Positions 1 through 64,000 of a DNA stretch of 64,000 nucleotides are shown here, in pieces. Within the stretch, counting starts at the first letter, position 1. Each line of letters opens with the position of its first letter. Source of the stretch: an uncultured Ectothiorhodospiraceae bacterium (GTDB lineage Bacteria > Pseudomonadota > Gammaproteobacteria > S012-40); the NCBI GenBank assembly GCA_945787715.1, contig CALZJE010000015.1, positions 1-64,000 on the forward strand, given 5' to 3'. The notes beneath the pieces are model-generated. The model saw nothing but the letters and a program-made list of their open reading frames with translations. It ran no database searches and was not told the DNA's origin. The translations under genes were made by a program, and so were the position numbers.

Positions 1-177
1 ATTAACTTTAAATAGGAAAAGCGTATTATTTTTCAAACAGAGACACGTAAAATAGTATAGCGACCTTACATCCATGCTAGGCAGTACAGCAATTGCACTT
101 GGACTCATATTCCTAAGCCTATCGGAACATTGTTGCAATTATATTGCTCTAGGAGCTTGTTGAACTTCGGCTTATAA

Positions 178-1497
178 CTAGCTCACCAATTCACCGTACA
201 AATCATGATCATCAGCATTCGTAATTTTCACATCAACAAAATCGCCAACTTCCAGCGCAGCATCGGTTTGCACCATCACTACTCCATCTATTTCTGGCGC
301 GTCAGAGTATGTTCGACCAACAAAACCATCTTCGGCGAGCTCGTCAATAATCACCACTTCCTGCCTGCCAATGCGATCTTGAAGTTTATCGGCACTAATC
401 GCTGCCTGGGTTTCCATAAAAATTTCCAAACGTTCTTGTTTAATGTGCTCAGGAATTTGGTCTGGTAATTCATTTGCAGCCGCACCTTCCACAGGCGAAT
501 AAGTGAAACAGCCCACTCGATCTAGTTTCGCCGCTTTAAGAAATTCCAACAGCTCTTCAAAATCTTTGTCAGTCTCACCAGGATAACCTGCTATAAATGT
601 ACTGCGAATTGCCAAGTCAGGGCACTGAGACCGCCAGCTTTCTATGCGCTTCAGATTGTTCTCACTGCTTGCCGGTCTGCGCATGGACTTTAGAATTTTC
701 GGGCTGGCATGCTGGAATGGAATATCCAAGTATGGCAAAAGAAATCCATCAGCCATCAAAGGAATCACGTCATCCACATGAGGATAAGGGTAAACATAAT
801 GCAGGCGAATCCATACGCCAAGTAAGCTGAGTTGTTTGGCCAGATCATAAAAACGAGTTTTAATTGGCTTACCTTCCCAGAAATCCAATTTATATTTTGT
901 ATCAACCCCGTATGCAGAAGTGTCTTGTGAAATGACCAATAATTCAGAAACACCGGCATTCACCAAATTTTCAGCCTCTCTCATCACATCCCCAATAGGG
1001 CGACTGACCAAATCTCCACGTAGTGAAGGAATAATGCAGAAACGACAACGATGGTTACAACCCTCCGAGATTTTTAAATACGCGTAATGTTGAGGTGTCA
1101 GTTTAATACCTTGAGGTGGAACCAAACTCGTGAAAGGATCATGCTCTGGCGGAATATGATGATGTACAGCAGTCATCACTTCTTGCAACGCATTAGGACC
1201 TGTCACTGCTAACACTTCAGGGTAAGTTTCCTGAACAATCTTACCTTTCGCACCCAAGCAACCTGTGACAATAACCTTCCCATTTTCATTGATTGCGTCG
1301 CCGATGGCCTCTAATGACTCATCAATCGCATCATCCACAAAACCACAGGTATTAATCACCACCATATCTGAATCTTCATAATCTGGTGAAATTTCATAAC
1401 CTTCAGACCTAAGCTGAGTTATAATTTGTTCGGAATCCACAAGGGCTTTGGGGCATCCTAAACTAACAAATCCAATTTTTGCGGGTTTCTGACTCAT
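178..1497 (-). CDS. rimO: Ribosomal protein S12 methylthiotransferase RimO
   Basis: Radical-SAM methylthiotransferase expected to add a methylthio group to the conserved aspartate of ribosomal protein S12. The protein has 439 residues, the usual RimO length. The N-terminal MTTase domain carries three cluster cysteines (C15, C51, C80). The radical-SAM motif CNHRCRFC lies at about 147-154, and a TRAM-like domain closes the protein. RimO rather than MiaB is favoured by the [10 protein letters not shown] start and the [14 protein letters not shown] stretch after the SAM cluster. It stands alone, divergent from the lipoprotein gene that starts at 1627. Confidence 0.96.
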
Positions 1498-1626
1498 CGA
1501 CTTCCTATATTTTGACTAATTCGCAATCTATTATAACGTTTAGACATAAACTTTTCTCTTCATACTCCACAACTTTACAAATCTCATGTAGGATCTACTG
1601 CGATAAACTCATACGGAAACTTTAGT

Positions 1627-2598
1627 TTGCATTTACGTCGTTCAATCTTTCTCATTTCAGCACTTTTTGCCTTGCTATTATCTGCCTGTGGTGGCCCAAG
1701 TGATGGCGGCAGTGGAGCGGTATCTTCAAAATCAGCTGAAGAACAGCTGCCCACTCGAATTAAAGGTGCAGAAAAGGCAATTGATCATTTAAAGAGCGCA
1801 ATTAACCAGGGGCTTGTTCGCAACACCGTCATTCTCAATGAATACACTCGCGCGCTGAAAGCACAAAAACCTGAACTCAACTCTCTTATCGGCAATCTCG
1901 GTAATGATGCAACAACCGATGGTGCAATGTTTAAAAACCTTCAACAACGCTTGAATGTGCTAAAAAACGATCCCGAACTGTTTGAAACACCAGTCATTCG
2001 ATATGAAGAAGCTAATGCTATCATTGAGGCAGCAAAAACTAATAATTTTAATCGCTCGCTTGTTGATGTCATCAATGTTGTTGCTGATATGTCAAATGGA
2101 TCATTACCGCGCATTGAAGCACTGCAAAAAGAAGAAAGTTTGCGTGAAAATAAGGCACAAGATCTTGGCGCAGGCAGTCAATTAATTGGCAATCCAGCAT
2201 ACGGTCAATGGACCAACAACAGTAGTGGAATGTCTGTTTGGGAATGGTATGGGGCATACTCGCTTTTTCGTGATCTCGTCGGTGGTCGAAGTTTTGGCCG
2301 CAATCACTGGGATCGTAACCGTGATTGGAGCTATCACTCAGATATTGGTCGAAACAGCCATGGAAACTATCGCACTAGAAACACGAACGCACCAAAATCG
2401 AATAAATACAGCTCATCACGCAGCTATGGTAGCGATAAGAAAAGCTATGGCAATACTAGCCGTGAAAGAAATAAAAGTACGTATAGCAAATCGTCTCAAC
2501 AAAAAAAATCTAGCTCTTTTTCCAAAAAAACATCAGGAGTTGGCGGCAGCTTTCGGAATAAAAGTACCTTCTCTCGCAGTTCGTTTCGTGGAAAATAA
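1627..2598 (+). CDS. Lipoprotein with basic Ser/Arg-rich tail, first gene of PspA-type island
   Basis: I do not recognise a family. The first 21 residues form a lipoprotein signal (basic start, hydrophobic core, LLSAC lipobox, C21), so the mature protein is probably membrane-anchored in the envelope. The middle part (about 35-170) is helical and charged. The last hundred residues are strongly enriched in Ser, Arg, Lys, Asn, Gly and Tyr and look disordered. The start is TTG; no ATG gives the signal peptide. It lies 23 bp upstream of the DUF350 gene, which has its own AGGAA site, so the two are probably cotranscribed. It may occupy the place of the yjfM-type outer lipoprotein of the E. coli yjf cluster, but sequence likeness is not evident. 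Confidence 0.75.
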   Translation: MHLRRSIFLISALFALLLSACGGPSDGGSGAVSSKSAEEQLPTRIKGAEKAIDHLKSAINQGLVRNTVILNEYTRALKAQKPELNSLIGNLGNDATTDGAMFKNLQQRLNVLKNDPELFETPVIRYEEANAIIEAAKTNNFNRSLVDVINVVADMSNGSLPRIEALQKEESLRENKAQDLGAGSQLIGNPAYGQWTNNSSGMSVWEWYGAYSLFRDLVGGRSFGRNHWDRNRDWSYHSDIGRNSHGNYRTRNTNAPKSNKYSSSRSYGSDKKSYGNTSRERNKSTYSKSSQQKKSSSFSKKTSGVGGSFRNKSTFSRSSFRGK

Positions 2599-2621
2599 GT
2601 TAAAAGTACAGGAATCAAACA

Positions 2622-3524
2622 ATGGATAACTCGTCGTCAATCATAAACTGGTACCCCGATCTATTAGCAATTCTCGCCATCGACCTGGTACTCGCGGTTA
2701 TTCTACTCACCGCATTTCGCAAACTCGCAGGAGTAGTAAGTAATGTCAGCTCCACAGACGAGTTATCTGGAAAGGACAATTTTGCATTTGGGCTAGCCTT
2801 CGCAGGTGGCATTTTTTCCCTTGCTATCATTTTAACTGGCGTTGTATCCGGTGATGCAGGGTTCAGCATTCTGGAAGAAATTATTTTGGTGCTTAGCTAC
2901 GGAGCGCTAGGCATTGTTTTGATGATGTTATCAAGAAAAGTCCTAGATAATTTTTCGCTGCCACACATTAATATTCATGAGCAAATCATGAAAGGTAATC
3001 TCGCCGCAGCCATTGTTGATGTAGGCAATTTGCTTGCGACAGCCATTATTGTTCGTGCAGTCATGACATGGATCGATGATACAAGCCTGTTCGGGCTTAT
3101 TTCTGTGGTGGTGGGTTTTATTGTTTCCCAGCTGGTACTCATACTCGTTACCCAATATCGAAGCAAAGTCTATGCAACTCGCCACAATGGTAAAAGCTTG
3201 CAAGCGGCATTTGAAGCAGGAAATAAGGCACTAGCTTTACGTTATTGCGGTCATAAAATTGGAGTTGCGCTCGCTGTCACTGCAGCATCCGGTTTCGTCC
3301 CTTATAATCCAGAAAATATCCTCATGGTTTGTTTAGTCTGGGGATTGATTTCAATTGCTTTAACAATTGTGCTTTCTCTCATTGCTATTGCTGCCCGTCA
3401 TATCATTCTGGCCAAAATCAATGTTGTTGAGGAAGTCGATAATCAGGAGAACATTGGCATCGGATTTATTGAAGCAACTATATACATCTCTATCGGCCTT
3501 TTATTCGCTGCATTGATCGCCTAA
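2622..3524 (+). CDS. DUF350 (YjfL-like) inner membrane protein, duplicated
   Basis: Polytopic membrane protein of 300 residues with about eight hydrophobic segments. It appears to be two tandem DUF350 units: residues 1-140, and about 141-300 starting at the helix after a charged linker. E. coli YjfL has a single unit of about 130 residues. DUF350 proteins occur beside PspA homologues and ATP-grasp or aminopropyltransferase enzymes in many bacteria, and their biochemical function is not established. A good Shine-Dalgarno (AGGAA) precedes the ATG. It ends 6 bp before the aminopropyltransferase gene, pointing to one operon. Confidence 0.85.
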   Translation: MDNSSSIINWYPDLLAILAIDLVLAVILLTAFRKLAGVVSNVSSTDELSGKDNFAFGLAFAGGIFSLAIILTGVVSGDAGFSILEEIILVLSYGALGIVLMMLSRKVLDNFSLPHINIHEQIMKGNLAAAIVDVGNLLATAIIVRAVMTWIDDTSLFGLISVVVGFIVSQLVLILVTQYRSKVYATRHNGKSLQAAFEAGNKALALRYCGHKIGVALAVTAASGFVPYNPENILMVCLVWGLISIALTIVLSLIAIAARHIILAKINVVEEVDNQENIGIGFIEATIYISIGLLFAALIA

Positions 3525-3530
3525 TAGGAA

Positions 3531-5285
3531 ATGCCAAAAACTACCCAGGAAACCACAAAACTCAGCAAAAAACTTCTCTTAGACGACGCTTTCATTATCT
3601 GCATCATGGCCATACTTGCTGGCTGCGGTCTCATTTATGAGTATTTATTATCGCATTACGCGGCTCGCGTTCTAGGTGTTATTGAGTCCACAATTTTCGC
3701 AATGATTGGTTTAATGATCGTTGCTATGGGAATCGGTTCTTTTGCAGCAAAAAAACTAAAAGACGCTTACACTGCATTTGCCTGGCTGGAACTCTGTATC
3801 GCATTTATTGGTATGAGTAGTGTGCTAGTTATTGCCGCTACTTTTGCATTTTCTAATACCTTCCCCCAACTTATTGCAGAGATCTACGGACTGCCACCCG
3901 ACTTGCAACCAACCGGCGGCTTCATTAGTGCTATTGAAAAGTTTGCCCAATGGTTACCTTATATTATTGGTTTTATTCTTGGCTTTTTAGTGGGTATCGA
4001 AATCCCACTGATTGCACGTATTCGCGAAGATATTTATCAACAAAGCCTCACTCACAATGCTGGCACTATTTATGGCGCAGATTACATTGGCGCAGGAATC
4101 GGGGCTGCAATCTGGGTACTGTTTATGCTTTCAATGGATATCAGCACATCTGCCGCAGCTACGGCATCCGCTAACTTTATCGCCGGAATTGCCTTTTATT
4201 TGCGCTACCACAAAAAAATCAAATACAGCCAACTCTATCTGATTGGCAATTTAGTACTGTGCATTTTTTTACTCAGCATGTTTCAAAAGGGAGAAGATTG
4301 GGAGCGCTCGCTGGAAAACACACTATACAAAGATGAAGTCATTTACAGCGCCCATTCCAAATATCAACATATCACTATTACCAAGCGCATCATGGATCCG
4401 CAGCGTCCACCTGTCTATTCACTGTTTATTAATGGCCGAACACAGTTTACGAGTGCGGATGAAGTCATTTACCATGAGATGCTGGTTCATCCTGTTATGG
4501 CAGCATCTGCTCGCCACGAAAACATTCTTGTTATCGGCGGCGGCGACGGCCTGGCGGTGAGAGAAACATTAAAATGGCAACCAAAGCAAATCACGCTATT
4601 AGAGCTGGATAAAGAAATCGTTAATTTTTTTAAAGACGATAAGTTTGATAATGAAAAAGGTAGGATAATAAACGCACCATTAATTGCATTAAATCAAAAA
4701 TCTCTTTCAGACCCAAGAGTGAAAATTATTTTCGACGATGCGTTTAATAGCGTTGATAACTTGCTCAAACAAGAGAAAAAATTCGATGCGATTATTGTTG
4801 ATCTCCCAGATCCCAGTCACCCGGATCTAAATAAACTTTATAGTGATCGCTTTTACCAGAAACTCTATCATCTGCTTCAAGGGGATGGCGCTATCGTTAT
4901 CCAATCCACATCACCGTATCACGCCAAACCGGCATTTATCTCAATCGGTAAAACTGTGAAAAGTGCTGGCTTTCAAAACGTGGAGCAATTTCATCAGAAT
5001 GTCCCTAGTTTTGGAGAATGGGGCTGGACAATTGCCACTAAAACCGGGGCTTCTCCACTTTCCAGATTAAAAGATATAGATGTACTAAATATTGAAACAG
5101 ATTGGCTAACACTAGCTCTAACACTTTCCGCGTTCAATTTCCCGATCAATTATTATAACGATGTAAATAATATCCTAATCAACAAGCTTGGAAGTCACAC
5201 TGTTTACCAATATCACCAGCAAGCATGGAAAGACGAGCAAGGTATATTTGCTACAGCACTGGAAAACAATACCATTACTCAGTGA
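3531..5285 (+). CDS. Membrane-anchored spermidine synthase-like aminopropyltransferase
   Basis: The N-terminal ~245 residues hold seven or eight membrane helices. The C-terminal ~300 residues form a spermidine/spermine synthase fold. The Gly-rich nucleotide loop IGGGDGLAVRE lies at about 331-341, and the acidic DLPDPSHPDLNKLYS loop near 422 matches the conserved D-x-x-D-P region of polyamine synthases. At 584 residues it is about twice the size of soluble SpeE because of the membrane domain. Known members pair with DUF350 and PspA-type genes; whether they make polyamines or modify another substrate is uncertain. It is third in a tight operon (6-bp spacing). Confidence 0.87.
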   Translation: MPKTTQETTKLSKKLLLDDAFIICIMAILAGCGLIYEYLLSHYAARVLGVIESTIFAMIGLMIVAMGIGSFAAKKLKDAYTAFAWLELCIAFIGMSSVLVIAATFAFSNTFPQLIAEIYGLPPDLQPTGGFISAIEKFAQWLPYIIGFILGFLVGIEIPLIARIREDIYQQSLTHNAGTIYGADYIGAGIGAAIWVLFMLSMDISTSAAATASANFIAGIAFYLRYHKKIKYSQLYLIGNLVLCIFLLSMFQKGEDWERSLENTLYKDEVIYSAHSKYQHITITKRIMDPQRPPVYSLFINGRTQFTSADEVIYHEMLVHPVMAASARHENILVIGGGDGLAVRETLKWQPKQITLLELDKEIVNFFKDDKFDNEKGRIINAPLIALNQKSLSDPRVKIIFDDAFNSVDNLLKQEKKFDAIIVDLPDPSHPDLNKLYSDRFYQKLYHLLQGDGAIVIQSTSPYHAKPAFISIGKTVKSAGFQNVEQFHQNVPSFGEWGWTIATKTGASPLSRLKDIDVLNIETDWLTLALTLSAFNFPINYYNDVNNILINKLGSHTVYQYHQQAWKDEQGIFATALENNTITQ

Positions 5286-5595
5286 TCAATATTGATTGAG
5301 AAAATTACACTGTCTTTAAATTCACGCTATTTAATATTTACACTTGTGAATGAAAATACTGGTGATTCTCTGATCATCCAACGCAATACAAAAAACTATC
5401 TGTTAGTAAATTCAAAACGCAGAAGAAACTAATTTGTTTTCATCAAAATAATAAGTCGATATCAGAATTCCAACAGGTTAATAAACATCAACTAAGCTTA
5501 GTAACAATACTCAGTAAAATAATTCTCACTATGCATTGAATTATCGGCACTGAGAACCCAACTATTTGTGTAGAAGCAAAACAATTTAAAATATT

Positions 5596-5654
5596 GACAT
5601 AATATGTCTTGACATAACATGTCCAATATTGGATCATACAAGACATAATATGTC
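5596..5654. promoter_or_regulatory. Three 13-bp palindromic operator-like sites before the DUF2170-pspA-like operon
   Basis: GACATAATATGTC occurs exactly at 5596-5608 and 5642-5654, and with one change (GACATAACATGTC) at 5611-5623. Start-to-start spacings are 15 and 31 bp. The exact copies are perfect palindromes about a central A/T. The third extends to AGACATAATATGTCT and ends immediately before the ribosome site of the DUF2170 gene (ATG at 5666). TTGACA hexamers at 5594-5599 and 5609-5614 overlap the first two sites, so a bound protein would cover a likely -35 region. I saw no other copy in this window. The cognate regulator is unknown. The remainder of the 380-bp gap from 5286 is AT-rich with nothing recognised. 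Confidence 0.8.
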
Positions 5655-5665
5655 TGAGGAAAGAA

Positions 5666-6079
5666 ATGGACATTAAGAAAATTGCGGTAGATCTTGATCA
5701 ACTAGATGCAGATGCACGAGAAGGCTTTGATTTTGATCACCAAATAATTCCTGGCGAGGAAGAAGTATTACAAATAAGCCTTCGGGGACGTGAAGAAATT
5801 CCCGTTTATTTAACTCTAACAGATACCCAAATATTATGTATTTCATATCTTTGGGACGAGAGTGAAATAATCGAAGAGACAAAAAGCGAAATGATAGAGA
5901 TGATGCTAGACATGAACATACCCATGCCTCTGTCTTCATTCTCTAGAATTGGAAGTAAGTACTCGGTATTTGGTGCACTATCGTTGGGTTCAACGACAGA
6001 AGATATCGCACATGAAATAGTCACATTAAGTGATAATGCACTGGATGCCATTGAAGTAATGTCCGACTTTTTGAAGTAG
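5666..6079 (+). CDS. DUF2170 (YjfI-like) protein
   Basis: Acidic cytoplasmic protein of 137 residues resembling YjfI/DUF2170. In E. coli yjfI also precedes the PspA homologue yjfJ. No signal peptide, membrane helix or catalytic motif is visible. The function of the family is unknown; it is inferred to work with the PspA-like partner. The RBS (GAGGAAAG) lies just after the third upstream palindrome, so this gene and the next should be the direct targets of whatever binds there. The PspA-like gene follows after 11 bp. Confidence 0.85.
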   Translation: MDIKKIAVDLDQLDADAREGFDFDHQIIPGEEEVLQISLRGREEIPVYLTLTDTQILCISYLWDESEIIEETKSEMIEMMLDMNIPMPLSSFSRIGSKYSVFGALSLGSTTEDIAHEIVTLSDNALDAIEVMSDFLK

Positions 6080-6090
6080 AAGGAAAAAGA

Positions 6091-6783
6091 ATGAGTTTGT
6101 TGAAAAAAATATTTACAGCGATCCGTGGCGGAGCAACAGAAGCTGGAGAAGCAATTGTTGATGCAAACAGTATCCGAATTCTAGAACAAGAAATTCGAGA
6201 TGCGGAAAATCACATCAATAAAGCAAAACAAGACCTAACTTCGGTTATGGCAAAAGAGATGCAAGCGGAAAGAGAAATTGAAGGCTTTAAAAAACAAGCA
6301 ATAGATTATGAAGGCTTTGCCATTGAAGCTTTAAACAAGGGTGATGAAGCATTAGCCACTGAGATTGCAGAAAAAATCGCCGGTATTGAAGCCGAGTTAG
6401 CGCTTCACGAAGAATCTAAAACCAGTTTTTCTGCTCATGCTAATCGTTTACGCGAGTTAGTGAAGAAAACTGAACGACAATTGGCCGAATACAAACGCCA
6501 GTTAACCATGGTAAAGACGACTGATAGTGTTCAAAAGGCAACATCAGCAATTAGTGATAGTTTTAGTAATAGTAACTCAAAGATGATGAGTGCAACAGAA
6601 TCACTAGAACGTATTAAAAAGAAGCAACGAGATTTTGACGATAAGTTAAAAGCAGCAGAAACCCTAGAAAACGAAAACTCTGATACCTCTTTGGAAACAA
6701 AGATGAAGAGTGCTGGAATCGGCCCCCAGAATGCCAGCGCTTCAAGTGTCTTAGATCGTATAAGAGCAAAAAAAGGAGCGTAA
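6091..6783 (+). CDS. PspA/IM30 family protein (YjfJ-like)
   Basis: PspA/IM30 homologue of 230 residues, almost wholly helical and coiled-coil between about 25 and 190. Heptad-like Ala/Glu/Lys runs and the MAKEMQAERE segment are typical. The family are ESCRT-III-like proteins that polymerise on the inner membrane during envelope stress. Canonical partners PspB, PspC and PspF are absent here. Instead the neighbours are DUF2170, DUF2491, DUF350 and a potassium channel, as in yjf-type clusters. The RBS is GGAAAAAG. A strong terminator follows at 6842, so the DUF2170-pspA pair forms a compact transcript. Confidence 0.9.
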   Translation: MSLLKKIFTAIRGGATEAGEAIVDANSIRILEQEIRDAENHINKAKQDLTSVMAKEMQAEREIEGFKKQAIDYEGFAIEALNKGDEALATEIAEKIAGIEAELALHEESKTSFSAHANRLRELVKKTERQLAEYKRQLTMVKTTDSVQKATSAISDSFSNSNSKMMSATESLERIKKKQRDFDDKLKAAETLENENSDTSLETKMKSAGIGPQNASASSVLDRIRAKKGA

Positions 6784-6786
6784 AGT

Positions 6787-6810
6787 CTGGTATCCCCCTC
6801 CCTTTACCAG
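6787..6810 (+). other. Short hairpin after the pspA-like gene
   Basis: CTGGTA (6787-6792) pairs with TACCAG (6805-6810) around a pyrimidine-rich 12-base loop, just after the stop codon. No U-run follows, so it is probably a 3' stabilising stem ahead of the true terminator rather than a terminator. Confidence 0.4.
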
Positions 6811-6841
6811 GCTTTAATCAACGCTCCACCCCCTCCCGATC

Positions 6842-6875
6842 GCCACGGCAATGTACCCTTGTCGTGGCTTTTTTT
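6842..6875 (+). terminator. Rho-independent terminator of DUF2170-pspA-like operon
   Basis: GCCACGGCAA pairs with TTGTCGTGGC (one G-T pair) around a 7-base loop and is followed by seven T. It separates the pspA-like gene from the DUF2491 gene that starts at 6934. Confidence 0.85.
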
Positions 6876-6933
6876 ATGCTCCGTTTTAAATGATAATCTC
6901 ATTACCTAAAAATTTTCAACATAGGCGAATATT

Positions 6934-7575
6934 ATGAGCGTTAAAGGACTGTTTAAATCATTCTTTGAACCTAAAAAAGAGGTTCGCATTCTCAACCATC
7001 CTAGAGATCTTCAAATTGGGGATATCCTGAAATTTCGTTTCACCCCTCAAACTGAAATCAGCAATAAGCGCTTTCGAGTAGACCAAATCAACACATATGA
7101 CTATGAAGATCGTAAACTAACCGAATTTCACCTAGAAAGTGACCGTGAAGAACCTTTATTTATTACAATAGATGAAACTGATGATGTGCCTTTTTTGTCA
7201 ATAACGCGTAAAATCCAGCGCGCAATGGTTGAAGTCTTATTTGATCTAGATGAATTCGCCAACGTTTTTGATGACGAAGGCCATACTCAACTAAACAGAA
7301 AGATCGAACCAGAACAATTAACAAACTGGACAGCGGAAAAATATACTCAGGAAATTTATGCCGAAACGGGTTATTTCCATAAAGGTGACTATCGAAATCA
7401 GGTAGTTCCTGAGAGTGAATCAGAAGGCGATAGTTTTGAAAATTACCTTCTAATCGATGATACACGCCAGTTTGTCATAGAAGCAGAAGTGTATGAAGGC
7501 GGCGAAACTGAAGTATTAGTCTCCATACGTAGACCCCTAACTGACATCGAAGAAATGTGGCCAGCAGAGGCATGA
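6934..7575 (+). CDS. DUF2491 (YjfK-like) protein
   Basis: Soluble acidic protein of 213 residues resembling YjfK/DUF2491, a family found with PspA-like and DUF350 genes. It begins with a short basic stretch (MSVKGLFKSFF) and continues as mixed beta-rich sequence with many Asp/Glu. No signal peptide or catalytic motif is seen and the function is unknown. It lies after the terminator at 6842, so it needs its own promoter in 6876-6933. Its stop overlaps the next start in an ATGA arrangement, implying translational coupling. Confidence 0.85.
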   Translation: MSVKGLFKSFFEPKKEVRILNHPRDLQIGDILKFRFTPQTEISNKRFRVDQINTYDYEDRKLTEFHLESDREEPLFITIDETDDVPFLSITRKIQRAMVEVLFDLDEFANVFDDEGHTQLNRKIEPEQLTNWTAEKYTQEIYAETGYFHKGDYRNQVVPESESEGDSFENYLLIDDTRQFVIEAEVYEGGETEVLVSIRRPLTDIEEMWPAEA

Positions 7576-7934
7576 CCGATAAAAAAAAAATACTCCCCGA
7601 GAAGTGGCAAGCATCAAGTAAAGCAATGCGTGCGGTACAAGTCGCATTCTATGTTGACGAAAAAGTGCAGAATAAAATAAGACAAGACGCCTGTCTTCAA
7701 GGCATGAGCCCCTCAGATATGATACGCCAAATTGCAAATTTACCTGTATCGTCTCCTCCTAAAAGACCAAGGTTGACTGCATCGTTGAATCCTGATGACT
7801 ATCGATTGCTTGCAGAACGATATAAACTAAATTCAGAAGACACCTTGGAAATAAAGCGACGTGTGATGGAGGAATTAATTGATTATGCGACCTCTGAAGA
7901 CAATAATTGCAGTGATAAAGAAACGTCTAACTAG
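7572..7934 (+). CDS. Small protein with possible ribbon-helix-helix segment
   Basis: About 120 residues. The ATG at 7572 overlaps the previous stop as ATGA; a GTG at 7557 would add five residues and is less likely. Residues ~18-50 (VQVAFYVDEKVQNKIRQDA then SPSDMIRQIA) fit a ribbon-helix-helix: one strand followed by two helices. A second similar strand-helix unit (RLTASLNPDDYRLLAERY) follows near residue 75. If this reading is right it could be a DNA-binding protein and a candidate for the palindromes at 5596-5654. That link is inference. It sits between the DUF2491 and potassium channel genes and appears cotranscribed. Confidence 0.7.
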   Translation: MTDKKKILPEKWQASSKAMRAVQVAFYVDEKVQNKIRQDACLQGMSPSDMIRQIANLPVSSPPKRPRLTASLNPDDYRLLAERYKLNSEDTLEIKRRVMEELIDYATSEDNNCSDKETSN

Positions 7935-7959
7935 CCAGAACTAAAGAGAGAGCCGCGCC

Positions 7960-9063
7960 ATTTTCTTCAAGAATCTTCTCCAGCGCAAACGTACTCGCCA
8001 ATTACAACGTTTATTGGATGTAAACATCCGAAGACGAGCGTCTCTGCTTGTGGGTTATTTTTTCATCATGGTGATGCTGCATATTATCGCCATGATGTAT
8101 TTTGAAGGCCTATCTTTAAGCGATTCTCTTTGGATCACGTTGACCACTGTAACAACAGTAGGCTATGGAGATTTATCCGCACAAACCGGCTTGGGGCGAT
8201 CAGCTACCGTCATTTTGCTCTACTTTGGCGGTATATTTATTTTGGCAAAAATCGCAGGTGACTATTTTGATTTTCGACTGGCACGTCGTCAGAAAATGCT
8301 TAACGGCCAATGGAGATGGAATATGAAAGATCACATCGTCATCATAAACACACCAACACATAATGCGGAACAGTATTTCGAACGTCTGATTAGTCAATTC
8401 CGTGCAGTCACAGATTACAGCGAGATTCCCATTCAACTACTTACACCGGCTTACCCTGATGGTCTTCATCCTTCGTTACAAAAGCTTGGGGTCATTCACT
8501 ATTCAGGAAATGCAAATAACGAGGACAACCTATCCGCCGTTAATATAATCGATGCTTCTCAAGTGATAATTCTTTCGCCAGACGAAACGGACATTATGTC
8601 AGACAGTTATACCTTTGATATTTTACATCGCTTGAAGGAAATGGAAATTAAAGGAAACTTGCTAGTTGAATGTGTTGATGACAAAAATCGAAATCGATTT
8701 TTAGAAGCAGGAGCAAATTCGGTTATTCGCCCCATTCGTGCCTATCCTGAGTTAATTGTCAGAGCGATAGTTGCCCCAGGTTGTGAAAAAGTACTGGAAA
8801 ATTTGTTCACTCACGGTGGCAATCACACTCGTCGCTATGATGTAACAATAGATAATGTGTTGTGGTCGAAAATTGTTTGTGCACTAATTAATAATGAAAT
8901 CGGTACTGCATTGGCCTACCTGGATCAAAACGGAGATGTTATTACCGACCCCTCCCCATTGAGTGAAATACAGGCATCTGGATTGATATTGCTTATTCGA
9001 GAACAACATATCCCAAGTAATGAAGAAGTTATAGTAGCTGTTAGAAACTGCGAGGAAGTCTAA
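7960..9063 (+). CDS. Potassium channel with RCK/TrkA-N-like domain
   Basis: Two-helix ion channel with the selectivity filter TVGYGD, preceded by the pore-helix sequence WITLTTVT, then a cytoplasmic Rossmann-like RCK domain starting near HIVIIN. The first obvious start is TTG at 8014, but the same frame stays open and coding-like upstream to a stop at 7942. It encodes a basic amphipathic leader (FFKNLLQRKRTRQLQRLL) that fits a cytoplasmic N-terminus. The best start there is ATT at 7960, 9 bases after an AGAGAG site, so I give 7960 with caution; 8014 is the conservative alternative. Last gene of the PspA-type island. Its role may be to sense or correct membrane-potential loss, which is inference. 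Confidence 0.85.
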   Translation: MFFKNLLQRKRTRQLQRLLDVNIRRRASLLVGYFFIMVMLHIIAMMYFEGLSLSDSLWITLTTVTTVGYGDLSAQTGLGRSATVILLYFGGIFILAKIAGDYFDFRLARRQKMLNGQWRWNMKDHIVIINTPTHNAEQYFERLISQFRAVTDYSEIPIQLLTPAYPDGLHPSLQKLGVIHYSGNANNEDNLSAVNIIDASQVIILSPDETDIMSDSYTFDILHRLKEMEIKGNLLVECVDDKNRNRFLEAGANSVIRPIRAYPELIVRAIVAPGCEKVLENLFTHGGNHTRRYDVTIDNVLWSKIVCALINNEIGTALAYLDQNGDVITDPSPLSEIQASGLILLIREQHIPSNEEVIVAVRNCEEV

Positions 9064-9584
9064 TGTCAAATTGGTATATGCTCACTCTTGTTGGCGCTGA
9101 TAAACCGGGAATTGTTGCCAATATAACAAAAACACTTTACGAGGCTGATTGTAATTTGGGTGAAGCCTCAATGAATCGACTAGGTGGAAACTTCACTGTG
9201 ATGGTGATGATTAATACCGAACATAGTGAAAATGCTGTAAAAGAAAAACTGGCGTTACCTTGCAAAGATCAGGAGTTACACTTTCACATCGATAAAATAG
9301 AAGGCAAACTACATAACCACCACGTTCCAGATATCTCAATTATAGTTAGCGGCGCTGATCACGCCGGCATTGTTGCTCAAGTAACCAATGCATTATATGA
9401 TGCCGGGCTAGACATATTAGATCTGAATTCTGATGTCGCTGGCTCCGAAGATAAACCAATCTATATTTGCCAAATTGATGGGCAGGCACAAGATGGAATT
9501 AAAGCACTGGAAGCCGCGATTATTCCGCTCAGGGAAAAAGGTATCGATATATCACTCAGGGAAATTGAGACTATGGTGGGATGA
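9063..9584 (+). CDS. GcvR-like tandem ACT-domain regulator
   Basis: Two ACT domains (about residues 4-80 and 90-170), each opening with the VG/SGADKPGIVA-type turn that binds small molecules in this family. The 173-residue length and architecture match GcvR, the E. coli glycine-cleavage repressor that acts by binding GcvA, but no gcvA is in this window, so the target is unknown. The start immediately follows the channel stop, and the stop overlaps the peptide deformylase start (ATGA), so it is translated in series with both neighbours. Confidence 0.82.
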   Translation: MSNWYMLTLVGADKPGIVANITKTLYEADCNLGEASMNRLGGNFTVMVMINTEHSENAVKEKLALPCKDQELHFHIDKIEGKLHNHHVPDISIIVSGADHAGIVAQVTNALYDAGLDILDLNSDVAGSEDKPIYICQIDGQAQDGIKALEAAIIPLREKGIDISLREIETMVG

Positions 9585-10081
9585 GTATAAAAGAAATTCT
9601 CACCTACCCCGATTCCCGATTAAAACAAGAATCATCAGAAATAGAAAAGTTTGACGCTTTACTTCAAAGTATCATTCAAGACCTCGAAGATACAATGGCA
9701 GAAGGTCCTGGTGCAGTTGGTATAGCCGCTCCTCAAATTGGGTATCCTATTCGTAGTGTCATTGTTGATGTTTCCAGTCGTAAAAAAATAAAACATCATG
9801 GACATCTTGTTTTAATAAATCCTGAAATCACCGAATGGCATGGATTAAAAACCGGCCGCGAAGGTTGTTTATCAGTACCAGACTTTACCGGGAACGTAGT
9901 GAGAGCAGAAAAAATAAAACTGAACGCATATAACCAGCTCGGCGAATCTATGAATTTTGAAATGGAAGGTTACGAAGCGCGTGCAGTACAACATGAAATA
10001 GACCATCTCGATGGTTTGTTATTTCTTGATAGGCTAGTAAGTCGTAAAAACGATTTATTTAAACGAAAAAACTATAAATAA
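9581..10081 (+). CDS. def: Peptide deformylase
   Basis: Removes the formyl group from nascent N-terminal methionine. All three family motifs are present: [11 protein letters not shown] near 43-53, EGCLSVP near 93-99 (metal-binding Cys) and QHEIDHLDG near 137-145 (two metal-binding His and catalytic Glu). The length, 166 residues, is standard. It is not next to fmt, as in the classic def-fmt operon, and may be a second copy. It overlaps the GcvR-like stop by four bases and is followed after 11 bp by the YchJ-like gene. Confidence 0.95.
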
Positions 10082-10092
10082 GAAAATTTAAT

Positions 10093-10596
10093 ATGAGTAA
10101 AGACGATTTATGCCCTTGTGGCTCCAACAAGAACTATACTGACTGCTGCGAACCTTACATTACAGGGACAAGCTTCCCTCCAACTGCAGAAGCACTCATG
10201 CGCTCACGTTATAGCGCTTATGTTAAGCAAGCGTATAATTATGTATTTGACTCGTATCACTCAGAGACTAAAAAACACTTTACGCTTGATGCGATCGAAG
10301 AACAGTCTGAGCAAATCCAGTGGCTTGGACTAAAAATATCAGAGACAAGTAAGGGCAAAGCAGAGGATCAGAAAGGCGTCGTCGATTTCACAGCTAGCTA
10401 TAAAATGGATGACGGGCAAACACGCTACTTAACTGAGCGAAGCTACTTCGTAAAAGAAACTGGAAAGTGGTATTACGTTAATGGTGAAACGCGGTTTACA
10501 ACAACAGCCGCAACATCTAACAAAGTTGGAAGAAATGAGCCTTGTACTTGCGGAAGCGGCAAGAAATATAAAAAATGCTGTGGTAAAGCAGCCTGA
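10093..10596 (+). CDS. YchJ-like protein with two SEC-C zinc motifs
   Basis: UPF0225/YchJ-type protein of 167 residues. An N-terminal Cys cluster [13 protein letters not shown] (residues 7-19) and a C-terminal SEC-C motif [13 protein letters not shown] (about 152-164) flank an NTF2-like domain with the family motif [14 protein letters not shown] motifs bind zinc and occur at the end of SecA; the cellular role of YchJ is not established. Short spacing to def suggests cotranscription. It ends convergently to the HD-GYP-like gene. Confidence 0.9.
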
Positions 10597-10628
10597 AATT
10601 CATATTTTGTAAAACCTAAAGAAAAAGA

Positions 10629-11804
10629 TTATTCTGTTTTGGGCTTAGTATTAAATAAACGCCAAAGCTTAAATAGTTTTTTAGGTATTTGGACTGGGGG
10701 AGGGATAACACTCTCAACCGTAAACCTTGCGGTAAGAGTGAACTCTGAATAATACCGGGTAATATTATCTCCAACTTTGGTAATCACCGGTTTTTTAGAT
10801 TCACCACCGTTGTTTATTACTACACCTATTCCACCTTCCTTTAGTGAAACAAATGTGCCCGGAGGAATAGCACCTAATTGATTTATTCCCTTACTCATAA
10901 TTTTTTTGTCAAACACGTTCAAGTTTTTTTTAAATAATTTCGTCAGTGCTTGAGGCGGTGAAATTGCCTGCTGCATTATCTGCTTTGGCAAAATCAAATT
11001 AACATACGCATCTGCTATCCCTAGAATCCTGGCGCCAACAGGAATAGCTGCATCTTTAAGCCCTCTCGGAAATCCCGAACCGTTAAGTAATTCGTGATGC
11101 ATATATACAGTATCAAGCCACACTGAATCACGAACACCTGCACGTGTTAGTAACATTACTGAATTTTCTGGATGCCCCCGATATTCCAATTTTTGTTCAG
11201 CACTCATTGGGATTTTTTGAGTACATAAACTATCTATTAGCTTAACCATACCTGCATTTGATGTTAATGCTGCAGAAGCCAACGTTCTTTGATATTTTTC
11301 TTTTACATTTATCGATTTACATATTACTACTGTCATTATGCAATTGTAGATTGCATTTAAGATAATGAATTTACCTTCTCGAAACATATGCATGGCCCCA
11401 ATCGCTTCTTCTTCATGGTTTTTACATATATCTATTACTACATCTACCACCGCATTAATTTGGGGTGTTAAATTACGCTTTTCCTTAAAAAAAGTATCTG
11501 TTTTAAAAACATCCATAATGTAATTTACAGGTAGCAGTATTTCCAAAATCGCTTCAACCACCGTATTGTAGATATATGTTCGTTTTGGGAGTTCAGTCTT
11601 ACTTCCATTTGCAGCTTTTATAGATCTTTTAACTGGCACCCATTCTTGTAGCTCAGTACGGAATCCATCTTCTGCAAGTTTTTGTGCTTGGCCACCATTT
11701 TTTACGATAGAACCAGCAACCCAAAGCAGCACACCGTCCTTGTTGTAAATATCACAAGGTAGTTCCATACCAACTTTGACTTGAGACGCAAATATTTTTT
11801 TCAA
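10629..11804 (-). CDS. Degenerate HD-GYP domain protein
   Basis: 391 residues. It is recognisable from HHE, then NGSGFPRGL (for DGSGYPxGL), then IPVGARILGIADAY. The catalytic HD pair that binds metal is replaced: the segment equivalent to LLHDIGK reads ALTSNAGM, and the first family His is also missing. GYP is GFP. It is therefore unlikely to hydrolyse cyclic di-GMP and may be a binding or scaffold protein. The N-terminal ~120 residues share the opening layout of the other HD-GYP-like protein at 20245 (a VYNKxGxLL-type segment). Monocistronic. Confidence 0.82.
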   Translation of the reverse strand: MKKIFASQVKVGMELPCDIYNKDGVLLWVAGSIVKNGGQAQKLAEDGFRTELQEWVPVKRSIKAANGSKTELPKRTYIYNTVVEAILEILLPVNYIMDVFKTDTFFKEKRNLTPQINAVVDVVIDICKNHEEEAIGAMHMFREGKFIILNAIYNCIMTVVICKSINVKEKYQRTLASAALTSNAGMVKLIDSLCTQKIPMSAEQKLEYRGHPENSVMLLTRAGVRDSVWLDTVYMHHELLNGSGFPRGLKDAAIPVGARILGIADAYVNLILPKQIMQQAISPPQALTKLFKKNLNVFDKKIMSKGINQLGAIPPGTFVSLKEGGIGVVINNGGESKKPVITKVGDNITRYYSEFTLTARFTVESVIPPPVQIPKKLFKLWRLFNTKPKTE

Positions 11805-11847
11805 ACTGGATCCAAAATTTCTCTTTTCAGTTTAGATAGTAGCCTTT

Positions 11848-12039
11848 GAGCTAGAAAAATTAGTTAGACACGCAAATAGAATGCAGGATATTGTTTTGAA
11901 TAACATAATGGCAAAAGTTGTCTTCACCTGGTTGGTGAAGTACGCTTTTTTCATAAAGCTAGGCGAAACAATAGCCCCTGTTACCGAGTCCCCGTGGGGC
12001 ATATTTCGTAGATCAACTGCTTTTTTTTGGTTTAAGCTC
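11848..12039. repeat. Inverted-repeat element A (MITE-like)
   Basis: The left end GAGCTAGAAAAATTAGTTAG and the reverse complement of the right end (GAGCTTAAACC, A-run, GCAGTTGATC) form imperfect terminal inverted repeats. The interior shares GCTAGGCGAAACAATAG, then a GTTACCGAGT-CCC block and GATCAACTG, with element B at 23909-24035. It contains an internal perfect hairpin TTCACC-TGGTT-GGTGAA near 11926-11942. No coding capacity is evident. Part of the interior (GATATTGTTTTGAATA) is echoed at about 12224-12246, suggesting a fragment of another copy. Confidence 0.55.
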
Positions 12040-12424
12040 TTCCGAACAATAGCTCTAATAAACATGCACTTAGAAAAGTGTCAACATTCATCTTACAATA
12101 ATTCACTGCTCTAACAATCTGATTTAACGGCTTAACCTCCCAAAAGTATCGGTAGATAATTTGGGAAGATTGAGGAATTTTGAAAATAATCTTAGAGATA
12201 ACAGTCTGGTGTGGTAGTAGTACGTAGAATATTGTTTTAAATAGTGTTTGACTGAACTGACAATAGAAGTAGCTTTGCAAGAAAGAAAACAGTAATTCGC
12301 ATCGGCGAACATCTAATCAAATACAATGTAATGTGAGAAATATTTTTCTGTATAAGGCTTAAGTTTTTGTAAAAATCAACTACTATAATACATGGGACCA
12401 AGAATATTGTAGAGGTGAAACACT
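12040..12424. other. Intergenic region with little recognisable content
   Basis: AT-rich stretch between element A and the small exported protein gene. Besides the short echo of element A near 12224-12246 I see no gene, RNA or clear regulatory site. The RBS of the next gene (AGAGGTGAAAC) is at about 12410-12420. Confidence 0.4.
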
Positions 12425-12676
12425 ATGAAAAATAACCTCAAGATTTTTAGCAGAGTGAGCCGGATAACTATTGTACTTTTGACCATATACATACCATCCG
12501 CATACTCCGCATCTTGCACGTATGATGAAGGTATTTTGGCATATCAGCAAAACAATCTGGTTCGGGCAAAAGTGTTACTAGAAATGGCGAAACGTGATGG
12601 TGACAACCGTGCTGAATTGTTTTTATCAAAGCACTTTGATGTGAAAGAAAAACCGCTGCAAGTGGCATTAAAATAA
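12425..12676 (+). CDS. Small exported protein, Sel1/TPR-like fragment
   Basis: 83 residues. A signal peptide covers residues 1-29 (hydrophobic IVLLTIYIPSAYSA, cleavage expected after SAYSA), then a short mature region resembling one helical repeat (DEGILAYQQNNLVRAKVLLEMAKRDGD...AELFLSK), similar to a single Sel1/TPR unit. There is a good AGAGGTG ribosome site. No family is assigned and it could be a remnant of a longer repeat protein. It ends convergently six bases from the copper chaperone gene. Confidence 0.6.
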   Translation: MKNNLKIFSRVSRITIVLLTIYIPSAYSASCTYDEGILAYQQNNLVRAKVLLEMAKRDGDNRAELFLSKHFDVKEKPLQVALK

Positions 12677-12681
12677 TTAAA

Positions 12682-13098
12682 CTATTTTTTTACCACGAAA
12701 TAAAACGTGTATTTCTCACCCAACTCTGTCGTCAGGTGAATTGGCACTTCAAGATTTTCAGTAATAGCTCTATTAGGTTTCATCAGCATAAAGTGCATTC
12801 CACCTGGCGCAAACTTGAATATCACACCAGGTTTTAATTGCATATTTGTTATTTGCTGCATTTTCATCATTCCGCCAACGAAGCTTGTTTTATGTGCTTC
12901 TACTTTCTTAAAAAACGGACTGCTCATGGAAACAATCGAAATCGATTGTGACGAATTATTACCTAACTCGCCATAACCAGCCAGGTTTTTTGCCATTGGT
13001 GGGGCAGCCCGTACCCAACCATTTTCTAAAACCAGCTGACCTTCAGATACAGCAGAAAAACTAGTGAATATTAATAACGCAAGAATTAGAAATCGCAT
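12682..13098 (-). CDS. PCu(A)C-type periplasmic copper chaperone
   Basis: 138 residues with a signal peptide (about 1-18) and a PCu(A)C cupredoxin-like domain. The copper(I) motif H-x10-M-x21-H-x-M is intact: H69, M80, H102, M104. Proteins of this family deliver Cu(I) to cytochrome oxidase, usually with SCO1, which is encoded 3 bp upstream. The pair probably loads copper into the heme-copper oxidase island at 27-43 kb or another oxidase; this is inferred from family knowledge. Confidence 0.93.
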   Translation of the reverse strand: MRFLILALLIFTSFSAVSEGQLVLENGWVRAAPPMAKNLAGYGELGNNSSQSISIVSMSSPFFKKVEAHKTSFVGGMMKMQQITNMQLKPGVIFKFAPGGMHFMLMKPNRAITENLEVPIHLTTELGEKYTFYFVVKK

Positions 13099-13101
13099 TG
13101 G

Positions 13102-13722
13102 CTATTTATAGTGCTGGTAAATTAGCTTATATGCTTCGCCGACTTGTGCCAAACTGTGCGGCGGTAAAACATATGCACGCTGATTTCCAGTCGGATCCAT
13201 GATGTAAATCGCTGCAAAGTGAGTCACATTATATTCATCTGAGGAAGTATCCCCTTCGAAATCATAAATTACGCCAAGTGGCTCTTCAAATTTCTTAAGC
13301 TCTTCAGCCGTGCCTGTTGCGCCGATAAATTTCTCATTAAAAAAGCTGACAAACTCTTTTAGTTTTTCAGGTCTATCGCGATTTGGATCAACTGAAACAA
13401 AAACATATTGTGTGTCTTTAGGTATCCCTTCAAGCTTACTCACTTTATTCAGCACCGACATGGAAGTTGGACAAACATCCGGACAATTCGTAAAACCAAA
13501 AAACACTAAGCTCCACTTTCCTCGGAGATTATTTTTAGTAAATGGCTTATTGTCTTGATCAGTTAAAGTAAACTCAGGAATGGGCATTGGTGGCGAGTCA
13601 ATAAAAACACCTTTCAAAGAATCAGGTAACTGAAGTTTCTCCGGTTCACTACTCATAAAAAACGTTGGAAGAATAACTGCTAAGCCAATTACGACAAAAA
13701 GTACAGGTAAATATTTTTTCAT
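13102..13722 (-). CDS. SCO1/SenC-family copper metallochaperone
   Basis: 206 residues with one N-terminal membrane anchor (about 4-22) and a thioredoxin-like SCO domain. The copper ligands are present: CPDVC at C80 and C84, and His at about 168 (NVTHFA). SCO proteins reduce or metallate the oxidase copper centre. It lies between the PCu(A)C gene (3 bp) and an upstream lipoprotein gene (9 bp), forming an operon with the SPOR and argS genes upstream. Confidence 0.95.
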   Translation of the reverse strand: MKKYLPVLFVVIGLAVILPTFFMSSEPEKLQLPDSLKGVFIDSPPMPIPEFTLTDQDNKPFTKNNLRGKWSLVFFGFTNCPDVCPTSMSVLNKVSKLEGIPKDTQYVFVSVDPNRDRPEKLKEFVSFFNEKFIGATGTAEELKKFEEPLGVIYDFEGDTSSDEYNVTHFAAIYIMDPTGNQRAYVLPPHSLAQVGEAYKLIYQHYK

Positions 13723-13731
13723 GGTCTTAAT

Positions 13732-14181
13732 TTATTCATATTTTGCATTAATTTTAGCCAATTTACTTGAGTCTATTTTATGAGCCAGTACCTTTAACGG
13801 CTCTTCCGTATTAATTTTCTGAATGAAAGTCACCATCTCCTTTGTAAAACCATTCTCATGCTTAATCGAAAATTGGTACATATAAAACTGCCCTGTTAAA
13901 CGGCTATCCACATGTTTACGTGTTTGTTTAACTGAAATTACCGGCCCCATATGTTCGGCAATCTCCTTATAGTACTCCTGCCATTGTTCCTTTGCTCGGT
14001 AAGAGAAAAAATCATCTGTAACTAATGCAAATGCAGCGTCATAATTCCCTGAATTTACTGATTGAATAAACATCTCTGCCATTTTATTTGCTTCTTCTTC
14101 TGGCGCAAATGTTTGAGAGGTACATCCTAGTAGAACAATACTTAAAACCAAAGTAAATATTAGTTTAATTTTTAAAAACAT
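13732..14181 (-). CDS. Lipoprotein, DUF4019-like
   Basis: 149 residues. Lipoprotein signal with LLGC at 17-20. The mature part has an NTF2-like/DUF4019-like pattern (AEMFIQSVNSGNYDAAFALV, then QEYYKEIAEHMGPV). Function unknown. It sits in a five-gene run with 3-9 bp gaps between the SPOR protein and SCO1, so an envelope or oxidase-assembly role is possible but unproven. Confidence 0.75.
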   Translation of the reverse strand: MFLKIKLIFTLVLSIVLLGCTSQTFAPEEEANKMAEMFIQSVNSGNYDAAFALVTDDFFSYRAKEQWQEYYKEIAEHMGPVISVKQTRKHVDSRLTGQFYMYQFSIKHENGFTKEMVTFIQKINTEEPLKVLAHKIDSSKLAKINAKYE

Positions 14182-14184
14182 ATT

Positions 14185-14817
14185 TTATCCTTTCACCTTA
14201 ATTCGTAAAGACGATATTTTGTTTTGCTTTAATATCGATTCTATCTCATCAATCTGAGTCACACTACTATAAGGGCCAACTCTTACGCGATAAAATGTTT
14301 TATCATTGGACTCAACAGCATGTATTTTTGATATCACTCCAATCAATGCCAAATTTGCTTTGCGCCTATCTGCATCTTTAAATTGCGCAAATGATCCTGC
14401 TTGCAATACGTATTGATAAGAATTGCTCTCTTCATCGCTTGCTATTAACTTTTCCTTCGATGATTCTCTTACCGCTGACTCAGAGTCTATAGGAGCAGGT
14501 ACAGACACTTCTCGCTTGGGTAATATTGAATAAAACTCAAAGCGATCTTCCTTTGCTTCTTCTTTATTGCTGGAAGACTCCTTTTGCTTAGGTTTGTCCT
14601 CCACCTTCACCGTCTTTTCTATGACAATATTTTCACTATCTGGAACTTTCATTTTTAAGAAAACCAAAAATGAAATAAAACCACCAATAACTAAACCAGA
14701 TAACATCCATAACCAGGGAGGAGGACTTTTGTTAGCAGCAACTTTTGCTGTTTTTTTAGTCCTTTTAGACAAAGGCTTTGAACGAGATGCGGAAATATTT
14801 TTATAATCTCGTGTCAC
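14185..14817 (-). CDS. SPOR-domain membrane protein
   Basis: 210 residues. A basic cytoplasmic head precedes one membrane helix at about 34-55, then a charged linker, then a C-terminal SPOR domain (about 133-208: YQVLQAGSF-type strand, FYRVRVGPY). SPOR domains bind denuded septal peptidoglycan. Placement directly after argS is the same as that of the ftsN-like SPOR gene in many gammaproteobacteria. The start codon abuts the argS stop. Confidence 0.88.
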   Translation of the reverse strand: MTRDYKNISASRSKPLSKRTKKTAKVAANKSPPPWLWMLSGLVIGGFISFLVFLKMKVPDSENIVIEKTVKVEDKPKQKESSSNKEEAKEDRFEFYSILPKREVSVPAPIDSESAVRESSKEKLIASDEESNSYQYVLQAGSFAQFKDADRRKANLALIGVISKIHAVESNDKTFYRVRVGPYSSVTQIDEIESILKQNKISSLRIKVKG

Positions 14818-16581
14818 TTACATCGCCTCTGGCGCACTCACACCAATTAATGCTAATCCATTGCGCAATACTTGACGCGCACCGCAGATCAGATGCAAAC
14901 GCGCATTACGTAATGACTCATCTTCTACGATAAATTTATGCGCGTTATAGTACGTGTGGAAGTTATTTGCCAATTCTCTTAAATAATGTGGCACTTGATG
15001 TGGCTCATAGTTAATCGCTGAAGATTCAACAATTTCAGGAAATCGTGACATAACACCCAGCAATGCTTGTTCATGTTCATTGCTGAGCTTATCCAGACTT
15101 TTTTCAGCGATAGCCGCATCATACGAAAAACCTTTTTCCTCAAGTTCTCTCAGCACGCTGCAAATACGAGCATGTGCATATTGAATATAGTAAACAGGAT
15201 TTTCATTGGACTTTGACTTGGCTAGATCCAGATCAAAATCAAGATGCTGTTCACATTTACGCATCACATAAAAAAATCTAGCAGCATCATTTCCAACATC
15301 TTCCCGCAGCTCTCGCAAAGTCACAAACTCGCCACTTCGAGTGGACATCTGCATTTTTTGCCCGTTTTTATAAAGTACGGCGAATTGCACTAACAAAACA
15401 TCCAATGCTTCAGGATCCTTACCCATGGCTTTGATTGAGCCTTTAACACGTGACACATAGCCGTGATGATCAGCACCCCAGATATCGAGACATTTATTAA
15501 AACCGCGCTCGAATTTATTCAAATGATAGGCAATATCTGATGCAAAATAAGTTGTTTGGCCATTATCGCGCATAACGACGCGGTCTTTTTCGTCGCCGAA
15601 ATCAGTCGAGCGAAACCATTGCGCACCATCTTTCTCGTAGAGGTAATTATTGTCTGTCAGCTTCGTCATAGCCTTCGTGACATCATTGCTTTCCATTAAG
15701 CTACGTTCTGAAAACCATTCATCGAAGACCACCCCAAATTCTGCGAGGTCTTCACGAATATCAGTAAGAATACTATTTAAACCAGCACCGAAAACTGAGC
15801 GATAATGCGCATGTCCCAATAAAGACTTCGCTTTATTGATCAAACCATCAATATGCGCCTCTTTATCACCACCATCGATACCTTCGTCAGCTGGTACATC
15901 AGCAATCACTTCGTTCCATGATTTATGAAATTCATTACTATGCTGAGTAAAAAGCGTATTCGCAATATCAACAATATATTCGCCTTTGTAACCGTTGCTC
16001 GGAAATACGATGGTTTCTCCACATAGAACCAAATATCTTAACCACACACTGGCAGCAAGAATATCCATTTGACGCCCGGCATCATTCACATAATATTCTT
16101 TGCTAACGTCATAGCCAACGGCGTTTAATAAGTTGGCAACAACAGCGCCATAAGCAGCACCACGACCATGCCCCACGTGCAGTGGGCCGGTCGGATTTGC
16201 AGAGACAAATTCGATTTGAACTTTTTCCTTTTGTCCATAATTACTTTTACCATAAGCTTCTCCTGCACTCAGGATATCCGAGATTAGACTTTGGTAGGCT
16301 GTTTGAGCAACTGAAAAATTGATAAAACCAGGACCAGCTATTTCAACGCGATCAATTAAATTAGATTCGGGGAGATGCTCAACAATTTTCTCTGCAAGCT
16401 CTCTCGGTTTAGACTTTGCTACTTTTGCTAATCGCATGGCAATATTACACGCAAAATCCCCAAGGCTTTTATCACGCGCCCGCTCAATAACAATTTCTAC
16501 TGACACATCATCTGCCAAAATATTTGCGCTTTTTAAATTATTTAACGCATCCGAAACTAATTGTTTAATTTGTGCTTTCAA
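14818..16581 (-). CDS. argS: Arginyl-tRNA synthetase
   Basis: Class I aminoacyl-tRNA synthetase of 587 residues. The HIGH signature appears as HVGHGRG near 133, preceded by the family sequence FVSANPTGPLHVGH. The KMSKS-equivalent loop is QMSTRSG near 390. An N-terminal ArgRS-specific domain (1-100) and a C-terminal DALR helical domain ending near ALIGVSAPEAM are present. First gene of the argS-SPOR-lipoprotein-SCO1-PCu(A)C run. Confidence 0.97.
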   Translation of the reverse strand: MKAQIKQLVSDALNNLKSANILADDVSVEIVIERARDKSLGDFACNIAMRLAKVAKSKPRELAEKIVEHLPESNLIDRVEIAGPGFINFSVAQTAYQSLISDILSAGEAYGKSNYGQKEKVQIEFVSANPTGPLHVGHGRGAAYGAVVANLLNAVGYDVSKEYYVNDAGRQMDILAASVWLRYLVLCGETIVFPSNGYKGEYIVDIANTLFTQHSNEFHKSWNEVIADVPADEGIDGGDKEAHIDGLINKAKSLLGHAHYRSVFGAGLNSILTDIREDLAEFGVVFDEWFSERSLMESNDVTKAMTKLTDNNYLYEKDGAQWFRSTDFGDEKDRVVMRDNGQTTYFASDIAYHLNKFERGFNKCLDIWGADHHGYVSRVKGSIKAMGKDPEALDVLLVQFAVLYKNGQKMQMSTRSGEFVTLRELREDVGNDAARFFYVMRKCEQHLDFDLDLAKSKSNENPVYYIQYAHARICSVLRELEEKGFSYDAAIAEKSLDKLSNEHEQALLGVMSRFPEIVESSAINYEPHQVPHYLRELANNFHTYYNAHKFIVEDESLRNARLHLICGARQVLRNGLALIGVSAPEAM

Positions 16582-16646
16582 TGCTACTTCCTAACACTCA
16601 TGTGGTTGAACTTAACCCGGATAATTCATGAAACAACCCAGTTAAC

Positions 16647-17240
16647 TTAATCTTCTTTCGTTATTTTATCTTCTTTTCCACTCAACAAGTCTCGAATATT
16701 GCTTTTATGTCGATAAACAAGCAGAACAGAAAGTAAAATTGACATATAAATAAATACTGACTCTTCCATCAAGAAAGAGATATACACTGGCGCCAGGCAA
16801 GCCGCTATCAATGCAGACAACGATGAAATTTTGGTAAAATATGCAACCAAAATCCACGTGCCTAACAGCATTAATCCAAGTGGTAAAGACAATCCAAGAA
16901 ATATCCCCAAAGCAGTTGCTACACCTTTCCCCCCTTTAAAGCTAAAAAACACGGGAAATAAGTGACCTAAAAATGCAGCTACCGCGACTAACGCTAATAT
17001 GTTTGCCTCCACATTTAAAGCACCTGCTATTAAAACAGGGATTAGTCCTTTCAAAGCATCGCCAAACAGAGTCAGGCCAGCTGCTTTTTTGGAACCAGTT
17101 CGTAAAACATTTGTAGCACCAGGATTCCCTGAGCCTATTGTTCTTGGATCAGGCAAACCCATAAAGCGAGAAACAATGATTGCCGTAGAAATGGAGCCGA
17201 GCAAGTATGCTGAAATGATGAGCAACACGGTTAAAATCAT
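16647..17240 (-). CDS. plsY: Glycerol-3-phosphate acyltransferase PlsY
   Basis: 197-residue membrane acyltransferase that makes lysophosphatidic acid from acyl-phosphate. Conserved loops are visible: GSGNPGATNVLR near 37-48, and FSFKGGKGVATALG near 100-113, the acyl-phosphate site. Four to five membrane helices. Divergent from folB, as in many proteobacteria where plsY and folB are adjacent. Confidence 0.96.
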   Translation of the reverse strand: MILTVLLIISAYLLGSISTAIIVSRFMGLPDPRTIGSGNPGATNVLRTGSKKAAGLTLFGDALKGLIPVLIAGALNVEANILALVAVAAFLGHLFPVFFSFKGGKGVATALGIFLGLSLPLGLMLLGTWILVAYFTKISSLSALIAACLAPVYISFLMEESVFIYMSILLSVLLVYRHKSNIRDLLSGKEDKITKED

Positions 17241-17310
17241 AAAAATTCTTTGATGTCTTAATTACAGATTGGAGATTATAATGGAGGCTTTTCGCCAAGT
17301 CGCCTAGAAC

Positions 17311-17667
17311 ATGGATATTATCTACTTATCTGATCTTAAAATCGAAACAATCATTGGAATTTATGATTGGGAACGTGAAACCAAACAGACTATTGCGATA
17401 GATCTGGAAATGGCAACCGATATTCGCAAAGCTGCGGATCATGACCATATAGATTTCACGTTAAATTATAAAGACGTTGCTAAAAGATTGATCAACTTTG
17501 TTGAAACAAGTGAGTTTCAACTGGTGGAAACGCTCTCAGAAAAAATTGCTGAAATCGTTCTCAACGAATTTGAAGTGAATTGGTTACGCTTAAAACTCTC
17601 CAAACCTGGAGCAATTCGAGGCGCCAAGGATGTCGGAATCATAATTGAGCGCCGAAAGGCGGCCTAG
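17311..17667 (+). CDS. folB: Dihydroneopterin aldolase
   Basis: 118 residues. Cleaves dihydroneopterin to hydroxymethyl-dihydropterin for folate synthesis. Signature features: start IYLSDLKIETIIGIYDWERE with the catalytic-site Glu/Tyr region, and C-terminal LKLSKPGAIRGAKDVGIII. It is followed 5 bp later by folK, the next enzyme in the pathway. Confidence 0.95.
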   Translation: MDIIYLSDLKIETIIGIYDWERETKQTIAIDLEMATDIRKAADHDHIDFTLNYKDVAKRLINFVETSEFQLVETLSEKIAEIVLNEFEVNWLRLKLSKPGAIRGAKDVGIIIERRKAA

Positions 17668-17672
17668 TTACT

Positions 17673-18161
17673 ATGGCAACCGTTTATATCTCCATTGGCA
17701 GTAATATCGAACCCAAAAAGTATATTCGCGCAGGCGTTAAAGCGTTAGACACACACTATGGCGCTCTAACTTGCTCGCCGGTTTACGAAAGCATTGCTGT
17801 GGGATTTGAAGGCGATAACTTTTACAATTTAGTTGTTGCTTTTGACACCAACGAAAGTTGCGAAACTGTCGATGCTAATTTATCCAAAATTGAAGATATT
17901 AACGGCCGAGACCGTAGCTCTGCTAAATTTAGTGCGAGAACACTCGATTTGGACTTACTGCTATATGATGATTTGGTGCTCAACAGCAAAGACCTGACGC
18001 TTCCAAGACCTGAAATCTATGAAAATGCTTTTGTTTTACGACCTTTGGCTGATATCGCAAATGCACTAGTTGACCCTAAATCACATCGCCCCTTCGGTGA
18101 ACTTTGGGCAGAATTCGACAAGTCAAAACAAAAGCTTTGGGCTGTGGATTTAGAGGTTTAA
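17673..18161 (+). CDS. folK: 2-amino-4-hydroxy-6-hydroxymethyldihydropteridine pyrophosphokinase
   Basis: 162 residues. Transfers pyrophosphate from ATP to hydroxymethyl-dihydropterin. Motifs: VYISIGSNIEPKKYI at the start, and the metal/ATP site FSARTLDLDLLLYDD near 88-102, then LPRPEIYENAFVLRPLADI. It pairs with folB. Its 3' end overlaps the convergent short-chain reductase gene by 12 bp. Confidence 0.95.
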   Translation: MATVYISIGSNIEPKKYIRAGVKALDTHYGALTCSPVYESIAVGFEGDNFYNLVVAFDTNESCETVDANLSKIEDINGRDRSSAKFSARTLDLDLLLYDDLVLNSKDLTLPRPEIYENAFVLRPLADIANALVDPKSHRPFGELWAEFDKSKQKLWAVDLEV

Positions 18162-18881
18162 CGAGCGTCCACCATCAACCGCTAATATCTGCCCCGTCAT
18201 ATAATGTGCATCTCGAAGTAAAAATAGAATAGTGGTTGCGATATCTTCTGGATTACCAGATTTTTTCAATGCGGTTCGTGAAAGAATCTCTTCTTTTACC
18301 ACTTGCTCCATTCCTTCTGGCCATAAAATCGCACCCGGCGCCACGGCATTAACCCGTACTTTTGGTCCCATTTCTTTTGCTAGCGATTTTGTCATCATCA
18401 CTAAGCCTGCTTTTGCCATGCAATAGACCGAATGGCCCTTCAACGGTTTATCCGCATGAATATCAACAATGTTAATCACACAACCCTGTGTTAGTTGAAG
18501 ATAAGGATTGGCGGCCTGTGAGAGAAAAAAAGGCGCTTTCAAATTACTCGCCATCAGATCATCCCATTGTTCAAGCTTCACTTCGCCGATTTCAGTCGGA
18601 TAAAAACTCGAAGCATTATTAATTAACGCATCAATTTGTCCAAAATGAGTTATTACATTCTGAATTAAATTATCATATACATTATCATCACTTAAATCAC
18701 CTGAAACGAGATAAACAGAATCTGGGCGCTCTTTATTCAAATCATCGGCAATACTTTGCGCTGCTTCTAAAGAATGCCGATAATGTAGGGCGATTTTCGC
18801 GCCATTTTTATGCAACTTATGAACAACACTTGCGCCTACTCGGTGAGCAGCCCCGGTGATAACAATTACTTTATTTTTCAT
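18150..18881 (-). CDS. Short-chain reductase, pteridine reductase-like
   Basis: 243-residue SDR enzyme. The nucleotide-binding segment is TGAAHRVGAS, with Arg in place of the usual Gly-rich middle, which is typical of pteridine reductases (PTR1/FolM-like; NADPH preference). Catalytic Tyr-x3-Lys appears as YCMAKAG, and the C-terminus ends with MTGQILAVDGG. Adjacency to folB and folK supports a dihydrofolate or dihydrobiopterin reductase role, as in folM-type genes. Exact substrate uncertain. Confidence 0.85.
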   Translation of the reverse strand: MKNKVIVITGAAHRVGASVVHKLHKNGAKIALHYRHSLEAAQSIADDLNKERPDSVYLVSGDLSDDNVYDNLIQNVITHFGQIDALINNASSFYPTEIGEVKLEQWDDLMASNLKAPFFLSQAANPYLQLTQGCVINIVDIHADKPLKGHSVYCMAKAGLVMMTKSLAKEMGPKVRVNAVAPGAILWPEGMEQVVKEEILSRTALKKSGNPEDIATTILFLLRDAHYMTGQILAVDGGRSLNL

Positions 18882-19042
18882 AAACTTTACATAACACCCA
18901 TTATAAACAATTAGTTAAAAGGAATTTTTGGGATTAGCTTAAAACTAACCTAAGAACTACATATTAGATCCAAAATTTCTAATTGTGTGTTTTAAACCAT
19001 ACACTTAAAGTTAATTAATTCAAATGTCGAAAGTAAACTTAT

Positions 19043-20239
19043 ATGAGACTAAATAATCCACCTAGACCATTACCTTTGCCCAGCAAAGAGGAACTTGATA
19101 GCATCCAACCGCTAGTTAATCTAGTGTGCCATGATATTGAATCCAACGGTGGCAAACTACCATTCTCTGAATTTATGGAAAAAACACTCTATTCCCCGGG
19201 TATAGGTTATTACAATTCGGACAAACAGATTTTTGGCGATAAAGGTGATTTTATCACGGCCCCAGAAATGACTCCTCTGTTCTCACGCTGTTTAGCAAGA
19301 CAAGTTCAACAAGTTCTCACAGAATTAGATGGCAATTCAGATATCATCGAGTTTGGTGCTGGTGCCGGAACAATGGCCTGCGATATCCTCATTGAATTAG
19401 AGAGTCAAAATTCACTTCCCCAACATTATTATATAGGTGAGATAAGTAGTACTTTAAAAGAGCGTCAAAAAACAACAATTAAGCAACGAATACCTCATCT
19501 AATAGATCGTATCATTTGGGTTAACGACATGCCTGAAGAGTTTCGAGGAATTGTACTGGGGAATGAAGTTATTGATGCTATGCCTGTTCACCGGGTGCGC
19601 ATTAACCAGAACAAGCAACATGAAGAGTTATTCGTCACTTATCGCGATAGCCAGTTAGAGTGGGTGAGTGGTGAACCCAGCTGTAAACTATTAAAAACTA
19701 CACTCGATGAAATTTTTACTAAATATGGAGACAATCTACCCGATCACTATGAAACGGAAGTGAATCTTGCGGCAAATAAATGGATTACAGATATTGCACA
19801 AAAACTTGATAAGGGATTAATTCTGCTAATTGATTACGGATTTAGTGAAAACGAATTTTTCCGTCCTGAGCGTCAAGAAGGCACACTCATGTGCCACTAT
19901 CGACATTGCGCACATGGTGATGCTCTTACACATATTGGCTTGCAAGATATTACCTCTCACGTTAATTTTACCGCAATTGCCGAAGCAGCACATGAATCTG
20001 GATTAACAGTCAGTGGCTTCACCAATCAAACGTATTTTTTAATCAGTTGCGGTCTTGAGTCATTTTTAAGTGAAATCGACATTAACGATACCAAGTTGTT
20101 TATAAAGGAAACTCAACCCGTTAAACAATTAATCTTGCCAGATGAAATGGGTGATCTATTTAAAGTCATTGCTTTTACAAAGAGTATCAATCAGCCACTC
20201 ATCGGATTTTCGGCTAACAATGTGTTAGACCGACTATAG
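19043..20239 (+). CDS. SAM-dependent methyltransferase, MidA/NDUFAF7 family
   Basis: 398 residues. DUF185/MidA-type methyltransferase: FSEFMEKTLYSPGIGYY, then GDKGDFITAPEMTPLFSRC, and SAM-binding IIEFGAGAGTMACDIL. NEVIDAMPVHRV matches the family GNEVLDALP-type motif. The eukaryotic homologue methylates complex I subunit NDUFS2; bacterial substrates are not settled. Located next to the folate cluster and followed 5 bp later by an HD-GYP-like gene. Confidence 0.92.
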   Translation: MRLNNPPRPLPLPSKEELDSIQPLVNLVCHDIESNGGKLPFSEFMEKTLYSPGIGYYNSDKQIFGDKGDFITAPEMTPLFSRCLARQVQQVLTELDGNSDIIEFGAGAGTMACDILIELESQNSLPQHYYIGEISSTLKERQKTTIKQRIPHLIDRIIWVNDMPEEFRGIVLGNEVIDAMPVHRVRINQNKQHEELFVTYRDSQLEWVSGEPSCKLLKTTLDEIFTKYGDNLPDHYETEVNLAANKWITDIAQKLDKGLILLIDYGFSENEFFRPERQEGTLMCHYRHCAHGDALTHIGLQDITSHVNFTAIAEAAHESGLTVSGFTNQTYFLISCGLESFLSEIDINDTKLFIKETQPVKQLILPDEMGDLFKVIAFTKSINQPLIGFSANNVLDRL

Positions 20240-20244
20240 AAACA

Positions 20245-21402
20245 ATGATAGGAAAAAAATACGTCTATTTATCAAAAGCAGTAATCAATGCTGAGCAACC
20301 TTTGTTATTTCCCGTGTATAACAAAAGGGGTACTTTGTTAGTTGAAAAAGGCAAGCGGCTTACTGACAAACAAGTTAAAAAGATCATGGCACTTGATCAA
20401 ATATTTACAACCAATCGCGCTATGGACACCGCGATGTATGATAAAAGAAAAAACGATTCAGATGATAAGGATGCCAATGCCGCTTTTCGCTTGCCGCCAC
20501 CATTTGAACGCATTGAGGCTTTAGAAAAGATACTACTGGAAATATATAAAGCACCAAATCACCCACTAACACTTTCAAAAATACTGACAATGGTCAATCG
20601 ACTACAGACCATTTGTGAAAAATCACCAGATGCTGTATTAGCCAAGATCATCTTGGATAATAATGATAACTATGCAATCAAACACTCAATACATACCGCC
20701 ATTTTATGCGAACTAACCGCTAAACATCTTCAATGGGGTGTTGAAAAAAACCGCTCATTAGTTTCGGCAGCACTCACCATGAATATTTCTTTGGGCCTAA
20801 TGCAAAACCGGCTGGTTAATCAGGAAAAATCCTTATCAATAGAACAAAAACAAATTATCCATAATCATCCAAAAGAAAGTGTTTTACTTCTTAAATCTAT
20901 TGGCGTGCAAAACACAGACTGGTTAAATTTCATCGCTGCTCATCATGAATCTGCAGATGGCAGCGGATATCCAAATGGTCTGTCCGAAGGAGAAATTCCG
21001 CTTGGAGCATCGCTTATCAGTTTGTCAGATGTGTACTGCGCAAAAGTTTCTGGTAGAAATTATCGTAAACCAGTTTACGCAAATGTTGCCGCAAGAGATA
21101 TTTTTCTCGATAAAGGTCAATATACAACAGAAACCCTAATTGAAGTATTTGTAAAAATATTGGGGCTATACCCACCAGGCTGTATCGTTAAACTTGAAAG
21201 CAACGAACTTGGATTAGTCATAAAACGCGGTGAACGTGTTGACGCTCCTACAGTGCAGGTACTTAGCAAAAACAAATACGGGCAAATACATTTGTTGAAT
21301 ATAAAAAGACTGACAAGCGAAAAAAACTATGCCATTAAATCGATTATTCCACTCGATTCAGCAGAAGCCCGATTCAATCCTGCTGATGTTTGGCAAAATT
21401 AA
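20245..21402 (+). CDS. HD-GYP domain protein lacking the HD pair
   Basis: 385 residues. It has HHESADGSGYPNGL and IPLGASLISLSDVY typical of HD-GYP phosphodiesterases, an upstream HNHP, and the first His (HSIHT). The catalytic HD is replaced by MN (AALTMNISLGL), so metal-dependent hydrolysis of cyclic di-GMP is doubtful although GYP is kept. The N-terminal ~100 residues resemble those of the protein at 10629-11804. The gene follows the MidA-type methyltransferase by 5 bp. Confidence 0.85.
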   Translation: MIGKKYVYLSKAVINAEQPLLFPVYNKRGTLLVEKGKRLTDKQVKKIMALDQIFTTNRAMDTAMYDKRKNDSDDKDANAAFRLPPPFERIEALEKILLEIYKAPNHPLTLSKILTMVNRLQTICEKSPDAVLAKIILDNNDNYAIKHSIHTAILCELTAKHLQWGVEKNRSLVSAALTMNISLGLMQNRLVNQEKSLSIEQKQIIHNHPKESVLLLKSIGVQNTDWLNFIAAHHESADGSGYPNGLSEGEIPLGASLISLSDVYCAKVSGRNYRKPVYANVAARDIFLDKGQYTTETLIEVFVKILGLYPPGCIVKLESNELGLVIKRGERVDAPTVQVLSKNKYGQIHLLNIKRLTSEKNYAIKSIIPLDSAEARFNPADVWQN

Positions 21403-21413
21403 ACTGCCACTAT

Positions 21414-22832
21414 TCAGTGCCTCATCACTATTTTAATTTTTTTTCGATCACTTTTTGCCTCTTCAAATGCTTCATCCAATTCTTCTATATCTCTGATTTC
21501 AGATATAAACGTTCTACTAAATTCTTCAAAATACAGATCATTTTCAGACATGATTTTTAGTGCGTGTTTAAAACTGCCACAACGACTTGTATGAAGTTGT
21601 ACATCACGAGTAAATAAAGCCTCCTCCAGTTCTCCACTTACACTTACACCTCCATCTACACCTTCTTTATACAAAAAAAGTTTTGATTTAGCACGCATAA
21701 GCGTTTTACCATCGCAGTTTCGAACGACATGATTTAACTTATGCAGGTTCGAAGCTATCGCCAAATCATACTGTTTATTGTAGCCACGCGATTCACCAAA
21801 ATCACCAAGAAAATTTAATCTGGAAAATATTTTTTCTGGAAAACACTTTGTTAAATCTTCTAACAAAACTTGTGGAATAGATTCATCCACTGCAACTTCA
21901 CTCACACTATCGTCTTCAATAGATTTATATAAAATATTTCTTTTACTACCTGTAACGGAGGCAAGCGAAAGTTCATCTATGACCATTTCAGTAAGTCGCG
22001 TTAGTCCTTCAACAGGCTTTCCACTCGTTGATTTAATATGAAGGATATTCCCAGCAATTCTTAAAGACTGTAAAAAACCTGATTCAGAACCTGTTGTATC
22101 AAAGACCACATCATATTTCTGATCGATAATTTCCGAAACACCGACCACATTATCTGCACCAACTTTTATGCAGAAGTCTTTCATTGCTTCATTTCGGATA
22201 ACGGCAGTAATGGTAAAATTGATTTTCCATTTTTCACGATATAATTTCAGCGCCAACAGTAGTAGAGATCCCAATCGGCGTGGACCTACAACTGCTACTG
22301 ATCTATGCTCCTTTCTAACAGAAGTTGTAACCGCATGGTAGGCCGCAGCAAAAGGCTCTGTAATGCTGGCATTAACAGTAGAAATGTTAGATGGAATTGG
22401 TATTAGTGAGTTTCGTGGCGCCAAAACATAGGGGCTAAACCCACCAGGTAATCTATCTATACCCAGCGTTAATCTTTCTTGGCAATGGATGTCCATGTCA
22501 TTATTACAATAAAAACATGTTGCATCTTTCACACCCCGTGCTTTATGTGATGCATTTATTTCAACCACATAAAAACGCTCATCTAACGACGCAACAAGTT
22601 CATGGCCAGTAATTTGTGGTAGTTTAAAAGGTAGGTTTGCCCGTGCAATATCAGTAGAACAAATACCGCAATAGCAAGTTTTTAGTAATACATAACCTTT
22701 ACCTAATGTTTCAAACAACTCGCCTTTGCGATATATTTTCCATCCACTTGATTCGTCACCCTGATATTTGTATCGAGCAAGATGAAATTTTTCATCATCA
22801 CGAAATTCATGTGCAGAAAATTCTATTTCCAT
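21414..22832 (-). CDS. Medium-chain dehydrogenase-like protein with extended C-terminus
   Basis: About 472 residues, against ~350 for typical zinc alcohol dehydrogenases. The N-terminal part keeps the catalytic-zinc signatures CGICSTD and GHE, and a cysteine group CFYCNNDMDIHC in the structural-zinc position. The cofactor domain starts near VAVVGPRRLGSLLLLAL, an altered GxGxxG. The last ~120 residues do not match a family I know. Start: ATG at 22832 is preferred to a TTG three codons upstream; no clear ribosome site is seen for either. Substrate unknown. Convergent with the HD-GYP-like gene. Confidence 0.75.
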   Translation of the reverse strand: MEIEFSAHEFRDDEKFHLARYKYQGDESSGWKIYRKGELFETLGKGYVLLKTCYCGICSTDIARANLPFKLPQITGHELVASLDERFYVVEINASHKARGVKDATCFYCNNDMDIHCQERLTLGIDRLPGGFSPYVLAPRNSLIPIPSNISTVNASITEPFAAAYHAVTTSVRKEHRSVAVVGPRRLGSLLLLALKLYREKWKINFTITAVIRNEAMKDFCIKVGADNVVGVSEIIDQKYDVVFDTTGSESGFLQSLRIAGNILHIKSTSGKPVEGLTRLTEMVIDELSLASVTGSKRNILYKSIEDDSVSEVAVDESIPQVLLEDLTKCFPEKIFSRLNFLGDFGESRGYNKQYDLAIASNLHKLNHVVRNCDGKTLMRAKSKLFLYKEGVDGGVSVSGELEEALFTRDVQLHTSRCGSFKHALKIMSENDLYFEEFSRTFISEIRDIEELDEAFEEAKSDRKKIKIVMRH

Positions 22833-22860
22833 GAAGGCCAAGAATTCATGGTGTGTTTTT

Positions 22861-23061
22861 TCATTTTCGAAAAATCCAGAAGAGAATTGTTAAAACAATG
22901 CTTATGACGATAGACGTGACAATGGGGAAGTAAAATTTGAAATTTTCTTTTTCGACAACAATATCACCAGGTAAGCGGCCCAGATTCATTTTCTGAACCC
23001 AAGGCCACAATATGCCGATAACAACTAATAATACGCCGATAATTATTAGTGCGCGCGACAT
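22861..23061 (-). CDS. DUF2905-family small membrane protein
   Basis: 66 residues, two membrane helices (about 4-22 and 45-63) joined by the family motif LGRLPGDIVVEKENFKFYFPI. Function unknown. It lies one base after the rpiA stop and is probably cotranscribed. Confidence 0.9.
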   Translation of the reverse strand: MSRALIIIGVLLVVIGILWPWVQKMNLGRLPGDIVVEKENFKFYFPIVTSIVISIVLTILFWIFRK

Positions 23062-23062
23062 C

Positions 23063-23719
23063 TTATTTCAACGTTTTGACACCATCGGGACTACCCATTA
23101 AAACGACATTTGCTCCACGATGCGCAAACAAGCCATTAGTTACAATGCCAACGATTTGATTTAATTCAGTCTCCAGCTTTGGTGGATCAATAATCTGCAA
23201 ATTATGAACATCGAGAATCTGGTTGCCATTATCTGTTACGAAACCTTCTCGGTAAACAGGTTGACTACCCATTTTAACTAGCTCACGAGCCACATAACTT
23301 CTTGCCATTGGAATAACTTCGATCGGAAGCGGAAACTCACCCATGACATCAACCAACTTCGTTTCATCCACAATACAAACGAATTTTTTAGCAACTGCAG
23401 CAACAATTTTTTCACGCGTTAACGCGCCACCGCCACCTTTAATCATATCCATGTGCTTGGTTACTTCATCAGCGCCATCGACATAAACAGAAATTTCGCT
23501 GACATCATTTAAATTATAGACAGGGATGCCATGAGATTTCAGACGCTCAGACGATGCCTCAGAACTCGATACCGCACCTTCAATACGACCTTTTATGGTC
23601 GCCAGAGCGTCGATAAAGAAATTTACAGTGGAACCTGTTCCTACACCAACCACGTCTCCTGCTTTTATATAATCCAACGCAGCTTCGGCTGCAGCCTTCT
23701 TCATTTCGTTTTGAGACAT
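23063..23719 (-). CDS. rpiA: Ribose-5-phosphate isomerase A
   Basis: 218 residues, standard length. Interconverts ribose-5-phosphate and ribulose-5-phosphate in the pentose phosphate pathway. Motifs: [14 protein letters not shown] near 23-36, VDGADEV near 81-87, and [14 protein letters not shown] near 94-107 containing the catalytic Glu/Lys region. Good ribosome site GGGAGAG before ATG. Confidence 0.97.
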
Positions 23720-23908
23720 TACTCTCTCCCAATTTAAGTAGTTGACGCAAATTTATTGAAAAAACACGCATTTAGTCAAGAGATTTTTATAACTTTGCAA
23801 ATGATCTCAATACCCTGGAGTCATATATAGAGACAGATAATTAAAGAGCTATTGGAAAGTTCTTATAGGTTTATTGGCTTGACTATATAATTAGCATGAA
23901 TAGATGAT

Positions 23909-24035
23909 CATAGAAAAAGCAGTTGAACACGGAAGACCGTAGAATATTAATTTTTCATATTGCTAGACGAAACAATAAGCTGCGTTGCCGAGTGCCCTTA
24001 GAGGTATATTCCATGGATCAACTGTTTTTTCTAGG
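23909..24035. repeat. Inverted-repeat element B (MITE-like)
   Basis: Left end CATAGAAAAAGCAGTTGA matches the reverse complement of the right end, CTAGAAAAAACAGTTGA, with few mismatches. The interior has TTTTTCATATTGCTAGACG, then AAACAATA and later GGATCAACTG, closely matching element A (11848-12039). It lies in the rpiA-ilvA intergenic region, with no coding sequence. Flanking bases 23720-23908 and 24036-24187 show only AT-rich sequence and the likely ilvA promoter area. Confidence 0.6.
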
Positions 24036-24187
24036 ATAAATCATTGATTTTTCTTAATTCACTATATTTTAACGAATCCATACGATAAAATTGATAACTT
24101 TTTGGGCTATTTTCAAAATATATAACAATTTTGAGACTAAATAGCACTATATAGCTACTTTAACAGGTTCAAACATAATAAACGAAT

Positions 24188-25708
24188 ATGGAAAATTACC
24201 CTTACCTCGAAAAAATAATATCTGCCCGAGTTTATGATGTTGCCGAAGAGACACCACTAGAAATTGCTCCCACTCTCTCAGAAAAACTCGGTAATACAAT
24301 TCTATTGAAGCGCGAAGATTTGCAACCTGTATTTTCTTTCAAGCTTAGAGGGGCATACAATAAAATGTCTCAATTAAGTGAAGAACAAAAAATGGCCGGC
24401 GTCATTGCCGCCTCTGCAGGAAATCATGCGCAAGGGGTAGCGCTTTCCGCACAGCGTATGGATATAAAGTCAACTATCGTTATGCCTAAAACCACACCGC
24501 AAATCAAAGTAAGCTCGGTAAGGCGTTATGGTAGCGAAGTAATTCTGCACGGTAGTGCTTATGATGAAGCCTATCAACATGCCAATATACTCGCTAGTGA
24601 GCGCGGAATGACTTTTATCCATCCTTTTGACGACCCTGAAGTTATTGCCGGACAAGGCACTGTTGCTATGGAAATACTTAAACAACATCCTGACCATATC
24701 GATGCCATATTTGTGCCGGTAGGTGGCGGGGGCTTGATCGCCGGAATAACCGCGTTCGTCAAACGAATCAGACCGCAAACAAAAATAATTGGCGTTGAGC
24801 CAGACGATGCAGGATGTTTATACGAAGCATTAAAAGCAAATTCCCGCGTAATTTTAGATCAAGTGGGCATATTTGCCGATGGAGTTGCCGTTCGACAAGT
24901 TGGTGCAGAACCTTTCCGTATTGTTAATGGCCAAATCGATGAAGTTATTCTAACTTCTACTGACGAAATTTGTGCTGCAATAAAAGATATTTTCGATGAT
25001 ACTCGCGCTATTTGCGAGCCAGCAGGTGCACTCGCAGTCGCAGGACTGAAAAAGTATGCCGCAAAACATAAACTATCGGGTAAAACGTTGATCGCCATCG
25101 ATAGCGGTGCAAATATGAACTTTGACCGCCTTCGCTATGTATCAGAAAGAGCAGAGCTGGGTGAAAATAAAGAAACTTTATTAGCAGTCACCATCCCAGA
25201 ACAACCCGGAAGCTTTCGCAAATTTTGCCATGCAATCGGCCAACGAAGCGTCACCGAATTTAATTATCGTTATTCAGACGACGAAATAGCACATGTATTT
25301 GCCGGGATTCAACTAAAAAACTCTGACCTGGGAGATGATGGATTATTAAAAAAATTGGAGAGTCAAAATTATCGCGTATTAAATCTAACCAATAATGAAA
25401 TGGCAAAATCACATATTCGTTATATGGTAGGCGGACATGCAAACAACAAAGTAGAAAATGAGCTTATCTTTCGTTTTATCTTTCCTGAACGTCCCGGCGC
25501 ATTATTGAGATTCTTAACACACATGAATTTACGCTGGAATATTAGCCTTTTTCATTATCGCAATCACGGCTCAGCTTTTGGTAGAATTTTAGTCGGCATT
25601 CAAGTCGCACCAGCAGAACACCAGGAGTTTGAAACATTTCTTGAAGAGCTTGAATATCCGTACTGGAATGAAACAGACAATCCTGCATATAGTTTATTTT
25701 TAGGTTAG
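24188..25708 (+). CDS. ilvA: Threonine ammonia-lyase (dehydratase), biosynthetic
   Basis: 506 residues. A PLP domain is followed by two ACT-like regulatory domains, as in isoleucine-inhibited IlvA. The PLP lysine is K52 in SFKLRGAYNKM, and the phosphate-binding loop is GGGGLIAG near 181-188. ACT-like segments begin near LLAVTIPEQPGSFRKF and ELIFRFIFPERPGALLRF. Converts threonine to 2-oxobutanoate for isoleucine synthesis. The stop overlaps the convergent parA-like stop by 4 bp. Confidence 0.96.
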   Translation: MENYPYLEKIISARVYDVAEETPLEIAPTLSEKLGNTILLKREDLQPVFSFKLRGAYNKMSQLSEEQKMAGVIAASAGNHAQGVALSAQRMDIKSTIVMPKTTPQIKVSSVRRYGSEVILHGSAYDEAYQHANILASERGMTFIHPFDDPEVIAGQGTVAMEILKQHPDHIDAIFVPVGGGGLIAGITAFVKRIRPQTKIIGVEPDDAGCLYEALKANSRVILDQVGIFADGVAVRQVGAEPFRIVNGQIDEVILTSTDEICAAIKDIFDDTRAICEPAGALAVAGLKKYAAKHKLSGKTLIAIDSGANMNFDRLRYVSERAELGENKETLLAVTIPEQPGSFRKFCHAIGQRSVTEFNYRYSDDEIAHVFAGIQLKNSDLGDDGLLKKLESQNYRVLNLTNNEMAKSHIRYMVGGHANNKVENELIFRFIFPERPGALLRFLTHMNLRWNISLFHYRNHGSAFGRILVGIQVAPAEHQEFETFLEELEYPYWNETDNPAYSLFLG

Positions 25709-26427
25709 GATGCGATTGCGTGATTTTTTGAAGAAAAAATGCGCTGCTTATCGTTCGTATTCTGCTCTGGTGTCGCACTATCTCCATCTAACCACTGGAT
25801 AAGTGGCCTCCATTCCTGCTTATCTCGCTCAACCATTGGATGATCCAATTCCAGTAAACTCACTCCCCGCTCAGCGGCCCTTATATAATTCTCATTCTGA
25901 GAAAGAGTGGCTACATAAGCCAAATCAAGATTATCGAGTAAATTGATTAAGGAATGGTATGCGCTGGAATTGATATCTGACCGATTTACAACAATGCCAA
26001 CCTCAGCTTTGCATGGATTAAGCTTCAACTGGGTTTTAAGCGCATGAATAAACATGACAGTTGCGCGTATATCGATAGGTGATGGAGATACTGGAATTAT
26101 TATACGATCAACTGCTCTAACAATACTCATAAAACGAGGCAATTCAACACCAGCTGGCGTATCAATTATTAAACGTTCAGTATGAGCCGGTAGACGCATT
26201 TGCCACGACCGGGTCACACGCATAGATGGCGATTTATACGCTGGCAAATCAACGATTTTAGGTAATGCGTAGGGGCGTTGTTTCAACCACTCAGAACTAG
26301 ATCCTTGAGGATCATAATCTTTGAGTACAACATTTGTATTTACTGAAGCATAGTGCCCGGCAAGATTCGTCGCTATTGTGGTTTTACCGCTACCACCCTT
26401 TGAATTCATGACCATAATCGTACGCAT
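25705..26427 (-). CDS. ParA/MinD-family ATPase, orphan
   Basis: 240 residues. Deviant Walker A KGGSGKTT at 10-17, Walker A' around KDYDPQGSSSEWL, and Walker B LIIDTPAGVELP. This matches ParA-type partition ATPases. No ParB-like gene or centromere-like repeats are nearby, so it may position another cargo, as orphan ParA proteins do for chemoreceptor arrays or carboxysomes. The ribosome site is GGAGG. An upstream 77-codon frame overlaps its start. Confidence 0.9.
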   Translation of the reverse strand: MRTIMVMNSKGGSGKTTIATNLAGHYASVNTNVVLKDYDPQGSSSEWLKQRPYALPKIVDLPAYKSPSMRVTRSWQMRLPAHTERLIIDTPAGVELPRFMSIVRAVDRIIIPVSPSPIDIRATVMFIHALKTQLKLNPCKAEVGIVVNRSDINSSAYHSLINLLDNLDLAYVATLSQNENYIRAAERGVSLLELDHPMVERDKQEWRPLIQWLDGDSATPEQNTNDKQRIFSSKNHAIAS

Positions 26428-26639
26428 CTGTATTTTTCCTCCATAACACTTTTATGCCAGACCAACTCTCTTTTAGGGGGATTAATCTCAACATTAATTT
26501 TCTCTGATATTGGAAATTCAAAGCGGTGGATTTTGTCGTTTAAAATCATAATGCTTTTTAAAAACTCAGGCCTCATCGCAGAGGCGTATAGCTTCTTCCA
26601 TGAACTCATTGAAATAAAAACTTTAGTAATGCTGTACAA
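26406..26639 (-). CDS. Possible small ORF upstream of the ParA-like gene
   Basis: 77 codons overlapping the ParA-like start by 22 bases. Predicted product is basic, with no motif recognised; an inner ATG (M11, MSSWKKLYASAM) is also possible. Upstream ribosome site is poor. It may be a real coupled protein or chance. Confidence 0.3.
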   Translation of the reverse strand: MYSITKVFISMSSWKKLYASAMRPEFLKSIMILNDKIHRFEFPISEKINVEINPPKRELVWHKSVMEEKYRCVRLWS

Positions 26640-26942
26640 CCCTATGCTCTAGACTCTCTCCTATATATTTATAAAATGAGCAATGTATAACCATTTTTTA
26701 GGGATTAAATCTAAAACCAATGACTGAACACAGATTACAAAGCAATTATTGTGACTGTTTTTCCAAAAATACTAGCAATAACAAATAAAAAATTCAAATT
26801 CACATCGTCAGTAGGACAAGCTTCGCAGCTTCCCATTAGAAATTTGTACAGCCGCAAGCAGAAGGGAATGGAGATTAAACTTGGTTAGAAGGGGATTTAG
26901 TGAGGAGATTAATAGATCCAAGGAAAAAATAGGGAGAACGTC
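26640..26942. other. Intergenic region, nothing recognised
   Basis: AT-rich gap upstream of the ParA-like unit and downstream of the ccoG operon. I see no gene, RNA or repeat shared with the other elements. Confidence 0.4.
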
Positions 26943-26966
26943 GGCTAGGGCATAAAAGCCCCAACC
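26943..26966 (-). terminator. Hairpin downstream of the ccoG operon
   Basis: GGCTAGGGC and GCCCCAACC pair (two G-T pairs) around a six-base loop, 11 bp after the last stop of the operon. No run of T follows on the minus strand, so it may be a weak terminator or a 3'-stabilising stem. Confidence 0.4.
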
Positions 26967-26976
26967 AATTCATATT

Positions 26977-27396
26977 TTATTGCGCAATATTGAGAGAATA
27001 ATTCATAGGAAAGGTGAATAAAGTTTCTCTTTCATCTTTAATTTCAGGATCTTTTTCTTTTAAATGGACATACAGTACGTCCGTTTCAGGATCCTTAACT
27101 TTCATCGCTCTTCGATAAACACCCGTATGGCCGTCTTGCATCGCTTGTACCCACTTGCCTTCAGGCCCCATGCGGAAATATACGATCAAATTATGAGCTC
27201 TCCCTCTTACTTTATAATTAGCTAAGAGCAGTAGCTCGTTCATTCCTTTTACAACTGTAGGGGGACGGGATTCGATGTGTACCGTATAATCTTTCCATTG
27301 TTTCACTTCAGATGTAGGAATCTCCCCCGAGCATGCACCCAACAATATAGCGATTAAAAAAACAACAAAAGTATTTTTCATTTTAGCCTGCAGCAT
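26977..27396 (-). CDS. Lipoprotein of the oxidase island, possibly CcoH/FixH-like
   Basis: 139 residues. Signal with lipobox LLGAC (C22). The mature part is beta-rich: WKDYTVHIESRPP, then NELLLLANYKV, GHTGVYRRAMKV and a final paired strand. This ordering recalls the FixH/YtkA beta-sandwich of oxidase assembly proteins, but likeness is weak and the usual N-terminal anchor is replaced by a lipid anchor. Last gene of the four-gene ccoG operon; it overlaps the cytochrome c gene by 14 bp. Confidence 0.7.
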   Translation of the reverse strand: MLQAKMKNTFVVFLIAILLGACSGEIPTSEVKQWKDYTVHIESRPPTVVKGMNELLLLANYKVRGRAHNLIVYFRMGPEGKWVQAMQDGHTGVYRRAMKVKDPETDVLYVHLKEKDPEIKDERETLFTFPMNYSLNIAQ

Positions 27397-27697
27397 TTTC
27401 TTGTAGATAGTTAATTAACTCTTTCTTCTCTTCATTGGAAAGAGGGAGATACGCATTTTTGATGCGATGATTTTGCATTCGCTCAATAACGTTAGGCCAT
27501 TCTTTAGCTTTATGGACCGTAGGAGATGGCAATCCATGACATGCACTGCAAAATTCTTTAAAAATTTTGCCACCTACACTATCCAAATTAGGGATAGTCG
27601 CTGTCATTTGGCTTTGTGGATGATTTTTACTATCGCAGCCTGAACTCAATAAGACAGTAAGAACTAATGCGAAGGAAACAACAAATTTAATTGTCAT
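27383..27697 (-). CDS. Lipoprotein cytochrome c
   Basis: 104 residues. Lipobox LSSGC (C21) indicates membrane anchoring. One heme c site CSACH at C50/C53/H54, followed by GLPSP. A single class I cytochrome c domain, about 75 residues. Likely an electron shuttle or donor for the oxidase encoded in this island. Overlaps both neighbours by about 11-14 bp. Confidence 0.88.
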   Translation of the reverse strand: MTIKFVVSFALVLTVLLSSGCDSKNHPQSQMTATIPNLDSVGGKIFKEFCSACHGLPSPTVHKAKEWPNVIERMQNHRIKNAYLPLSNEEKKELINYLQENAAG

Positions 27698-28109
27698 TTT
27701 TAATCTTGTCTTCTGTTTCTTTTTCGCTATTCTTTTCTTCTTTCTTCTCAGCTAGCTGGTGCCGTAAATCGACAAAATAGTAAATAATAAAGCTCATTAC
27801 AACAACCCAAGCAACACCCATCGGTATTCCCCAATCAAACCAGGGTCTCTCATATCCCGGTCGATTGCCCCAGAAAGGGAAAGTCAAACCAATTGCAACA
27901 ATAAGTAAAACAAAAAATATTGCAATAAACCAATAAGGAATACCTACCTTAGACTCAGCCATTGAAGAAAGCATTTCCCAATCTTCTAAACCACGCTTTT
28001 CTTTGCGCTCTTCGTCATCCTCATACCCAAAGTTGCTATCAGAAGTTTGTCCCCAGGCGGGCTCTTTTACAGATTCAGGAATTTTTTTTGAATCATCTTC
28101 TTTATTCAT
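27687..28109 (-). CDS. Two-helix membrane protein with WGxRP and PWFDxG motifs
   Basis: 140 residues. A charged cytoplasmic head (1-55), then helices at about 57-77 and 96-113, then a charged tail. FPFWGNRP (77-84) and PWFDWG (89-94) lie between the helices. The 211-residue protein at 35997-36632 has the same pair as PIWGQRP (61-67) and PWFDKG (172-177), but with about 100 extra residues in the periplasmic loop. The two look like paralogues. Family unknown; the position suggests a subunit or assembly factor of the oxidase. Confidence 0.75.
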   Translation of the reverse strand: MNKEDDSKKIPESVKEPAWGQTSDSNFGYEDDEERKEKRGLEDWEMLSSMAESKVGIPYWFIAIFFVLLIVAIGLTFPFWGNRPGYERPWFDWGIPMGVAWVVVMSFIIYYFVDLRHQLAEKKEEKNSEKETEDKIKNDN

Positions 28110-28114
28110 ATTTT

Positions 28115-29419
28115 CTATCCACGTTTAACAAAATGTTGCATACGAACACGCTTTTCCCACTGCCTCTCTTTAGAAGATGCAATAACTACAAAACTATATA
28201 GTCCTGGTTCAAGAATGTTTTTTACAGTGATATAAGAGTCAAATCGACCAACATCATTAAAAGAATGTTTTGCACTCGATATCTCAAATGCCTTTTCATC
28301 AAGACCAAGAACCGAAATAGTCACATCACCAGGCTCATATAGTTTATTTGAAATATTAACTCGATATTCGTTGATCTGTTCTCCTTGATGCTTTTCTGAC
28401 TTATAGACCGCCAAATGGAAAGGTTCGTACTGAGCAAGCCCCCAGATATACATACTTAGACCTAAAACCATCACAGGAACAACTACTCTTGCCCTCTGAG
28501 CAAAACTTGATAACGATCTTTGCCCAAGCACTTCTTTACTTCTACGCTTGCCAAATTTGAATTTTAAAAGTCCCGGCTGGTTACTTTTTTGGTGAATTTG
28601 ATTGCATGCGGTAATACATGCGCCGCAGTTTGTGCAGCTATCAAAGGTCTGTGTTTTTGTAGGATCAATATCTACCATACAAACTGTCTCGCAATAATTA
28701 CACTTTTCACAATCCGCTTTACGAGATTCATCATAATCTATATGAAGAGTATCCGAGGTTTTAAATAAAAACTGCCACATGCGATATACACACATATAGC
28801 GACAAAAATAGTGTCTTACCACGCCCAAGTTAACAGCCGTAATAAATACAAATACGGAATAAATCCAATACAATGAATTGGAAATGGTTTCATGCTCCTG
28901 GAAAGTTAAAAATGCCCAAATAGCCCCGGGAGAAATAAAATAAATGAGTGGCAATAAGGCTACAATCATTGATACAAGAATAATTTGTACGACTAATAGA
29001 ATCCAATTTAGGGGTTTGTTTTTTTTGTTTGCGATTTTTGAACTCTTGTTCTCCCAATCAATAACAGCTCTTTTACCCAAAAGTTTTTTGGTTATTGAAT
29101 CCATTAAATTTGAGAACGTATTTTGAGGGCAAACCCAGCCACAAAATGCAGTGCCCACTGTTGAATAAAACATGATAGCCGTACATGCAAGAGTTAGCCA
29201 AAACCCAAATACGATATAAAAATCTGAAAACCAAATCTGTTTATCCATAATGACGAAGCCTGAAGAAACATCAATTCGGAAAATACCTAGAATCGGGATA
29301 AGAAGGAGAACAAGAATAGTCGTTACTTTAGATATGTGACGTTTCATATCCAAACTTCCAGACTTTGGTCTTCCCGCAACAACAACAGGGATTTTAGCAA
29401 GTGATTGGTTTATTTTCAT
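28115..29419 (-). CDS. ccoG: Cytochrome c oxidase accessory protein CcoG (FixG/RdxA)
   Basis: 434 residues. Polytopic iron-sulfur protein of cbb3-oxidase assembly that reduces copper for CcoN. Membrane helices near 35-55, 85-105, 155-185 and 200-225. Cysteine signatures FCGWVCPQNT, CEKCNYCETVCMVDIDP and CTNCGACITACN provide two 4Fe-4S sites. A further helix near 330 and a C-terminal FixG Ig-like domain follow. First gene of its operon. It supports assignment of the neighbouring CcoN-like protein to the cbb3 class. Confidence 0.95.
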   Translation of the reverse strand: MKINQSLAKIPVVVAGRPKSGSLDMKRHISKVTTILVLLLIPILGIFRIDVSSGFVIMDKQIWFSDFYIVFGFWLTLACTAIMFYSTVGTAFCGWVCPQNTFSNLMDSITKKLLGKRAVIDWENKSSKIANKKNKPLNWILLVVQIILVSMIVALLPLIYFISPGAIWAFLTFQEHETISNSLYWIYSVFVFITAVNLGVVRHYFCRYMCVYRMWQFLFKTSDTLHIDYDESRKADCEKCNYCETVCMVDIDPTKTQTFDSCTNCGACITACNQIHQKSNQPGLLKFKFGKRRSKEVLGQRSLSSFAQRARVVVPVMVLGLSMYIWGLAQYEPFHLAVYKSEKHQGEQINEYRVNISNKLYEPGDVTISVLGLDEKAFEISSAKHSFNDVGRFDSYITVKNILEPGLYSFVVIASSKERQWEKRVRMQHFVKRG

Positions 29420-29584
29420 GTTGAAATCTTACCAGATCGGAGAATAAAACTCACTGAAAAGACTTGTGTTAATATAAATGTTTAGATATAGTCAATGCTA
29501 CGCTTTTCTGGGAATAAGGTGTTGCTGAGCTATATAACTATATGCATAGTAACGATGTTATAAGTAAATCGAGGGGGATTTTTC

Positions 29585-29713
29585 ATGGTAACAGAGATCG
29601 GAATAAATATTTTAGTACCAATCATCACATTTGGTTTTATTATTGTTGGTGCTTACATGATGGCAAACGCAGCGTTTACTGACGTTGTTGAGCGCAGAAA
29701 CAAAGGCGAGTAA
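29585..29713 (+). CDS. Single-helix micro-protein (42 residues)
   Basis: A hydrophobic segment spans about residues 7-28 (ILVPIITFGFIIVGAYMMAN), followed by a charged end VVERRNKGE. A strong ribosome site GAGGGGG precedes ATG, and an efficient terminator starts 19 bp after the stop, both supporting a real gene. It lies alone on the plus strand between two minus-strand operons of the oxidase island. Size and topology resemble CcoQ/CcoM-type or CydX-type oxidase peptides, but likeness is topological only. Confidence 0.75.
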   Translation: MVTEIGINILVPIITFGFIIVGAYMMANAAFTDVVERRNKGE

Positions 29714-29731
29714 AATTTACTCGCACTTTGA

Positions 29732-29762
29732 TTAAAAAAAGCCCAATCTGGGCTTTTTTTTT
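29732..29762. terminator. Bidirectional rho-independent terminator
   Basis: GCCCA-ATC-TGGGC (29741-29753) flanked by a run of A on the left and nine T on the right. It can end the micro-protein transcript on the plus strand and the long minus-strand operon that finishes at 29786. Confidence 0.9.
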
Positions 29763-29785
29763 GCCTGAATTTCAACCGCGCTTTT

Positions 29786-32401
29786 CTAGATAAACTCTTT
29801 ATCAAGCGGGGATAGTTTTCTTAATTTGGCTTTTAAAGCATTTGATTGCTCAACAAATCCTTTCTCTACACTAATTCTTAGCAACTCTTTCAGTGCCCCT
29901 ATATGATCTGGTCTAATCGAGAGAATACGTTTAAGCGCAGTTAATTCGTCAATGCCGCTATCCTTTGCTTGAGCAAGTGAAGCAAACATAGAATCTGCAA
30001 TACCAAATCCCACCCATTGATCATTCCTATTAAGCTCGTAAGCTTTCGTAAGTTGGCGCTCGCTCTCCAAGTCTTTACCTGAAAAATAAGATATCCAACT
30101 CTCGTAATAAAAAACACTACTTTTATAAGCTTGGCTGAATGGTTCAATATCGTCGCCTTCAACATGTAGCTCCCTGAGTGCCAGCTTAATATCTGGCCTT
30201 TTCTCTGAAAGAAACTCCAATAAAGCTTTTAAATCAATCTGTCGATTAAATTTTGCCTTGGGTAGTTGGAATTCAATCACAGGAGACCATTCATCCTGGA
30301 GTCGCTCATTAACATCTCCAATTTTCCCCCAATAACGCGATGCCCATGACATCAAACCTTCTTTGCCAGTAATTTCTTCAATGTTGTTTGCGCTCAATTT
30401 TGAAAGGTTTGTTTTCATAGCCTGGACACCATAAAATTGGCCATTTACTCCAACCATTGCGAGACGAAAACCATCCAGATAGATCACTGAATCAGGAAAA
30501 ACTTTACTAAAAGTCGATAAAACCACTTTAAGAGTCGTTAAATCGAATTGATTAAGCGCAATCCACTGTACAAAAATCCCATCTTTATTTAAGCGATTTT
30601 TAGCTCGTTCAAACTGCTGCAGGGAAAGCAATGCACTTCTTCCAACTAAGTCCGGATGAAAAAGATCACCAATTATCACGTCATAACTATTATGCGTACT
30701 TTTTAAAAACCGGCGCGCATCATCTTGGATTAACTTCACTTTTTCATTAATTGATAGGTTGATAGGAGAAAACCATTCCGCCGACGCATTAATAGCGCCT
30801 TGGGATAGCTCAACTGCTGTGCGATCTAATTCAGCGTACGGAAGTGATCCAGCAGCAGTTATTCCCGTTCCCAAACCTAAAAATAAAACCGATGCTGGGT
30901 TTGGATGCAATAACAGAGGCAGCCTTGCCTGATTCTTTTGCACGATGACGGCGGTAGGCTCGGTGGAAGCATCCATCCTCTGCAAATCTGCCATCAATAA
31001 CCGTTGACCGTTTTTATCTTCAATGACATGGGTTAATGACACTGCATCTTCATAAAAACTTAGGTCCTTTGAATCGTGCTGAGATACCGGGAGTAGTTGA
31101 TTAACTGGAGGAAACGCAAAAACGGGAATAAATATTAAAGTAAAAACTATCGGTAAAAGCTTTAAATATTTATTCTTCAGCCAAAACAAGGTTGCTACTA
31201 AAATTAGCAAAGTTGCTAGAAATACAACTGCTGTAGATCCGAATAGCGGTAATATGATAAAACCAGAAACCAATCCACCTATCGCCGCACCAATTGCATT
31301 AAAACCATATATTTTTGCACCGGCATATTGCTGGTCAAAAAACTGGGCTGTTATAACTGGCAGCCACGCACCAAAAGCTAAAGTTGCTGGCAAAGTAAAC
31401 AAACATATTACCAAACCTTGCAACATCATTGATGCTGTTAACGACGAATAATGTGCTGATTCAGCCCATGCGGAAATATCTGGTAGAAAATAGACACTGG
31501 CTAACGAACTCGCTGCAACCGCGAGTGCCAAATAGAACACAACATTCAGGGATCGAAATTTAGCCGCCAAAACACTTCCAAATCCAATCCCCATTAAAAA
31601 CGATGCCAGGATGATTGCCATAACATATTCGGTGCGCAACAACACCATTCCAAATAATCGAGTCCAGGCTATTTGAAGCATTATGGAGCCGGCTCCTACA
31701 GCAGAATATGCAATTAAAAACTTTAAATTTGGATTACTTATATTACTCTTGCTTTGAAGCTTAGCCACCGATTCAGCTTTCTGTGTAAACACTAGTATCA
31801 ATGAAATGACGAAAATAGAAATACCCAAAAAAACGAATATACGTGAAGAGTCGGTCCATCCTAGTGAGGGTAGGAGAGCCAATGGAATCAAACACCCCAA
31901 GACACCGCCAAGCGTATTAATTCCATAGATGACACCAATATTAATATTTGAGTTTCGCAAAACACTAAGAATCAACGGAAATCCAACACCTAACAGTAAT
32001 GCCGGTATAAACATGACAACAAAAGTGATAATAGATTGAAGGATTAACCAATTCGCGTAGCTAGAGTCTCCAGAAAATTCTTGAATTAGTACATCAATAT
32101 TCGAAAAAATGAATGGCAGGTTAAATGCGAGAATAGCAACTGAGAATTCTAAAAAGGCAAAAACCAATAGTGGTGTTTTAATCTTTTTAATTAATTGGGA
32201 ACCGAGAAGACTACCAGCTCCCAATCCAGCCATAAATGCAGCGACAGTAATCACAACACCAAAAATACTAACACCAAAAATATTGGATAGCATTTTTGCC
32301 CATAAAACCTCATAACCTAGAGCAGCAGTGCCAGAAAAAAAATAAATTACACAGACAATCCAATGCCAGAATTCTGAACTCTTCCCAGTGGCTACGGACA
32401 T
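29786..32401 (-). CDS. Large membrane protein fused to spermidine synthase-like domain
   Basis: 871 residues. The N-terminal ~450 residues contain about 12-14 membrane helices, with paired MFS-like or DUF-type bundles and repeated SNIFGVSIFG-type segments. Then comes an aminopropyltransferase fold with a glycine loop VLFLGLGTGITAAGS near 497-511 and DLFHPDLVGRS near 575, and a C-terminal helical TPR-like part (about 760-870). The catalytic Asp-x-Asp-Pro details of true SpeE are only partly kept, so it may not make polyamines. It lies at the end of the minus-strand oxidase accessory operon. Confidence 0.85.
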   Translation of the reverse strand: MSVATGKSSEFWHWIVCVIYFFSGTAALGYEVLWAKMLSNIFGVSIFGVVITVAAFMAGLGAGSLLGSQLIKKIKTPLLVFAFLEFSVAILAFNLPFIFSNIDVLIQEFSGDSSYANWLILQSIITFVVMFIPALLLGVGFPLILSVLRNSNINIGVIYGINTLGGVLGCLIPLALLPSLGWTDSSRIFVFLGISIFVISLILVFTQKAESVAKLQSKSNISNPNLKFLIAYSAVGAGSIMLQIAWTRLFGMVLLRTEYVMAIILASFLMGIGFGSVLAAKFRSLNVVFYLALAVAASSLASVYFLPDISAWAESAHYSSLTASMMLQGLVICLFTLPATLAFGAWLPVITAQFFDQQYAGAKIYGFNAIGAAIGGLVSGFIILPLFGSTAVVFLATLLILVATLFWLKNKYLKLLPIVFTLIFIPVFAFPPVNQLLPVSQHDSKDLSFYEDAVSLTHVIEDKNGQRLLMADLQRMDASTEPTAVIVQKNQARLPLLLHPNPASVLFLGLGTGITAAGSLPYAELDRTAVELSQGAINASAEWFSPINLSINEKVKLIQDDARRFLKSTHNSYDVIIGDLFHPDLVGRSALLSLQQFERAKNRLNKDGIFVQWIALNQFDLTTLKVVLSTFSKVFPDSVIYLDGFRLAMVGVNGQFYGVQAMKTNLSKLSANNIEEITGKEGLMSWASRYWGKIGDVNERLQDEWSPVIEFQLPKAKFNRQIDLKALLEFLSEKRPDIKLALRELHVEGDDIEPFSQAYKSSVFYYESWISYFSGKDLESERQLTKAYELNRNDQWVGFGIADSMFASLAQAKDSGIDELTALKRILSIRPDHIGALKELLRISVEKGFVEQSNALKAKLRKLSPLDKEFI

Positions 32402-32422
32402 TATAAAATCAAAAAGTATTAA

Positions 32423-32779
32423 TTATTTGAAGGGGAAAAACCATACTATGCCAACCACTGCATGCGCTACTGCTAAAAACACAGTGATACCGGCACAAAT
32501 CATATGCTGGACAAACACTTCTTTGCCCTTCATTACCATTGCTATTCCAAACCCGGCAGTAAGAAAGACAAAAAATAAGAGAGATATCCCCATGTAGAAC
32601 ATAACTTCATGTTGAAATTTCTGCTCATCATAAGATTCAATCAATTCTCCGCGCTCAGAACCATGGAATGACTTTAAAACATCCGCACGCTCATTTGCAA
32701 AAACTCCTGAAGATAAAATAAGGCAAAACGGTAAAATCAGATATAGAGATAATCTATACAAACGTTTTAAAACAACCAC
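32423..32779 (-). CDS. Exported two-helix membrane protein of the oxidase island
   Basis: 118 residues. An N-terminal signal-like helix (8-28, ending SSGVFA), a periplasmic charged stretch, then two helices (about 57-78 and 92-115) joined by a loop MKGKEVFVQH. No family recognised. Located between the 76-residue protein and the 871-residue protein. Its layout, with an exported head and a paired helix hairpin, suggests a small accessory subunit; this is inferred. Confidence 0.7.
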   Translation of the reverse strand: MVVLKRLYRLSLYLILPFCLILSSGVFANERADVLKSFHGSERGELIESYDEQKFQHEVMFYMGISLLFFVFLTAGFGIAMVMKGKEVFVQHMICAGITVFLAVAHAVVGIVWFFPFK

Positions 32780-32812
32780 AAATTACTACTCCCAAATTTA
32801 TTCTGACTTTGC

Positions 32813-33025
32813 TTAGCTAGTCTTTTTTTTACCTGAATATTTCCAATACAAAAAAGCCATTAGAATTGCAGGTAGCAACACCATTGGTAAAAGAAAGATA
32901 AAAATTGCCCAAGGTGTTTCAATAGTTACATGTAACCAACGATAGCTGTCTGTAGCAGCAAATGCGTTACCTGATAGTGACATAAAGATAAAAACAGTAA
33001 ATAGTTTAACTACCAAATTGCTCAT
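32813..33025 (-). CDS. Small membrane protein with signal peptide
   Basis: 70 residues from ATG at 33025; GGAGG lies 9 bases upstream, which favours this start over an ATG six codons earlier. Signal peptide to about residue 23 (SGNAFA), then a short segment with YRWLHVTIETPW and a membrane helix (about 38-62) and basic tail SGKKKTS. Its start overlaps the 3' end of the FGE-fold gene by about 20 bp. No family recognised. Confidence 0.72.
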   Translation of the reverse strand: MSNLVVKLFTVFIFMSLSGNAFAATDSYRWLHVTIETPWAIFIFLLPMVLLPAILMAFLYWKYSGKKKTS

Positions 33026-34109
33026 TGCTTGCAACCTCCGCATTTAGTGGCTCTACATCTTTAACACACCGAAAACCATAAAAGTCAGAAGTTAAATTAG
33101 GCCAAGAATAATTCCTATGGTAAGAAGATGTTGAGAAAGGATCACCTTTCCACGATCCTCCTCGCATTACTTTATATTTCAAATCTGTGTCTATAATATC
33201 CGCAATTTTTTTATCTCGATCTTCTTTTTTAGCTGAGACCACATGTCTCTTAGCTTTAAATATTTCTAAAGGAGCGTCAGATTTACTATACGGATCAAAA
33301 TTATCTTCAACCCATTCTGATACATTACCAGCCATATCTAAAACACCATATGGGCTTGCACCATCTAAATATGATCCCACTGGAGTAGTCGAACCTACGT
33401 TATAATAGGTATTCAACAATTTAGTATCCATGAATTGTCCCCACGGCCAGCGACGCTCGTCTGTTCCTCTAGCAGCTTTTTCCCACTCAGCTTCAGACGG
33501 TAAGCGTTTTTTAGCCCAAGTGCAAAATGCTTTCGCATCAAACCAAGAAACCATAGTTACTGGGTGAAAAGTTTTCTCGGGCGCAAAGCGCCCATCAGAC
33601 CAATTTAGAGGAACACGATATGCAGTTTCTGCAACAAATCTTGCGTATTGCGCATTTGTTACCGGATATTTATCTATAAAATACGTAGGTGTATTTATTT
33701 TGTGCGCAGGTCGATTTTGTGAATCTGTTTTTAAATTGTTAGTTCCCATGATGAACTCCCCTTCGGGAATTTCTACCATAGACTCCAACCGTTGCCATTC
33801 AATAACTGGGAGCATCCCATGCACTTCTTCAATGGTATAAGAAATGGTATGTGTTACACCCCGTTCATGAAGCACATTTCTGAACAAATCTTCTCCGGCA
33901 GCGCGAATTTTTTTGCTCTCATCCTCTAGATCATAACCAGCCATTGCTCTCATATCTTGCATACGATTTGCGCCAAGCTGTACAACATGGATAGAACCGA
34001 AGACCAATGCGACCACAATACATGTAACAAATGTCGCACCAATGTAACGTCGCCTAATAGCCAGTTCTTCTTTGGATAAAGGAGCTTTTTTACTTACATA
34101 CTTAGTCAT
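33006..34109 (-). CDS. Membrane-anchored formylglycine-generating-enzyme-fold protein, cysteines absent
   Basis: 367 residues. One membrane helix at 22-42, a ~60-residue linker, then a SUMF1/FGE-sulfatase domain (about 105-355): IPEGEFIMGT, then YPVTNAQYARFV, RLPSEAEWEKAARG, YGVLDMAGNVSEWVED and YGFRC. The catalytic Cys pair of true FGE, expected just after RGGSW, is replaced: RGGSWKGDPFSTSS. It is therefore more likely a structural or binding member, like NirV beside nitrite reductase genes. Substrate unknown. It lies in the accessory operon of the oxidase island. Confidence 0.88.
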   Translation of the reverse strand: MTKYVSKKAPLSKEELAIRRRYIGATFVTCIVVALVFGSIHVVQLGANRMQDMRAMAGYDLEDESKKIRAAGEDLFRNVLHERGVTHTISYTIEEVHGMLPVIEWQRLESMVEIPEGEFIMGTNNLKTDSQNRPAHKINTPTYFIDKYPVTNAQYARFVAETAYRVPLNWSDGRFAPEKTFHPVTMVSWFDAKAFCTWAKKRLPSEAEWEKAARGTDERRWPWGQFMDTKLLNTYYNVGSTTPVGSYLDGASPYGVLDMAGNVSEWVEDNFDPYSKSDAPLEIFKAKRHVVSAKKEDRDKKIADIIDTDLKYKVMRGGSWKGDPFSTSSYHRNYSWPNLTSDFYGFRCVKDVEPLNAEVASNEQFGS

Positions 34110-34118
34110 AATTGCAAT

Positions 34119-34604
34119 CTAATCTGTGTTTTCAGCGTTTTTCAATTGATAACGCTTATGAATCAAATGTTTTGGGCGTCGACCATAGGTCTTTTTAATA
34201 ACAAATTCGCCAATTAAACCACCTGCAGCTGCCGCTTCCATAGAAACTATAATAATCAATATCCAGTAGCCAATTGGCAACAACATTACTCCATCAGGAA
34301 ATAAAGCAGTATCGATACTGTAGTAACCAAAAATACGAACAAACAACGGAGCAAAATGTGCCAACATTTTACCACCAAGACCGTAAATCAAAGACACAAC
34401 AAATCCAGCTACTAACGGTACAAAAATTAAATCAAGTACCCATATAGGGCTAAACGTTGAAATACCAAAATACACTTCCAGACTTACATTTAATAAGCGA
34501 TCACCGAAATAGACGATTGCCGACCCCACTGAGAGCGCCATTATTCCCCATAAAATATCAAGTACAATGACTTTATATTCATATTTTTTATGAGTCTTCA
34601 TCAT
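34119..34604 (-). CDS. Four-helix membrane protein of the oxidase island
   Basis: 161 residues. Helices at about 12-30, 54-75, 83-95 and 106-132 with a glycine-rich segment EAAAAGGLIGEFVIKKTYGR and a basic cytoplasmic tail. No recognised family or heme-binding motif. It overlaps the upstream cytochrome c gene by 4 bp, so translation is probably coupled. A membrane partner of the cytochrome or the FGE-fold protein is plausible but inferred. Confidence 0.72.
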   Translation of the reverse strand: MMKTHKKYEYKVIVLDILWGIMALSVGSAIVYFGDRLLNVSLEVYFGISTFSPIWVLDLIFVPLVAGFVVSLIYGLGGKMLAHFAPLFVRIFGYYSIDTALFPDGVMLLPIGYWILIIIVSMEAAAAGGLIGEFVIKKTYGRRPKHLIHKRYQLKNAENTD

Positions 34605-35077
34605 AATTTTTTGCCTGTAAGTTTTTCTTGACGCGCTTTATTTGTTTCCTCGAGATACCAATCCTCAACCTTCAAACTTGCAATATACGCCGCGAGATCA
34701 CGTCTTTCTTGATCACTTAAATATGAATAAGACGGCATTCTGTACTGAGGTTTAAGGCGTGTACTCAGCATATCCTGAGGAACCTTAGCTGAAAAATAGC
34801 TATACAACCACTCTTCGTCTCTAAACATCCCCATACCATCAAGAGCCGGGGCCGGAACTGCGATGGTCATATCTTTAGTTGCCCAAAGGCTATGACATTC
34901 TTTACACCTATTATCCCTCATTAATTGAGAAGCTGAGGAAGTCAACTCCTGAGAAGCTGTGGAATAAAATGGAATACCAGGATCCTCTCCTTCTTCGTGC
35001 TTTGATATTTTAACAACCGCTAACACTGCAACCGAGGCAACCATTAAACCAATTATCAGCTTCTCACCTTTCCGCAT
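34601..35077 (-). CDS. Membrane-anchored monoheme cytochrome c
   Basis: 158 residues. An N-terminal anchor helix (6-23) after a basic start, then one heme c site CKECH at C58/C61/H62. A methionine suited to the distal ligand is in RMPSYSYL. It resembles the cytochrome at 41627-42232 in layout: basic GEK start, anchor, CxxCH near 58-71, then a D/E-W-[IL] helix and a final alpha helix. The two are likely paralogues serving the same oxidase. Confidence 0.9.
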   Translation of the reverse strand: MRKGEKLIIGLMVASVAVLAVVKISKHEEGEDPGIPFYSTASQELTSSASQLMRDNRCKECHSLWATKDMTIAVPAPALDGMGMFRDEEWLYSYFSAKVPQDMLSTRLKPQYRMPSYSYLSDQERRDLAAYIASLKVEDWYLEETNKARQEKLTGKKL

Positions 35078-35079
35078 TA

Positions 35080-35349
35080 TTAATTACTTCTATCCTGTTT
35101 CTTTTTTATAAACTCTTTTCTTGATTTTGTTTGATCTTTCATAACTTCTTGGTACTTTTTAAACTCATCTGGTTCCATCTTATCTTGATCATCGTTATCA
35201 AAAAGAACATATTTAATATCTTCATCGAATTGGTCGTTCTTAGCAGCCCAACGCAACATGAATCCAGCTGCGATAAGAATAAATGCCGCCACCACCAACC
35301 ATAAATAGATAGTCCATCCATCGGGTAAATTTTCTACAAACTCAATCAT
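35080..35349 (-). CDS. CcoS-like small membrane protein
   Basis: 89 residues with one helix (about 14-34), then WAAKNDQFDEDIKYVLFDND. This matches the CcoS pattern of a membrane helix followed by SGQFDD...ILFDD, though CcoS is about 50-60 residues and this has a longer acidic and basic tail. CcoS is required for cbb3 oxidase assembly (heme and copper insertion in CcoN). It starts the cytochrome-FGE run together with the 109-residue protein upstream. Confidence 0.72.
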   Translation of the reverse strand: MIEFVENLPDGWTIYLWLVVAAFILIAAGFMLRWAAKNDQFDEDIKYVLFDNDDQDKMEPDEFKKYQEVMKDQTKSRKEFIKKKQDRSN

Positions 35350-35362
35350 TACAACACCTCAT

Positions 35363-35692
35363 TTAAAGAAGGTAACCTTCAATTAATTGAATATACCCAA
35401 TAATTACCGCCAATATTACGCCAAAAATTAACGCGCCAAACATAATTTTTTCTCCAGTTTTTAATAGGGCCAGTTTCTTGGGTAAATAAAGATAGATAAT
35501 AAAACAAAAGAGAATTAATGATAGTATCAAAAATATAAATATATAAATGCTAAATTCTCTCGCACGCAAACTTTCAATACTCATATCAATACCAAAAACG
35601 GTACTGTTTTGAGTAGCTGTACTCACACTTATATTGTCTAAGTTAAACATTGGTAAAACCGAGAGCAATATATCTAAAATAAATTCCAACAT
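35363..35692 (-). CDS. Two-helix membrane protein, first gene of accessory operon
   Basis: 109 residues. Hydrophobic segments at about 47-68 and 84-103, preceded by a polar N-terminal region. No family recognised. It follows a terminator at 35790-35817 and precedes the CcoS-like gene by 13 bp. The promoter of the 35692-29786 operon should lie in about 35693-35790. Confidence 0.65.
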   Translation of the reverse strand: MLEFILDILLSVLPMFNLDNISVSTATQNSTVFGIDMSIESLRAREFSIYIFIFLILSLILFCFIIYLYLPKKLALLKTGEKIMFGALIFGVILAVIIGYIQLIEGYLL

Positions 35693-35789
35693 CGTATCCC
35701 CAGAAAAGCCTCATATTTATCTAAATGCTCACAAAAAGATAATACAACAAAGGTAATTCAATAATCCTGACTAGTCTACTACAAAATAA

Positions 35790-35818
35790 AAAGCCGCTCT
35801 ATATAAGAGCGGCTTTTT
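35790..35818 (-). terminator. Rho-independent terminator of the ccoN-like operon
   Basis: GCCGCTCT and AGAGCGGC pair around ATATA (35793-35813) with flanking A and T tracts. It lies about 25 bp after the 48-residue gene on the minus strand. It may also function on the plus strand, but no plus-strand gene precedes it. Confidence 0.9.
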
Positions 35819-35840
35819 AGTACAAGAACTAACTTAACGT

Positions 35841-35987
35841 TTAGTTAAACACGTCATCGGTATCTTCTTCTTGCTGGTGCTTTCTCCAGTGCGCATCCAC
35901 GAAGAACAAACCGTAGATCGCAGGGCAAATAAATACTACTGCAATCCACAACATGAATACACCTGGACCATAATCTAAATCAATCAT
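35841..35987 (-). CDS. CcoQ-like single-helix micro-protein (48 residues)
   Basis: One helix (about 8-30: GVFMLWIAVVFICPAIYGLFF) and an acidic tail after DAHWRKHQQEE. A ribosome site (AAGGAG) precedes ATG. Last gene of the ccoN-ccoO-211-aa run, 9 bp after the 211-residue gene and 23 bp before a terminator. CcoQ, also a small single-helix subunit of cbb3 oxidases, lies next to ccoO, so this is a candidate functional counterpart, based on size and position only. Confidence 0.82.
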   Translation of the reverse strand: MIDLDYGPGVFMLWIAVVFICPAIYGLFFVDAHWRKHQQEEDTDDVFN

Positions 35988-35996
35988 GACAACTCC

Positions 35997-36632
35997 TTAA
36001 GATTTATTCATAGCTGGTTTACGTGAGTAATGTGGTAATTTTTTAATCAAAAGTACCATAACAATCACAAAGTAAGCAACGTAAAACATATCGATGCCCA
36101 TACCTTTATCAAACCAAGGCTGTTTACGCTCTCTAAAACCACCTTCAACAAAGTTACCTTCGAAGTTAGCAAGGCTGATTCTATCCCCTAGAACATTGTA
36201 GTTATCTAACGGATATTTACCGCCACCAGCTTGAAGCTCTTTAATGCCAGGAGCAATGTTTAGAAGGTCGTCCCAAGCTAATGGATGACGCTCCAAATCA
36301 CCTTTCAAACGAGAATCAGCGGTAGCCATAGCCTGTTGAAAAAGAAAATTAATTTTCTCTTCTCCAGTTGCTAAACGTTGAACTTCAGCTGAATCCATAT
36401 TGGCAACAATCCCTTCATAGATAGCAGCATTAGGACGCTGCCCCCAGATAGGCATAGTTACCAAGAACGCAGTTAAAATAATTAACGCAATCAAGTAAGT
36501 CAAAGGAAGCGGCAAGCGATTATTAGCAGTCCAAAGACCACCATGCTTCTCTTTTTCCCAAAGCTCAAGCGTCTCTTTCTGCTCTTGCTCATCCGACAGA
36601 CAGTATAGCGGTTGGTCAAATTTCCAAGCCAT
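35997..36632 (-). CDS. Two-helix membrane subunit candidate, WGxRP/PWFDxG family
   Basis: 211 residues. Charged cytoplasmic head, helix 1 (about 42-62) ending PIWGQRP, a ~105-residue periplasmic loop, PWFDKG, helix 2 (about 179-197) and a basic tail. Good ribosome site GGGAGGAAG. It lies between ccoO-like and the 48-residue gene, where ccoP normally sits, but has no CxxCH. A role as third subunit replacing CcoP is inferred. It shares motifs with the 140-residue protein at 27687. Confidence 0.8.
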   Translation of the reverse strand: MAWKFDQPLYCLSDEQEQKETLELWEKEKHGGLWTANNRLPLPLTYLIALIILTAFLVTMPIWGQRPNAAIYEGIVANMDSAEVQRLATGEEKINFLFQQAMATADSRLKGDLERHPLAWDDLLNIAPGIKELQAGGGKYPLDNYNVLGDRISLANFEGNFVEGGFRERKQPWFDKGMGIDMFYVAYFVIVMVLLIKKLPHYSRKPAMNKS

Positions 36633-36646
36633 TTAATCTTCCTCCC

Positions 36647-37603
36647 TTATCGCAAGCTTGTTAATACCCAATCCATAAGAGCTCTAACTTCAGAGTCTCT
36701 CGCTGGTTCAGGTACTTCAGGTGGGTAAATAGACTGGCCATTTACATATGCAGTGTAATCTGAACGCCATTTTTTGTAGTCTATAGACTTACCGTTAATA
36801 TCGGTTTTGCCCCATAGATAATCAAAACGCGGCATAATTGAATTAGGCTGCACCAATCTTGGATTAAAAAAGTGCATAGTCATCCATTCTCTAGATGAGT
36901 TACGCGCTGCTACATGCAATAAGTCTGGAGCCTTACGGTCCGAACCAAAGGCAGTAGGCATCTCTCCGTTCATATCACCTAAGAATGGAGGTGCACCGAA
37001 AAACTGCCAATCTTGAGTTTGCTCTGGTAACAAAGTATGACACCACCAGCAACCTTCAGTGATAAAGATAGTTTTACCTTTACCAACATAACGATGATTT
37101 TCATCGCCAGCAGCTTTTAATACTTGTCCAGGTTGCCAACCACTAACAGCGGTTTGATTAACGATATAATCTACTTCTTCACCGTTAAACTCACCTTGTG
37201 CAATAGTGAATACCGCACCATTACTCATATCAGCTTGACCAATCTTACCAGTGTTCAAACTTAACTCCATGACACCAGGGCCAAGAAGCTCATTATGGTT
37301 TACACCAGGTGAAAATTTAATACCAGGCTCATACACATATGCACGAATTGGCGGATCATAAGTCGCACCTGTTTTTGGATCTTTATCCAAAATAACAGTT
37401 ACTGGCTTACCATCACCAATTACCAATGGATCTTCGTAACTGAAACCAATTACACGACCCAGAGACAATTGCTTATCCAATCCTACCCAAGTTGAAACAC
37501 CAGAACGAAAATCGTTCGATGGACCAAGCAAGGTAATACACATCGAGAAGCCAAACATTAATCCGATAGCCGCAGCACCGAATCTATATTGTTGAAAGCC
37601 CAC
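36647..37603 (-). CDS. CcoO-like membrane cytochrome c with large insertion
   Basis: 318 residues; GTG start with GGGAGGAG 8 bases upstream. One N-terminal helix (8-27). The heme c site CWWCH is at C185/C188, whereas in usual CcoO it lies near residue 70. So a ~100-residue periplasmic beta-rich segment (about 40-170: PVTVILDKDPKTGATYDPP, GPGVMELSLNTGK) is inserted. The rest follows CcoO/FixO: FGSDRKAPDLLHVA, HFFNPR and MPRFDYLW, with Met as distal ligand. It probably passes electrons to the CcoN-like subunit. Second gene of its operon. Confidence 0.9.
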   Translation of the reverse strand: MGFQQYRFGAAAIGLMFGFSMCITLLGPSNDFRSGVSTWVGLDKQLSLGRVIGFSYEDPLVIGDGKPVTVILDKDPKTGATYDPPIRAYVYEPGIKFSPGVNHNELLGPGVMELSLNTGKIGQADMSNGAVFTIAQGEFNGEEVDYIVNQTAVSGWQPGQVLKAAGDENHRYVGKGKTIFITEGCWWCHTLLPEQTQDWQFFGAPPFLGDMNGEMPTAFGSDRKAPDLLHVAARNSSREWMTMHFFNPRLVQPNSIMPRFDYLWGKTDINGKSIDYKKWRSDYTAYVNGQSIYPPEVPEPARDSEVRALMDWVLTSLR

Positions 37604-37691
37604 TTGTAATCTCCTCCCTAACTTTTCTGAACCCCTCCGAGGTCATGATCAATCAAACCTCGAAGAAGAGCGGATAGCTTACAATCGATTA

Positions 37692-39101
37692 TTAACGTTC
37701 GTAAGCCAACTCATGTGCGTAACGTCCAGCAGGAACAATAGTACCTTCACGAGCAGTCATCCACATGTTGTATAACCAAATTACATTACCGGTAAACACC
37801 ATAGTACCACCAGCCCATCGTGCGATCATATACGGATGCTCCGCAACAACAACATCGATGTATGGTACTTCGTAGATTTTACCTGCACCTTGGATAAGAC
37901 CAGCAATAGTCATTGAAATCCAGTAAATACAGAAACCGATGATGAAGAACCAATAATGCAAGTTAGCCAAAGTTAGTGAGTAAAGCTTTCTACGAAGTAC
38001 TGATTGCAGACCGAAGTAAACAGCTGCAGCTTCCAAGAAGCTAGACATACCTAACAATGCCAAGTGAGCATGAGCCACGATCCAACCAGTACCATGAACG
38101 TACCAGTTAATAGCGCGAGTTTGTTGGAAGCCACCTTGCATGTTTAGCGGAATTGCTAGAAGAACACCAGTAATAGAGAACTTAGTTTCAATATTCTCTA
38201 CAAACATGCTCCACTTGCCTTTCATAGTTAACAAAATGTTAGCAACGAAAGCTACCGCAGGGATAAGAATCAATACACCTTCTACAGATGCGAAAGATTT
38301 CAACCACTCAGGCAGAGGTGCTGACATCAAGTGATGAGAAGCAGGAGTTGAGTAGAACGCAATGATCGCCCAGAAATGCAAGTGACCAATACGGTGAGAA
38401 TAAAGTGGATTACCAGTTAGCTTAGGAATTGTGTAGTAAGCAATTGCTGCTGCAACTGGCGTAATCCACAAACCCAATACGTTGTGAGCAAACCAGAACG
38501 TCAAGTAAGCTTCTGTCAATCCTGTTAAGTTGAATAGCTCTGGAGAGTTACCCACCAAGAACACAATCATTAACATGAAGATACAAGCACCGAAGAACCA
38601 GTTAGTGATGTAGATACCTTGTGTTCTACGATGAGCTATTGTCATCCAAACGTTTATACCAAGCGGTAGCAATACACCAAAAATAACAACTAAATCGATT
38701 GGCCAGATCAAGTCAGAATATTCACGACCCGCTGTTATGCCCATCCATAATAGAATCAAACCTAAGCTTAGGCCAACATTCCACATGAATACTGTCCAAA
38801 GACCTAGTTTTTCAGACCAGAGCTTGGTATTACCAAGTGCTGGAGTCATATACATCATAGTCATACCAAACGCCATAGAAATCCAACCAAGGATTACTGC
38901 AAGTACATGTACTTGACGCATATGACCAAAAGCAAATAACTCAGTACCGGTTACCCAGTCTGGAAATGCAAGTTTTGCAGCATTAAAGGACCCTAAACCT
39001 GTCCCTACAACAAACCAAAAAATTGATGAAAAGCCAAAAAAGATCGTTGCCGAACCCGCAGGAATTTCGTCATTTTTGGCGAAGAGATATTTCATCAGCA
39101 T
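37692..39101 (-). CDS. CcoN-like catalytic subunit of a divergent C-family heme-copper oxidase
   Basis: 469 residues, twelve helices. Ligands by position: low-spin heme His H65 (RQVHVL), CuB His H206 (FAHNVLGLW), CuB HH H256-H257, and HAH H344/H346 for the hemes. Tyr250 lies six residues before the HH pair, as does the cross-linked Tyr of cbb3 oxidases, so O2 reduction is favoured over NO reduction. The Glu of the cbb3 FEGPMMS segment appears as Gln (MQGGFQQ, Q322). Good GGGAGGTG ribosome site. It is followed by ccoO-like; no CcoP is present. Confidence 0.92.
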   Translation of the reverse strand: MLMKYLFAKNDEIPAGSATIFFGFSSIFWFVVGTGLGSFNAAKLAFPDWVTGTELFAFGHMRQVHVLAVILGWISMAFGMTMMYMTPALGNTKLWSEKLGLWTVFMWNVGLSLGLILLWMGITAGREYSDLIWPIDLVVIFGVLLPLGINVWMTIAHRRTQGIYITNWFFGACIFMLMIVFLVGNSPELFNLTGLTEAYLTFWFAHNVLGLWITPVAAAIAYYTIPKLTGNPLYSHRIGHLHFWAIIAFYSTPASHHLMSAPLPEWLKSFASVEGVLILIPAVAFVANILLTMKGKWSMFVENIETKFSITGVLLAIPLNMQGGFQQTRAINWYVHGTGWIVAHAHLALLGMSSFLEAAAVYFGLQSVLRRKLYSLTLANLHYWFFIIGFCIYWISMTIAGLIQGAGKIYEVPYIDVVVAEHPYMIARWAGGTMVFTGNVIWLYNMWMTAREGTIVPAGRYAHELAYER

Positions 39102-39150
39102 GAAAATTCACCTCCCAGTTTAAATTTAACCCCAGAAAAAGATATAAAAA

Positions 39151-39240
39151 TCATTCTTTCATCTTATTCATTATGTACCAAGAAAACCACATACTCGAGA
39201 ACGCTAACAGTATCCCGCATGCCCCTGCAAATGTAGCCAT
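39151..39240 (-). CDS. Single-helix micro-protein (29 residues) before ccoN-like gene
   Basis: A hydrophobic helix of about 20 residues (ACGILLAFSSMWFSWYIMN) with a basic-acidic end KMKE. A strong ribosome site (AAAGGGGGATAATT before ATG) supports translation. It lies between the 100-residue gene and the CcoN-like gene. It is comparable in size to CcoM and CydX oxidase peptides, but no sequence family is recognised. Confidence 0.7.
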   Translation of the reverse strand: MATFAGACGILLAFSSMWFSWYIMNKMKE

Positions 39241-39268
39241 AATTATCCCCCTTTACATACTAAATGCT

Positions 39269-39571
39269 TTACCAAGCAGTATTGTCGCCTCGAGATTCGA
39301 TTTCGCCGTGTTTACTCATGGCTAGACCTGTAATGATTGCGAAGGCTAAACCAAACACAAGCATCATCCAATCAACGAATCCAGAGAAAGTTGACGGATC
39401 AAAAGCTTCTGCTCCCCAACCACCCCAATTATCATAGGGGCCTCGACCAACAGCACACATAACCGCAGCGCCAAATACGCTGCCATTTCCCATTCCAGTT
39501 GTAAATGCCGCCACAATTAGAACGAAAAATGTCTTACCTAACGTTAATTTATTTTTCATATCTCCCTCCAA
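39269..39571 (-). CDS. Two-helix membrane protein upstream of ccoN-like gene
   Basis: 98 residues from the inner ATG (M3-M5 region: EGDMKNK; starts at 39571 or 39559). A first helix (about 9-40, TFFVLIVAAFTTGMGNGSVFGAAVM), a loop with GRGPYDNWGGWGAEAFDP, then a second helix (about 68-88) and a charged tail. Aromatic-Gly-rich loop is unusual. No family recognised. It begins the ccoN operon, with a likely promoter in 39572-39875. Confidence 0.7.
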   Translation of the reverse strand: MEGDMKNKLTLGKTFFVLIVAAFTTGMGNGSVFGAAVMCAVGRGPYDNWGGWGAEAFDPSTFSGFVDWMMLVFGLAFAIITGLAMSKHGEIESRGDNTAW

Positions 39572-39875
39572 AGCGAGTTAAAACTCACAACCCGAAGCTC
39601 CAATCAAAATAAAATAATTTTGTTTTAAAAGGAACTTACAGAAACCCTGAAATCGTGACATACACACAACATGAGGTCAAGACAAATGTAGAAAAAGTTG
39701 TAGAACACTTGCTTGAAAAATAAACGTAATAATTTAAATTGAAAAAATAAACAAATTCATAACGAGAGGTGAGCAAATTTTAACCCCGAGACTTATTTCT
39801 CATTCACACAAAACACTTCTTTTCAAAAAATATTTTCATTAAGATGTAAAGCCAACTCAAATAAAGAATCTGAAA
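39572..39875. other. Divergent intergenic region, no recognised site
   Basis: Separates the minus-strand ccoN operon from the plus-strand 66-residue gene. AT-rich, likely holding both promoters. I saw no convincing FNR box (TTGAT-N4-ATCAA), palindrome or RNA. Confidence 0.4.
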
Positions 39876-40076
39876 ATGAAAAGAGAAGTGTTTATATATT
39901 TACTAATCGCAACAAGTTCTCTGCTGATGATTTCGTATGTTCCACACATGTTCCTGGATGGACTTGTAAGCGACGAATTGAAATTTAATATTACGGTGGC
40001 TATAACGATATCTTGGGCAATAGGGCTTATAGCATTAGGCGTGGATATCGTTAAAAAAAGAAAAGGGCTTAAATGA
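39876..40076 (+). CDS. Small two-helix membrane protein in oxidase island
   Basis: 66 residues. Helices about 4-28 and 40-58 with a basic tail VKKRKGLK. Initiation site is weak. No family recognised. It is the only plus-strand gene between the two minus-strand groups and its product may work with the oxidase. Confidence 0.65.
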   Translation: MKREVFIYLLIATSSLLMISYVPHMFLDGLVSDELKFNITVAITISWAIGLIALGVDIVKKRKGLK

Positions 40077-40108
40077 TTAAGCCCTGGAAAAAAATAAGAA
40101 ATGACGCT

Positions 40109-40564
40109 TTATTTAAAAATTCTAAGTTGAGCTTTCGAGCCGTCAAATTCAGACTCGTTAGCAAATTGACCCTTATGAAATACATACTGCTGTTTGTTGC
40201 CGCTCAAATCAACACCAGCCAACCCAAAACTCTTGCCAGCAAAATCAGTAAAAAATCGTATATCTTTTACCAGATCCACTTGACTACCACTGCGATGAGT
40301 AACACTCACACCCTTCTTAGATACCGAAAAAGAGACTGGCGCAGAGGGCAGCAACATTAATCGTGTTTTTGCTATACGATTGAATGCAATAAAAAACACA
40401 AATGTAATGAGAAAAACTAACAAATAAACAATGCCCTCATCACCATTAAACCATAGCTTTGAGGCAACAATTGACAACGCTATTAAAGTTGGGATATATA
40501 AAACCAAATCCCAAACAACACCTTTTTTATCTTGTATTAAATCATATTCAGATTTTTGAGCCAT
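40109..40564 (-). CDS. Membrane protein with PH-like C-terminal region
   Basis: 151 residues. Two helices (about 19-40 and 45-65) followed by a ~80-residue beta-rich domain (RLMLLPSAPVSFSVSKKG, then VDLVKDIRFF), the layout of small bacterial PH-like membrane proteins. Function unknown. It follows the thioredoxin-fold lipoprotein by 6 bp and is the last gene of that operon. Confidence 0.68.
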   Translation of the reverse strand: MAQKSEYDLIQDKKGVVWDLVLYIPTLIALSIVASKLWFNGDEGIVYLLVFLITFVFFIAFNRIAKTRLMLLPSAPVSFSVSKKGVSVTHRSGSQVDLVKDIRFFTDFAGKSFGLAGVDLSGNKQQYVFHKGQFANESEFDGSKAQLRIFK

Positions 40565-40570
40565 TAATAC

Positions 40571-41098
40571 CTAACCCTTTTGCTGCCCAACTATTCGCCC
40601 AAGATGATGATCCAACTCGCCGTAAAGAAGGCGACCGGCCTGCTTCCACTGCACCATCCCTTCCTTGTCAACTATAAAAGTCCAAGGGTCGCCTCTCACT
40701 TGAAATGCAATAAAAGCTTGTGGATTCTTGTATTGATCCATATGTAGGAACACCACATCTTCATCATACTTAGAAAGCATGGCCTTTAGCATTTGCAACT
40801 GCTTATCACAGACCGTGCAATGACCAGGTGTGGCAAACTCAACCAATACTGTTTTATCCAGCGCCAAGGCTTCGTCAATAGAATACTGATACATTCTTTC
40901 ATCTGGATAACGATAGGTGGTAAGCCGTGACATATCGCCATCTACATCTTTCAATGTAGAAGTCTTTACCGAAGGAGCCGCTTCCCCAACCTGCAATTTC
41001 CCTTCTGGAGCCTCCATACCGCAGCCACCGAAGAACAGGGCAGTAAACGCTGCTAAACCAGCCAGCACAGCAATAACAGAAGATAAACTATTTCTCAT
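40571..41098 (-). CDS. Thioredoxin-fold lipoprotein
   Basis: About 175 residues from ATG at 41098, which overlaps the stop of the CcoN-fragment gene by 11 bp; the longer frame back to 41176 is a shadow. Lipobox FGGC (C26) after a signal helix. Redox motif CTVC (C94/C97) inside a thioredoxin fold (VLVEFATPGHCTVCDKQ), then AFQVRGDPWTFIVDKEG with the cis-Pro-like segment. Likely a periplasmic thiol reductant for heme c or copper-site assembly in this island. Confidence 0.82.
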   Translation of the reverse strand: MRNSLSSVIAVLAGLAAFTALFFGGCGMEAPEGKLQVGEAAPSVKTSTLKDVDGDMSRLTTYRYPDERMYQYSIDEALALDKTVLVEFATPGHCTVCDKQLQMLKAMLSKYDEDVVFLHMDQYKNPQAFIAFQVRGDPWTFIVDKEGMVQWKQAGRLLYGELDHHLGRIVGQQKG

Positions 41099-41627
41099 AA
41101 CCCTTCTCCCAACCCTTGCAGGTATGAAATAAATTATATGCCCAAATGCAATTCGCCAAAAGAACCAATGTGCCAAATATACCCATAGTTGCCAATAACG
41201 GCTTTACAATCAATTCTACCTCTGCAGGTGATGAATGAACACTTGCCATCCCCCCCATAACACCAGCCATGACAAAAAACACTACCATGCCTATCAAGCC
41301 TATATTGTGTATCCAGAAATGAACGATAACTAAACGCAAGCTGTAAATTGGGCGATTAACCAGACGGGGAATAACATAGTAAACCGCACCAAATATTGCC
41401 ATCTCCACCCAGCCCAACAGATTTATGTGAGTATGCCCACGTACAATCAAATCTCCGTGTAGGCGATGATCAACAAAATGCCTAAGCTCAGAAATGCCAC
41501 CCATTACCGCGCCCCAAGAAAAGCCAATCAGGCTATAAATAATGCAGGCATAAATAAACCATAAAGTATATTTTCGATAAACAAGTTCTTTTTCATGACA
41601 CCATGTCTCATTCAAGTTAGCACTCAT
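41088..41627 (-). CDS. Stand-alone C-terminal half of a CcoN-type subunit
   Basis: 179 residues with about four to five helices. The segment RGHTHINLLGWVEMAIFG with YYVIPRLVNRPIYSLRL corresponds to helices X-XII of CcoN, including the H-x-H pair (H65/H67). The N-terminal two-thirds of CcoN, with the CuB histidines and Tyr, is missing, so this cannot be a catalytic subunit. It could bind heme b and serve as an electron-transfer or regulatory subunit. It lies directly after a membrane cytochrome c gene and overlaps it by one base. Confidence 0.85.
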   Translation of the reverse strand: MSANLNETWCHEKELVYRKYTLWFIYACIIYSLIGFSWGAVMGGISELRHFVDHRLHGDLIVRGHTHINLLGWVEMAIFGAVYYVIPRLVNRPIYSLRLVIVHFWIHNIGLIGMVVFFVMAGVMGGMASVHSSPAEVELIVKPLLATMGIFGTLVLLANCIWAYNLFHTCKGWEKGYEK

Positions 41628-42232
41628 TACCTCCCTACCTCTTGCTCTTCAGAGACTTGCTCTTCTTCAGGCTTAATTCTATCGCGAATATCGGTATACT
41701 TCTCTGACCATTCTTTCGGCGCCCACGCTTTCACCATTCCATCGATAAATACAGAATGCTCAGGGGGGGGAGCGGGTGCTACAGATGATCCCGCATCTGC
41801 ACGTAGCTCAGACAAAAATATTGCAATAAGCCTTCTATCTTCTTTAGACATTCTCATGGCATATGAAGCCTCCTTTGGAGGAAGACCATGATCAAGAGTT
41901 TCGTGACCATAAGTTGCTTCAGGATTAATCAAAAACGCCTCTATCCATTCCAACGATCTTTTCGAACCTATACCATCTAAAATTAACCCCATGCTTGTCC
42001 CCATGCGTAACGCTCTATGACATGAGTTACATCTTGCTTTTTGATAGATCGAAGACCCTTTTTTTCCTTCTTCACTGAAATCAAAATGAGTTGTTTGCTT
42101 GAACATAGGTTCATCAGCGTTTAGACGAACTGTCTCTAATACTGCGTATGCAACCATAGCCAACAAAAAGAAAACTCCAAAAATAATAAGTAGAATCTTT
42201 TCACCCGGCTTAAGCTGTTGAGATCTTTTCAT
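41627..42232 (-). CDS. Membrane-anchored monoheme cytochrome c
   Basis: 201 residues. Basic start, anchor helix (about 13-32), heme c site CNSCH at C68/C71/H72, Met-rich segment AMRMSKEDRR, and a Pro/Glu-rich C-terminal tail (last ~50 residues). It parallels the cytochrome at 34601-35077. First gene of an operon leading into the CcoN-fragment and thioredoxin-fold lipoprotein, an arrangement suggesting electron transfer from this heme to the b-heme fragment. Confidence 0.88.
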   Translation of the reverse strand: MKRSQQLKPGEKILLIIFGVFFLLAMVAYAVLETVRLNADEPMFKQTTHFDFSEEGKKGSSIYQKARCNSCHRALRMGTSMGLILDGIGSKRSLEWIEAFLINPEATYGHETLDHGLPPKEASYAMRMSKEDRRLIAIFLSELRADAGSSVAPAPPPEHSVFIDGMVKAWAPKEWSEKYTDIRDRIKPEEEQVSEEQEVGR

Positions 42233-42310
42233 GCATCACCAAACCTTTAAAAAAACTGAGATTTGATTATACATAATAATAATTTATTAAAAAGATCGGG
42301 AATAAAAAAA

Positions 42311-42328
42311 GGCGGATATAAATCCGCC
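42311..42328 (-). terminator. Rho-independent terminator after the diheme cytochrome gene
   Basis: GGCGGAT-ATAA-ATCCGCC with flanking A/T tracts, 30 bp after the stop at 42358. It separates the cytochrome c4-like gene from the monoheme cytochrome operon. Confidence 0.88.
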
Positions 42329-42357
42329 TTTTCTATTTTACTTCACTTAACAACCAA

Positions 42358-43119
42358 TTAATGGTCGTAAGGAGTGTAGTAGTTGCTGTCCGAGTAATCA
42401 GAAGCATTTGTCAAATATGCTGCAGCATTTTTGATATCTTCATCAGACATATTGCGAGCAATAACTTGCATTTGACTCATTGGGTCATTGGTACGAGTAC
42501 CATCTCTCCATGCTTTCAATTGATTAACCAGGTAAACATAACGCTGACCACCGATACGAGGATAAATAGGTGGTGCACCACGACCATTATAGCCATGGCA
42601 AGAGCGACATGCAGCGACAGGTTTTGCTCTGTTGCCTTGCCCCCATTCTACCAAGCTTTTACCCTTGTGACTCAAGCCAACTTCAACACCGTTAGCCGCT
42701 AACTCTTTTAGATCTGAACCAGCAAATGCCATTTTCCCCATAGCACCAGGCTTAATCGATTCAAGATATGTAGAAACGTCTGTACGATCCTGCGCACTCA
42801 AACCTTTAGCATTATCATTCATGACAAACATAGTAGAATCTTTACGTTTGTCGGTTGCGTAGTCTTCAAGCTGCTTTCTTAAGAACACAGCGTATTGACC
42901 CGCGATACGAGGAGTGCCCATATTGTCGTCGCCCATGCCATCACTACCGTGACATGAACCACACGCAGGAACAGATCCCTTACCATTTTCAAAAATGGCT
43001 TTGCCATTGGCAATATTGCCTTTACCTTTTGGATACATCGCGCTTGAAAAAGCAATTGACGGTACAACCACGCCAATTACTAAAGCAGCCGTAGATACGG
43101 CAGAAATAAAACGTCGCAT
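42358..43119 (-). CDS. Diheme cytochrome c, c4-like
   Basis: 253 residues. Signal peptide to about 25, then two class I cytochrome c domains: CGSCHGSDGMGDDNMGTPRIAGQ (C53/C56) and CRSCHGYNGRGAPPIYPRIGGQ (C171/C174), each followed by the YLxxQLxxxR helix of cytochromes c4. This soluble periplasmic protein commonly donates electrons to cbb3-type oxidases. Single gene between a terminator and a 32-residue frame upstream. Confidence 0.94.
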   Translation of the reverse strand: MRRFISAVSTAALVIGVVVPSIAFSSAMYPKGKGNIANGKAIFENGKGSVPACGSCHGSDGMGDDNMGTPRIAGQYAVFLRKQLEDYATDKRKDSTMFVMNDNAKGLSAQDRTDVSTYLESIKPGAMGKMAFAGSDLKELAANGVEVGLSHKGKSLVEWGQGNRAKPVAACRSCHGYNGRGAPPIYPRIGGQRYVYLVNQLKAWRDGTRTNDPMSQMQVIARNMSDEDIKNAAAYLTNASDYSDSNYYTPYDH

Positions 43120-43233
43120 ATTAAGAAGCCCTCCCAGTTATAGCCTCCCAGACCCCAATCACCCTGACAACCAAATATTGTTAATACTTTAAATTAAGCA
43201 TAACAATTAGCCAGAGCACTCATTTGATAAATA

Positions 43234-43332
43234 TCAAGAATTAAGTTTAAGCATCATCCACGCAAGAACGAACGTGGAAAAAAACCAAATAACATATATT
43301 AACGCTACTGATGAAGTATCTAACACGGCCAT
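43234..43332 (-). CDS. Possible single-helix micro-protein (32 residues)
   Basis: One hydrophobic helix (about 8-28) and a short LKLNS end. A GAGGGAG stretch lies immediately before ATG; an in-frame GTG two codons later has better spacing. It lies about 115 bp upstream of the c4-like cytochrome gene, in the same direction. Expression is unproven but coding, strand and size match the other micro-proteins in the island. Confidence 0.5.
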   Translation of the reverse strand: MAVLDTSSVALIYVIWFFSTFVLAWMMLKLNS

Positions 43333-43665
43333 CTCCCTCTTTGTTGTTTAAAAAAAGCCGACGAAAAAAGCGGGTGATTTACATCCACCACTTAACTAGT
43401 TATTCAACCATTAATAAAAAAAACTGTCAACTTGTAATCAAGTTTTTCGACATTAATTCTAACTAACTGTTTAAGAGATTGGAATAGCAACTTTGCAATT
43501 AATGTCACTCATTCATAAAATATCAAACTATTGTTAAGCTGAAACAAAACAAAGGTTGATTAAAAATGACTCAACGTTCTTTTTTTTCAATCAAAGCTTG
43601 AAATAAACACAGTAGATATACAGAATCAACCACTCTAAAAAATACACAGAATAGATACTTAAATT
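43333..43665. other. Intergenic region, nothing recognised
   Basis: AT-rich divergent region between the oxidase island and the polytopic membrane protein gene; presumably holds promoters in both directions. No repeat or RNA noticed. Confidence 0.4.
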
Positions 43666-45138
43666 ATGAATCAAGCAAAAGAGCTATTGGAAAAATACTG
43701 GGGCTATCTCGCGTTATTAATTTGGATTGGTGCTGCCGTTGCGTTTGACTTAGTTAGGCTAACGCCCTTCGCCTTGGATGAGGAAGCGGCTAAAGGCTTG
43801 CTCCTCACCTGGACAGTGTCCGACAACATCGTGAACCCCGTTGTAATCTTTGGACTACCAGATTTCCGAGCTTTGCTCTATGCTCCTATAGGTACTTATT
43901 GGCCCGGTAATTTATTAGCTGCAAAAATAATGAGCCTTGCAATTGCATTTGTCGCCGTTACCCTGCTATATCGTTGGGCTCGAAAAAACTCAGATGCCGA
44001 AACCGCATTGATTGCTTCTATTCTTTTGCTCGTTTCTCCCGCACTCATAACACAAGTAGATTCACTAAGTGCAGGCCCTTATATTTTATTAGGATTTGCG
44101 CTCGGCGTTTGGCTGGACAACGCATATAGAAAGAGTGATAAATATTTTGGTGGTTGGTATTTTTCGCAAATGCTATGGGTTGCCATCTTATCAACCCTCC
44201 ACCCAATTGCCTTAGCGTATCCGATCGTCATCGCATGGAATTGGTACAAACGTCCACATGCGGTAAAATCATCACGCCACATGTATATAGGGTTGGCAAT
44301 AGCGATAACACTGTCTTTGTTAATGAGAGGCGGCTGGCACGATTTTGCCATTTTCCAAAATCCAATCGAATATCTGGCGATTGCACTACAAGGCGCCATA
44401 GTATGGAGTGCCGCTGATATTCAATGGTGGCCGGGAATTATTGCAGCGGTATTGCTAGTGTTCGTTATTATTAGTGATTTTAAAAACATCGCCAAAGATA
44501 CCCTCAGTCAAATAATTATTGCTTGTATTGCACTAGGTGTGGTGATGCCGGATTCAAACTGGGCGTTTATTGGCGTAACTTTTTTGATCTATCGAGGTAC
44601 ACACCACCTAATTCAATTTAATAATTCTAGAAATAAGCAAGGTGCGGTAGGACAAAGAGGGATTGTGTTTGTCGTTGCACTGGTCGTTTGCTCATTTTTC
44701 ATGCTTCAGGATAAGAATCACGTACTAACAATCAAACACGCCCTCCTTGCGCCAGAAGATGAACTAATACAAAGTGTCATGGCCATCGCTGAAGATGAGA
44801 GCAAAGCTTTTCGCATAGCAAGCCAATGGCCAGGCCGCACAATGCTGGCAACAAAGCGTGATGTTTTACCTTTACCGCCTGCACTGGATGATAAGGATGA
44901 GATGCTTAAAGCCATAAAAAGCATTACTCACATCGTATTTGATCCATACAAACCAAAAAATAAAGCACTGGCTAATGCAATATCAAACCTGGGTGGGGAA
45001 ACAGAAACACTTGGGCTATTAAAAGCAGGTGCAATCATTAAAGTGAGAAATCACAAAGTTAGGCTCTCAACACAGCAACGAATCGATCAACAAGACATAA
45101 AAAATAATTCAGAGGAAGTGCTAGACAAACCACAATAA
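43666..45138 (+). CDS. Polytopic membrane protein, glycosyltransferase-39-like
   Basis: 490 residues with about 11 helices. An early acidic motif FALDEEAAKGLL follows the first helix, in the place of the catalytic Asp/Glu loop of ArnT/PMT-type lipid-linked glycosyltransferases; the WPGNLLAAKIMSL segment follows. The C-terminal ~120 residues are soluble. Specific substrate cannot be named. It is monocistronic, ending with a strong hairpin at 45171. Confidence 0.6.
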   Translation: MNQAKELLEKYWGYLALLIWIGAAVAFDLVRLTPFALDEEAAKGLLLTWTVSDNIVNPVVIFGLPDFRALLYAPIGTYWPGNLLAAKIMSLAIAFVAVTLLYRWARKNSDAETALIASILLLVSPALITQVDSLSAGPYILLGFALGVWLDNAYRKSDKYFGGWYFSQMLWVAILSTLHPIALAYPIVIAWNWYKRPHAVKSSRHMYIGLAIAITLSLLMRGGWHDFAIFQNPIEYLAIALQGAIVWSAADIQWWPGIIAAVLLVFVIISDFKNIAKDTLSQIIIACIALGVVMPDSNWAFIGVTFLIYRGTHHLIQFNNSRNKQGAVGQRGIVFVVALVVCSFFMLQDKNHVLTIKHALLAPEDELIQSVMAIAEDESKAFRIASQWPGRTMLATKRDVLPLPPALDDKDEMLKAIKSITHIVFDPYKPKNKALANAISNLGGETETLGLLKAGAIIKVRNHKVRLSTQQRIDQQDIKNNSEEVLDKPQ

Positions 45139-45170
45139 CCATCAAAGCTTACAGAGAAAACCTCGCCAAA

Positions 45171-45204
45171 TTCATATTTTCCGCATTAACGCGGAAAATA
45201 TGAA
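45171..45204. terminator. Fourteen-base-pair perfect hairpin after the membrane protein gene
   Basis: TTCATATTTTCCGC pairs perfectly with GCGGAAAATATGAA around a six-base loop, 32 bp after the stop at 45138. No strong U-run follows, so it may act as a terminator or as a protein-binding or stabilising stem. Confidence 0.6.
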
Positions 45205-45292
45205 TAAAACATTTACTCTTTAATTAATAAATTCCTGGTCTTGACTCGACATAACAGCGCCTATACGTTAAAAAGAGTAATGGGAGGGCATT

Positions 45293-45392
45293 CCAGAGCA
45301 TCTATTGTCTGGGGTTGAGCGGGAAATTTGTGAGTGCAAGTTCCCCGCATAGGTATATGGCCTTAATAAAGGGTTTTCCAATCAGTAAAACC
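45293..45392 (+). ncRNA. Candidate structured RNA or leader of the channel/vWA pair
   Basis: Three successive stems lie in the 385-bp gap: CCAGA/TCTGG (45293-45312), a longer stem GCGGGAA/TTCCCCGC with an inner TTTG/CAAG extension (45319-45348), and GGTTTT/AAAACC (45372-45392). The remainder (45205-45292, 45393-45523) is unstructured to my eye and holds the likely promoter and the RBS of the gene at 45524. No known riboswitch consensus is recognised. Could be a leader, a small RNA, or chance folding. Confidence 0.4.
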
Positions 45393-45523
45393 AATATCGT
45401 TTTGCCAGAAAATCGGATACAGGCATGATGAGTCTTCATGGCTAATTTGTCTACACATACTCCCACTCATACTCAAATCTAATTGCTTCACAAATCGCTG
45501 TCTTGATATCAGGAAAATGATAT

Positions 45524-46531
45524 ATGAATAAAGCCTATCACACCTTTATTATGTGGCTAATCTGGGGGGCTGCCGCCACAACCATCTATCTAGGGCTCTA
45601 TCTTGATACAGACATACTAGAGTTCCTTAGTAATGACGAAAGTAAAATAACTTGGATTATTACTATGCTATTTGTTGTGGGAGTGATCAGCAGCTTTTTC
45701 CTCACTGTAGCAATTACTGGCGAATACATTGAAGCTGCTGAACAACAAAATCTGGCGGCTAATCAAGGATTAATGGGCCTAGAAAAAACAGGCAAAAAAC
45801 CTAAAACGGTTAACCACTTCTTTGAATCATTAAAAGTTGTTGCCTCAAATAACGAATCACCTAGCATAGAAACACTGTTAGAGATGGAGTATGCGAGCCT
45901 ATCTCGACGAAGCCATGTCATCGAGATAATGGGTAATCTGCTAATAACACTTGGATTGATCGGTACAGTGATGGGTTTGACTTTAACATTGACTGGCTTA
46001 ACAACATCTCTCGACGCATTGGGACAGGATCAGGATTTGCTCCTCGCGGGCCTAAGAAAAGCTATGGGGGGCATGGGGACAGCTTTTTATACAACACTTC
46101 TAGGTGCTGTGTTAGGAGGCGTGCTGCTCAGAATATTCGCGCTAATAACCGAAAATGGTATAGGCAGCCTACACGATTTCATCACCAAAACCTGCATGGT
46201 ACATCTTTCAGCTGATTTTAAACCCACCGTTGAGCGCGACGTTCGTTTCTTAAATGTAGAATTAGATGCGCTGGGCAGCAAAGTACACAACCTTAAAGCA
46301 GCCTTCAGCGACACAAAAGAGTCAATAAATGACTTCCACGAAGCGGTTAAAAAATTACACTCAACAACGGATGATGACAGTGGTGTGTACACACTCCGAG
46401 AAACATTACGCATGCAAAAATATTATCGTGTGCTAATTCGCCAAGAACTAACATTAATGAATAAACTCAATCGTTCTTGGTGGGGTAGATTTAAAAATCA
46501 CTTAGATACCAAAGACGACGACAAAGAATAA
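45524..46531 (+). CDS. MotA/TolQ/ExbB-type proton channel protein
   Basis: 335 residues. Four membrane helices (about 7-27, 44-66, 134-160 and 178-208) with a cytoplasmic loop between the second and third. The core GLIGTVMGLTLTL and AMGGMGTAFYTTLLGAVLGG follow the MotA/TolQ/ExbB consensus. The last ~120 residues are helical and coiled-coil-like. It should form a pentameric ion channel with the next gene's product, 2 bp downstream. It is not a standard tolQ or exbB: no TolR, ExbD or TonB gene lies nearby. Confidence 0.88.
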   Translation: MNKAYHTFIMWLIWGAAATTIYLGLYLDTDILEFLSNDESKITWIITMLFVVGVISSFFLTVAITGEYIEAAEQQNLAANQGLMGLEKTGKKPKTVNHFFESLKVVASNNESPSIETLLEMEYASLSRRSHVIEIMGNLLITLGLIGTVMGLTLTLTGLTTSLDALGQDQDLLLAGLRKAMGGMGTAFYTTLLGAVLGGVLLRIFALITENGIGSLHDFITKTCMVHLSADFKPTVERDVRFLNVELDALGSKVHNLKAAFSDTKESINDFHEAVKKLHSTTDDDSGVYTLRETLRMQKYYRVLIRQELTLMNKLNRSWWGRFKNHLDTKDDDKE

Positions 46532-46533
46532 AA

Positions 46534-47307
46534 ATGGCTAAAAAGCGTCGTCACGTTTACACAAACATCTACGAAAGTTTCTCAGATGTGTCTTTATTGA
46601 TGCTCGCCACTTTTATCTTCTTGATGGTAACTATTCTTATTACATCCCGAATGGCGCAGGAATATGAAGTTCCTCGCTTAAAGGCTGAAATTCAAGAATT
46701 GAGAAATAAACTTGCCGCTGCAGAATTTGATGCACAACGATTGGAAAACAATCTAGGTGAGATGTCAGTTATCTCAGAAGGCGGCAGCCCGATGGCACGT
46801 ATTATTGAAGCAGCAACATTTGGCCGCAAAGATTTCGATCTCTTTATCAAAGGCCTCAAAGATCTTCCTGGTAAGGATCTGCACTTAATGATAGATGCTT
46901 CTGGTTCCATGCATGGACTAACTTCATTTCTCGTTCCCGTTTTGAGAACAATTGTTGTTCGTTCAGGAAAGCATTTATCAGCAATCACCTGGTACTCTGA
47001 TAACGAAGCTGAGACCTATACTGGTACAATGGGTTCCATGTTTGATAGTTTAATGTCTGGCGCCCCCTTTGGTGGAAATTTGGAAACAATGGGTAAAGCA
47101 TTTCGCGTAGCCGCAAGAAATGCTCCTGCTCCAGGTGCTTATGTGCTTGTTGGTGATGAGCCATCTGACGATAAAATAAGCTATTCAGAAATACCCAGCC
47201 CGGTATTTACCTTACCATTAGGCCGCTCAGATCCTGAGACTACTGAGGAATTTCAAAAAATTGCGGATAAAACGCGGGGCAAAATGCTCCATCTTGATTT
47301 CAAATGA
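46534..47307 (+). CDS. MotB/TolR-like helix fused to a von Willebrand factor A domain
   Basis: 257 residues. A basic N-terminus, then ESFSDVSLLMLATFIFLM with Asp18 in the place of the proton-carrying Asp of TolR/ExbD/MotB. A coiled coil covers about 45-78, then comes a periplasmic vWA domain (about 112-255) with the MIDAS DASGS at 121-125 and GGNLE near 185. There is no peptidoglycan-binding OmpA or TolR domain. The pair with the upstream channel predicts a proton-driven unit that acts through a metal-dependent adhesion domain. No prior description is known to me. Confidence 0.87.
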   Translation: MAKKRRHVYTNIYESFSDVSLLMLATFIFLMVTILITSRMAQEYEVPRLKAEIQELRNKLAAAEFDAQRLENNLGEMSVISEGGSPMARIIEAATFGRKDFDLFIKGLKDLPGKDLHLMIDASGSMHGLTSFLVPVLRTIVVRSGKHLSAITWYSDNEAETYTGTMGSMFDSLMSGAPFGGNLETMGKAFRVAARNAPAPGAYVLVGDEPSDDKISYSEIPSPVFTLPLGRSDPETTEEFQKIADKTRGKMLHLDFK

Positions 47308-47549
47308 TCTATAGAAGAGTAAAAATGCTTTAACCTACAGCTTAACATTATGAATAGTGCACTGGACAAATAAGCATCAAACAAAATCTGACTATACCTT
47401 AAAATCCTCAAATTTAGCTCGTTTTTGTATATAATACATACTATGCTGAGAAGAATTGAATAAGCGTAAAACTTTTCTTTCAAAATAAGAACAAAACTAT
47501 TTCTACTCTAATATCAAAGTACGATTAAACAAATTATAAAGGCGCAGCC

Positions 47550-47963
47550 ATGTTTACAATTTCATGCGATACAATAATAACAGGCGATATCCGTAGCCCT
47601 GGACCAATTCAAGTCTCTGGTAGAGTTAAAGGTGACGGCACATTTGAAGAGCTGCTCATTGTTTCGTCTACCTGTGTTTGGGATGGTGATATTGTTGCTG
47701 ACAACATTATTATTGAGGGAATAGTGACAGGTAATATTATTGGACGAAAAAAGATTCAAATCGATTCTAACGCCCAAGTTAGCGGATATATCACAACACC
47801 GAAACTAGCAATTGCAGAGGGGGCGCAAATTGAAAGCGTTGTCAACATGCGGCCAATGCCTAAACCAATTGAACTAAACGATAAAAAGAACAAAAAGCAA
47901 GCTGAACAGAAAAAAGACGAAATTGAAATTAAAAAAGAAGAACAAGTTAAGCAATTAGCCTAG
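47550..47963 (+). CDS. Bactofilin
   Basis: 137 residues. Central beta-helix of the polymer-forming cytoskeletal family (about 10-105: DTIITGDIRSPGPIQVSGRV, then EGIVTGNIIGRKKIQID) with a lysine-rich C-terminal tail. Bactofilins shape the cell or anchor cell-wall enzymes. It lies 243 bp after the vWA gene and overlaps the convergent dgkA by 9 bp. The 47308-47549 gap shows nothing recognised. Confidence 0.93.
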   Translation: MFTISCDTIITGDIRSPGPIQVSGRVKGDGTFEELLIVSSTCVWDGDIVADNIIIEGIVTGNIIGRKKIQIDSNAQVSGYITTPKLAIAEGAQIESVVNMRPMPKPIELNDKKNKKQAEQKKDEIEIKKEEQVKQLA

Positions 47964-48323
47964 TGTAGTGTCCACTAGAAAAAGCATCCCAATGACAAAT
48001 GCGGCAATACTAATCGTCAGTACTGCCGCAGCTGATACATCTTTAACTTTCTTAATCGCTTCATGATATTCCGGCTGCACATAATCACAGATTATCTCAA
48101 GCGCTGTGTTAAATAGCTCAGCCGCCAAAACCAGCGCAATCATAATAATGACAATTGCCCACCAATAAAACGGTGGTTGCAAAGCTATCAATACCAGCAA
48201 AGCTGAAATAGCGACTATCATTTGAAAGCGTAGACTTTTTTCGGATGAGAACGCCACTTTCAAACCATTCAAGGCAAAACCTAAACGAACAAAAAGATGC
48301 TTATTTTTCATTTTTTTCATCAT
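47955..48323 (-). CDS. dgkA: Diacylglycerol kinase
   Basis: 122 residues, three helices. Conserved catalytic and membrane features: FSSEKSLRFQ near 26-35, and ELFNTALEIICD near 70-81 (the E-x-x-N-T-A-x-E motif). Phosphorylates diacylglycerol, recycling it into phospholipid synthesis. Its start overlaps the DedA-type stop by 23 bp. Confidence 0.93.
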   Translation of the reverse strand: MMKKMKNKHLFVRLGFALNGLKVAFSSEKSLRFQMIVAISALLVLIALQPPFYWWAIVIIMIALVLAAELFNTALEIICDYVQPEYHEAIKKVKDVSAAAVLTISIAAFVIGMLFLVDTTLG

Positions 48324-50289
48324 TCTTTTTTTCGCTCAATAAATAAACATCTTGATTGCTCACACGCTTCATCTGTTTAACATTCCAAGTTTGGCCTAGT
48401 GGCTGTAACAATTCAGTGTGAATAGAATCATCGATAAAAATTTGAGGATAGCGAATCCATTTTTCCTGCATAGAGAGTGTGCGAAGTGTCAGCGCTCCAA
48501 TCCAAAGCGTGCTACTGGAATCTATCAAGCTGAAAGAACTCTTCCAAAGTTGAAGTATGTATCGCTGATTTTCATTTTCCCCAAGCTTATTCAAAACTAA
48601 TGATTCCCGTTTGCCGTTGTGAGATTGGGGGATTAAGGGTAATTCCGCAAATGTAGGTTCAGGTTTTAAATAATACATAATTGCTTGGGTAGATAGATCC
48701 ACCGGTTTTTCCCATCCCGTTTCTCGCAGGCTCTTATCAATGTCTTCCAACTGGCCAAACCACTGAATATTAAGTGTTTGCTTCTCATCACTAAAAATAT
48801 CAATACGATTAGAGGGTAATTGTTTCCAGCCACTAGTTTGCCATTCATTGAAGTTAGTTAAAATCTCAACCGCTTTTCTCTCGGTTACATCACCAGTAAA
48901 AGGCGCATAAATATTAATTTGGACAATCCCAGCTACCACTAATGCAGCGAAAGAGAACATTCCAAGTATTTTCTGCCGTCTAAATAATAATAGCTGGCGC
49001 TGGTAAATTAGGCTTACAAATCCCACCCATACCAGGCTTGTCGCAACTACCATCAAAACCGTTGATGGCTGAACTTGAGCAAAATAAAAAAGACTTAAGG
49101 TCGGAAACAACAGCACAAGAATGAAAAAAGTATAGGCAATCCAGCGGATCGTAAAATTAAATTTAGAAAAGATGATAATGGTTAAACAACCCACAAAACT
49201 AACCAACACTACAAGATAAAGTGTAGTTGCAAGTTGATCAGTGTGAGTTGCGGCTGTGAGCAGAAGGATAATCCCGGTTACAACACTAGCAGCGATGGAA
49301 AAAAGTAAATACCTGAGAATGGCATACTCTTTAATAATATATAATCCCAAAGCGCTAACAAGCAAAAGGATGCTGATAACAGGCAAAGTAAACAATGCAT
49401 TAAATGGATAAAAATAGTCGTTTAACATGGGAGACTGAATTAAATATGCAAAATTTAGCGCAAATTCATCGATCCCTAACTGACGCGCGCGGAACAACTG
49501 GAGAACAAGTAGATAAGTAGCAAATAAAGTGAGTAATATCAAAAAGCCCGATACCACTAACGCTCTTCGCATTGTCATATGTCGCCCAAAAACAAATAAA
49601 ACTATCTGCCCTAACTGAGGATGTGTAAGCGCCCACTGAAATCCAATAGTAAAAACTGATTCAGCTCTCGGAAGTGCAATCAATACGAATTTTCTTGTTA
49701 GCCAAACTAGCAAAACAAAAAAAACTATTACGACCAACAAAATTACCATCAGGCGACCACCTACCACTTCGGCCAATGCAATAGATTTTCCGAAAACAAT
49801 GCCAGGTATCAAATAGAAAGGAGCCCACAAGCTTGCAGACAAAACATTCATGACAAGAAAATAACGGGAAGACATGCCCATCATTCCAGCAATCGCTGGA
49901 ATAACCGGGCGCACAGGGCCAACAAAACGACCGAAAAAAATACTCTTGCCACCATGCTTGGTGAAAAACGAACGACCCAGCTCCAGGTAATCAGGTCGTT
50001 TATTAAGAGGCCAAAGTCGAGCTAGCTGTTCGTGGTAATTCTTCCCCACCCAGAAGCTAATGCTATCGCCTAAAACTGCACCGATAAAAGCAAGAAGCAT
50101 TGTCTCTTTAAAACCGAGCACACCAGTGCCAACCAATGTCCCCACACCAAACATCAACACCGCACCCGGAACAATCAACCCGACGATAACGAGAGATTCA
50201 GTGAGCGCAATGATAAGCACAGCCAAGCCTGCCCAAGCAGGATTTTCAGATAACCAGGTAAAAAATGGTTGGACAGATTGCCAGTCCAT
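48301..50289 (-). CDS. DedA-family protein with LssY-like C-terminal part
   Basis: 662 residues. Residues 1-200 are a DedA/SNARE-associated domain: ESLVIVGLIVPGAVLMFGVG, then GDSISFWVGKNY, and FFGRFVGPVRPVIPAIAGM with the conserved R/G motif. A long membrane bundle follows (about 210-480), then an LssY-C-like soluble region (about 485-662). DedA proteins move phospholipid or undecaprenyl-phosphate across the membrane. It is coupled with dgkA, consistent with lipid recycling. Confidence 0.88.
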   Translation of the reverse strand: MDWQSVQPFFTWLSENPAWAGLAVLIIALTESLVIVGLIVPGAVLMFGVGTLVGTGVLGFKETMLLAFIGAVLGDSISFWVGKNYHEQLARLWPLNKRPDYLELGRSFFTKHGGKSIFFGRFVGPVRPVIPAIAGMMGMSSRYFLVMNVLSASLWAPFYLIPGIVFGKSIALAEVVGGRLMVILLVVIVFFVLLVWLTRKFVLIALPRAESVFTIGFQWALTHPQLGQIVLFVFGRHMTMRRALVVSGFLILLTLFATYLLVLQLFRARQLGIDEFALNFAYLIQSPMLNDYFYPFNALFTLPVISILLLVSALGLYIIKEYAILRYLLFSIAASVVTGIILLLTAATHTDQLATTLYLVVLVSFVGCLTIIIFSKFNFTIRWIAYTFFILVLLFPTLSLFYFAQVQPSTVLMVVATSLVWVGFVSLIYQRQLLLFRRQKILGMFSFAALVVAGIVQINIYAPFTGDVTERKAVEILTNFNEWQTSGWKQLPSNRIDIFSDEKQTLNIQWFGQLEDIDKSLRETGWEKPVDLSTQAIMYYLKPEPTFAELPLIPQSHNGKRESLVLNKLGENENQRYILQLWKSSFSLIDSSSTLWIGALTLRTLSMQEKWIRYPQIFIDDSIHTELLQPLGQTWNVKQMKRVSNQDVYLLSEKKNDEKNEK

Positions 50290-50316
50290 AGAATTGCTTC
50301 AGTTATAAATTGGAAA

Positions 50317-50343
50317 CACCGGGCGATAATAATTCACCCGGTG
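50317..50343 (-). terminator. Hairpin between hemL and the DedA-type gene
   Basis: CACCGGG (50317-50323) pairs with CCCGGTG (50337-50343) 11 bp after the hemL stop. T-run is absent on the minus strand, so termination is only probable. Confidence 0.45.
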
Positions 50344-50353
50344 CGTATATGTA

Positions 50354-51634
50354 TTACAGAGTAGCAAATATTTCTTTCGCCGCTTGAATTGTCGCATCGA
50401 TATCGGCATCGGTATGCATAGAAGAGACAAATCCAGCTTCATATGCCGACGGCGCAAGGTAAATGCCTTTTTCCAGCATTGCATGATAGAACGTCTTGAA
50501 TCTTTCGATATTACATTCAGCAACCTGTGAAAAACGTGTAACTTTCTCTGCCTCAGTAAAGAAGAATCCAAACATTCCACCAACTTGATTAGTCGTTAAT
50601 GGAATATTATGTTCCGCAGCCGCAGATTTAAGACCATCACACAAACGTTTTGCCTTTTCAGCTAAACCGTTGTGAAAACCCGGTTGCTCAGCAATTTTTA
50701 ATGTTGCAAGACCTGCTGACATAGAAACGGGGTTTCCGGATAATGTTCCCGCTTGATAAACCGGACCAAGAGGTGCAATTTTTTCCATGATCTCCTTTTT
50801 ACCCCCAAAAGCACCAACTGGCATACCACCACCGATAACTTTACCTAAAGTCGTCAAATCAGGTGTTACGCCATAATAGGCTTGCGCACCACCGAGTGCG
50901 ACGCGAAAACCTGTCATCACCTCATCAAACAACAACACTGATCCATATTGGTCACAAACTTCACGTAAACCTTCAAGAAAACCTGGCTCAGGTGGAATGC
51001 AATTCATATTACCAGCAACTGGCTCAACAATAACACAAGCGACTTGCTCACCAATCTCAGCAAAGGCCTCTTTCACTTGATCAATATCGTTAAACGTTAA
51101 AGTGATTGTGTGATCAGCTAAAGCCGCAGGCACACCAGGAGAAGTGGGAACACCAAGTGTTAACGCACCAGAGCCAGCTTTAACTAGCAAAGAATCTGAA
51201 TGACCGTGATAACAGCCTTCAAACTTCACAATTTTATCGCGACCGGTATAACCACGCGCCAAGCGAATAGCTGACATCGTCGCTTCTGTACCCGAGCTAA
51301 CCATGCGCACCATATCGATAGACGATACGAGTTCACAAACCTTATCCGCCATGACCGTTTCTATACGCGTAGGCGCACCAAAACCTAAGCTCTTAGCCAC
51401 AGTCTCTTGCACGGCTGCAATAACTTCTGCATTTGCATGACCGGCGATCATTGGCCCCCAGGAAGCCACATAATCGATATATTTGTTGCCATCTTCATCC
51501 CACAAATAAGCGCCTTCACCCTTTTGAAAAAATATAGGGTCACCACCTACACCATTGAATGCACGTACTGGCGAGTTTACTCCGCCTGGAATATGTTTTT
51601 TAGCCTCTTCAAATAGGTCATGCGAATGGGTCAT
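50354..51634 (-). CDS. hemL: Glutamate-1-semialdehyde 2,1-aminomutase
   Basis: 426 residues, standard length. PLP enzyme that makes 5-aminolevulinate for heme. Motifs: [18 protein letters not shown] at the start, [25 protein letters not shown], and the PLP lysine in [18 protein letters not shown] near 261-278. Upstream thiE is three bases away; transcription appears to run thiD-thiE-hemL, as is common in gammaproteobacteria. Confidence 0.97.
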
Positions 51635-51637
51635 TTA

Positions 51638-52249
51638 TTATCCTTTAAACATTTTTGAAAAACTTCTTGCCGCTGCTTCAACATCATCTTGTTGAAATAA
51701 ACCATGAATAACGGCGATTGAATCAGCACCAGCCTTGATCAATGAATCCGCATTATTCATTGTAATACCGCCAATCGCAACTATTGGAATCGTTAACCGC
51801 TGTTTCGCTTCCACCAACAAATCAATTTCCGCCTGCTCTGCTGATGGTTTTGTCAACGAGGGGAAAAATCGACCAAATGCGACATAATCTGCGCCTTGTA
51901 GCTCTGCATCCAAAGCCAGTTCAAGCTGATTATAACAAGAAACACCAACGATCTTATCGGGTAGCTCTGCTTTCACTTTTTCAAGCGAATGATCATACTG
52001 ACCAACATGTACACCGTCAGCATCAACTTTCTTCGCAAGCGCTACATCATCATTAATGATGAAAAGCGCTTCAAACTGATCACAGTGACGTTTTAATTTT
52101 TCTGCTAATCGAAAACTATCCACATCGGACAAAGTTTTATTTCGATACTGAATTATCTGGCAACCACCTTTTAGGGCAGAAAAAACCTTTGCTTCGGTTA
52201 ATGGATCAGCATCGACAGTTATGCCGTATAAACCACTCACAGCAATCAT
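51638..52249 (-). CDS. thiE: Thiamine-phosphate synthase
   Basis: 203 residues. Joins hydroxymethylpyrimidine pyrophosphate and thiazole phosphate. TIM-barrel motifs: QYRNKTLSD near 35-43, INDDVALAKKVDADGVHVGQ near 65-84, and IVAIGGITMNNADSLIKAGADSIAVI near 156-181 (phosphate loops). Situated between thiD and hemL. Confidence 0.95.
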   Translation of the reverse strand: MIAVSGLYGITVDADPLTEAKVFSALKGGCQIIQYRNKTLSDVDSFRLAEKLKRHCDQFEALFIINDDVALAKKVDADGVHVGQYDHSLEKVKAELPDKIVGVSCYNQLELALDAELQGADYVAFGRFFPSLTKPSAEQAEIDLLVEAKQRLTIPIVAIGGITMNNADSLIKAGADSIAVIHGLFQQDDVEAAARSFSKMFKG

Positions 52250-52253
52250 CTAT

Positions 52254-53099
52254 TCAGATCAGAGTCGCCTTCGACGCCTTCGCCTTATCTTTATTACCAT
52301 CCTCCAAAGATTGCGCCCAAAAGAATCGGTCAGGTAAAAATTGTCCCATGCCTGCCCGGTAACCAGATTCTAGAGATTTCCAAGTATACTCCTGTGCTTC
52401 ATGAACCGCAGAGAGTGGATCAAGGCCTTGAGCCAGCAATCCTGCAATCGCTGATGCTAGTGTACAACCTGAGCCATGATATTGATTAGGCAAACGATCC
52501 CAGGAAAAAGTATCGAGAATACGGTTATTGCCATAGAAAATATTTTCAACTTTCTCTGTCTGCTCATGACTGCCGGTTACCAATACATACTCAGCACCCA
52601 TATCCATCAGTTCTTGAGCACAAGCATCCATCGTATCTGCTTCTTTTGCTAGGGCTCTAGCTTCATTACTATTAGGAACAAGGACGGTTGATTTAGGAAT
52701 TAACAACGAACACATTGCACTCGTCATCTCATCATCCGCTAATGGTGTACCACCTCCCGCTATAAGAATCGGATCAAAAACCACAGGAAGGTTGGGATAG
52801 TCTTGAATAATAGTGCTAACAGCCTCAATGCCTTCAATACTACCAAGCATGCCGATTTTAATTGCCGCGACTGGCATATCTTCCAAAACAGATCGTGCTT
52901 GCTCAACAATCATCGACAAATCCATTGGGTAGTAACCTGTCACATTCTGCGTATCTTGCACGGTGATTGCAGTAATGACTGGCGCTGCGTGACAGCCCAT
53001 ACTTGCCAATGTCTCAATATCTGCTTGTATTCCAGCACCACCTGTTGGGTCGTTCCCAGCCAATACTAAAACAATCGGTAATTTTTGGTTTTCGCTCAC
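52254..53099 (-). CDS. thiD: Hydroxymethylpyrimidine/phosphomethylpyrimidine kinase
   Basis: 281 residues. Ribokinase-like fold: AGNDPTGGAGIQADIETL near 14-31, GMLGS loop near 83, and GSGCTLASAIAGLLA near 209-223 with the anion hole and catalytic Asp-equivalent Cys region. It phosphorylates HMP twice for thiamine. First gene of the thiD-thiE-hemL run. Confidence 0.95.
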   Translation of the reverse strand: MSENQKLPIVLVLAGNDPTGGAGIQADIETLASMGCHAAPVITAITVQDTQNVTGYYPMDLSMIVEQARSVLEDMPVAAIKIGMLGSIEGIEAVSTIIQDYPNLPVVFDPILIAGGGTPLADDEMTSAMCSLLIPKSTVLVPNSNEARALAKEADTMDACAQELMDMGAEYVLVTGSHEQTEKVENIFYGNNRILDTFSWDRLPNQYHGSGCTLASAIAGLLAQGLDPLSAVHEAQEYTWKSLESGYRAGMGQFLPDRFFWAQSLEDGNKDKAKASKATLI

Positions 53100-53561
53100 T
53101 ATTTATACTCTCAAACGGGTTGCTTCAGAAACTGAATGGATTGACGACAAAGCAACGATGATTAAAATGACAAGTTCAAATTTACAAGAATTGGATTAAA
53201 TCGATAAAAAGCTGTTGATCTTATAGGTCTAAAGAAAGGTCGCTCTCTGCAAATTCTCAGAAATGGAATTATTCTCATTATAACGTATTTTAATTTAATT
53301 GCTCAGAAGCCAAAGACAATGCGAAGAAATCTCTCGGACTTTGGATTAATCTACTGCAGAAAAGTTATTTTGATCAGATTTCTTGATCCTTTTCGACGAA
53401 TAGTGACAGCTATTAGTCTCATACGATCAAAAACTCTGCTTCAAAGTGACTTACCCTCACTTCGATCACCTAATTCCGATAGATTCCTAGCATGGTAAAT
53501 AAATGAAGAATAATCTATTCTCAAACATCTGAAATAGAGATATAGCATCACAGGACACCGA
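53100..53561. other. Divergent intergenic region, nothing recognised
   Basis: 462 bp between thiD and the HAD hydrolase gene. A/T-rich; a TTGATC-type word recurs but no full inverted-repeat element of the A-D family was found. A THI-box (TPP riboswitch) upstream of thiD was looked for by eye and not seen. Confidence 0.4.
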
Positions 53562-54230
53562 ATGAAACAAAACGATCTGAAGATTGACTGGAACGATATC
53601 GATACCGTATTGCTCGACATGGACGGCACATTACTCGACCTTCACTACGATGACTACTTTTGGCAAGAATATCTCCCAAAACGCTATGGCGAAGTTAACC
53701 ATCTAAAAACCGAAGATGCCAAACGTGTTTTAGAACCAAAGTTCAAAGCAATGGAAGGCACACTTGAATGGTACTGCCTGGACTTTTGGAGCGACGAGTT
53801 ACAAATGAACATCCCCGAACTAAAAGCGGAAGTCAGTCATTTGATAGCAATACATGATGGCGTTATTCAATTTCTTGAATCGCTACAAAAGAGTAACAAA
53901 AAAGTCTTCCTAGTTACTAATGCCCACGAAAAGGTGTTGGAACTAAAAATGGAAACCACAAAACTCGCCCATATGTTCGATCAAATCATCAGCTCACACC
54001 AGTTCAACCTACCAAAGGAGAATCCTGAGTTCTGGCACAAACTGGTCGACAAACACTTTTTTGATCCGGAAAAAACACTGTTCATTGATGATAATCTTGA
54101 AGTACTACGCTCAGCTAAAGTATTTGGGATAAAACATTTAGTAACAATTAGAAAACCCTCCAGCCACAAACCTGCAAGGAATATTACGGAATTTCCTGCG
54201 TTAGGATCTTTTTTTGGAATTGAAGTTTGA
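53562..54230 (+). CDS. GMP/IMP nucleotidase, YrfG-like HAD hydrolase
   Basis: 222 residues. HAD motif I DMDGTLLDL near 19-27, motif II VTNA near 125, and motif III/IV FIDDNLEVLRSA near 180-191. The cap helix sequence FWQEYLPKRYGE resembles E. coli YrfG, which dephosphorylates GMP and IMP. Monocistronic. Confidence 0.9.
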   Translation: MKQNDLKIDWNDIDTVLLDMDGTLLDLHYDDYFWQEYLPKRYGEVNHLKTEDAKRVLEPKFKAMEGTLEWYCLDFWSDELQMNIPELKAEVSHLIAIHDGVIQFLESLQKSNKKVFLVTNAHEKVLELKMETTKLAHMFDQIISSHQFNLPKENPEFWHKLVDKHFFDPEKTLFIDDNLEVLRSAKVFGIKHLVTIRKPSSHKPARNITEFPALGSFFGIEV

Positions 54231-54347
54231 TAATTATTTTCAATAATGTTTCGGCGCTCCAATACCATGCCATCCGCTTTGTTAATAGACTTTGCCCTAA
54301 CAGCATCTACCCCAATGGCATCTATAATCCTAGAAAAAGCTGAGAGT

Positions 54348-54425
54348 CCTAGAAAAATCAGCTGGACGCGAGATTAAAGTACAAGTGATTGTGCGCTAAC
54401 TCGTGGATCAACTGATTTTCCCAGC
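54348..54425. repeat. Inverted-repeat element C (MITE-like)
   Basis: CCTAGAAAAATCAGCTGGA on the left; TGGATCAACTGATTTTCCC on the right, whose reverse complement matches with few changes. GGATCAACTG plus the downstream ATTCATTGAT resembles the right end of element B. A near-copy of the left end (CCTAGAAAAAGCTGAG) sits at 54329-54345. Remaining bases of the 54231-54692 gap show nothing else. Confidence 0.5.
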
Positions 54426-54692
54426 TTCATTCATTGATGAGTTTTATGTCTTTGTTAGGAAAATCAGGAGCATTTACCGAACAGATTCTTCTTAAGTTTG
54501 ACAAACTAATGAGAGACATATAAAAACCCAATTAGTTATTATTAATCTTCCCAAAAGTGATCAGCTGTGTACGATTACTGATATAACAATTGATAGTTAC
54601 AAGCTGGGATGCCGGATTAAGCAGCAAATAGAAGGCGATGTTTCGTTGTAGCAATTAAACTCAAAGAGGTTGAAGAAACGGTGTGATAAAAA

Positions 54693-54941
54693 CTACTTCT
54701 TCACCCACACACTCTTTTGTGTGGTGATATATAAATCCTCTACCTTTTCCCTTGCCCAAGGCATTTTCCGTAGGAATTTTAAGCTGGATTTCACGGAGGG
54801 GTCGCTATTGAAACACTTAATATCAATACGCTTACCCAACTCCTCCCAACCATAGTGCTCAACTAGGCTGTTAATGATTTGCTCCAGCGTCACTCCGTGT
54901 AGTGGATTCTTGTCTTTCTGTTCACTCATTAAGCAATTCAA
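54693..54941 (-). CDS. VF530-family (DUF2132) small protein
   Basis: 82 residues. Matches the VF530 family: [25 protein letters not shown] and [21 protein letters not shown] structure of a family member suggests DNA binding; biological role is not established. The annotated length is standard. Monocistronic. Confidence 0.92.
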
Positions 54942-55152
54942 TCCTTCTTACTGTCTTTATGCAGAGAGTAAATGCGCTTAGCACAGACATTCTAAAATAC
55001 CACGTTCATCTGTTTTTATCCTGCTTTTGTTAAACCTAGAAAAAACAGTACACATATTGCAGTGCATATCATTAATTTAAAAAATTAGATAACTAAGCCC
55101 CTTAAGTCTTATTAGCACAATATATAAACGAAAATAAACCGAGATAATAATC

Positions 55153-56415
55153 ATGCCTAAACTTTTCACTGAAGCAAAAAAAAGACTCCGTGAAGCAGCC
55201 GTTCACATGAAGTTTGATCCAGATGTTTTGGAGATGTTGAAATATCCCAAAGAAACACTGGCGGCTAGTTTATTAATACGAATGGATGATGGATCGCGAC
55301 GCTCTTTTAAGGCCTGGCGTTGTCGCTATAACGATACTCGTGGTCCTACTAAAGGCGGAATTCGTTTTTATCCGGCAGTAAATTTTGATGAAGTCATGAC
55401 GCTTGCGTTCTGGATGACTTTTAAATGTGCGGTAGTTAATTTACCGTTCGGTGGTGCAAAGGGTGGGGTGGCAGTAAATGCAAACGAACTTTCAAAAGCT
55501 GAATTGGAGAGACTCTCGCGCGCTTATGTGAAGGCTTTCAATAGTTTTATTGGTCCCGATCGAGATATTCCAGCGCCCGATATGTATACCAATGACATGG
55601 TCATGGGTTGGATGGCGGATGAATACAGTGCAATTGTCAATCAACCTAGCCCCGCAGTAATTACCGGCAAACCGCTAGCACTTGGCGGCTCATTAGGAAG
55701 AACCGATGCAACCGGGCGCGGTGGATATTTGGTGATTAAACATTTAGAACGAGATCTAAAAATTGAACCAGAAAATACTCGTGTCGTTATTCAAGGTTTT
55801 GGAAATGTGGGCTTCCATTGTGCCTGTTTGCTTCATGCAGATGGTTATAAAATATGCGGCCTCTCCGACTCGAAAATGGCCATTTACGATCCTGCTGGAA
55901 TGGACCCTCATGCAGTACATGAACATAAATCAAAAACAGGATCGCTCTCTGGCGCGCCCACTAATGGCCAGGCAAAAGAGATATCAAATGCTGAATTATT
56001 AGAATCTGATTGTGATCTGCTCATTCCTGCCGCATTGGAAAATCAAATCACTCATATAAATGCGGCTAACATCCAGGCACGTGTCATTTGCGAATTAGCA
56101 AATGGACCTATCACTCCTGCTGGTGACAGAATTTTAAACAAATCGGGAAAAATAGTAATCCCTGATATACTCGCAAACGCAGGCGGAGTTATTGTATCTT
56201 ACTTCGAGTGGGTGCAAAATAAGGCTGGCTACTATTGGACGCTGGACGATATTCACTCACGTTTGAAAGAGCGTATTGAGCCGGAAACAAGAACCGTGTG
56301 GAATATTAGCTTAGAAAAAAATATAGATATGCGTACTGCTGCGTATATCCATTCATTAGAAAGAATATGTACTGCTGTGACTGCGCATGGAACAAAAACT
56401 TTCTTTTCAACCTGA
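55153..56415 (+). CDS. Glutamate dehydrogenase
   Basis: 420-residue Glu/Leu/Phe/Val dehydrogenase. The substrate loop TRGPTKGGIRFYPAV, with PFGGAKGGV containing the catalytic Lys, is followed by the Rossmann core VVIQGFGNVGFHCAC. It resembles the hexameric small-subunit NAD-type (gluD/gdhA class); cofactor specificity cannot be settled by eye. No operon partner is evident. Confidence 0.9.
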   Translation: MPKLFTEAKKRLREAAVHMKFDPDVLEMLKYPKETLAASLLIRMDDGSRRSFKAWRCRYNDTRGPTKGGIRFYPAVNFDEVMTLAFWMTFKCAVVNLPFGGAKGGVAVNANELSKAELERLSRAYVKAFNSFIGPDRDIPAPDMYTNDMVMGWMADEYSAIVNQPSPAVITGKPLALGGSLGRTDATGRGGYLVIKHLERDLKIEPENTRVVIQGFGNVGFHCACLLHADGYKICGLSDSKMAIYDPAGMDPHAVHEHKSKTGSLSGAPTNGQAKEISNAELLESDCDLLIPAALENQITHINAANIQARVICELANGPITPAGDRILNKSGKIVIPDILANAGGVIVSYFEWVQNKAGYYWTLDDIHSRLKERIEPETRTVWNISLEKNIDMRTAAYIHSLERICTAVTAHGTKTFFST

Positions 56416-56463
56416 CAAGCTGGGATACAATAGTTTTCCGGCGCTAGAAATAGATAAACTCAA

Positions 56464-57009
56464 ATGATTAAAAAAATTACCTTAACCTTCGCCGGAATCT
56501 TCCTATTAGTTATAGTATTAGGCCTAACGCTACCTTCAAATTATGAAATCAGTCGTTCAGTCACTATCGACAGTCCTGCTGATAATGTACACGCCTATTT
56601 GAATAATCTTGAACAGTGGCCCAAGTGGGCACCTTGGCACAATACTGAAAACGAAGTAATAATCAAGCGTGGTAGAATTTCGAAAGGTGTTGGCGCTTCT
56701 CAAACATGGTCTGGAGAGGGCGGAACAGGTTCACTCGAAATCACCCAATCATCTCCACAATCGGGAATCGAATACCTACTCCGTTTTGGGGTAGATGAAC
56801 AAGACACAATGGGCAACTTTAAGTATCAACCAAACGACAAGCAAACAATCGTTACCTGGACAATGGCTGGTGAAATGTCTATGCCAGTCATTGGTCCCTA
56901 TGCCGTATTAATAATGGATACAATGGCAGGACCAACATTATCAATGGGACTAGATAAGCTGAAAGCTGTTGTAGAAGGGAAGGTTGAAACAAAAGTGGCA
57001 GCTGAATAA
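56464..57009 (+). CDS. SRPBCC-family (polyketide cyclase/START-like) protein
   Basis: 181 residues. N-terminal hydrophobic helix (about 5-22) as membrane anchor or signal, then an SRPBCC domain (about 28-165): SRSVTIDSPADNVHAYLNNL and WPKWAPWH are typical of this fold. Ligand unknown. Starts 49 bp after the glutamate dehydrogenase stop and may be cotranscribed. Confidence 0.85.
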   Translation: MIKKITLTFAGIFLLVIVLGLTLPSNYEISRSVTIDSPADNVHAYLNNLEQWPKWAPWHNTENEVIIKRGRISKGVGASQTWSGEGGTGSLEITQSSPQSGIEYLLRFGVDEQDTMGNFKYQPNDKQTIVTWTMAGEMSMPVIGPYAVLIMDTMAGPTLSMGLDKLKAVVEGKVETKVAAE

Positions 57010-57049
57010 GCTGCTATTTTGATCTTTAAGAGACTAAGCGCTGCCCTAG

Positions 57050-57220
57050 CTAGGCCCCCTTAATCAGTCCCATAAAACTCGCTAACATCATGGTTAAAAA
57101 TAATCCGGCGATGAAAAAAAGCCCAACTGCTAGTGATTCATAGCCAGCTTTTTTGGCTTTATATCCAGCAAATCCAAGTGCAGAAATTATCAGCAAACTT
57201 ATGACGACTACTCTAGCCAT
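57050..57220 (-). CDS. Two-helix micro-protein (56 residues)
   Basis: Helices at about 3-18 and 31-52, with KAKKAGYES between. A ribosome site (AAGGATC) precedes ATG. No family recognised; convergent with the SRPBCC gene. Confidence 0.6.
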   Translation of the reverse strand: MARVVVISLLIISALGFAGYKAKKAGYESLAVGLFFIAGLFLTMMLASFMGLIKGA

Positions 57221-57371
57221 GTTGATCCTTTAAATAAAAAGCGTCTAGCCCAAATAATACACTATTCATATTAAACGGCTAACACAGCTTCCGACAAGTA
57301 TTTTACAAATTGAATGAGAAATTTTTAGATGCGCCTTCAATATACTAAAGCAATATATCGCTAGGGCAAGA

Positions 57372-57518
57372 ATGAAAACTCGTGAATTGAAAGCCAGACT
57401 CGCAGTATTTCTGAATGCGCAGCCTGGCTCAATAACAGAATCGATCGTACCTATAAGGACTGACTTACCACTACAAAAGATTCGTCGACAGGTTCATAGT
57501 TGTTTTAGCTTACCTTAA
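57372..57518 (+). CDS. Possible small basic ORF (48 residues)
   Basis: ATG with AGGGCAAGA before it. Predicted product is basic with no motif. It overlaps the 3' end of the chemoreceptor gene by 14 bp and may be spurious or a remnant. Confidence 0.25.
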
Positions 57519-58839
57519 AAAACCGCATAAGATCAGCCAGCGATCTCGACTCTTCGTCCATTGATTCACTTGCCGCTGCAGCTTCTTCAACCAATGCAGC
57601 GTTTTGTTGTGTCGCCTCATCCATTTGCGTGATCGCTTTATTCACTTCTTGAATACCCGTTGCTTGTTCATTTGACGCTGAGGCAATACTTGAGATAATT
57701 GTATTTACTGTTTTAATAGACCCAACAATCTCTGTAAGTGTTTCACCCGAGTCATTAACCAGTTGTGAACCCTCCTCAACTTTCTGCACACTATCTTTAA
57801 TAAGCGTTTTTATTTCTTTTGCTGCAGATGCACTACGTTGAGCGAGATTACGTACTTCACTTGCTACCACTGCAAATCCTCGCCCTTGCTCACCTGCACG
57901 AGCCGCTTCTACGGCCGCATTCAAAGCAAGTAAGTTAGTTTGAAAGGCAATTTCGTCAATAACACCAATAATATCTGCAATTTTTTTACTTGAAGAGTTA
58001 ATACCGTCCATTGCGCTGATAGCGTTATTAACAACCTCGCCACCTTTTTCCGCGGATTCACTTGCAGTTGCCGACAATTGATTAGCTTGTTGGGCGTTAT
58101 CTGCATTTTTCTTCACTGTGCTCGTTAGCTCATCTATTGACGCTGCTGTTTGCTCTATCGATGCTGCTTGCTCCTCGGTACGACTACTCAGATTCTCGTT
58201 ACCCTTGGCGATTTCACTTGCTGCATTCTGTATAGATGTCGAACCTGTGACGATTTGATTAACCATATTAAGAAGGTTTGAAATACAAGTATTAACTGCA
58301 TCACGCAGCACAGCAAACTCTCCTTGGAATTCACCTTGCATCTGTTCGGTTAAATTTCCGTCGGCCAAATTCTGCATAATACGTGAACTCTCGCGCAGCG
58401 GCACGGCTACCGCGTCGAGCATGTTGTTAATACCATCAGTGAGGCTCCGTACAAATCCCTCATAGCGCTGCGAATCGATATGTTGACTTAAATCACCCTG
58501 GATCGCAGCATCAATAAGCTGCTGAATTTGCAGAAGCGCATCTTTTTGTGCCGTAATATCAACAGCATATTTAACCACTTTAAACGGCTTACCATTAAGA
58601 TCCAGAATGGGATTATAAGAGGCTTGTATCCAAATCTCTTTTCCGTTGTTACCAATGCGTTTGTATTCACCAGCGTCGTATTCTCCACGGTTTAACTTTT
58701 CCCAAAATTGTTTATATTCCGCACTGCTAGCGTACTCCGGTTCGGCAAACATACTGTGGTGCTTACCTTGCACCTCTTCCAGGGTGTAACCCACGGTACT
58801 GAGAAAATTGTCGTTGGCAGTAATAATGGAACCATCCAT
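57505..58839 (-). CDS. Chemoreceptor C-terminal portion (PAS plus MCP), separated by frameshift
   Basis: 444 codons from the ATG used after the disruption. It holds the end of the last PAS domain ([21 protein letters not shown]), a HAMP-like/linker region ([20 protein letters not shown]) and the MCP signalling domain with the conserved hairpin [28 protein letters not shown]. It lacks a membrane helix. The reading frame is continuous with the upstream part once one 59-bp copy at 58801-58918 is removed. No CheB/CheR pentapeptide is visible. Confidence 0.88.
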
Positions 58840-58918
58840 GTTGAACTCAATTACCGCCTGAGAAAATTGTCGTTGGCAGTAATAATGGAACCATCCATGT
58901 TGAACTCAATTACCGCCT
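58801..58918. repeat. 59-bp tandem duplication breaking the chemoreceptor gene
   Basis: 58801-58859 and 58860-58918 are identical to the base. Both joins share CTGAGA. Because 59 is not a multiple of three, the extra copy shifts the frame. Removing one copy turns the two frames into a single 730-codon gene (2249 - 59 = 2190 bases). Origin may be slipped-strand duplication or an assembly artefact between similar PAS-coding copies. Confidence 0.9.
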
Positions 58919-59753
58919 GAGATTTTCCAATGGCGCTAATTTGACCCTGGAAGTCTGCATTCTGAAGTTTCTCAGCGGTAACGTCGGTCGCATATTTAAC
59001 CACTTTAAACGGCTTGCCGTTAAGATCCTGGATGGGATTATAAGACGCTTGAATCCAAATCTCTTTGCCGTTCTTACCGATGCGTTTATATTCAGCTGTC
59101 TCAAATTGCCCCTGATTGAGCTTTGCCCAAAATTGCTTATATTCAGCACTGTTAGCATACTCAGGTTCAGCAAACATACTGTGGTGTTTACCTTGCACCT
59201 CTTCCAGGGTGTAACCCATGGTACTGAGAAAATTGTCGTTGGCGGTAAGAATGGAACCATCCATGTTGAACTCAATTACCGCCTGTGACCGACCTATAGC
59301 TTCGATTTGACCCTGATAATCTACGTTTTGCGCATCCACCACACGTTGCTCTGTGACATCGTACCATTCAAGTGTGTTACCAATATATTCCCCATTTACA
59401 TCAATCTGTGAAGTCACATTAATATTGAAAGTGAGAGGACCCACCTGAATATCAGTTGAGTAGGGCAGATTAGCAGGATCGGACAATAGCTTACGCTGAT
59501 GTGCTGGGTCTTTGTGAAAAACGTCAATATTTACGCCGATTATCTTAGTCGCCACGAACTCAGGACACAATGTACGCAATGCTTCTTCGTGTTTTTGCAA
59601 TAATTCTTCAGTCGCTTTGTTGACATAAGTAACCGTGAGGTCTCGGTTTATCATCATAATTGCGGTCATTGTTCCGGCAACTGCAGAGCGAAGCCGAGAT
59701 AGCTCATTAAATTGTTCAGCATTAAGGCTCGGGTCTTGTAGTGTATTCGACAC
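58851..59753 (-). CDS. Chemoreceptor N-terminal portion (PAS domains), truncated by frameshift
   Basis: 300 residues with two complete PAS domains (about 20-135 and 150-265) and the start of a third. The second and third PAS units are near duplicates, both in protein (FNMDGSI[LI]TANDNFLS) and at DNA level. No membrane segment, so the intact protein would be a soluble sensory chemoreceptor. It reads into LRR then a stop caused by the 59-bp duplication. Confidence 0.86.
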
Positions 59754-60008
59754 TTTTATCTTCCTCAGAGTTTATGGACATCCAATCCTAGTGAAATCGA
59801 TTTTTCAGTGCTCATCGCAGGGCATTTGCATCGATGGCTCTATCGGAATTAGCGGATGTCTGTGACATTTTCTTAAGCAATCACAATGCTGAAGATTATC
59901 GTTAAACGTAGCTCAAAGAATTCAGCAGCTTACAGATATGATAATGCGGACTTGCTTGTAAAACTAATGCGGAAAATGTGGAGGAAAGGAATATTTTTGT
60001 AAAAAATA

Positions 60009-60103
60009 TGAGCTGGGAAAATCAACTGAGTGTATCAATAGGCTAAGCTCATATATACGCGGAAATCAGTATGTACATCCTAACTTGAATTTTCCCAAGC
60101 TCA
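60009..60103. repeat. Inverted-repeat element D (MITE-like)
   Basis: TGAGCTGGGAAAATCAACTGA at the left matches the reverse complement of the right end, TGAGCTTGGGAAAATTCAAGTT. The word GGGAAAATCA links it to element C in inverse orientation, and the GAGCT tips link it to A. Interior carries no coding sequence. Together with a strong hairpin at 60145 it fills most of the 59754-60324 gap. Confidence 0.55.
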
Positions 60104-60144
60104 ATAATATGCAATTACGATAAAAGAGTTACTGACTTAGCCAC

Positions 60145-60177
60145 AAGCTGAATCGACCAATACGGTCAATTCAGCTT
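60145..60177. other. Strong hairpin in the chemoreceptor-DUF4340 gap
   Basis: AAGCTGAAT pairs with ATTCAGCTT and an inner GACC with GGTC around five bases, with one mismatch. No gene ends immediately at it. It could be an attenuator, a bidirectional terminator or part of a mobile element. Confidence 0.4.
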
Positions 60178-60243
60178 ATTTCATTCTATGAATTAATCAA
60201 TTTTATATCGTTAGCGGATTATGCACCGTACTGACAACCAAAA

Positions 60244-60263
60244 GGGAGAACTTCAGTTCTTCC
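60244..60263 (-). terminator. Terminator of the DUF4340-GldG operon
   Basis: GGGAGAAC-TTCA-GTTCTTCC (one G-T pair), followed on the minus strand by TTTTGG, about 60 bp after the stop at 60325. Fits a rho-independent terminator. Confidence 0.6.
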
Positions 60264-60324
60264 TATTAACTTCAAAAGCTGGTTGGACACGAAGGTGTGA
60301 GTCCGAGCAGCAGGAAATTCAGTT

Positions 60325-61377
60325 TTAATTTTTCTCTTCTTCGGTACTTTTCTCCACCAGGTCATTCATGTTTTTTAACATCCCTTCAGCTTTAAAGCTC
60401 GGAAGTTGATAAACCCAAAGCGCAAAAGCATTATTTAGCCCTTGAGCCTCAGCTTCAGCCGTACTTTCTTTATTAGTCGATTTCGCATCAAACCAGATGT
60501 AGTCTTTATCATCTTTTTTTGCGAGTTTTACGCTTATCAACAAATCATCGAAAGTTTTGAAATCGACTTTGCTTATCGTTTTTTCATCGACATCAAATTT
60601 TCCACGCACTACCACATCGTCAAACGTCAAATTCTTCAAACTGTTTGCGATATTATTCAACGCAGCTGTTGATTTAACAACGGTAGCTTTAGGTTGATCT
60701 TCAATAGTGTAGTTCGTGTCAGTACTTTCATTTTTTGAAATACTTAAACTTGTGTTATCGGCATGCTTAATAACAACAGATTGAATACGTGAATTATCGA
60801 TGTTAATCACAGCTTTATTTAACCAATCCACCAAAGTACTAGGAACACGAATAGAACCACTCACTAACCAGCTGGTTTCATCATTTTCCTTGCGGACATA
60901 AACTGCAGATTTTCCACCTGGGCCACTCGCTTGTTTCTCTTTTCCAATGATGATGGAATAGAGGAGATTATCCGCTTTATCTAAAAGCCTGATCTGTTTC
61001 GATGGCTCATCCCCTGGCTCGCCAACACCCTGCACACCAATACGACCATAACTTTCTGGTCGAGATGTTTTGGATTCTATTGTTTCCATATCTGCAAGCG
61101 ATACGAGCAACGTTTTAACTTTGGAAAAATCAGCTGGATAACCTGATTTTTCTTCCACCACCCAGTCAGATTCTTTTTTAAGCAAAGTCACCGTTAATGC
61201 GTCGTCTTGAACAACAACACGACTCACATCGTTTATCTTTCCAGATAATCCAGATAAATATTCTTGACCAAACTCCTGATCAACAACTTCTTTCTTTTGC
61301 TCGTTAAATAGATAAACAGCACCACCACCAATCAAAATCGTCAGTAGCAATATGAGGATTAATTTATTCGCTTTCAT
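60325..61377 (-). CDS. DUF4340 domain-containing protein
   Basis: 350 residues. N-terminal membrane helix (about 6-24), then DUF4340 repeats of beta-rich sequence (VSRVVVQDDALTVTLLKKE, SIRVPSTLVDWLNKAVINI). Proteins of this family occur in operons with GldG-like and ABC permease genes. Function not established. Last gene of the operon, overlapping none (9-bp gap to the gene above). Confidence 0.87.
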   Translation of the reverse strand: MKANKLILILLLTILIGGGAVYLFNEQKKEVVDQEFGQEYLSGLSGKINDVSRVVVQDDALTVTLLKKESDWVVEEKSGYPADFSKVKTLLVSLADMETIESKTSRPESYGRIGVQGVGEPGDEPSKQIRLLDKADNLLYSIIIGKEKQASGPGGKSAVYVRKENDETSWLVSGSIRVPSTLVDWLNKAVINIDNSRIQSVVIKHADNTSLSISKNESTDTNYTIEDQPKATVVKSTAALNNIANSLKNLTFDDVVVRGKFDVDEKTISKVDFKTFDDLLISVKLAKKDDKDYIWFDAKSTNKESTAEAEAQGLNNAFALWVYQLPSFKAEGMLKNMNDLVEKSTEEEKN

Positions 61378-61386
61378 TTTACTTCC

Positions 61387-63273
61387 TTACGCAGCTGTTC
61401 TTTTTAAACGTTTTGCCCGCACTGTCACTATTGCAATAGCAAACAGAATAATCACCAGTGGCATTAAGCCGATATTGACTACTTTTAGTGTTGTGCCTAG
61501 GCTTTCAACACTCTTGATCAACTCGTGCTGAACGTTCCGCAACTCTTTACGGGTTTGTACCTTCTCCTCACGAAATTTAGCAATTTCCCGGCGTTGCTCG
61601 GCAGTTAGAATCGTGCTGCTATTTCCATCTTGTTTGCGCTGTAGTTCTGCAATTTTTCGCTCTGTATCGCGAAGCTTATCTTGCAGTTCTTTTTCTTTAT
61701 CTTGAAAACGTTTTTCAGCATCACGTTTTAACTCCTGAACTTTCTCAAACGGTCGCGCCGATTTACTACGGCTACGCAAACTGATCAGATCATTGCTACC
61801 ACTAAGATTCTCTATAGAGTTCAAGATAAAGACATCATTATTGGATAAAGGCATTGCAATGCGATTGCCAAAAAAGTTTTGCACTTGTACCCAGAACTTA
61901 TCCTGAAGCATATCCGTATCAGCAATTAAGATAATATTAGCCGCTTGCTCAGCCTCTTTGAGGCCATCTTTAGTCGTATCCCCATCCTTCAAACCATCAG
62001 GAAATGCGGACTTGAGATTACCACTTACTCGCGCTGCAAGGACCAATTTCTCACCGCCCGCTTTATAATTGCGCAGCAAATTCATTGGATTTGCACCAAA
62101 TTGAAATTGTGAACTCGCAATCTCCATGGCTTCAACACTGGTCTCTATCAATGGCGTTACTTCCACATCAAATCCATCCAGCTTTTTAATATGACCCGCG
62201 GTAGCAAAGTTCATTTTCTCCAGATCTCGGGTGATAAAATCGTTAGCATTGAAGTTATCTTTCTCCATTGCTAACCATGCCACATAATCAACCGGCTGAG
62301 CACGACGTCCCATTTGTGCCTGCACACGTTGTGCGTGTAAACGATCGCCTGCAATTTTTCCATCAACCACTTCAACACCCCAAGCACTGAGCAATTTGCT
62401 CAAGTCAGAGTTACGAGGCGCTTGCATGGCAGCCATCGGATTTTGTGGATCTTGCGCCGGTTCATCAGCTTCTGAAAATGGATCAACAAACGCGATCAAA
62501 CGACCACCACGCATCACAAACTGATCAATCGCGAAGAGTGTTTTCTCTGATAGACCTTTTGGATGAGCCAGCATTAACACATCAACATCACTAGGAATAT
62601 CTTCAATCGTAGCTTCCAAATTCTTCAATTCAAACGACTGGCGAAGCTGATTCAATATATACCAATCTTCCGGCCCACCTTGACGTTGCATAAAAGGATT
62701 TGCCGCAGCAACTTCCATGGGCAATCCACTAATCAACCCAATGATTCTTTGTTTAGGATTTGCGAGTTTGTAAACCAAGCGTGTGATGTCATATTCCAAT
62801 GATTCTTCCTTATCCGGCTGGATAAAAGCAATCACTTCTTCATCATCTGTTGAGTTAGTGCCAACCAACCCAAAATACGCCTGATTACCTGAGTTATCAA
62901 TCGGTACACCTTGCAAACCATATTGCACAGCCTGATCTTCTATTTCAGAAAATGGCTCGGGATCGGCAACAATCAATTTAAGATTGCCATTAGAGAGTGA
63001 GACATATTCATCTAATAGATCTCGAACACGCTGGCCGTAGTTTTTAATACCCGGTACGTTATTAAAAAATTTCTCAGAAAAGAAAAAACGCAAGGTTACA
63101 GATTCTTCTAAATTACCCAAAATATTCTCTGTACCACTTGATAGCGTATAGAGTTGATTATCTGTCATATCTATACGGCTTGATTTGAACACCAAACTCG
63201 CTGCCATATTGATGACTATCAATAACGCTGCGGCTGTCACCAATCCTGTTGTCGATAATAATTTTCTATTCAT
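61387..63273 (-). CDS. GldG-like ABC-transporter-associated protein
   Basis: 628 residues. A membrane helix near the N-terminus (about 11-30) and one near the C-terminus (about 595-618). The large middle part is the GldG/ABC-auxiliary domain (NLEESVTLRFFFSEKF, LLDEYVSLSNGNLKLIVADPEP) followed by a coiled coil (about 520-590). The family is linked to gliding in Bacteroidetes and to lipid or exopolymer export elsewhere; here substrate is unknown. Operon with DUF4340 and the permease. Confidence 0.87.
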   Translation of the reverse strand: MNRKLLSTTGLVTAAALLIVINMAASLVFKSSRIDMTDNQLYTLSSGTENILGNLEESVTLRFFFSEKFFNNVPGIKNYGQRVRDLLDEYVSLSNGNLKLIVADPEPFSEIEDQAVQYGLQGVPIDNSGNQAYFGLVGTNSTDDEEVIAFIQPDKEESLEYDITRLVYKLANPKQRIIGLISGLPMEVAAANPFMQRQGGPEDWYILNQLRQSFELKNLEATIEDIPSDVDVLMLAHPKGLSEKTLFAIDQFVMRGGRLIAFVDPFSEADEPAQDPQNPMAAMQAPRNSDLSKLLSAWGVEVVDGKIAGDRLHAQRVQAQMGRRAQPVDYVAWLAMEKDNFNANDFITRDLEKMNFATAGHIKKLDGFDVEVTPLIETSVEAMEIASSQFQFGANPMNLLRNYKAGGEKLVLAARVSGNLKSAFPDGLKDGDTTKDGLKEAEQAANIILIADTDMLQDKFWVQVQNFFGNRIAMPLSNNDVFILNSIENLSGSNDLISLRSRSKSARPFEKVQELKRDAEKRFQDKEKELQDKLRDTERKIAELQRKQDGNSSTILTAEQRREIAKFREEKVQTRKELRNVQHELIKSVESLGTTLKVVNIGLMPLVIILFAIAIVTVRAKRLKRTAA

Positions 63274-63274
63274 G

Positions 63275-64000
63275 TTAGTCAGCCTTTTTCATCTCAACTA
63301 AAATCACATTGGCTAATAACCAACAACCAATAAATGAGACAAAGTAAATAATATCTCGTAGATCGATTACGCCTTTGACAATGGTGTTAAAGTGTGTGAG
63401 AAAGCTCATTGAGCTAATCGCATCTATCAAAATCTGCGGTGCCCAACCTTCGAAAAAATCGAGCACGAGTGGAAAGCCACTCAAAATAAACAAGAAGCTA
63501 ATAACCACTGAAATAACGAATGCAATAACTTGATTACGTGTAATCGCAGAAATACACGAGCCAATGGCTAAATAAGCGCCGGCCATCAAAAATGCAGCGA
63601 GATAGCCAGAAAAAATCACGGGATTATCAGGCGAACCCAAATAATTTACCGTTATCCATAACGGAAATGTCAGTAGCAACGCTAATCCGACAAATAACCA
63701 GGATGCAATAAATTTCCCTAATACCGCTTGAGTTACTGAGATAGGAAGAGTCATCAATAATTCAATCGAACCGGATTTACGCTCTTCTGCCCACAAGCGC
63801 ATGGATAATGCGGGGATTAAAAATAGATATAGCCAAGGAAGATATGCGAAGAACGGTTGCAAATCTGCTTGGCCACGCTCAAATAATCCACCCAGGTAAA
63901 AAGTAAACACGCCGGTTAACATTAAAAATATGACAATAAACACGTACGCAACAGGCGTCGCAAAATAGCCATTAATCTCTCGTTTATAGATTGCCAGTAT
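63275..64000 (-). CDS. GldF-like ABC transporter permease, truncated by window edge
   Basis: ABC-2-type permease, about six helices. The annotated GTG at 63943 is internal: the same frame continues upstream to the window end (IYKREINGYFATPVAYVF), which is a typical GldF/NosY opening, so the gene begins beyond 64000. Characteristic RLWAEERKSGSIELLMTLP near the first loop. Adjacent to the GldG-like gene (1-bp gap). Confidence 0.9.
   Translation of the reverse strand: MLAIYKREINGYFATPVAYVFIVIFLMLTGVFTFYLGGLFERGQADLQPFFAYLPWLYLFLIPALSMRLWAEERKSGSIELLMTLPISVTQAVLGKFIASWLFVGLALLLTFPLWITVNYLGSPDNPVIFSGYLAAFLMAGAYLAIGSCISAITRNQVIAFVISVVISFLFILSGFPLVLDFFEGWAPQILIDAISSMSFLTHFNTIVKGVIDLRDIIYFVSFIGCWLLANVILVEMKKAD

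Follow-up and report, generated by a model that had tools for sequence, protein, structure and literature searches.

A two-gene locus in the genome of an uncultured Ectothiorhodospiraceae bacterium raises the question of what a channel subunit of the MotA/TolQ/ExbB family does when it is encoded next to a protein ending in a vWA domain, and on which client such a machine would act. In the window, as the whole 64,000-nucleotide stretch of DNA analysed here is called, the channel subunit (335 aa) is encoded at 45524..46531 and its partner (257 aa) at 46534..47307. Both genes lie on the forward strand with a 2-bp gap between them, exactly at the positions given by the original prediction. A scan for promoters and terminators gave a result no better than shuffles. 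Our favoured answer, given a little under an even chance, is a 5:2 motor driven by protons: its vWA head would act on a client in the periplasm, and its most likely purpose is the assembly or upkeep of the neighbouring oxidase chain.

The pair was studied in 23 non-redundant examples, taken from the named contigs and from other genomes, and in an extended set of 58 loci. Among the 23 pairs, identity to the window proteins is 50-80% for the partner and 36-76% for the channel. The channel gene lies directly 5' of the vWA gene in 58/58 loci, including those of genomes with two copies, and the search across genomes called for by the original prediction thus recovered the pair intact throughout. 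The association is not due to chance, since it is kept in every locus and since, when the 23 members are aligned, only four positions among the partner's first 98 residues never vary, and Asp18 is one of them. The 58 loci come from the Gammaproteobacteria and from a second class, to which Mariprofundus belongs; we regard family f200 as the Mariprofundus family and its class as the Zetaproteobacteria. All 12 other genomes searched from the window's own family carry the pair. In the class sample, a full-length homologue was found in 33 of 369 genomes, with E-values below 1e-100 that clearly separate these homologues from everything else, namely helix-only matches. The phylum sample added 43 further genomes from three families, one of which (G489) has the same gene coordinates as the Mariprofundus MAG locus L035.

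The assignment of the first gene product to the MotA/TolQ/ExbB channels was borne out by its Pfam match, its predicted fold and its membrane topology. The Pfam model MotA_ExbB matches it with E=3.7e-9 (36.9 bits against a curated cut-off of 22.9), hydropathy predicts four membrane segments, and these are accompanied by a cytoplasmic coiled-coil tail. When its AF2 model (pLDDT 77) was compared with known structures by Foldseek, ExbB, TolQ, MotA and ZorA came out on top, with E-values of 1.7e-3 or weaker and a probability of about 1. The conserved features of the channel comprise the motifs GLIGTV and GMGTAFYTT as well as T148 and T191, which are invariant together with G147 in 54/54 channels of the extended locus set (numbering of the window protein). 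In a channel tree, which has low support, the window family falls outside the ExbB/TolQ/MotA-type paralogues of its own genome. That genome contains fourteen MotA/TolQ/ExbB-type matches, and the window copy is among the two lowest-scoring ones.

The partner has a cytoplasmic N-terminus and a single membrane helix (residues 19-37 by hydropathy). This transpore-like segment is part of one continuous predicted helix, residues 12-80 (46567..46773), that combines the membrane span with a coiled coil of about 40 residues. Asp18, the predicted proton-binding residue (codon GAT, 46585..46587), lies at the cytoplasmic end of the membrane helix within the sequence ESFSDVSLLMLATFIFLMV. It is kept in 57/58 partners of the extended set, and the condition under which the original prediction was to fall, a lack of conservation in homologues, is therefore not what was found. 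The exception is the MAG locus L102, where GCT replaces GAT and encodes Ala, while close relatives retain Asp; this single Ala18 homologue speaks against the reading as a proton motor. Among the 23 partner relatives, Pfam detects MotB_plug in three and ExbD in one. The SHLS motif is absent from the partner helix sequences examined, and searching PDB sequences with the partner profile gave only marginal matches of the ZorB type (E 0.11-0.13).

Residues ~98-257 of the partner (vWA domain 98-257, 46825..47304) form a separate Rossmann-like domain in the predicted structure. No Pfam vWA model detects it, either in the window protein or in any of the 23 members, so that the vWA assignment rests on the predicted fold and on the MIDAS pattern. 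A Foldseek comparison with the PDB (E<=1e-3) retrieved vWA/I-type domains, among them VWF A2, the LFA-1 I domain, NorD and others. The metal-site residues D-x-S/T-x-S, Thr and Asp that go with this fold are present. The MIDAS motif DASGS (residues 121-125, 46894..46908) is kept as D121-x-S/T123-G-S125 along with D208 in 58/58 partners; D121, G124, S125, E184 and D208 are invariant in the same set, and T185 is Thr in 54/58, with Asn or Ser in the other four. Predicted structure, Foldseek and residue conservation together uphold the predicted succession of Asp18 helix, coiled coil and vWA domain with MIDAS, and with it the proposal that a vWA domain stands in place of the peptidoglycan-binding domain.

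The stator-type reading of the pair holds up, and its novelty does not. A 2025 article entitled 'Origin and Evolution of Bacterial Periplasmic Force Transducers' (Mol Biol Evol; PMC12204202) treats vWA motors as a second family and already predicts, in its section 8 and Fig. 4c,d, TolQ-like pentamers with dimers of transpore-helix vWA proteins bearing a conserved, proton-binding Asp; the second ground on which the original prediction was to fall, a pair already described as a stator-type system, therefore largely applies. The family, collected by a search from an Idiomarina protein, is described there as having a TolR-like transpore helix and a TolQ-like partner and as forming mostly heterologous pairs (PMC12204202). 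Like the motors in those parts of the article, the window pair consists of a TolQ-like channel gene beside a vWA gene with no tolR/exbD gene, and no ExbD-type gene recurs next to the pair in the neighbourhoods of homologous loci. The transpore helix with a conserved Asp and no SHLS motif is likewise shared, and the ring of channel threonines that the Asp is proposed to face (PMC12204202) may have its counterpart in T148 and T191. The published motors mostly have a tandem of two different vWA genes; the window family shows just one at each of its 58 loci, from which a homodimer is expected, and its vWA domain also lies below Pfam detection, in contrast with the published family (PMC12204202).

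The tandem type was encountered solely in L104 (L104:6613-9472), where two non-identical vWA genes with transpore helices come after a channel gene, an arrangement as in the cited sections of PMC12204202; the helices carry SD. One of these two vWA proteins scores above a Pfam vWA cut-off. In hhalign comparisons, the transpore helix of the window partner aligns with the two L104 helices (96% and 93%), and the Asp residues coincide; for the L104 channel, the profile of the window channel gives E 4e-23, and hhalign gives 99%. A reverse search with the L104 channel (E<=1e-12) returned only itself and the channels of pair-bearing genomes. Given this arrangement and these channel matches, the window family is best seen as a single-vWA branch of the published kind of vWA motor; the set assembled in PMC12204202, judged from the parts cited here, may already include some single-gene members.

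Further motor-like loci came to light beside these. At L105:6867-8773, L106:6145-8244 and L107:5657-7548, a channel gene and a transpore-helix gene of about 200 aa are followed by a third membrane protein. Pfam gives no match for the periplasmic domain of the transpore-helix protein, which is not of the vWA or the OmpA type, and in L107 a vWA/FHA-like gene adjoins the two. These loci appear to represent a further kind of output domain for 5:2 motors. A Zorya-like ZorA and ZorB pair was detected in genome G058 (L100:4923-7753) solely through its membrane helix.

No third gene is universal beside the pair in the neighbourhoods of homologous loci. Two elements recur: a gene for a GT-C-like membrane protein, and parts of an oxidase cluster, either its cytochrome side or its CcoG-like polyferredoxin. 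In the window, this cluster comprises sixteen genes on the reverse strand (26977..43119). It encodes a FixH-like lipoprotein, cytochromes c and a CcoG-like polyferredoxin (28115-29419), a spermine-synthase-like membrane protein and an FGE-like protein, CcoP/CcoO/CcoN-like subunits (35997-39101), the A5 membrane protein (40109-40564), thioredoxin-like, short COX1-like and cytochrome c proteins, and a cytochrome c4 (42358-43119). The CcoN-like and CcoO-like proteins score far under the equivalog cut-offs, which marks the enzyme as a divergent cbb3-like oxidase. The gene order of the cluster is identical in the Gammaproteobacteria and in the Mariprofundus-type genomes. The region of Cyc1, a diheme c4, has been reported as syntenic between Ca. 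Tenderia electrophaga and Mariprofundus, with a polyferredoxin and hypothetical genes, in a setting where a second complex IV is highly expressed (PMC5371394), and two forms of cbb3 have been described in Zetaproteobacteria (PMC7029218). As far as the passages of these two papers go, their clusters are likely the one described here. No report of an oxidase cluster containing FGE and spermidine-synthase genes came up in a literature search.

The GT-C-like protein of the window (490 aa, 43666..45138, forward strand) has no Pfam match, and single members of its family match PMT_2 (3e-5) and Glyco_transf_22. Its gene adjoins the pair or the oxidase cluster, lying 5' of the pair in the window's family and 3' of it in others. 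A near-perfect terminator-like inverted repeat (45171-45203), TTCATATTTTCCGC-attaac-GCGGAAAATATGAA, separates the GT-C-like gene from that of the channel and counts against the favoured reading of the pair. On the other side of the pair, 242 bp 3' of the vWA gene and on the same strand, lies a bactofilin gene (47550-47963), which most loci of this family retain.

The distribution of the pair almost equals that of the oxidase cluster and its adjacent GT-C-like protein, a link that is new here. Of 339 class-sample genomes, 33 have the GT-C-like protein and 34 have A5, the marker of the cluster; in 30 cases each, the pair is present as well. Expressed otherwise, GT-C is present in 30/33 pair-bearing genomes vs 3/306 others, and A5 in 30/33 vs 4/306. 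Fisher tests, which counted G170 and G362 as pair-bearing without marker, gave P ~1e-35 for both markers by genome and ~1e-15 to 1e-16 by family, values that overstate the strength of the co-occurrence because the tests ignore phylogeny; the carriers of the pair may be only two clades. Among pair-bearing genomes of the second class, A5 is found in 17/17 and GT-C in 15/17, and the CcoG-like protein is present in 22/22 pair-bearing genomes tested from both classes. The pair and the cluster are linked within ~20 kb in at least eight families, in differing gene orders; in several families they lie on different contigs or megabases apart (G252). In G170 the pair is present and no cluster marker was detected. 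Conversely, four genomes (G021, G124, G240 and G337) have the cluster with neither channel nor vWA partner, so that the oxidase cannot depend strictly on the pair. Three of the four belong to family f113 and are also missing both the 161-aa membrane protein and the adjacent GT-C gene.

Judged on homology, the pair should be a 5:2 proton-driven motor, and we infer its stoichiometry, its rotation and its use of protons as follows. Five copies of the channel would surround the transmembrane helices of two partners, and the passage of protons between Asp18 and the channel threonine ring would make the partner rotate or tilt within it. The stiff helix of about 40 residues would transmit this motion, by helix geometry, ~6 nm into the periplasm, where the paired vWA domains could grip a client protein via their metal (MIDAS) site. 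Such a reach should place the vWA head at or below the peptidoglycan, which points to periplasmic or inner-membrane clients. The better conservation of the vWA protein relative to the channel is what would be expected if the vWA domain binds a conserved client. MotAB and ExbBD/TolQR share with the pair the channel fold, the Asp helix and a conserved threonine in the pore helices. They differ in that the pair has no OmpA-like or TolR/ExbD periplasmic domain and does not adjoin flagellar, ton or tol genes; the MotA equivalog models score the channel at no more than 25 bits, with cut-offs that start at 237, and the partner is a vWA rather than an OmpA-like protein.

The output of the motor had been predicted to be adhesion or client binding. 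The adhesion half found no support, and the adhesin reading was dropped because no surface or secretion partner recurs beside the pair; binding of a client in the periplasm is the likelier output, and the genomes direct attention to the cbb3-like respiratory cluster, to which the original prediction had not tied the pair. A precedent exists in NorQ/NorD, where an engine-twisted vWA protein acts in metal insertion into, and maturation of, NO reductase (PMC13036017). Together with the short reach of the helix, it leads us to propose, with modest confidence, respiratory-chain maintenance or maturation as the leading function. The client would most likely be part of, or an assembly or maintenance factor for, the Cyc1/cbb3-like terminal oxidase chain. 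Such a machine would work on the same principle as NorQ/NorD and other MoxR-vWA pairs, an engine-driven vWA protein linked to an enzyme of the heme-copper oxidase superfamily. The engine of NorQ/NorD is a cytoplasmic AAA+ ATPase, whereas here the vWA protein is partnered by a MotA_ExbB membrane channel in place of an AAA+ MoxR protein, and the action would be driven by the proton gradient and take place on the periplasmic side.

The same proton-driven 5:2 vWA motor could instead serve the cell envelope, putting tension on outer-membrane or peptidoglycan-bound proteins or handling a surface glycan or adhesin, in which case its co-occurrence with the oxidase would reflect shared ancestry or lifestyle and no direct respiratory role. 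This is a real possibility, if a minority one. Force transduction towards the outer membrane is what the cited parts of PMC12204202 propose for such motors, the GT-C-like gene, a possible glycosyltransferase, tracks the pair in the second class and in several genomes there lies near it outside the oxidase cluster, and the window's family has a bactofilin gene 3' of the pair. However, a helix with a reach of ~6 nm does not extend to the outer membrane, the neighbourhoods of the pair show no recurring gene for an outer-membrane partner, and in several families, from both classes, the pair is linked to the CcoG-like gene or to the oxidase cluster.

Two readings dispense with this kind of motor output. 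vWA domains are known sensors of force and ligand, and the pair might be a gated proton or ion channel, for example a relief valve for the membrane potential, which would open or close when its vWA domain detects a ligand or force in the periplasm. That no force-receiving partner is always encoded with the pair would fit such a sensor, but the Asp and Thr residues of the rotary members are conserved, and the closest functionally known relatives (MotAB, ExbBD, TolQR and ZorAB) transmit force, making a gated channel unlikely. Still further down the scale, membership of the Zorya anti-phage systems is very improbable and was rejected, the similarity to ZorA being weak and the effectors absent. 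ZorAB likewise combines a channel with an Asp-helix partner, and both window proteins resemble it weakly (E 1.9e-6 for the channel with ZorA models, E 0.11 for the partner helix with ZorB). Against it, the NCBIfam ZorA models give the channel 17 bits where the cut-offs are 100 and 500, the long ZorA tail is missing, and the partner has no peptidoglycan-binding domain such as that in which ZorB-type proteins end. No ZorC/ZorD/ZorE-type genes were seen in neighbourhoods that are of housekeeping character, and the pair is present throughout the searched genomes of the window's family.

The preferred reading, a proton-driven motor acting on a client of the oxidase chain, can be taken further, to a rotary motor that works from the periplasm on the maturation or remodelling of a respiratory complex, as a membrane counterpart of NorQ/NorD, dedicated to the Cyc1/cbb3-like oxidase of Mariprofundus-type iron oxidisers and some Gammaproteobacteria. 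In this strong form the proposal is doubtful. vWA motors were predicted in 2025 without a function in the cited sections of PMC12204202, where a link to an oxidase cluster is likewise not reported, and the co-distribution of the pair with a defined oxidase cluster turns the matter into a concrete, testable hypothesis. The minimal two-gene form should be the easiest vWA motor to reconstitute. If the oxidase link is true, the maturation of a respiratory complex would be a new task for 5:2 motors beside swimming, import, envelope upkeep, gliding and phage defence.
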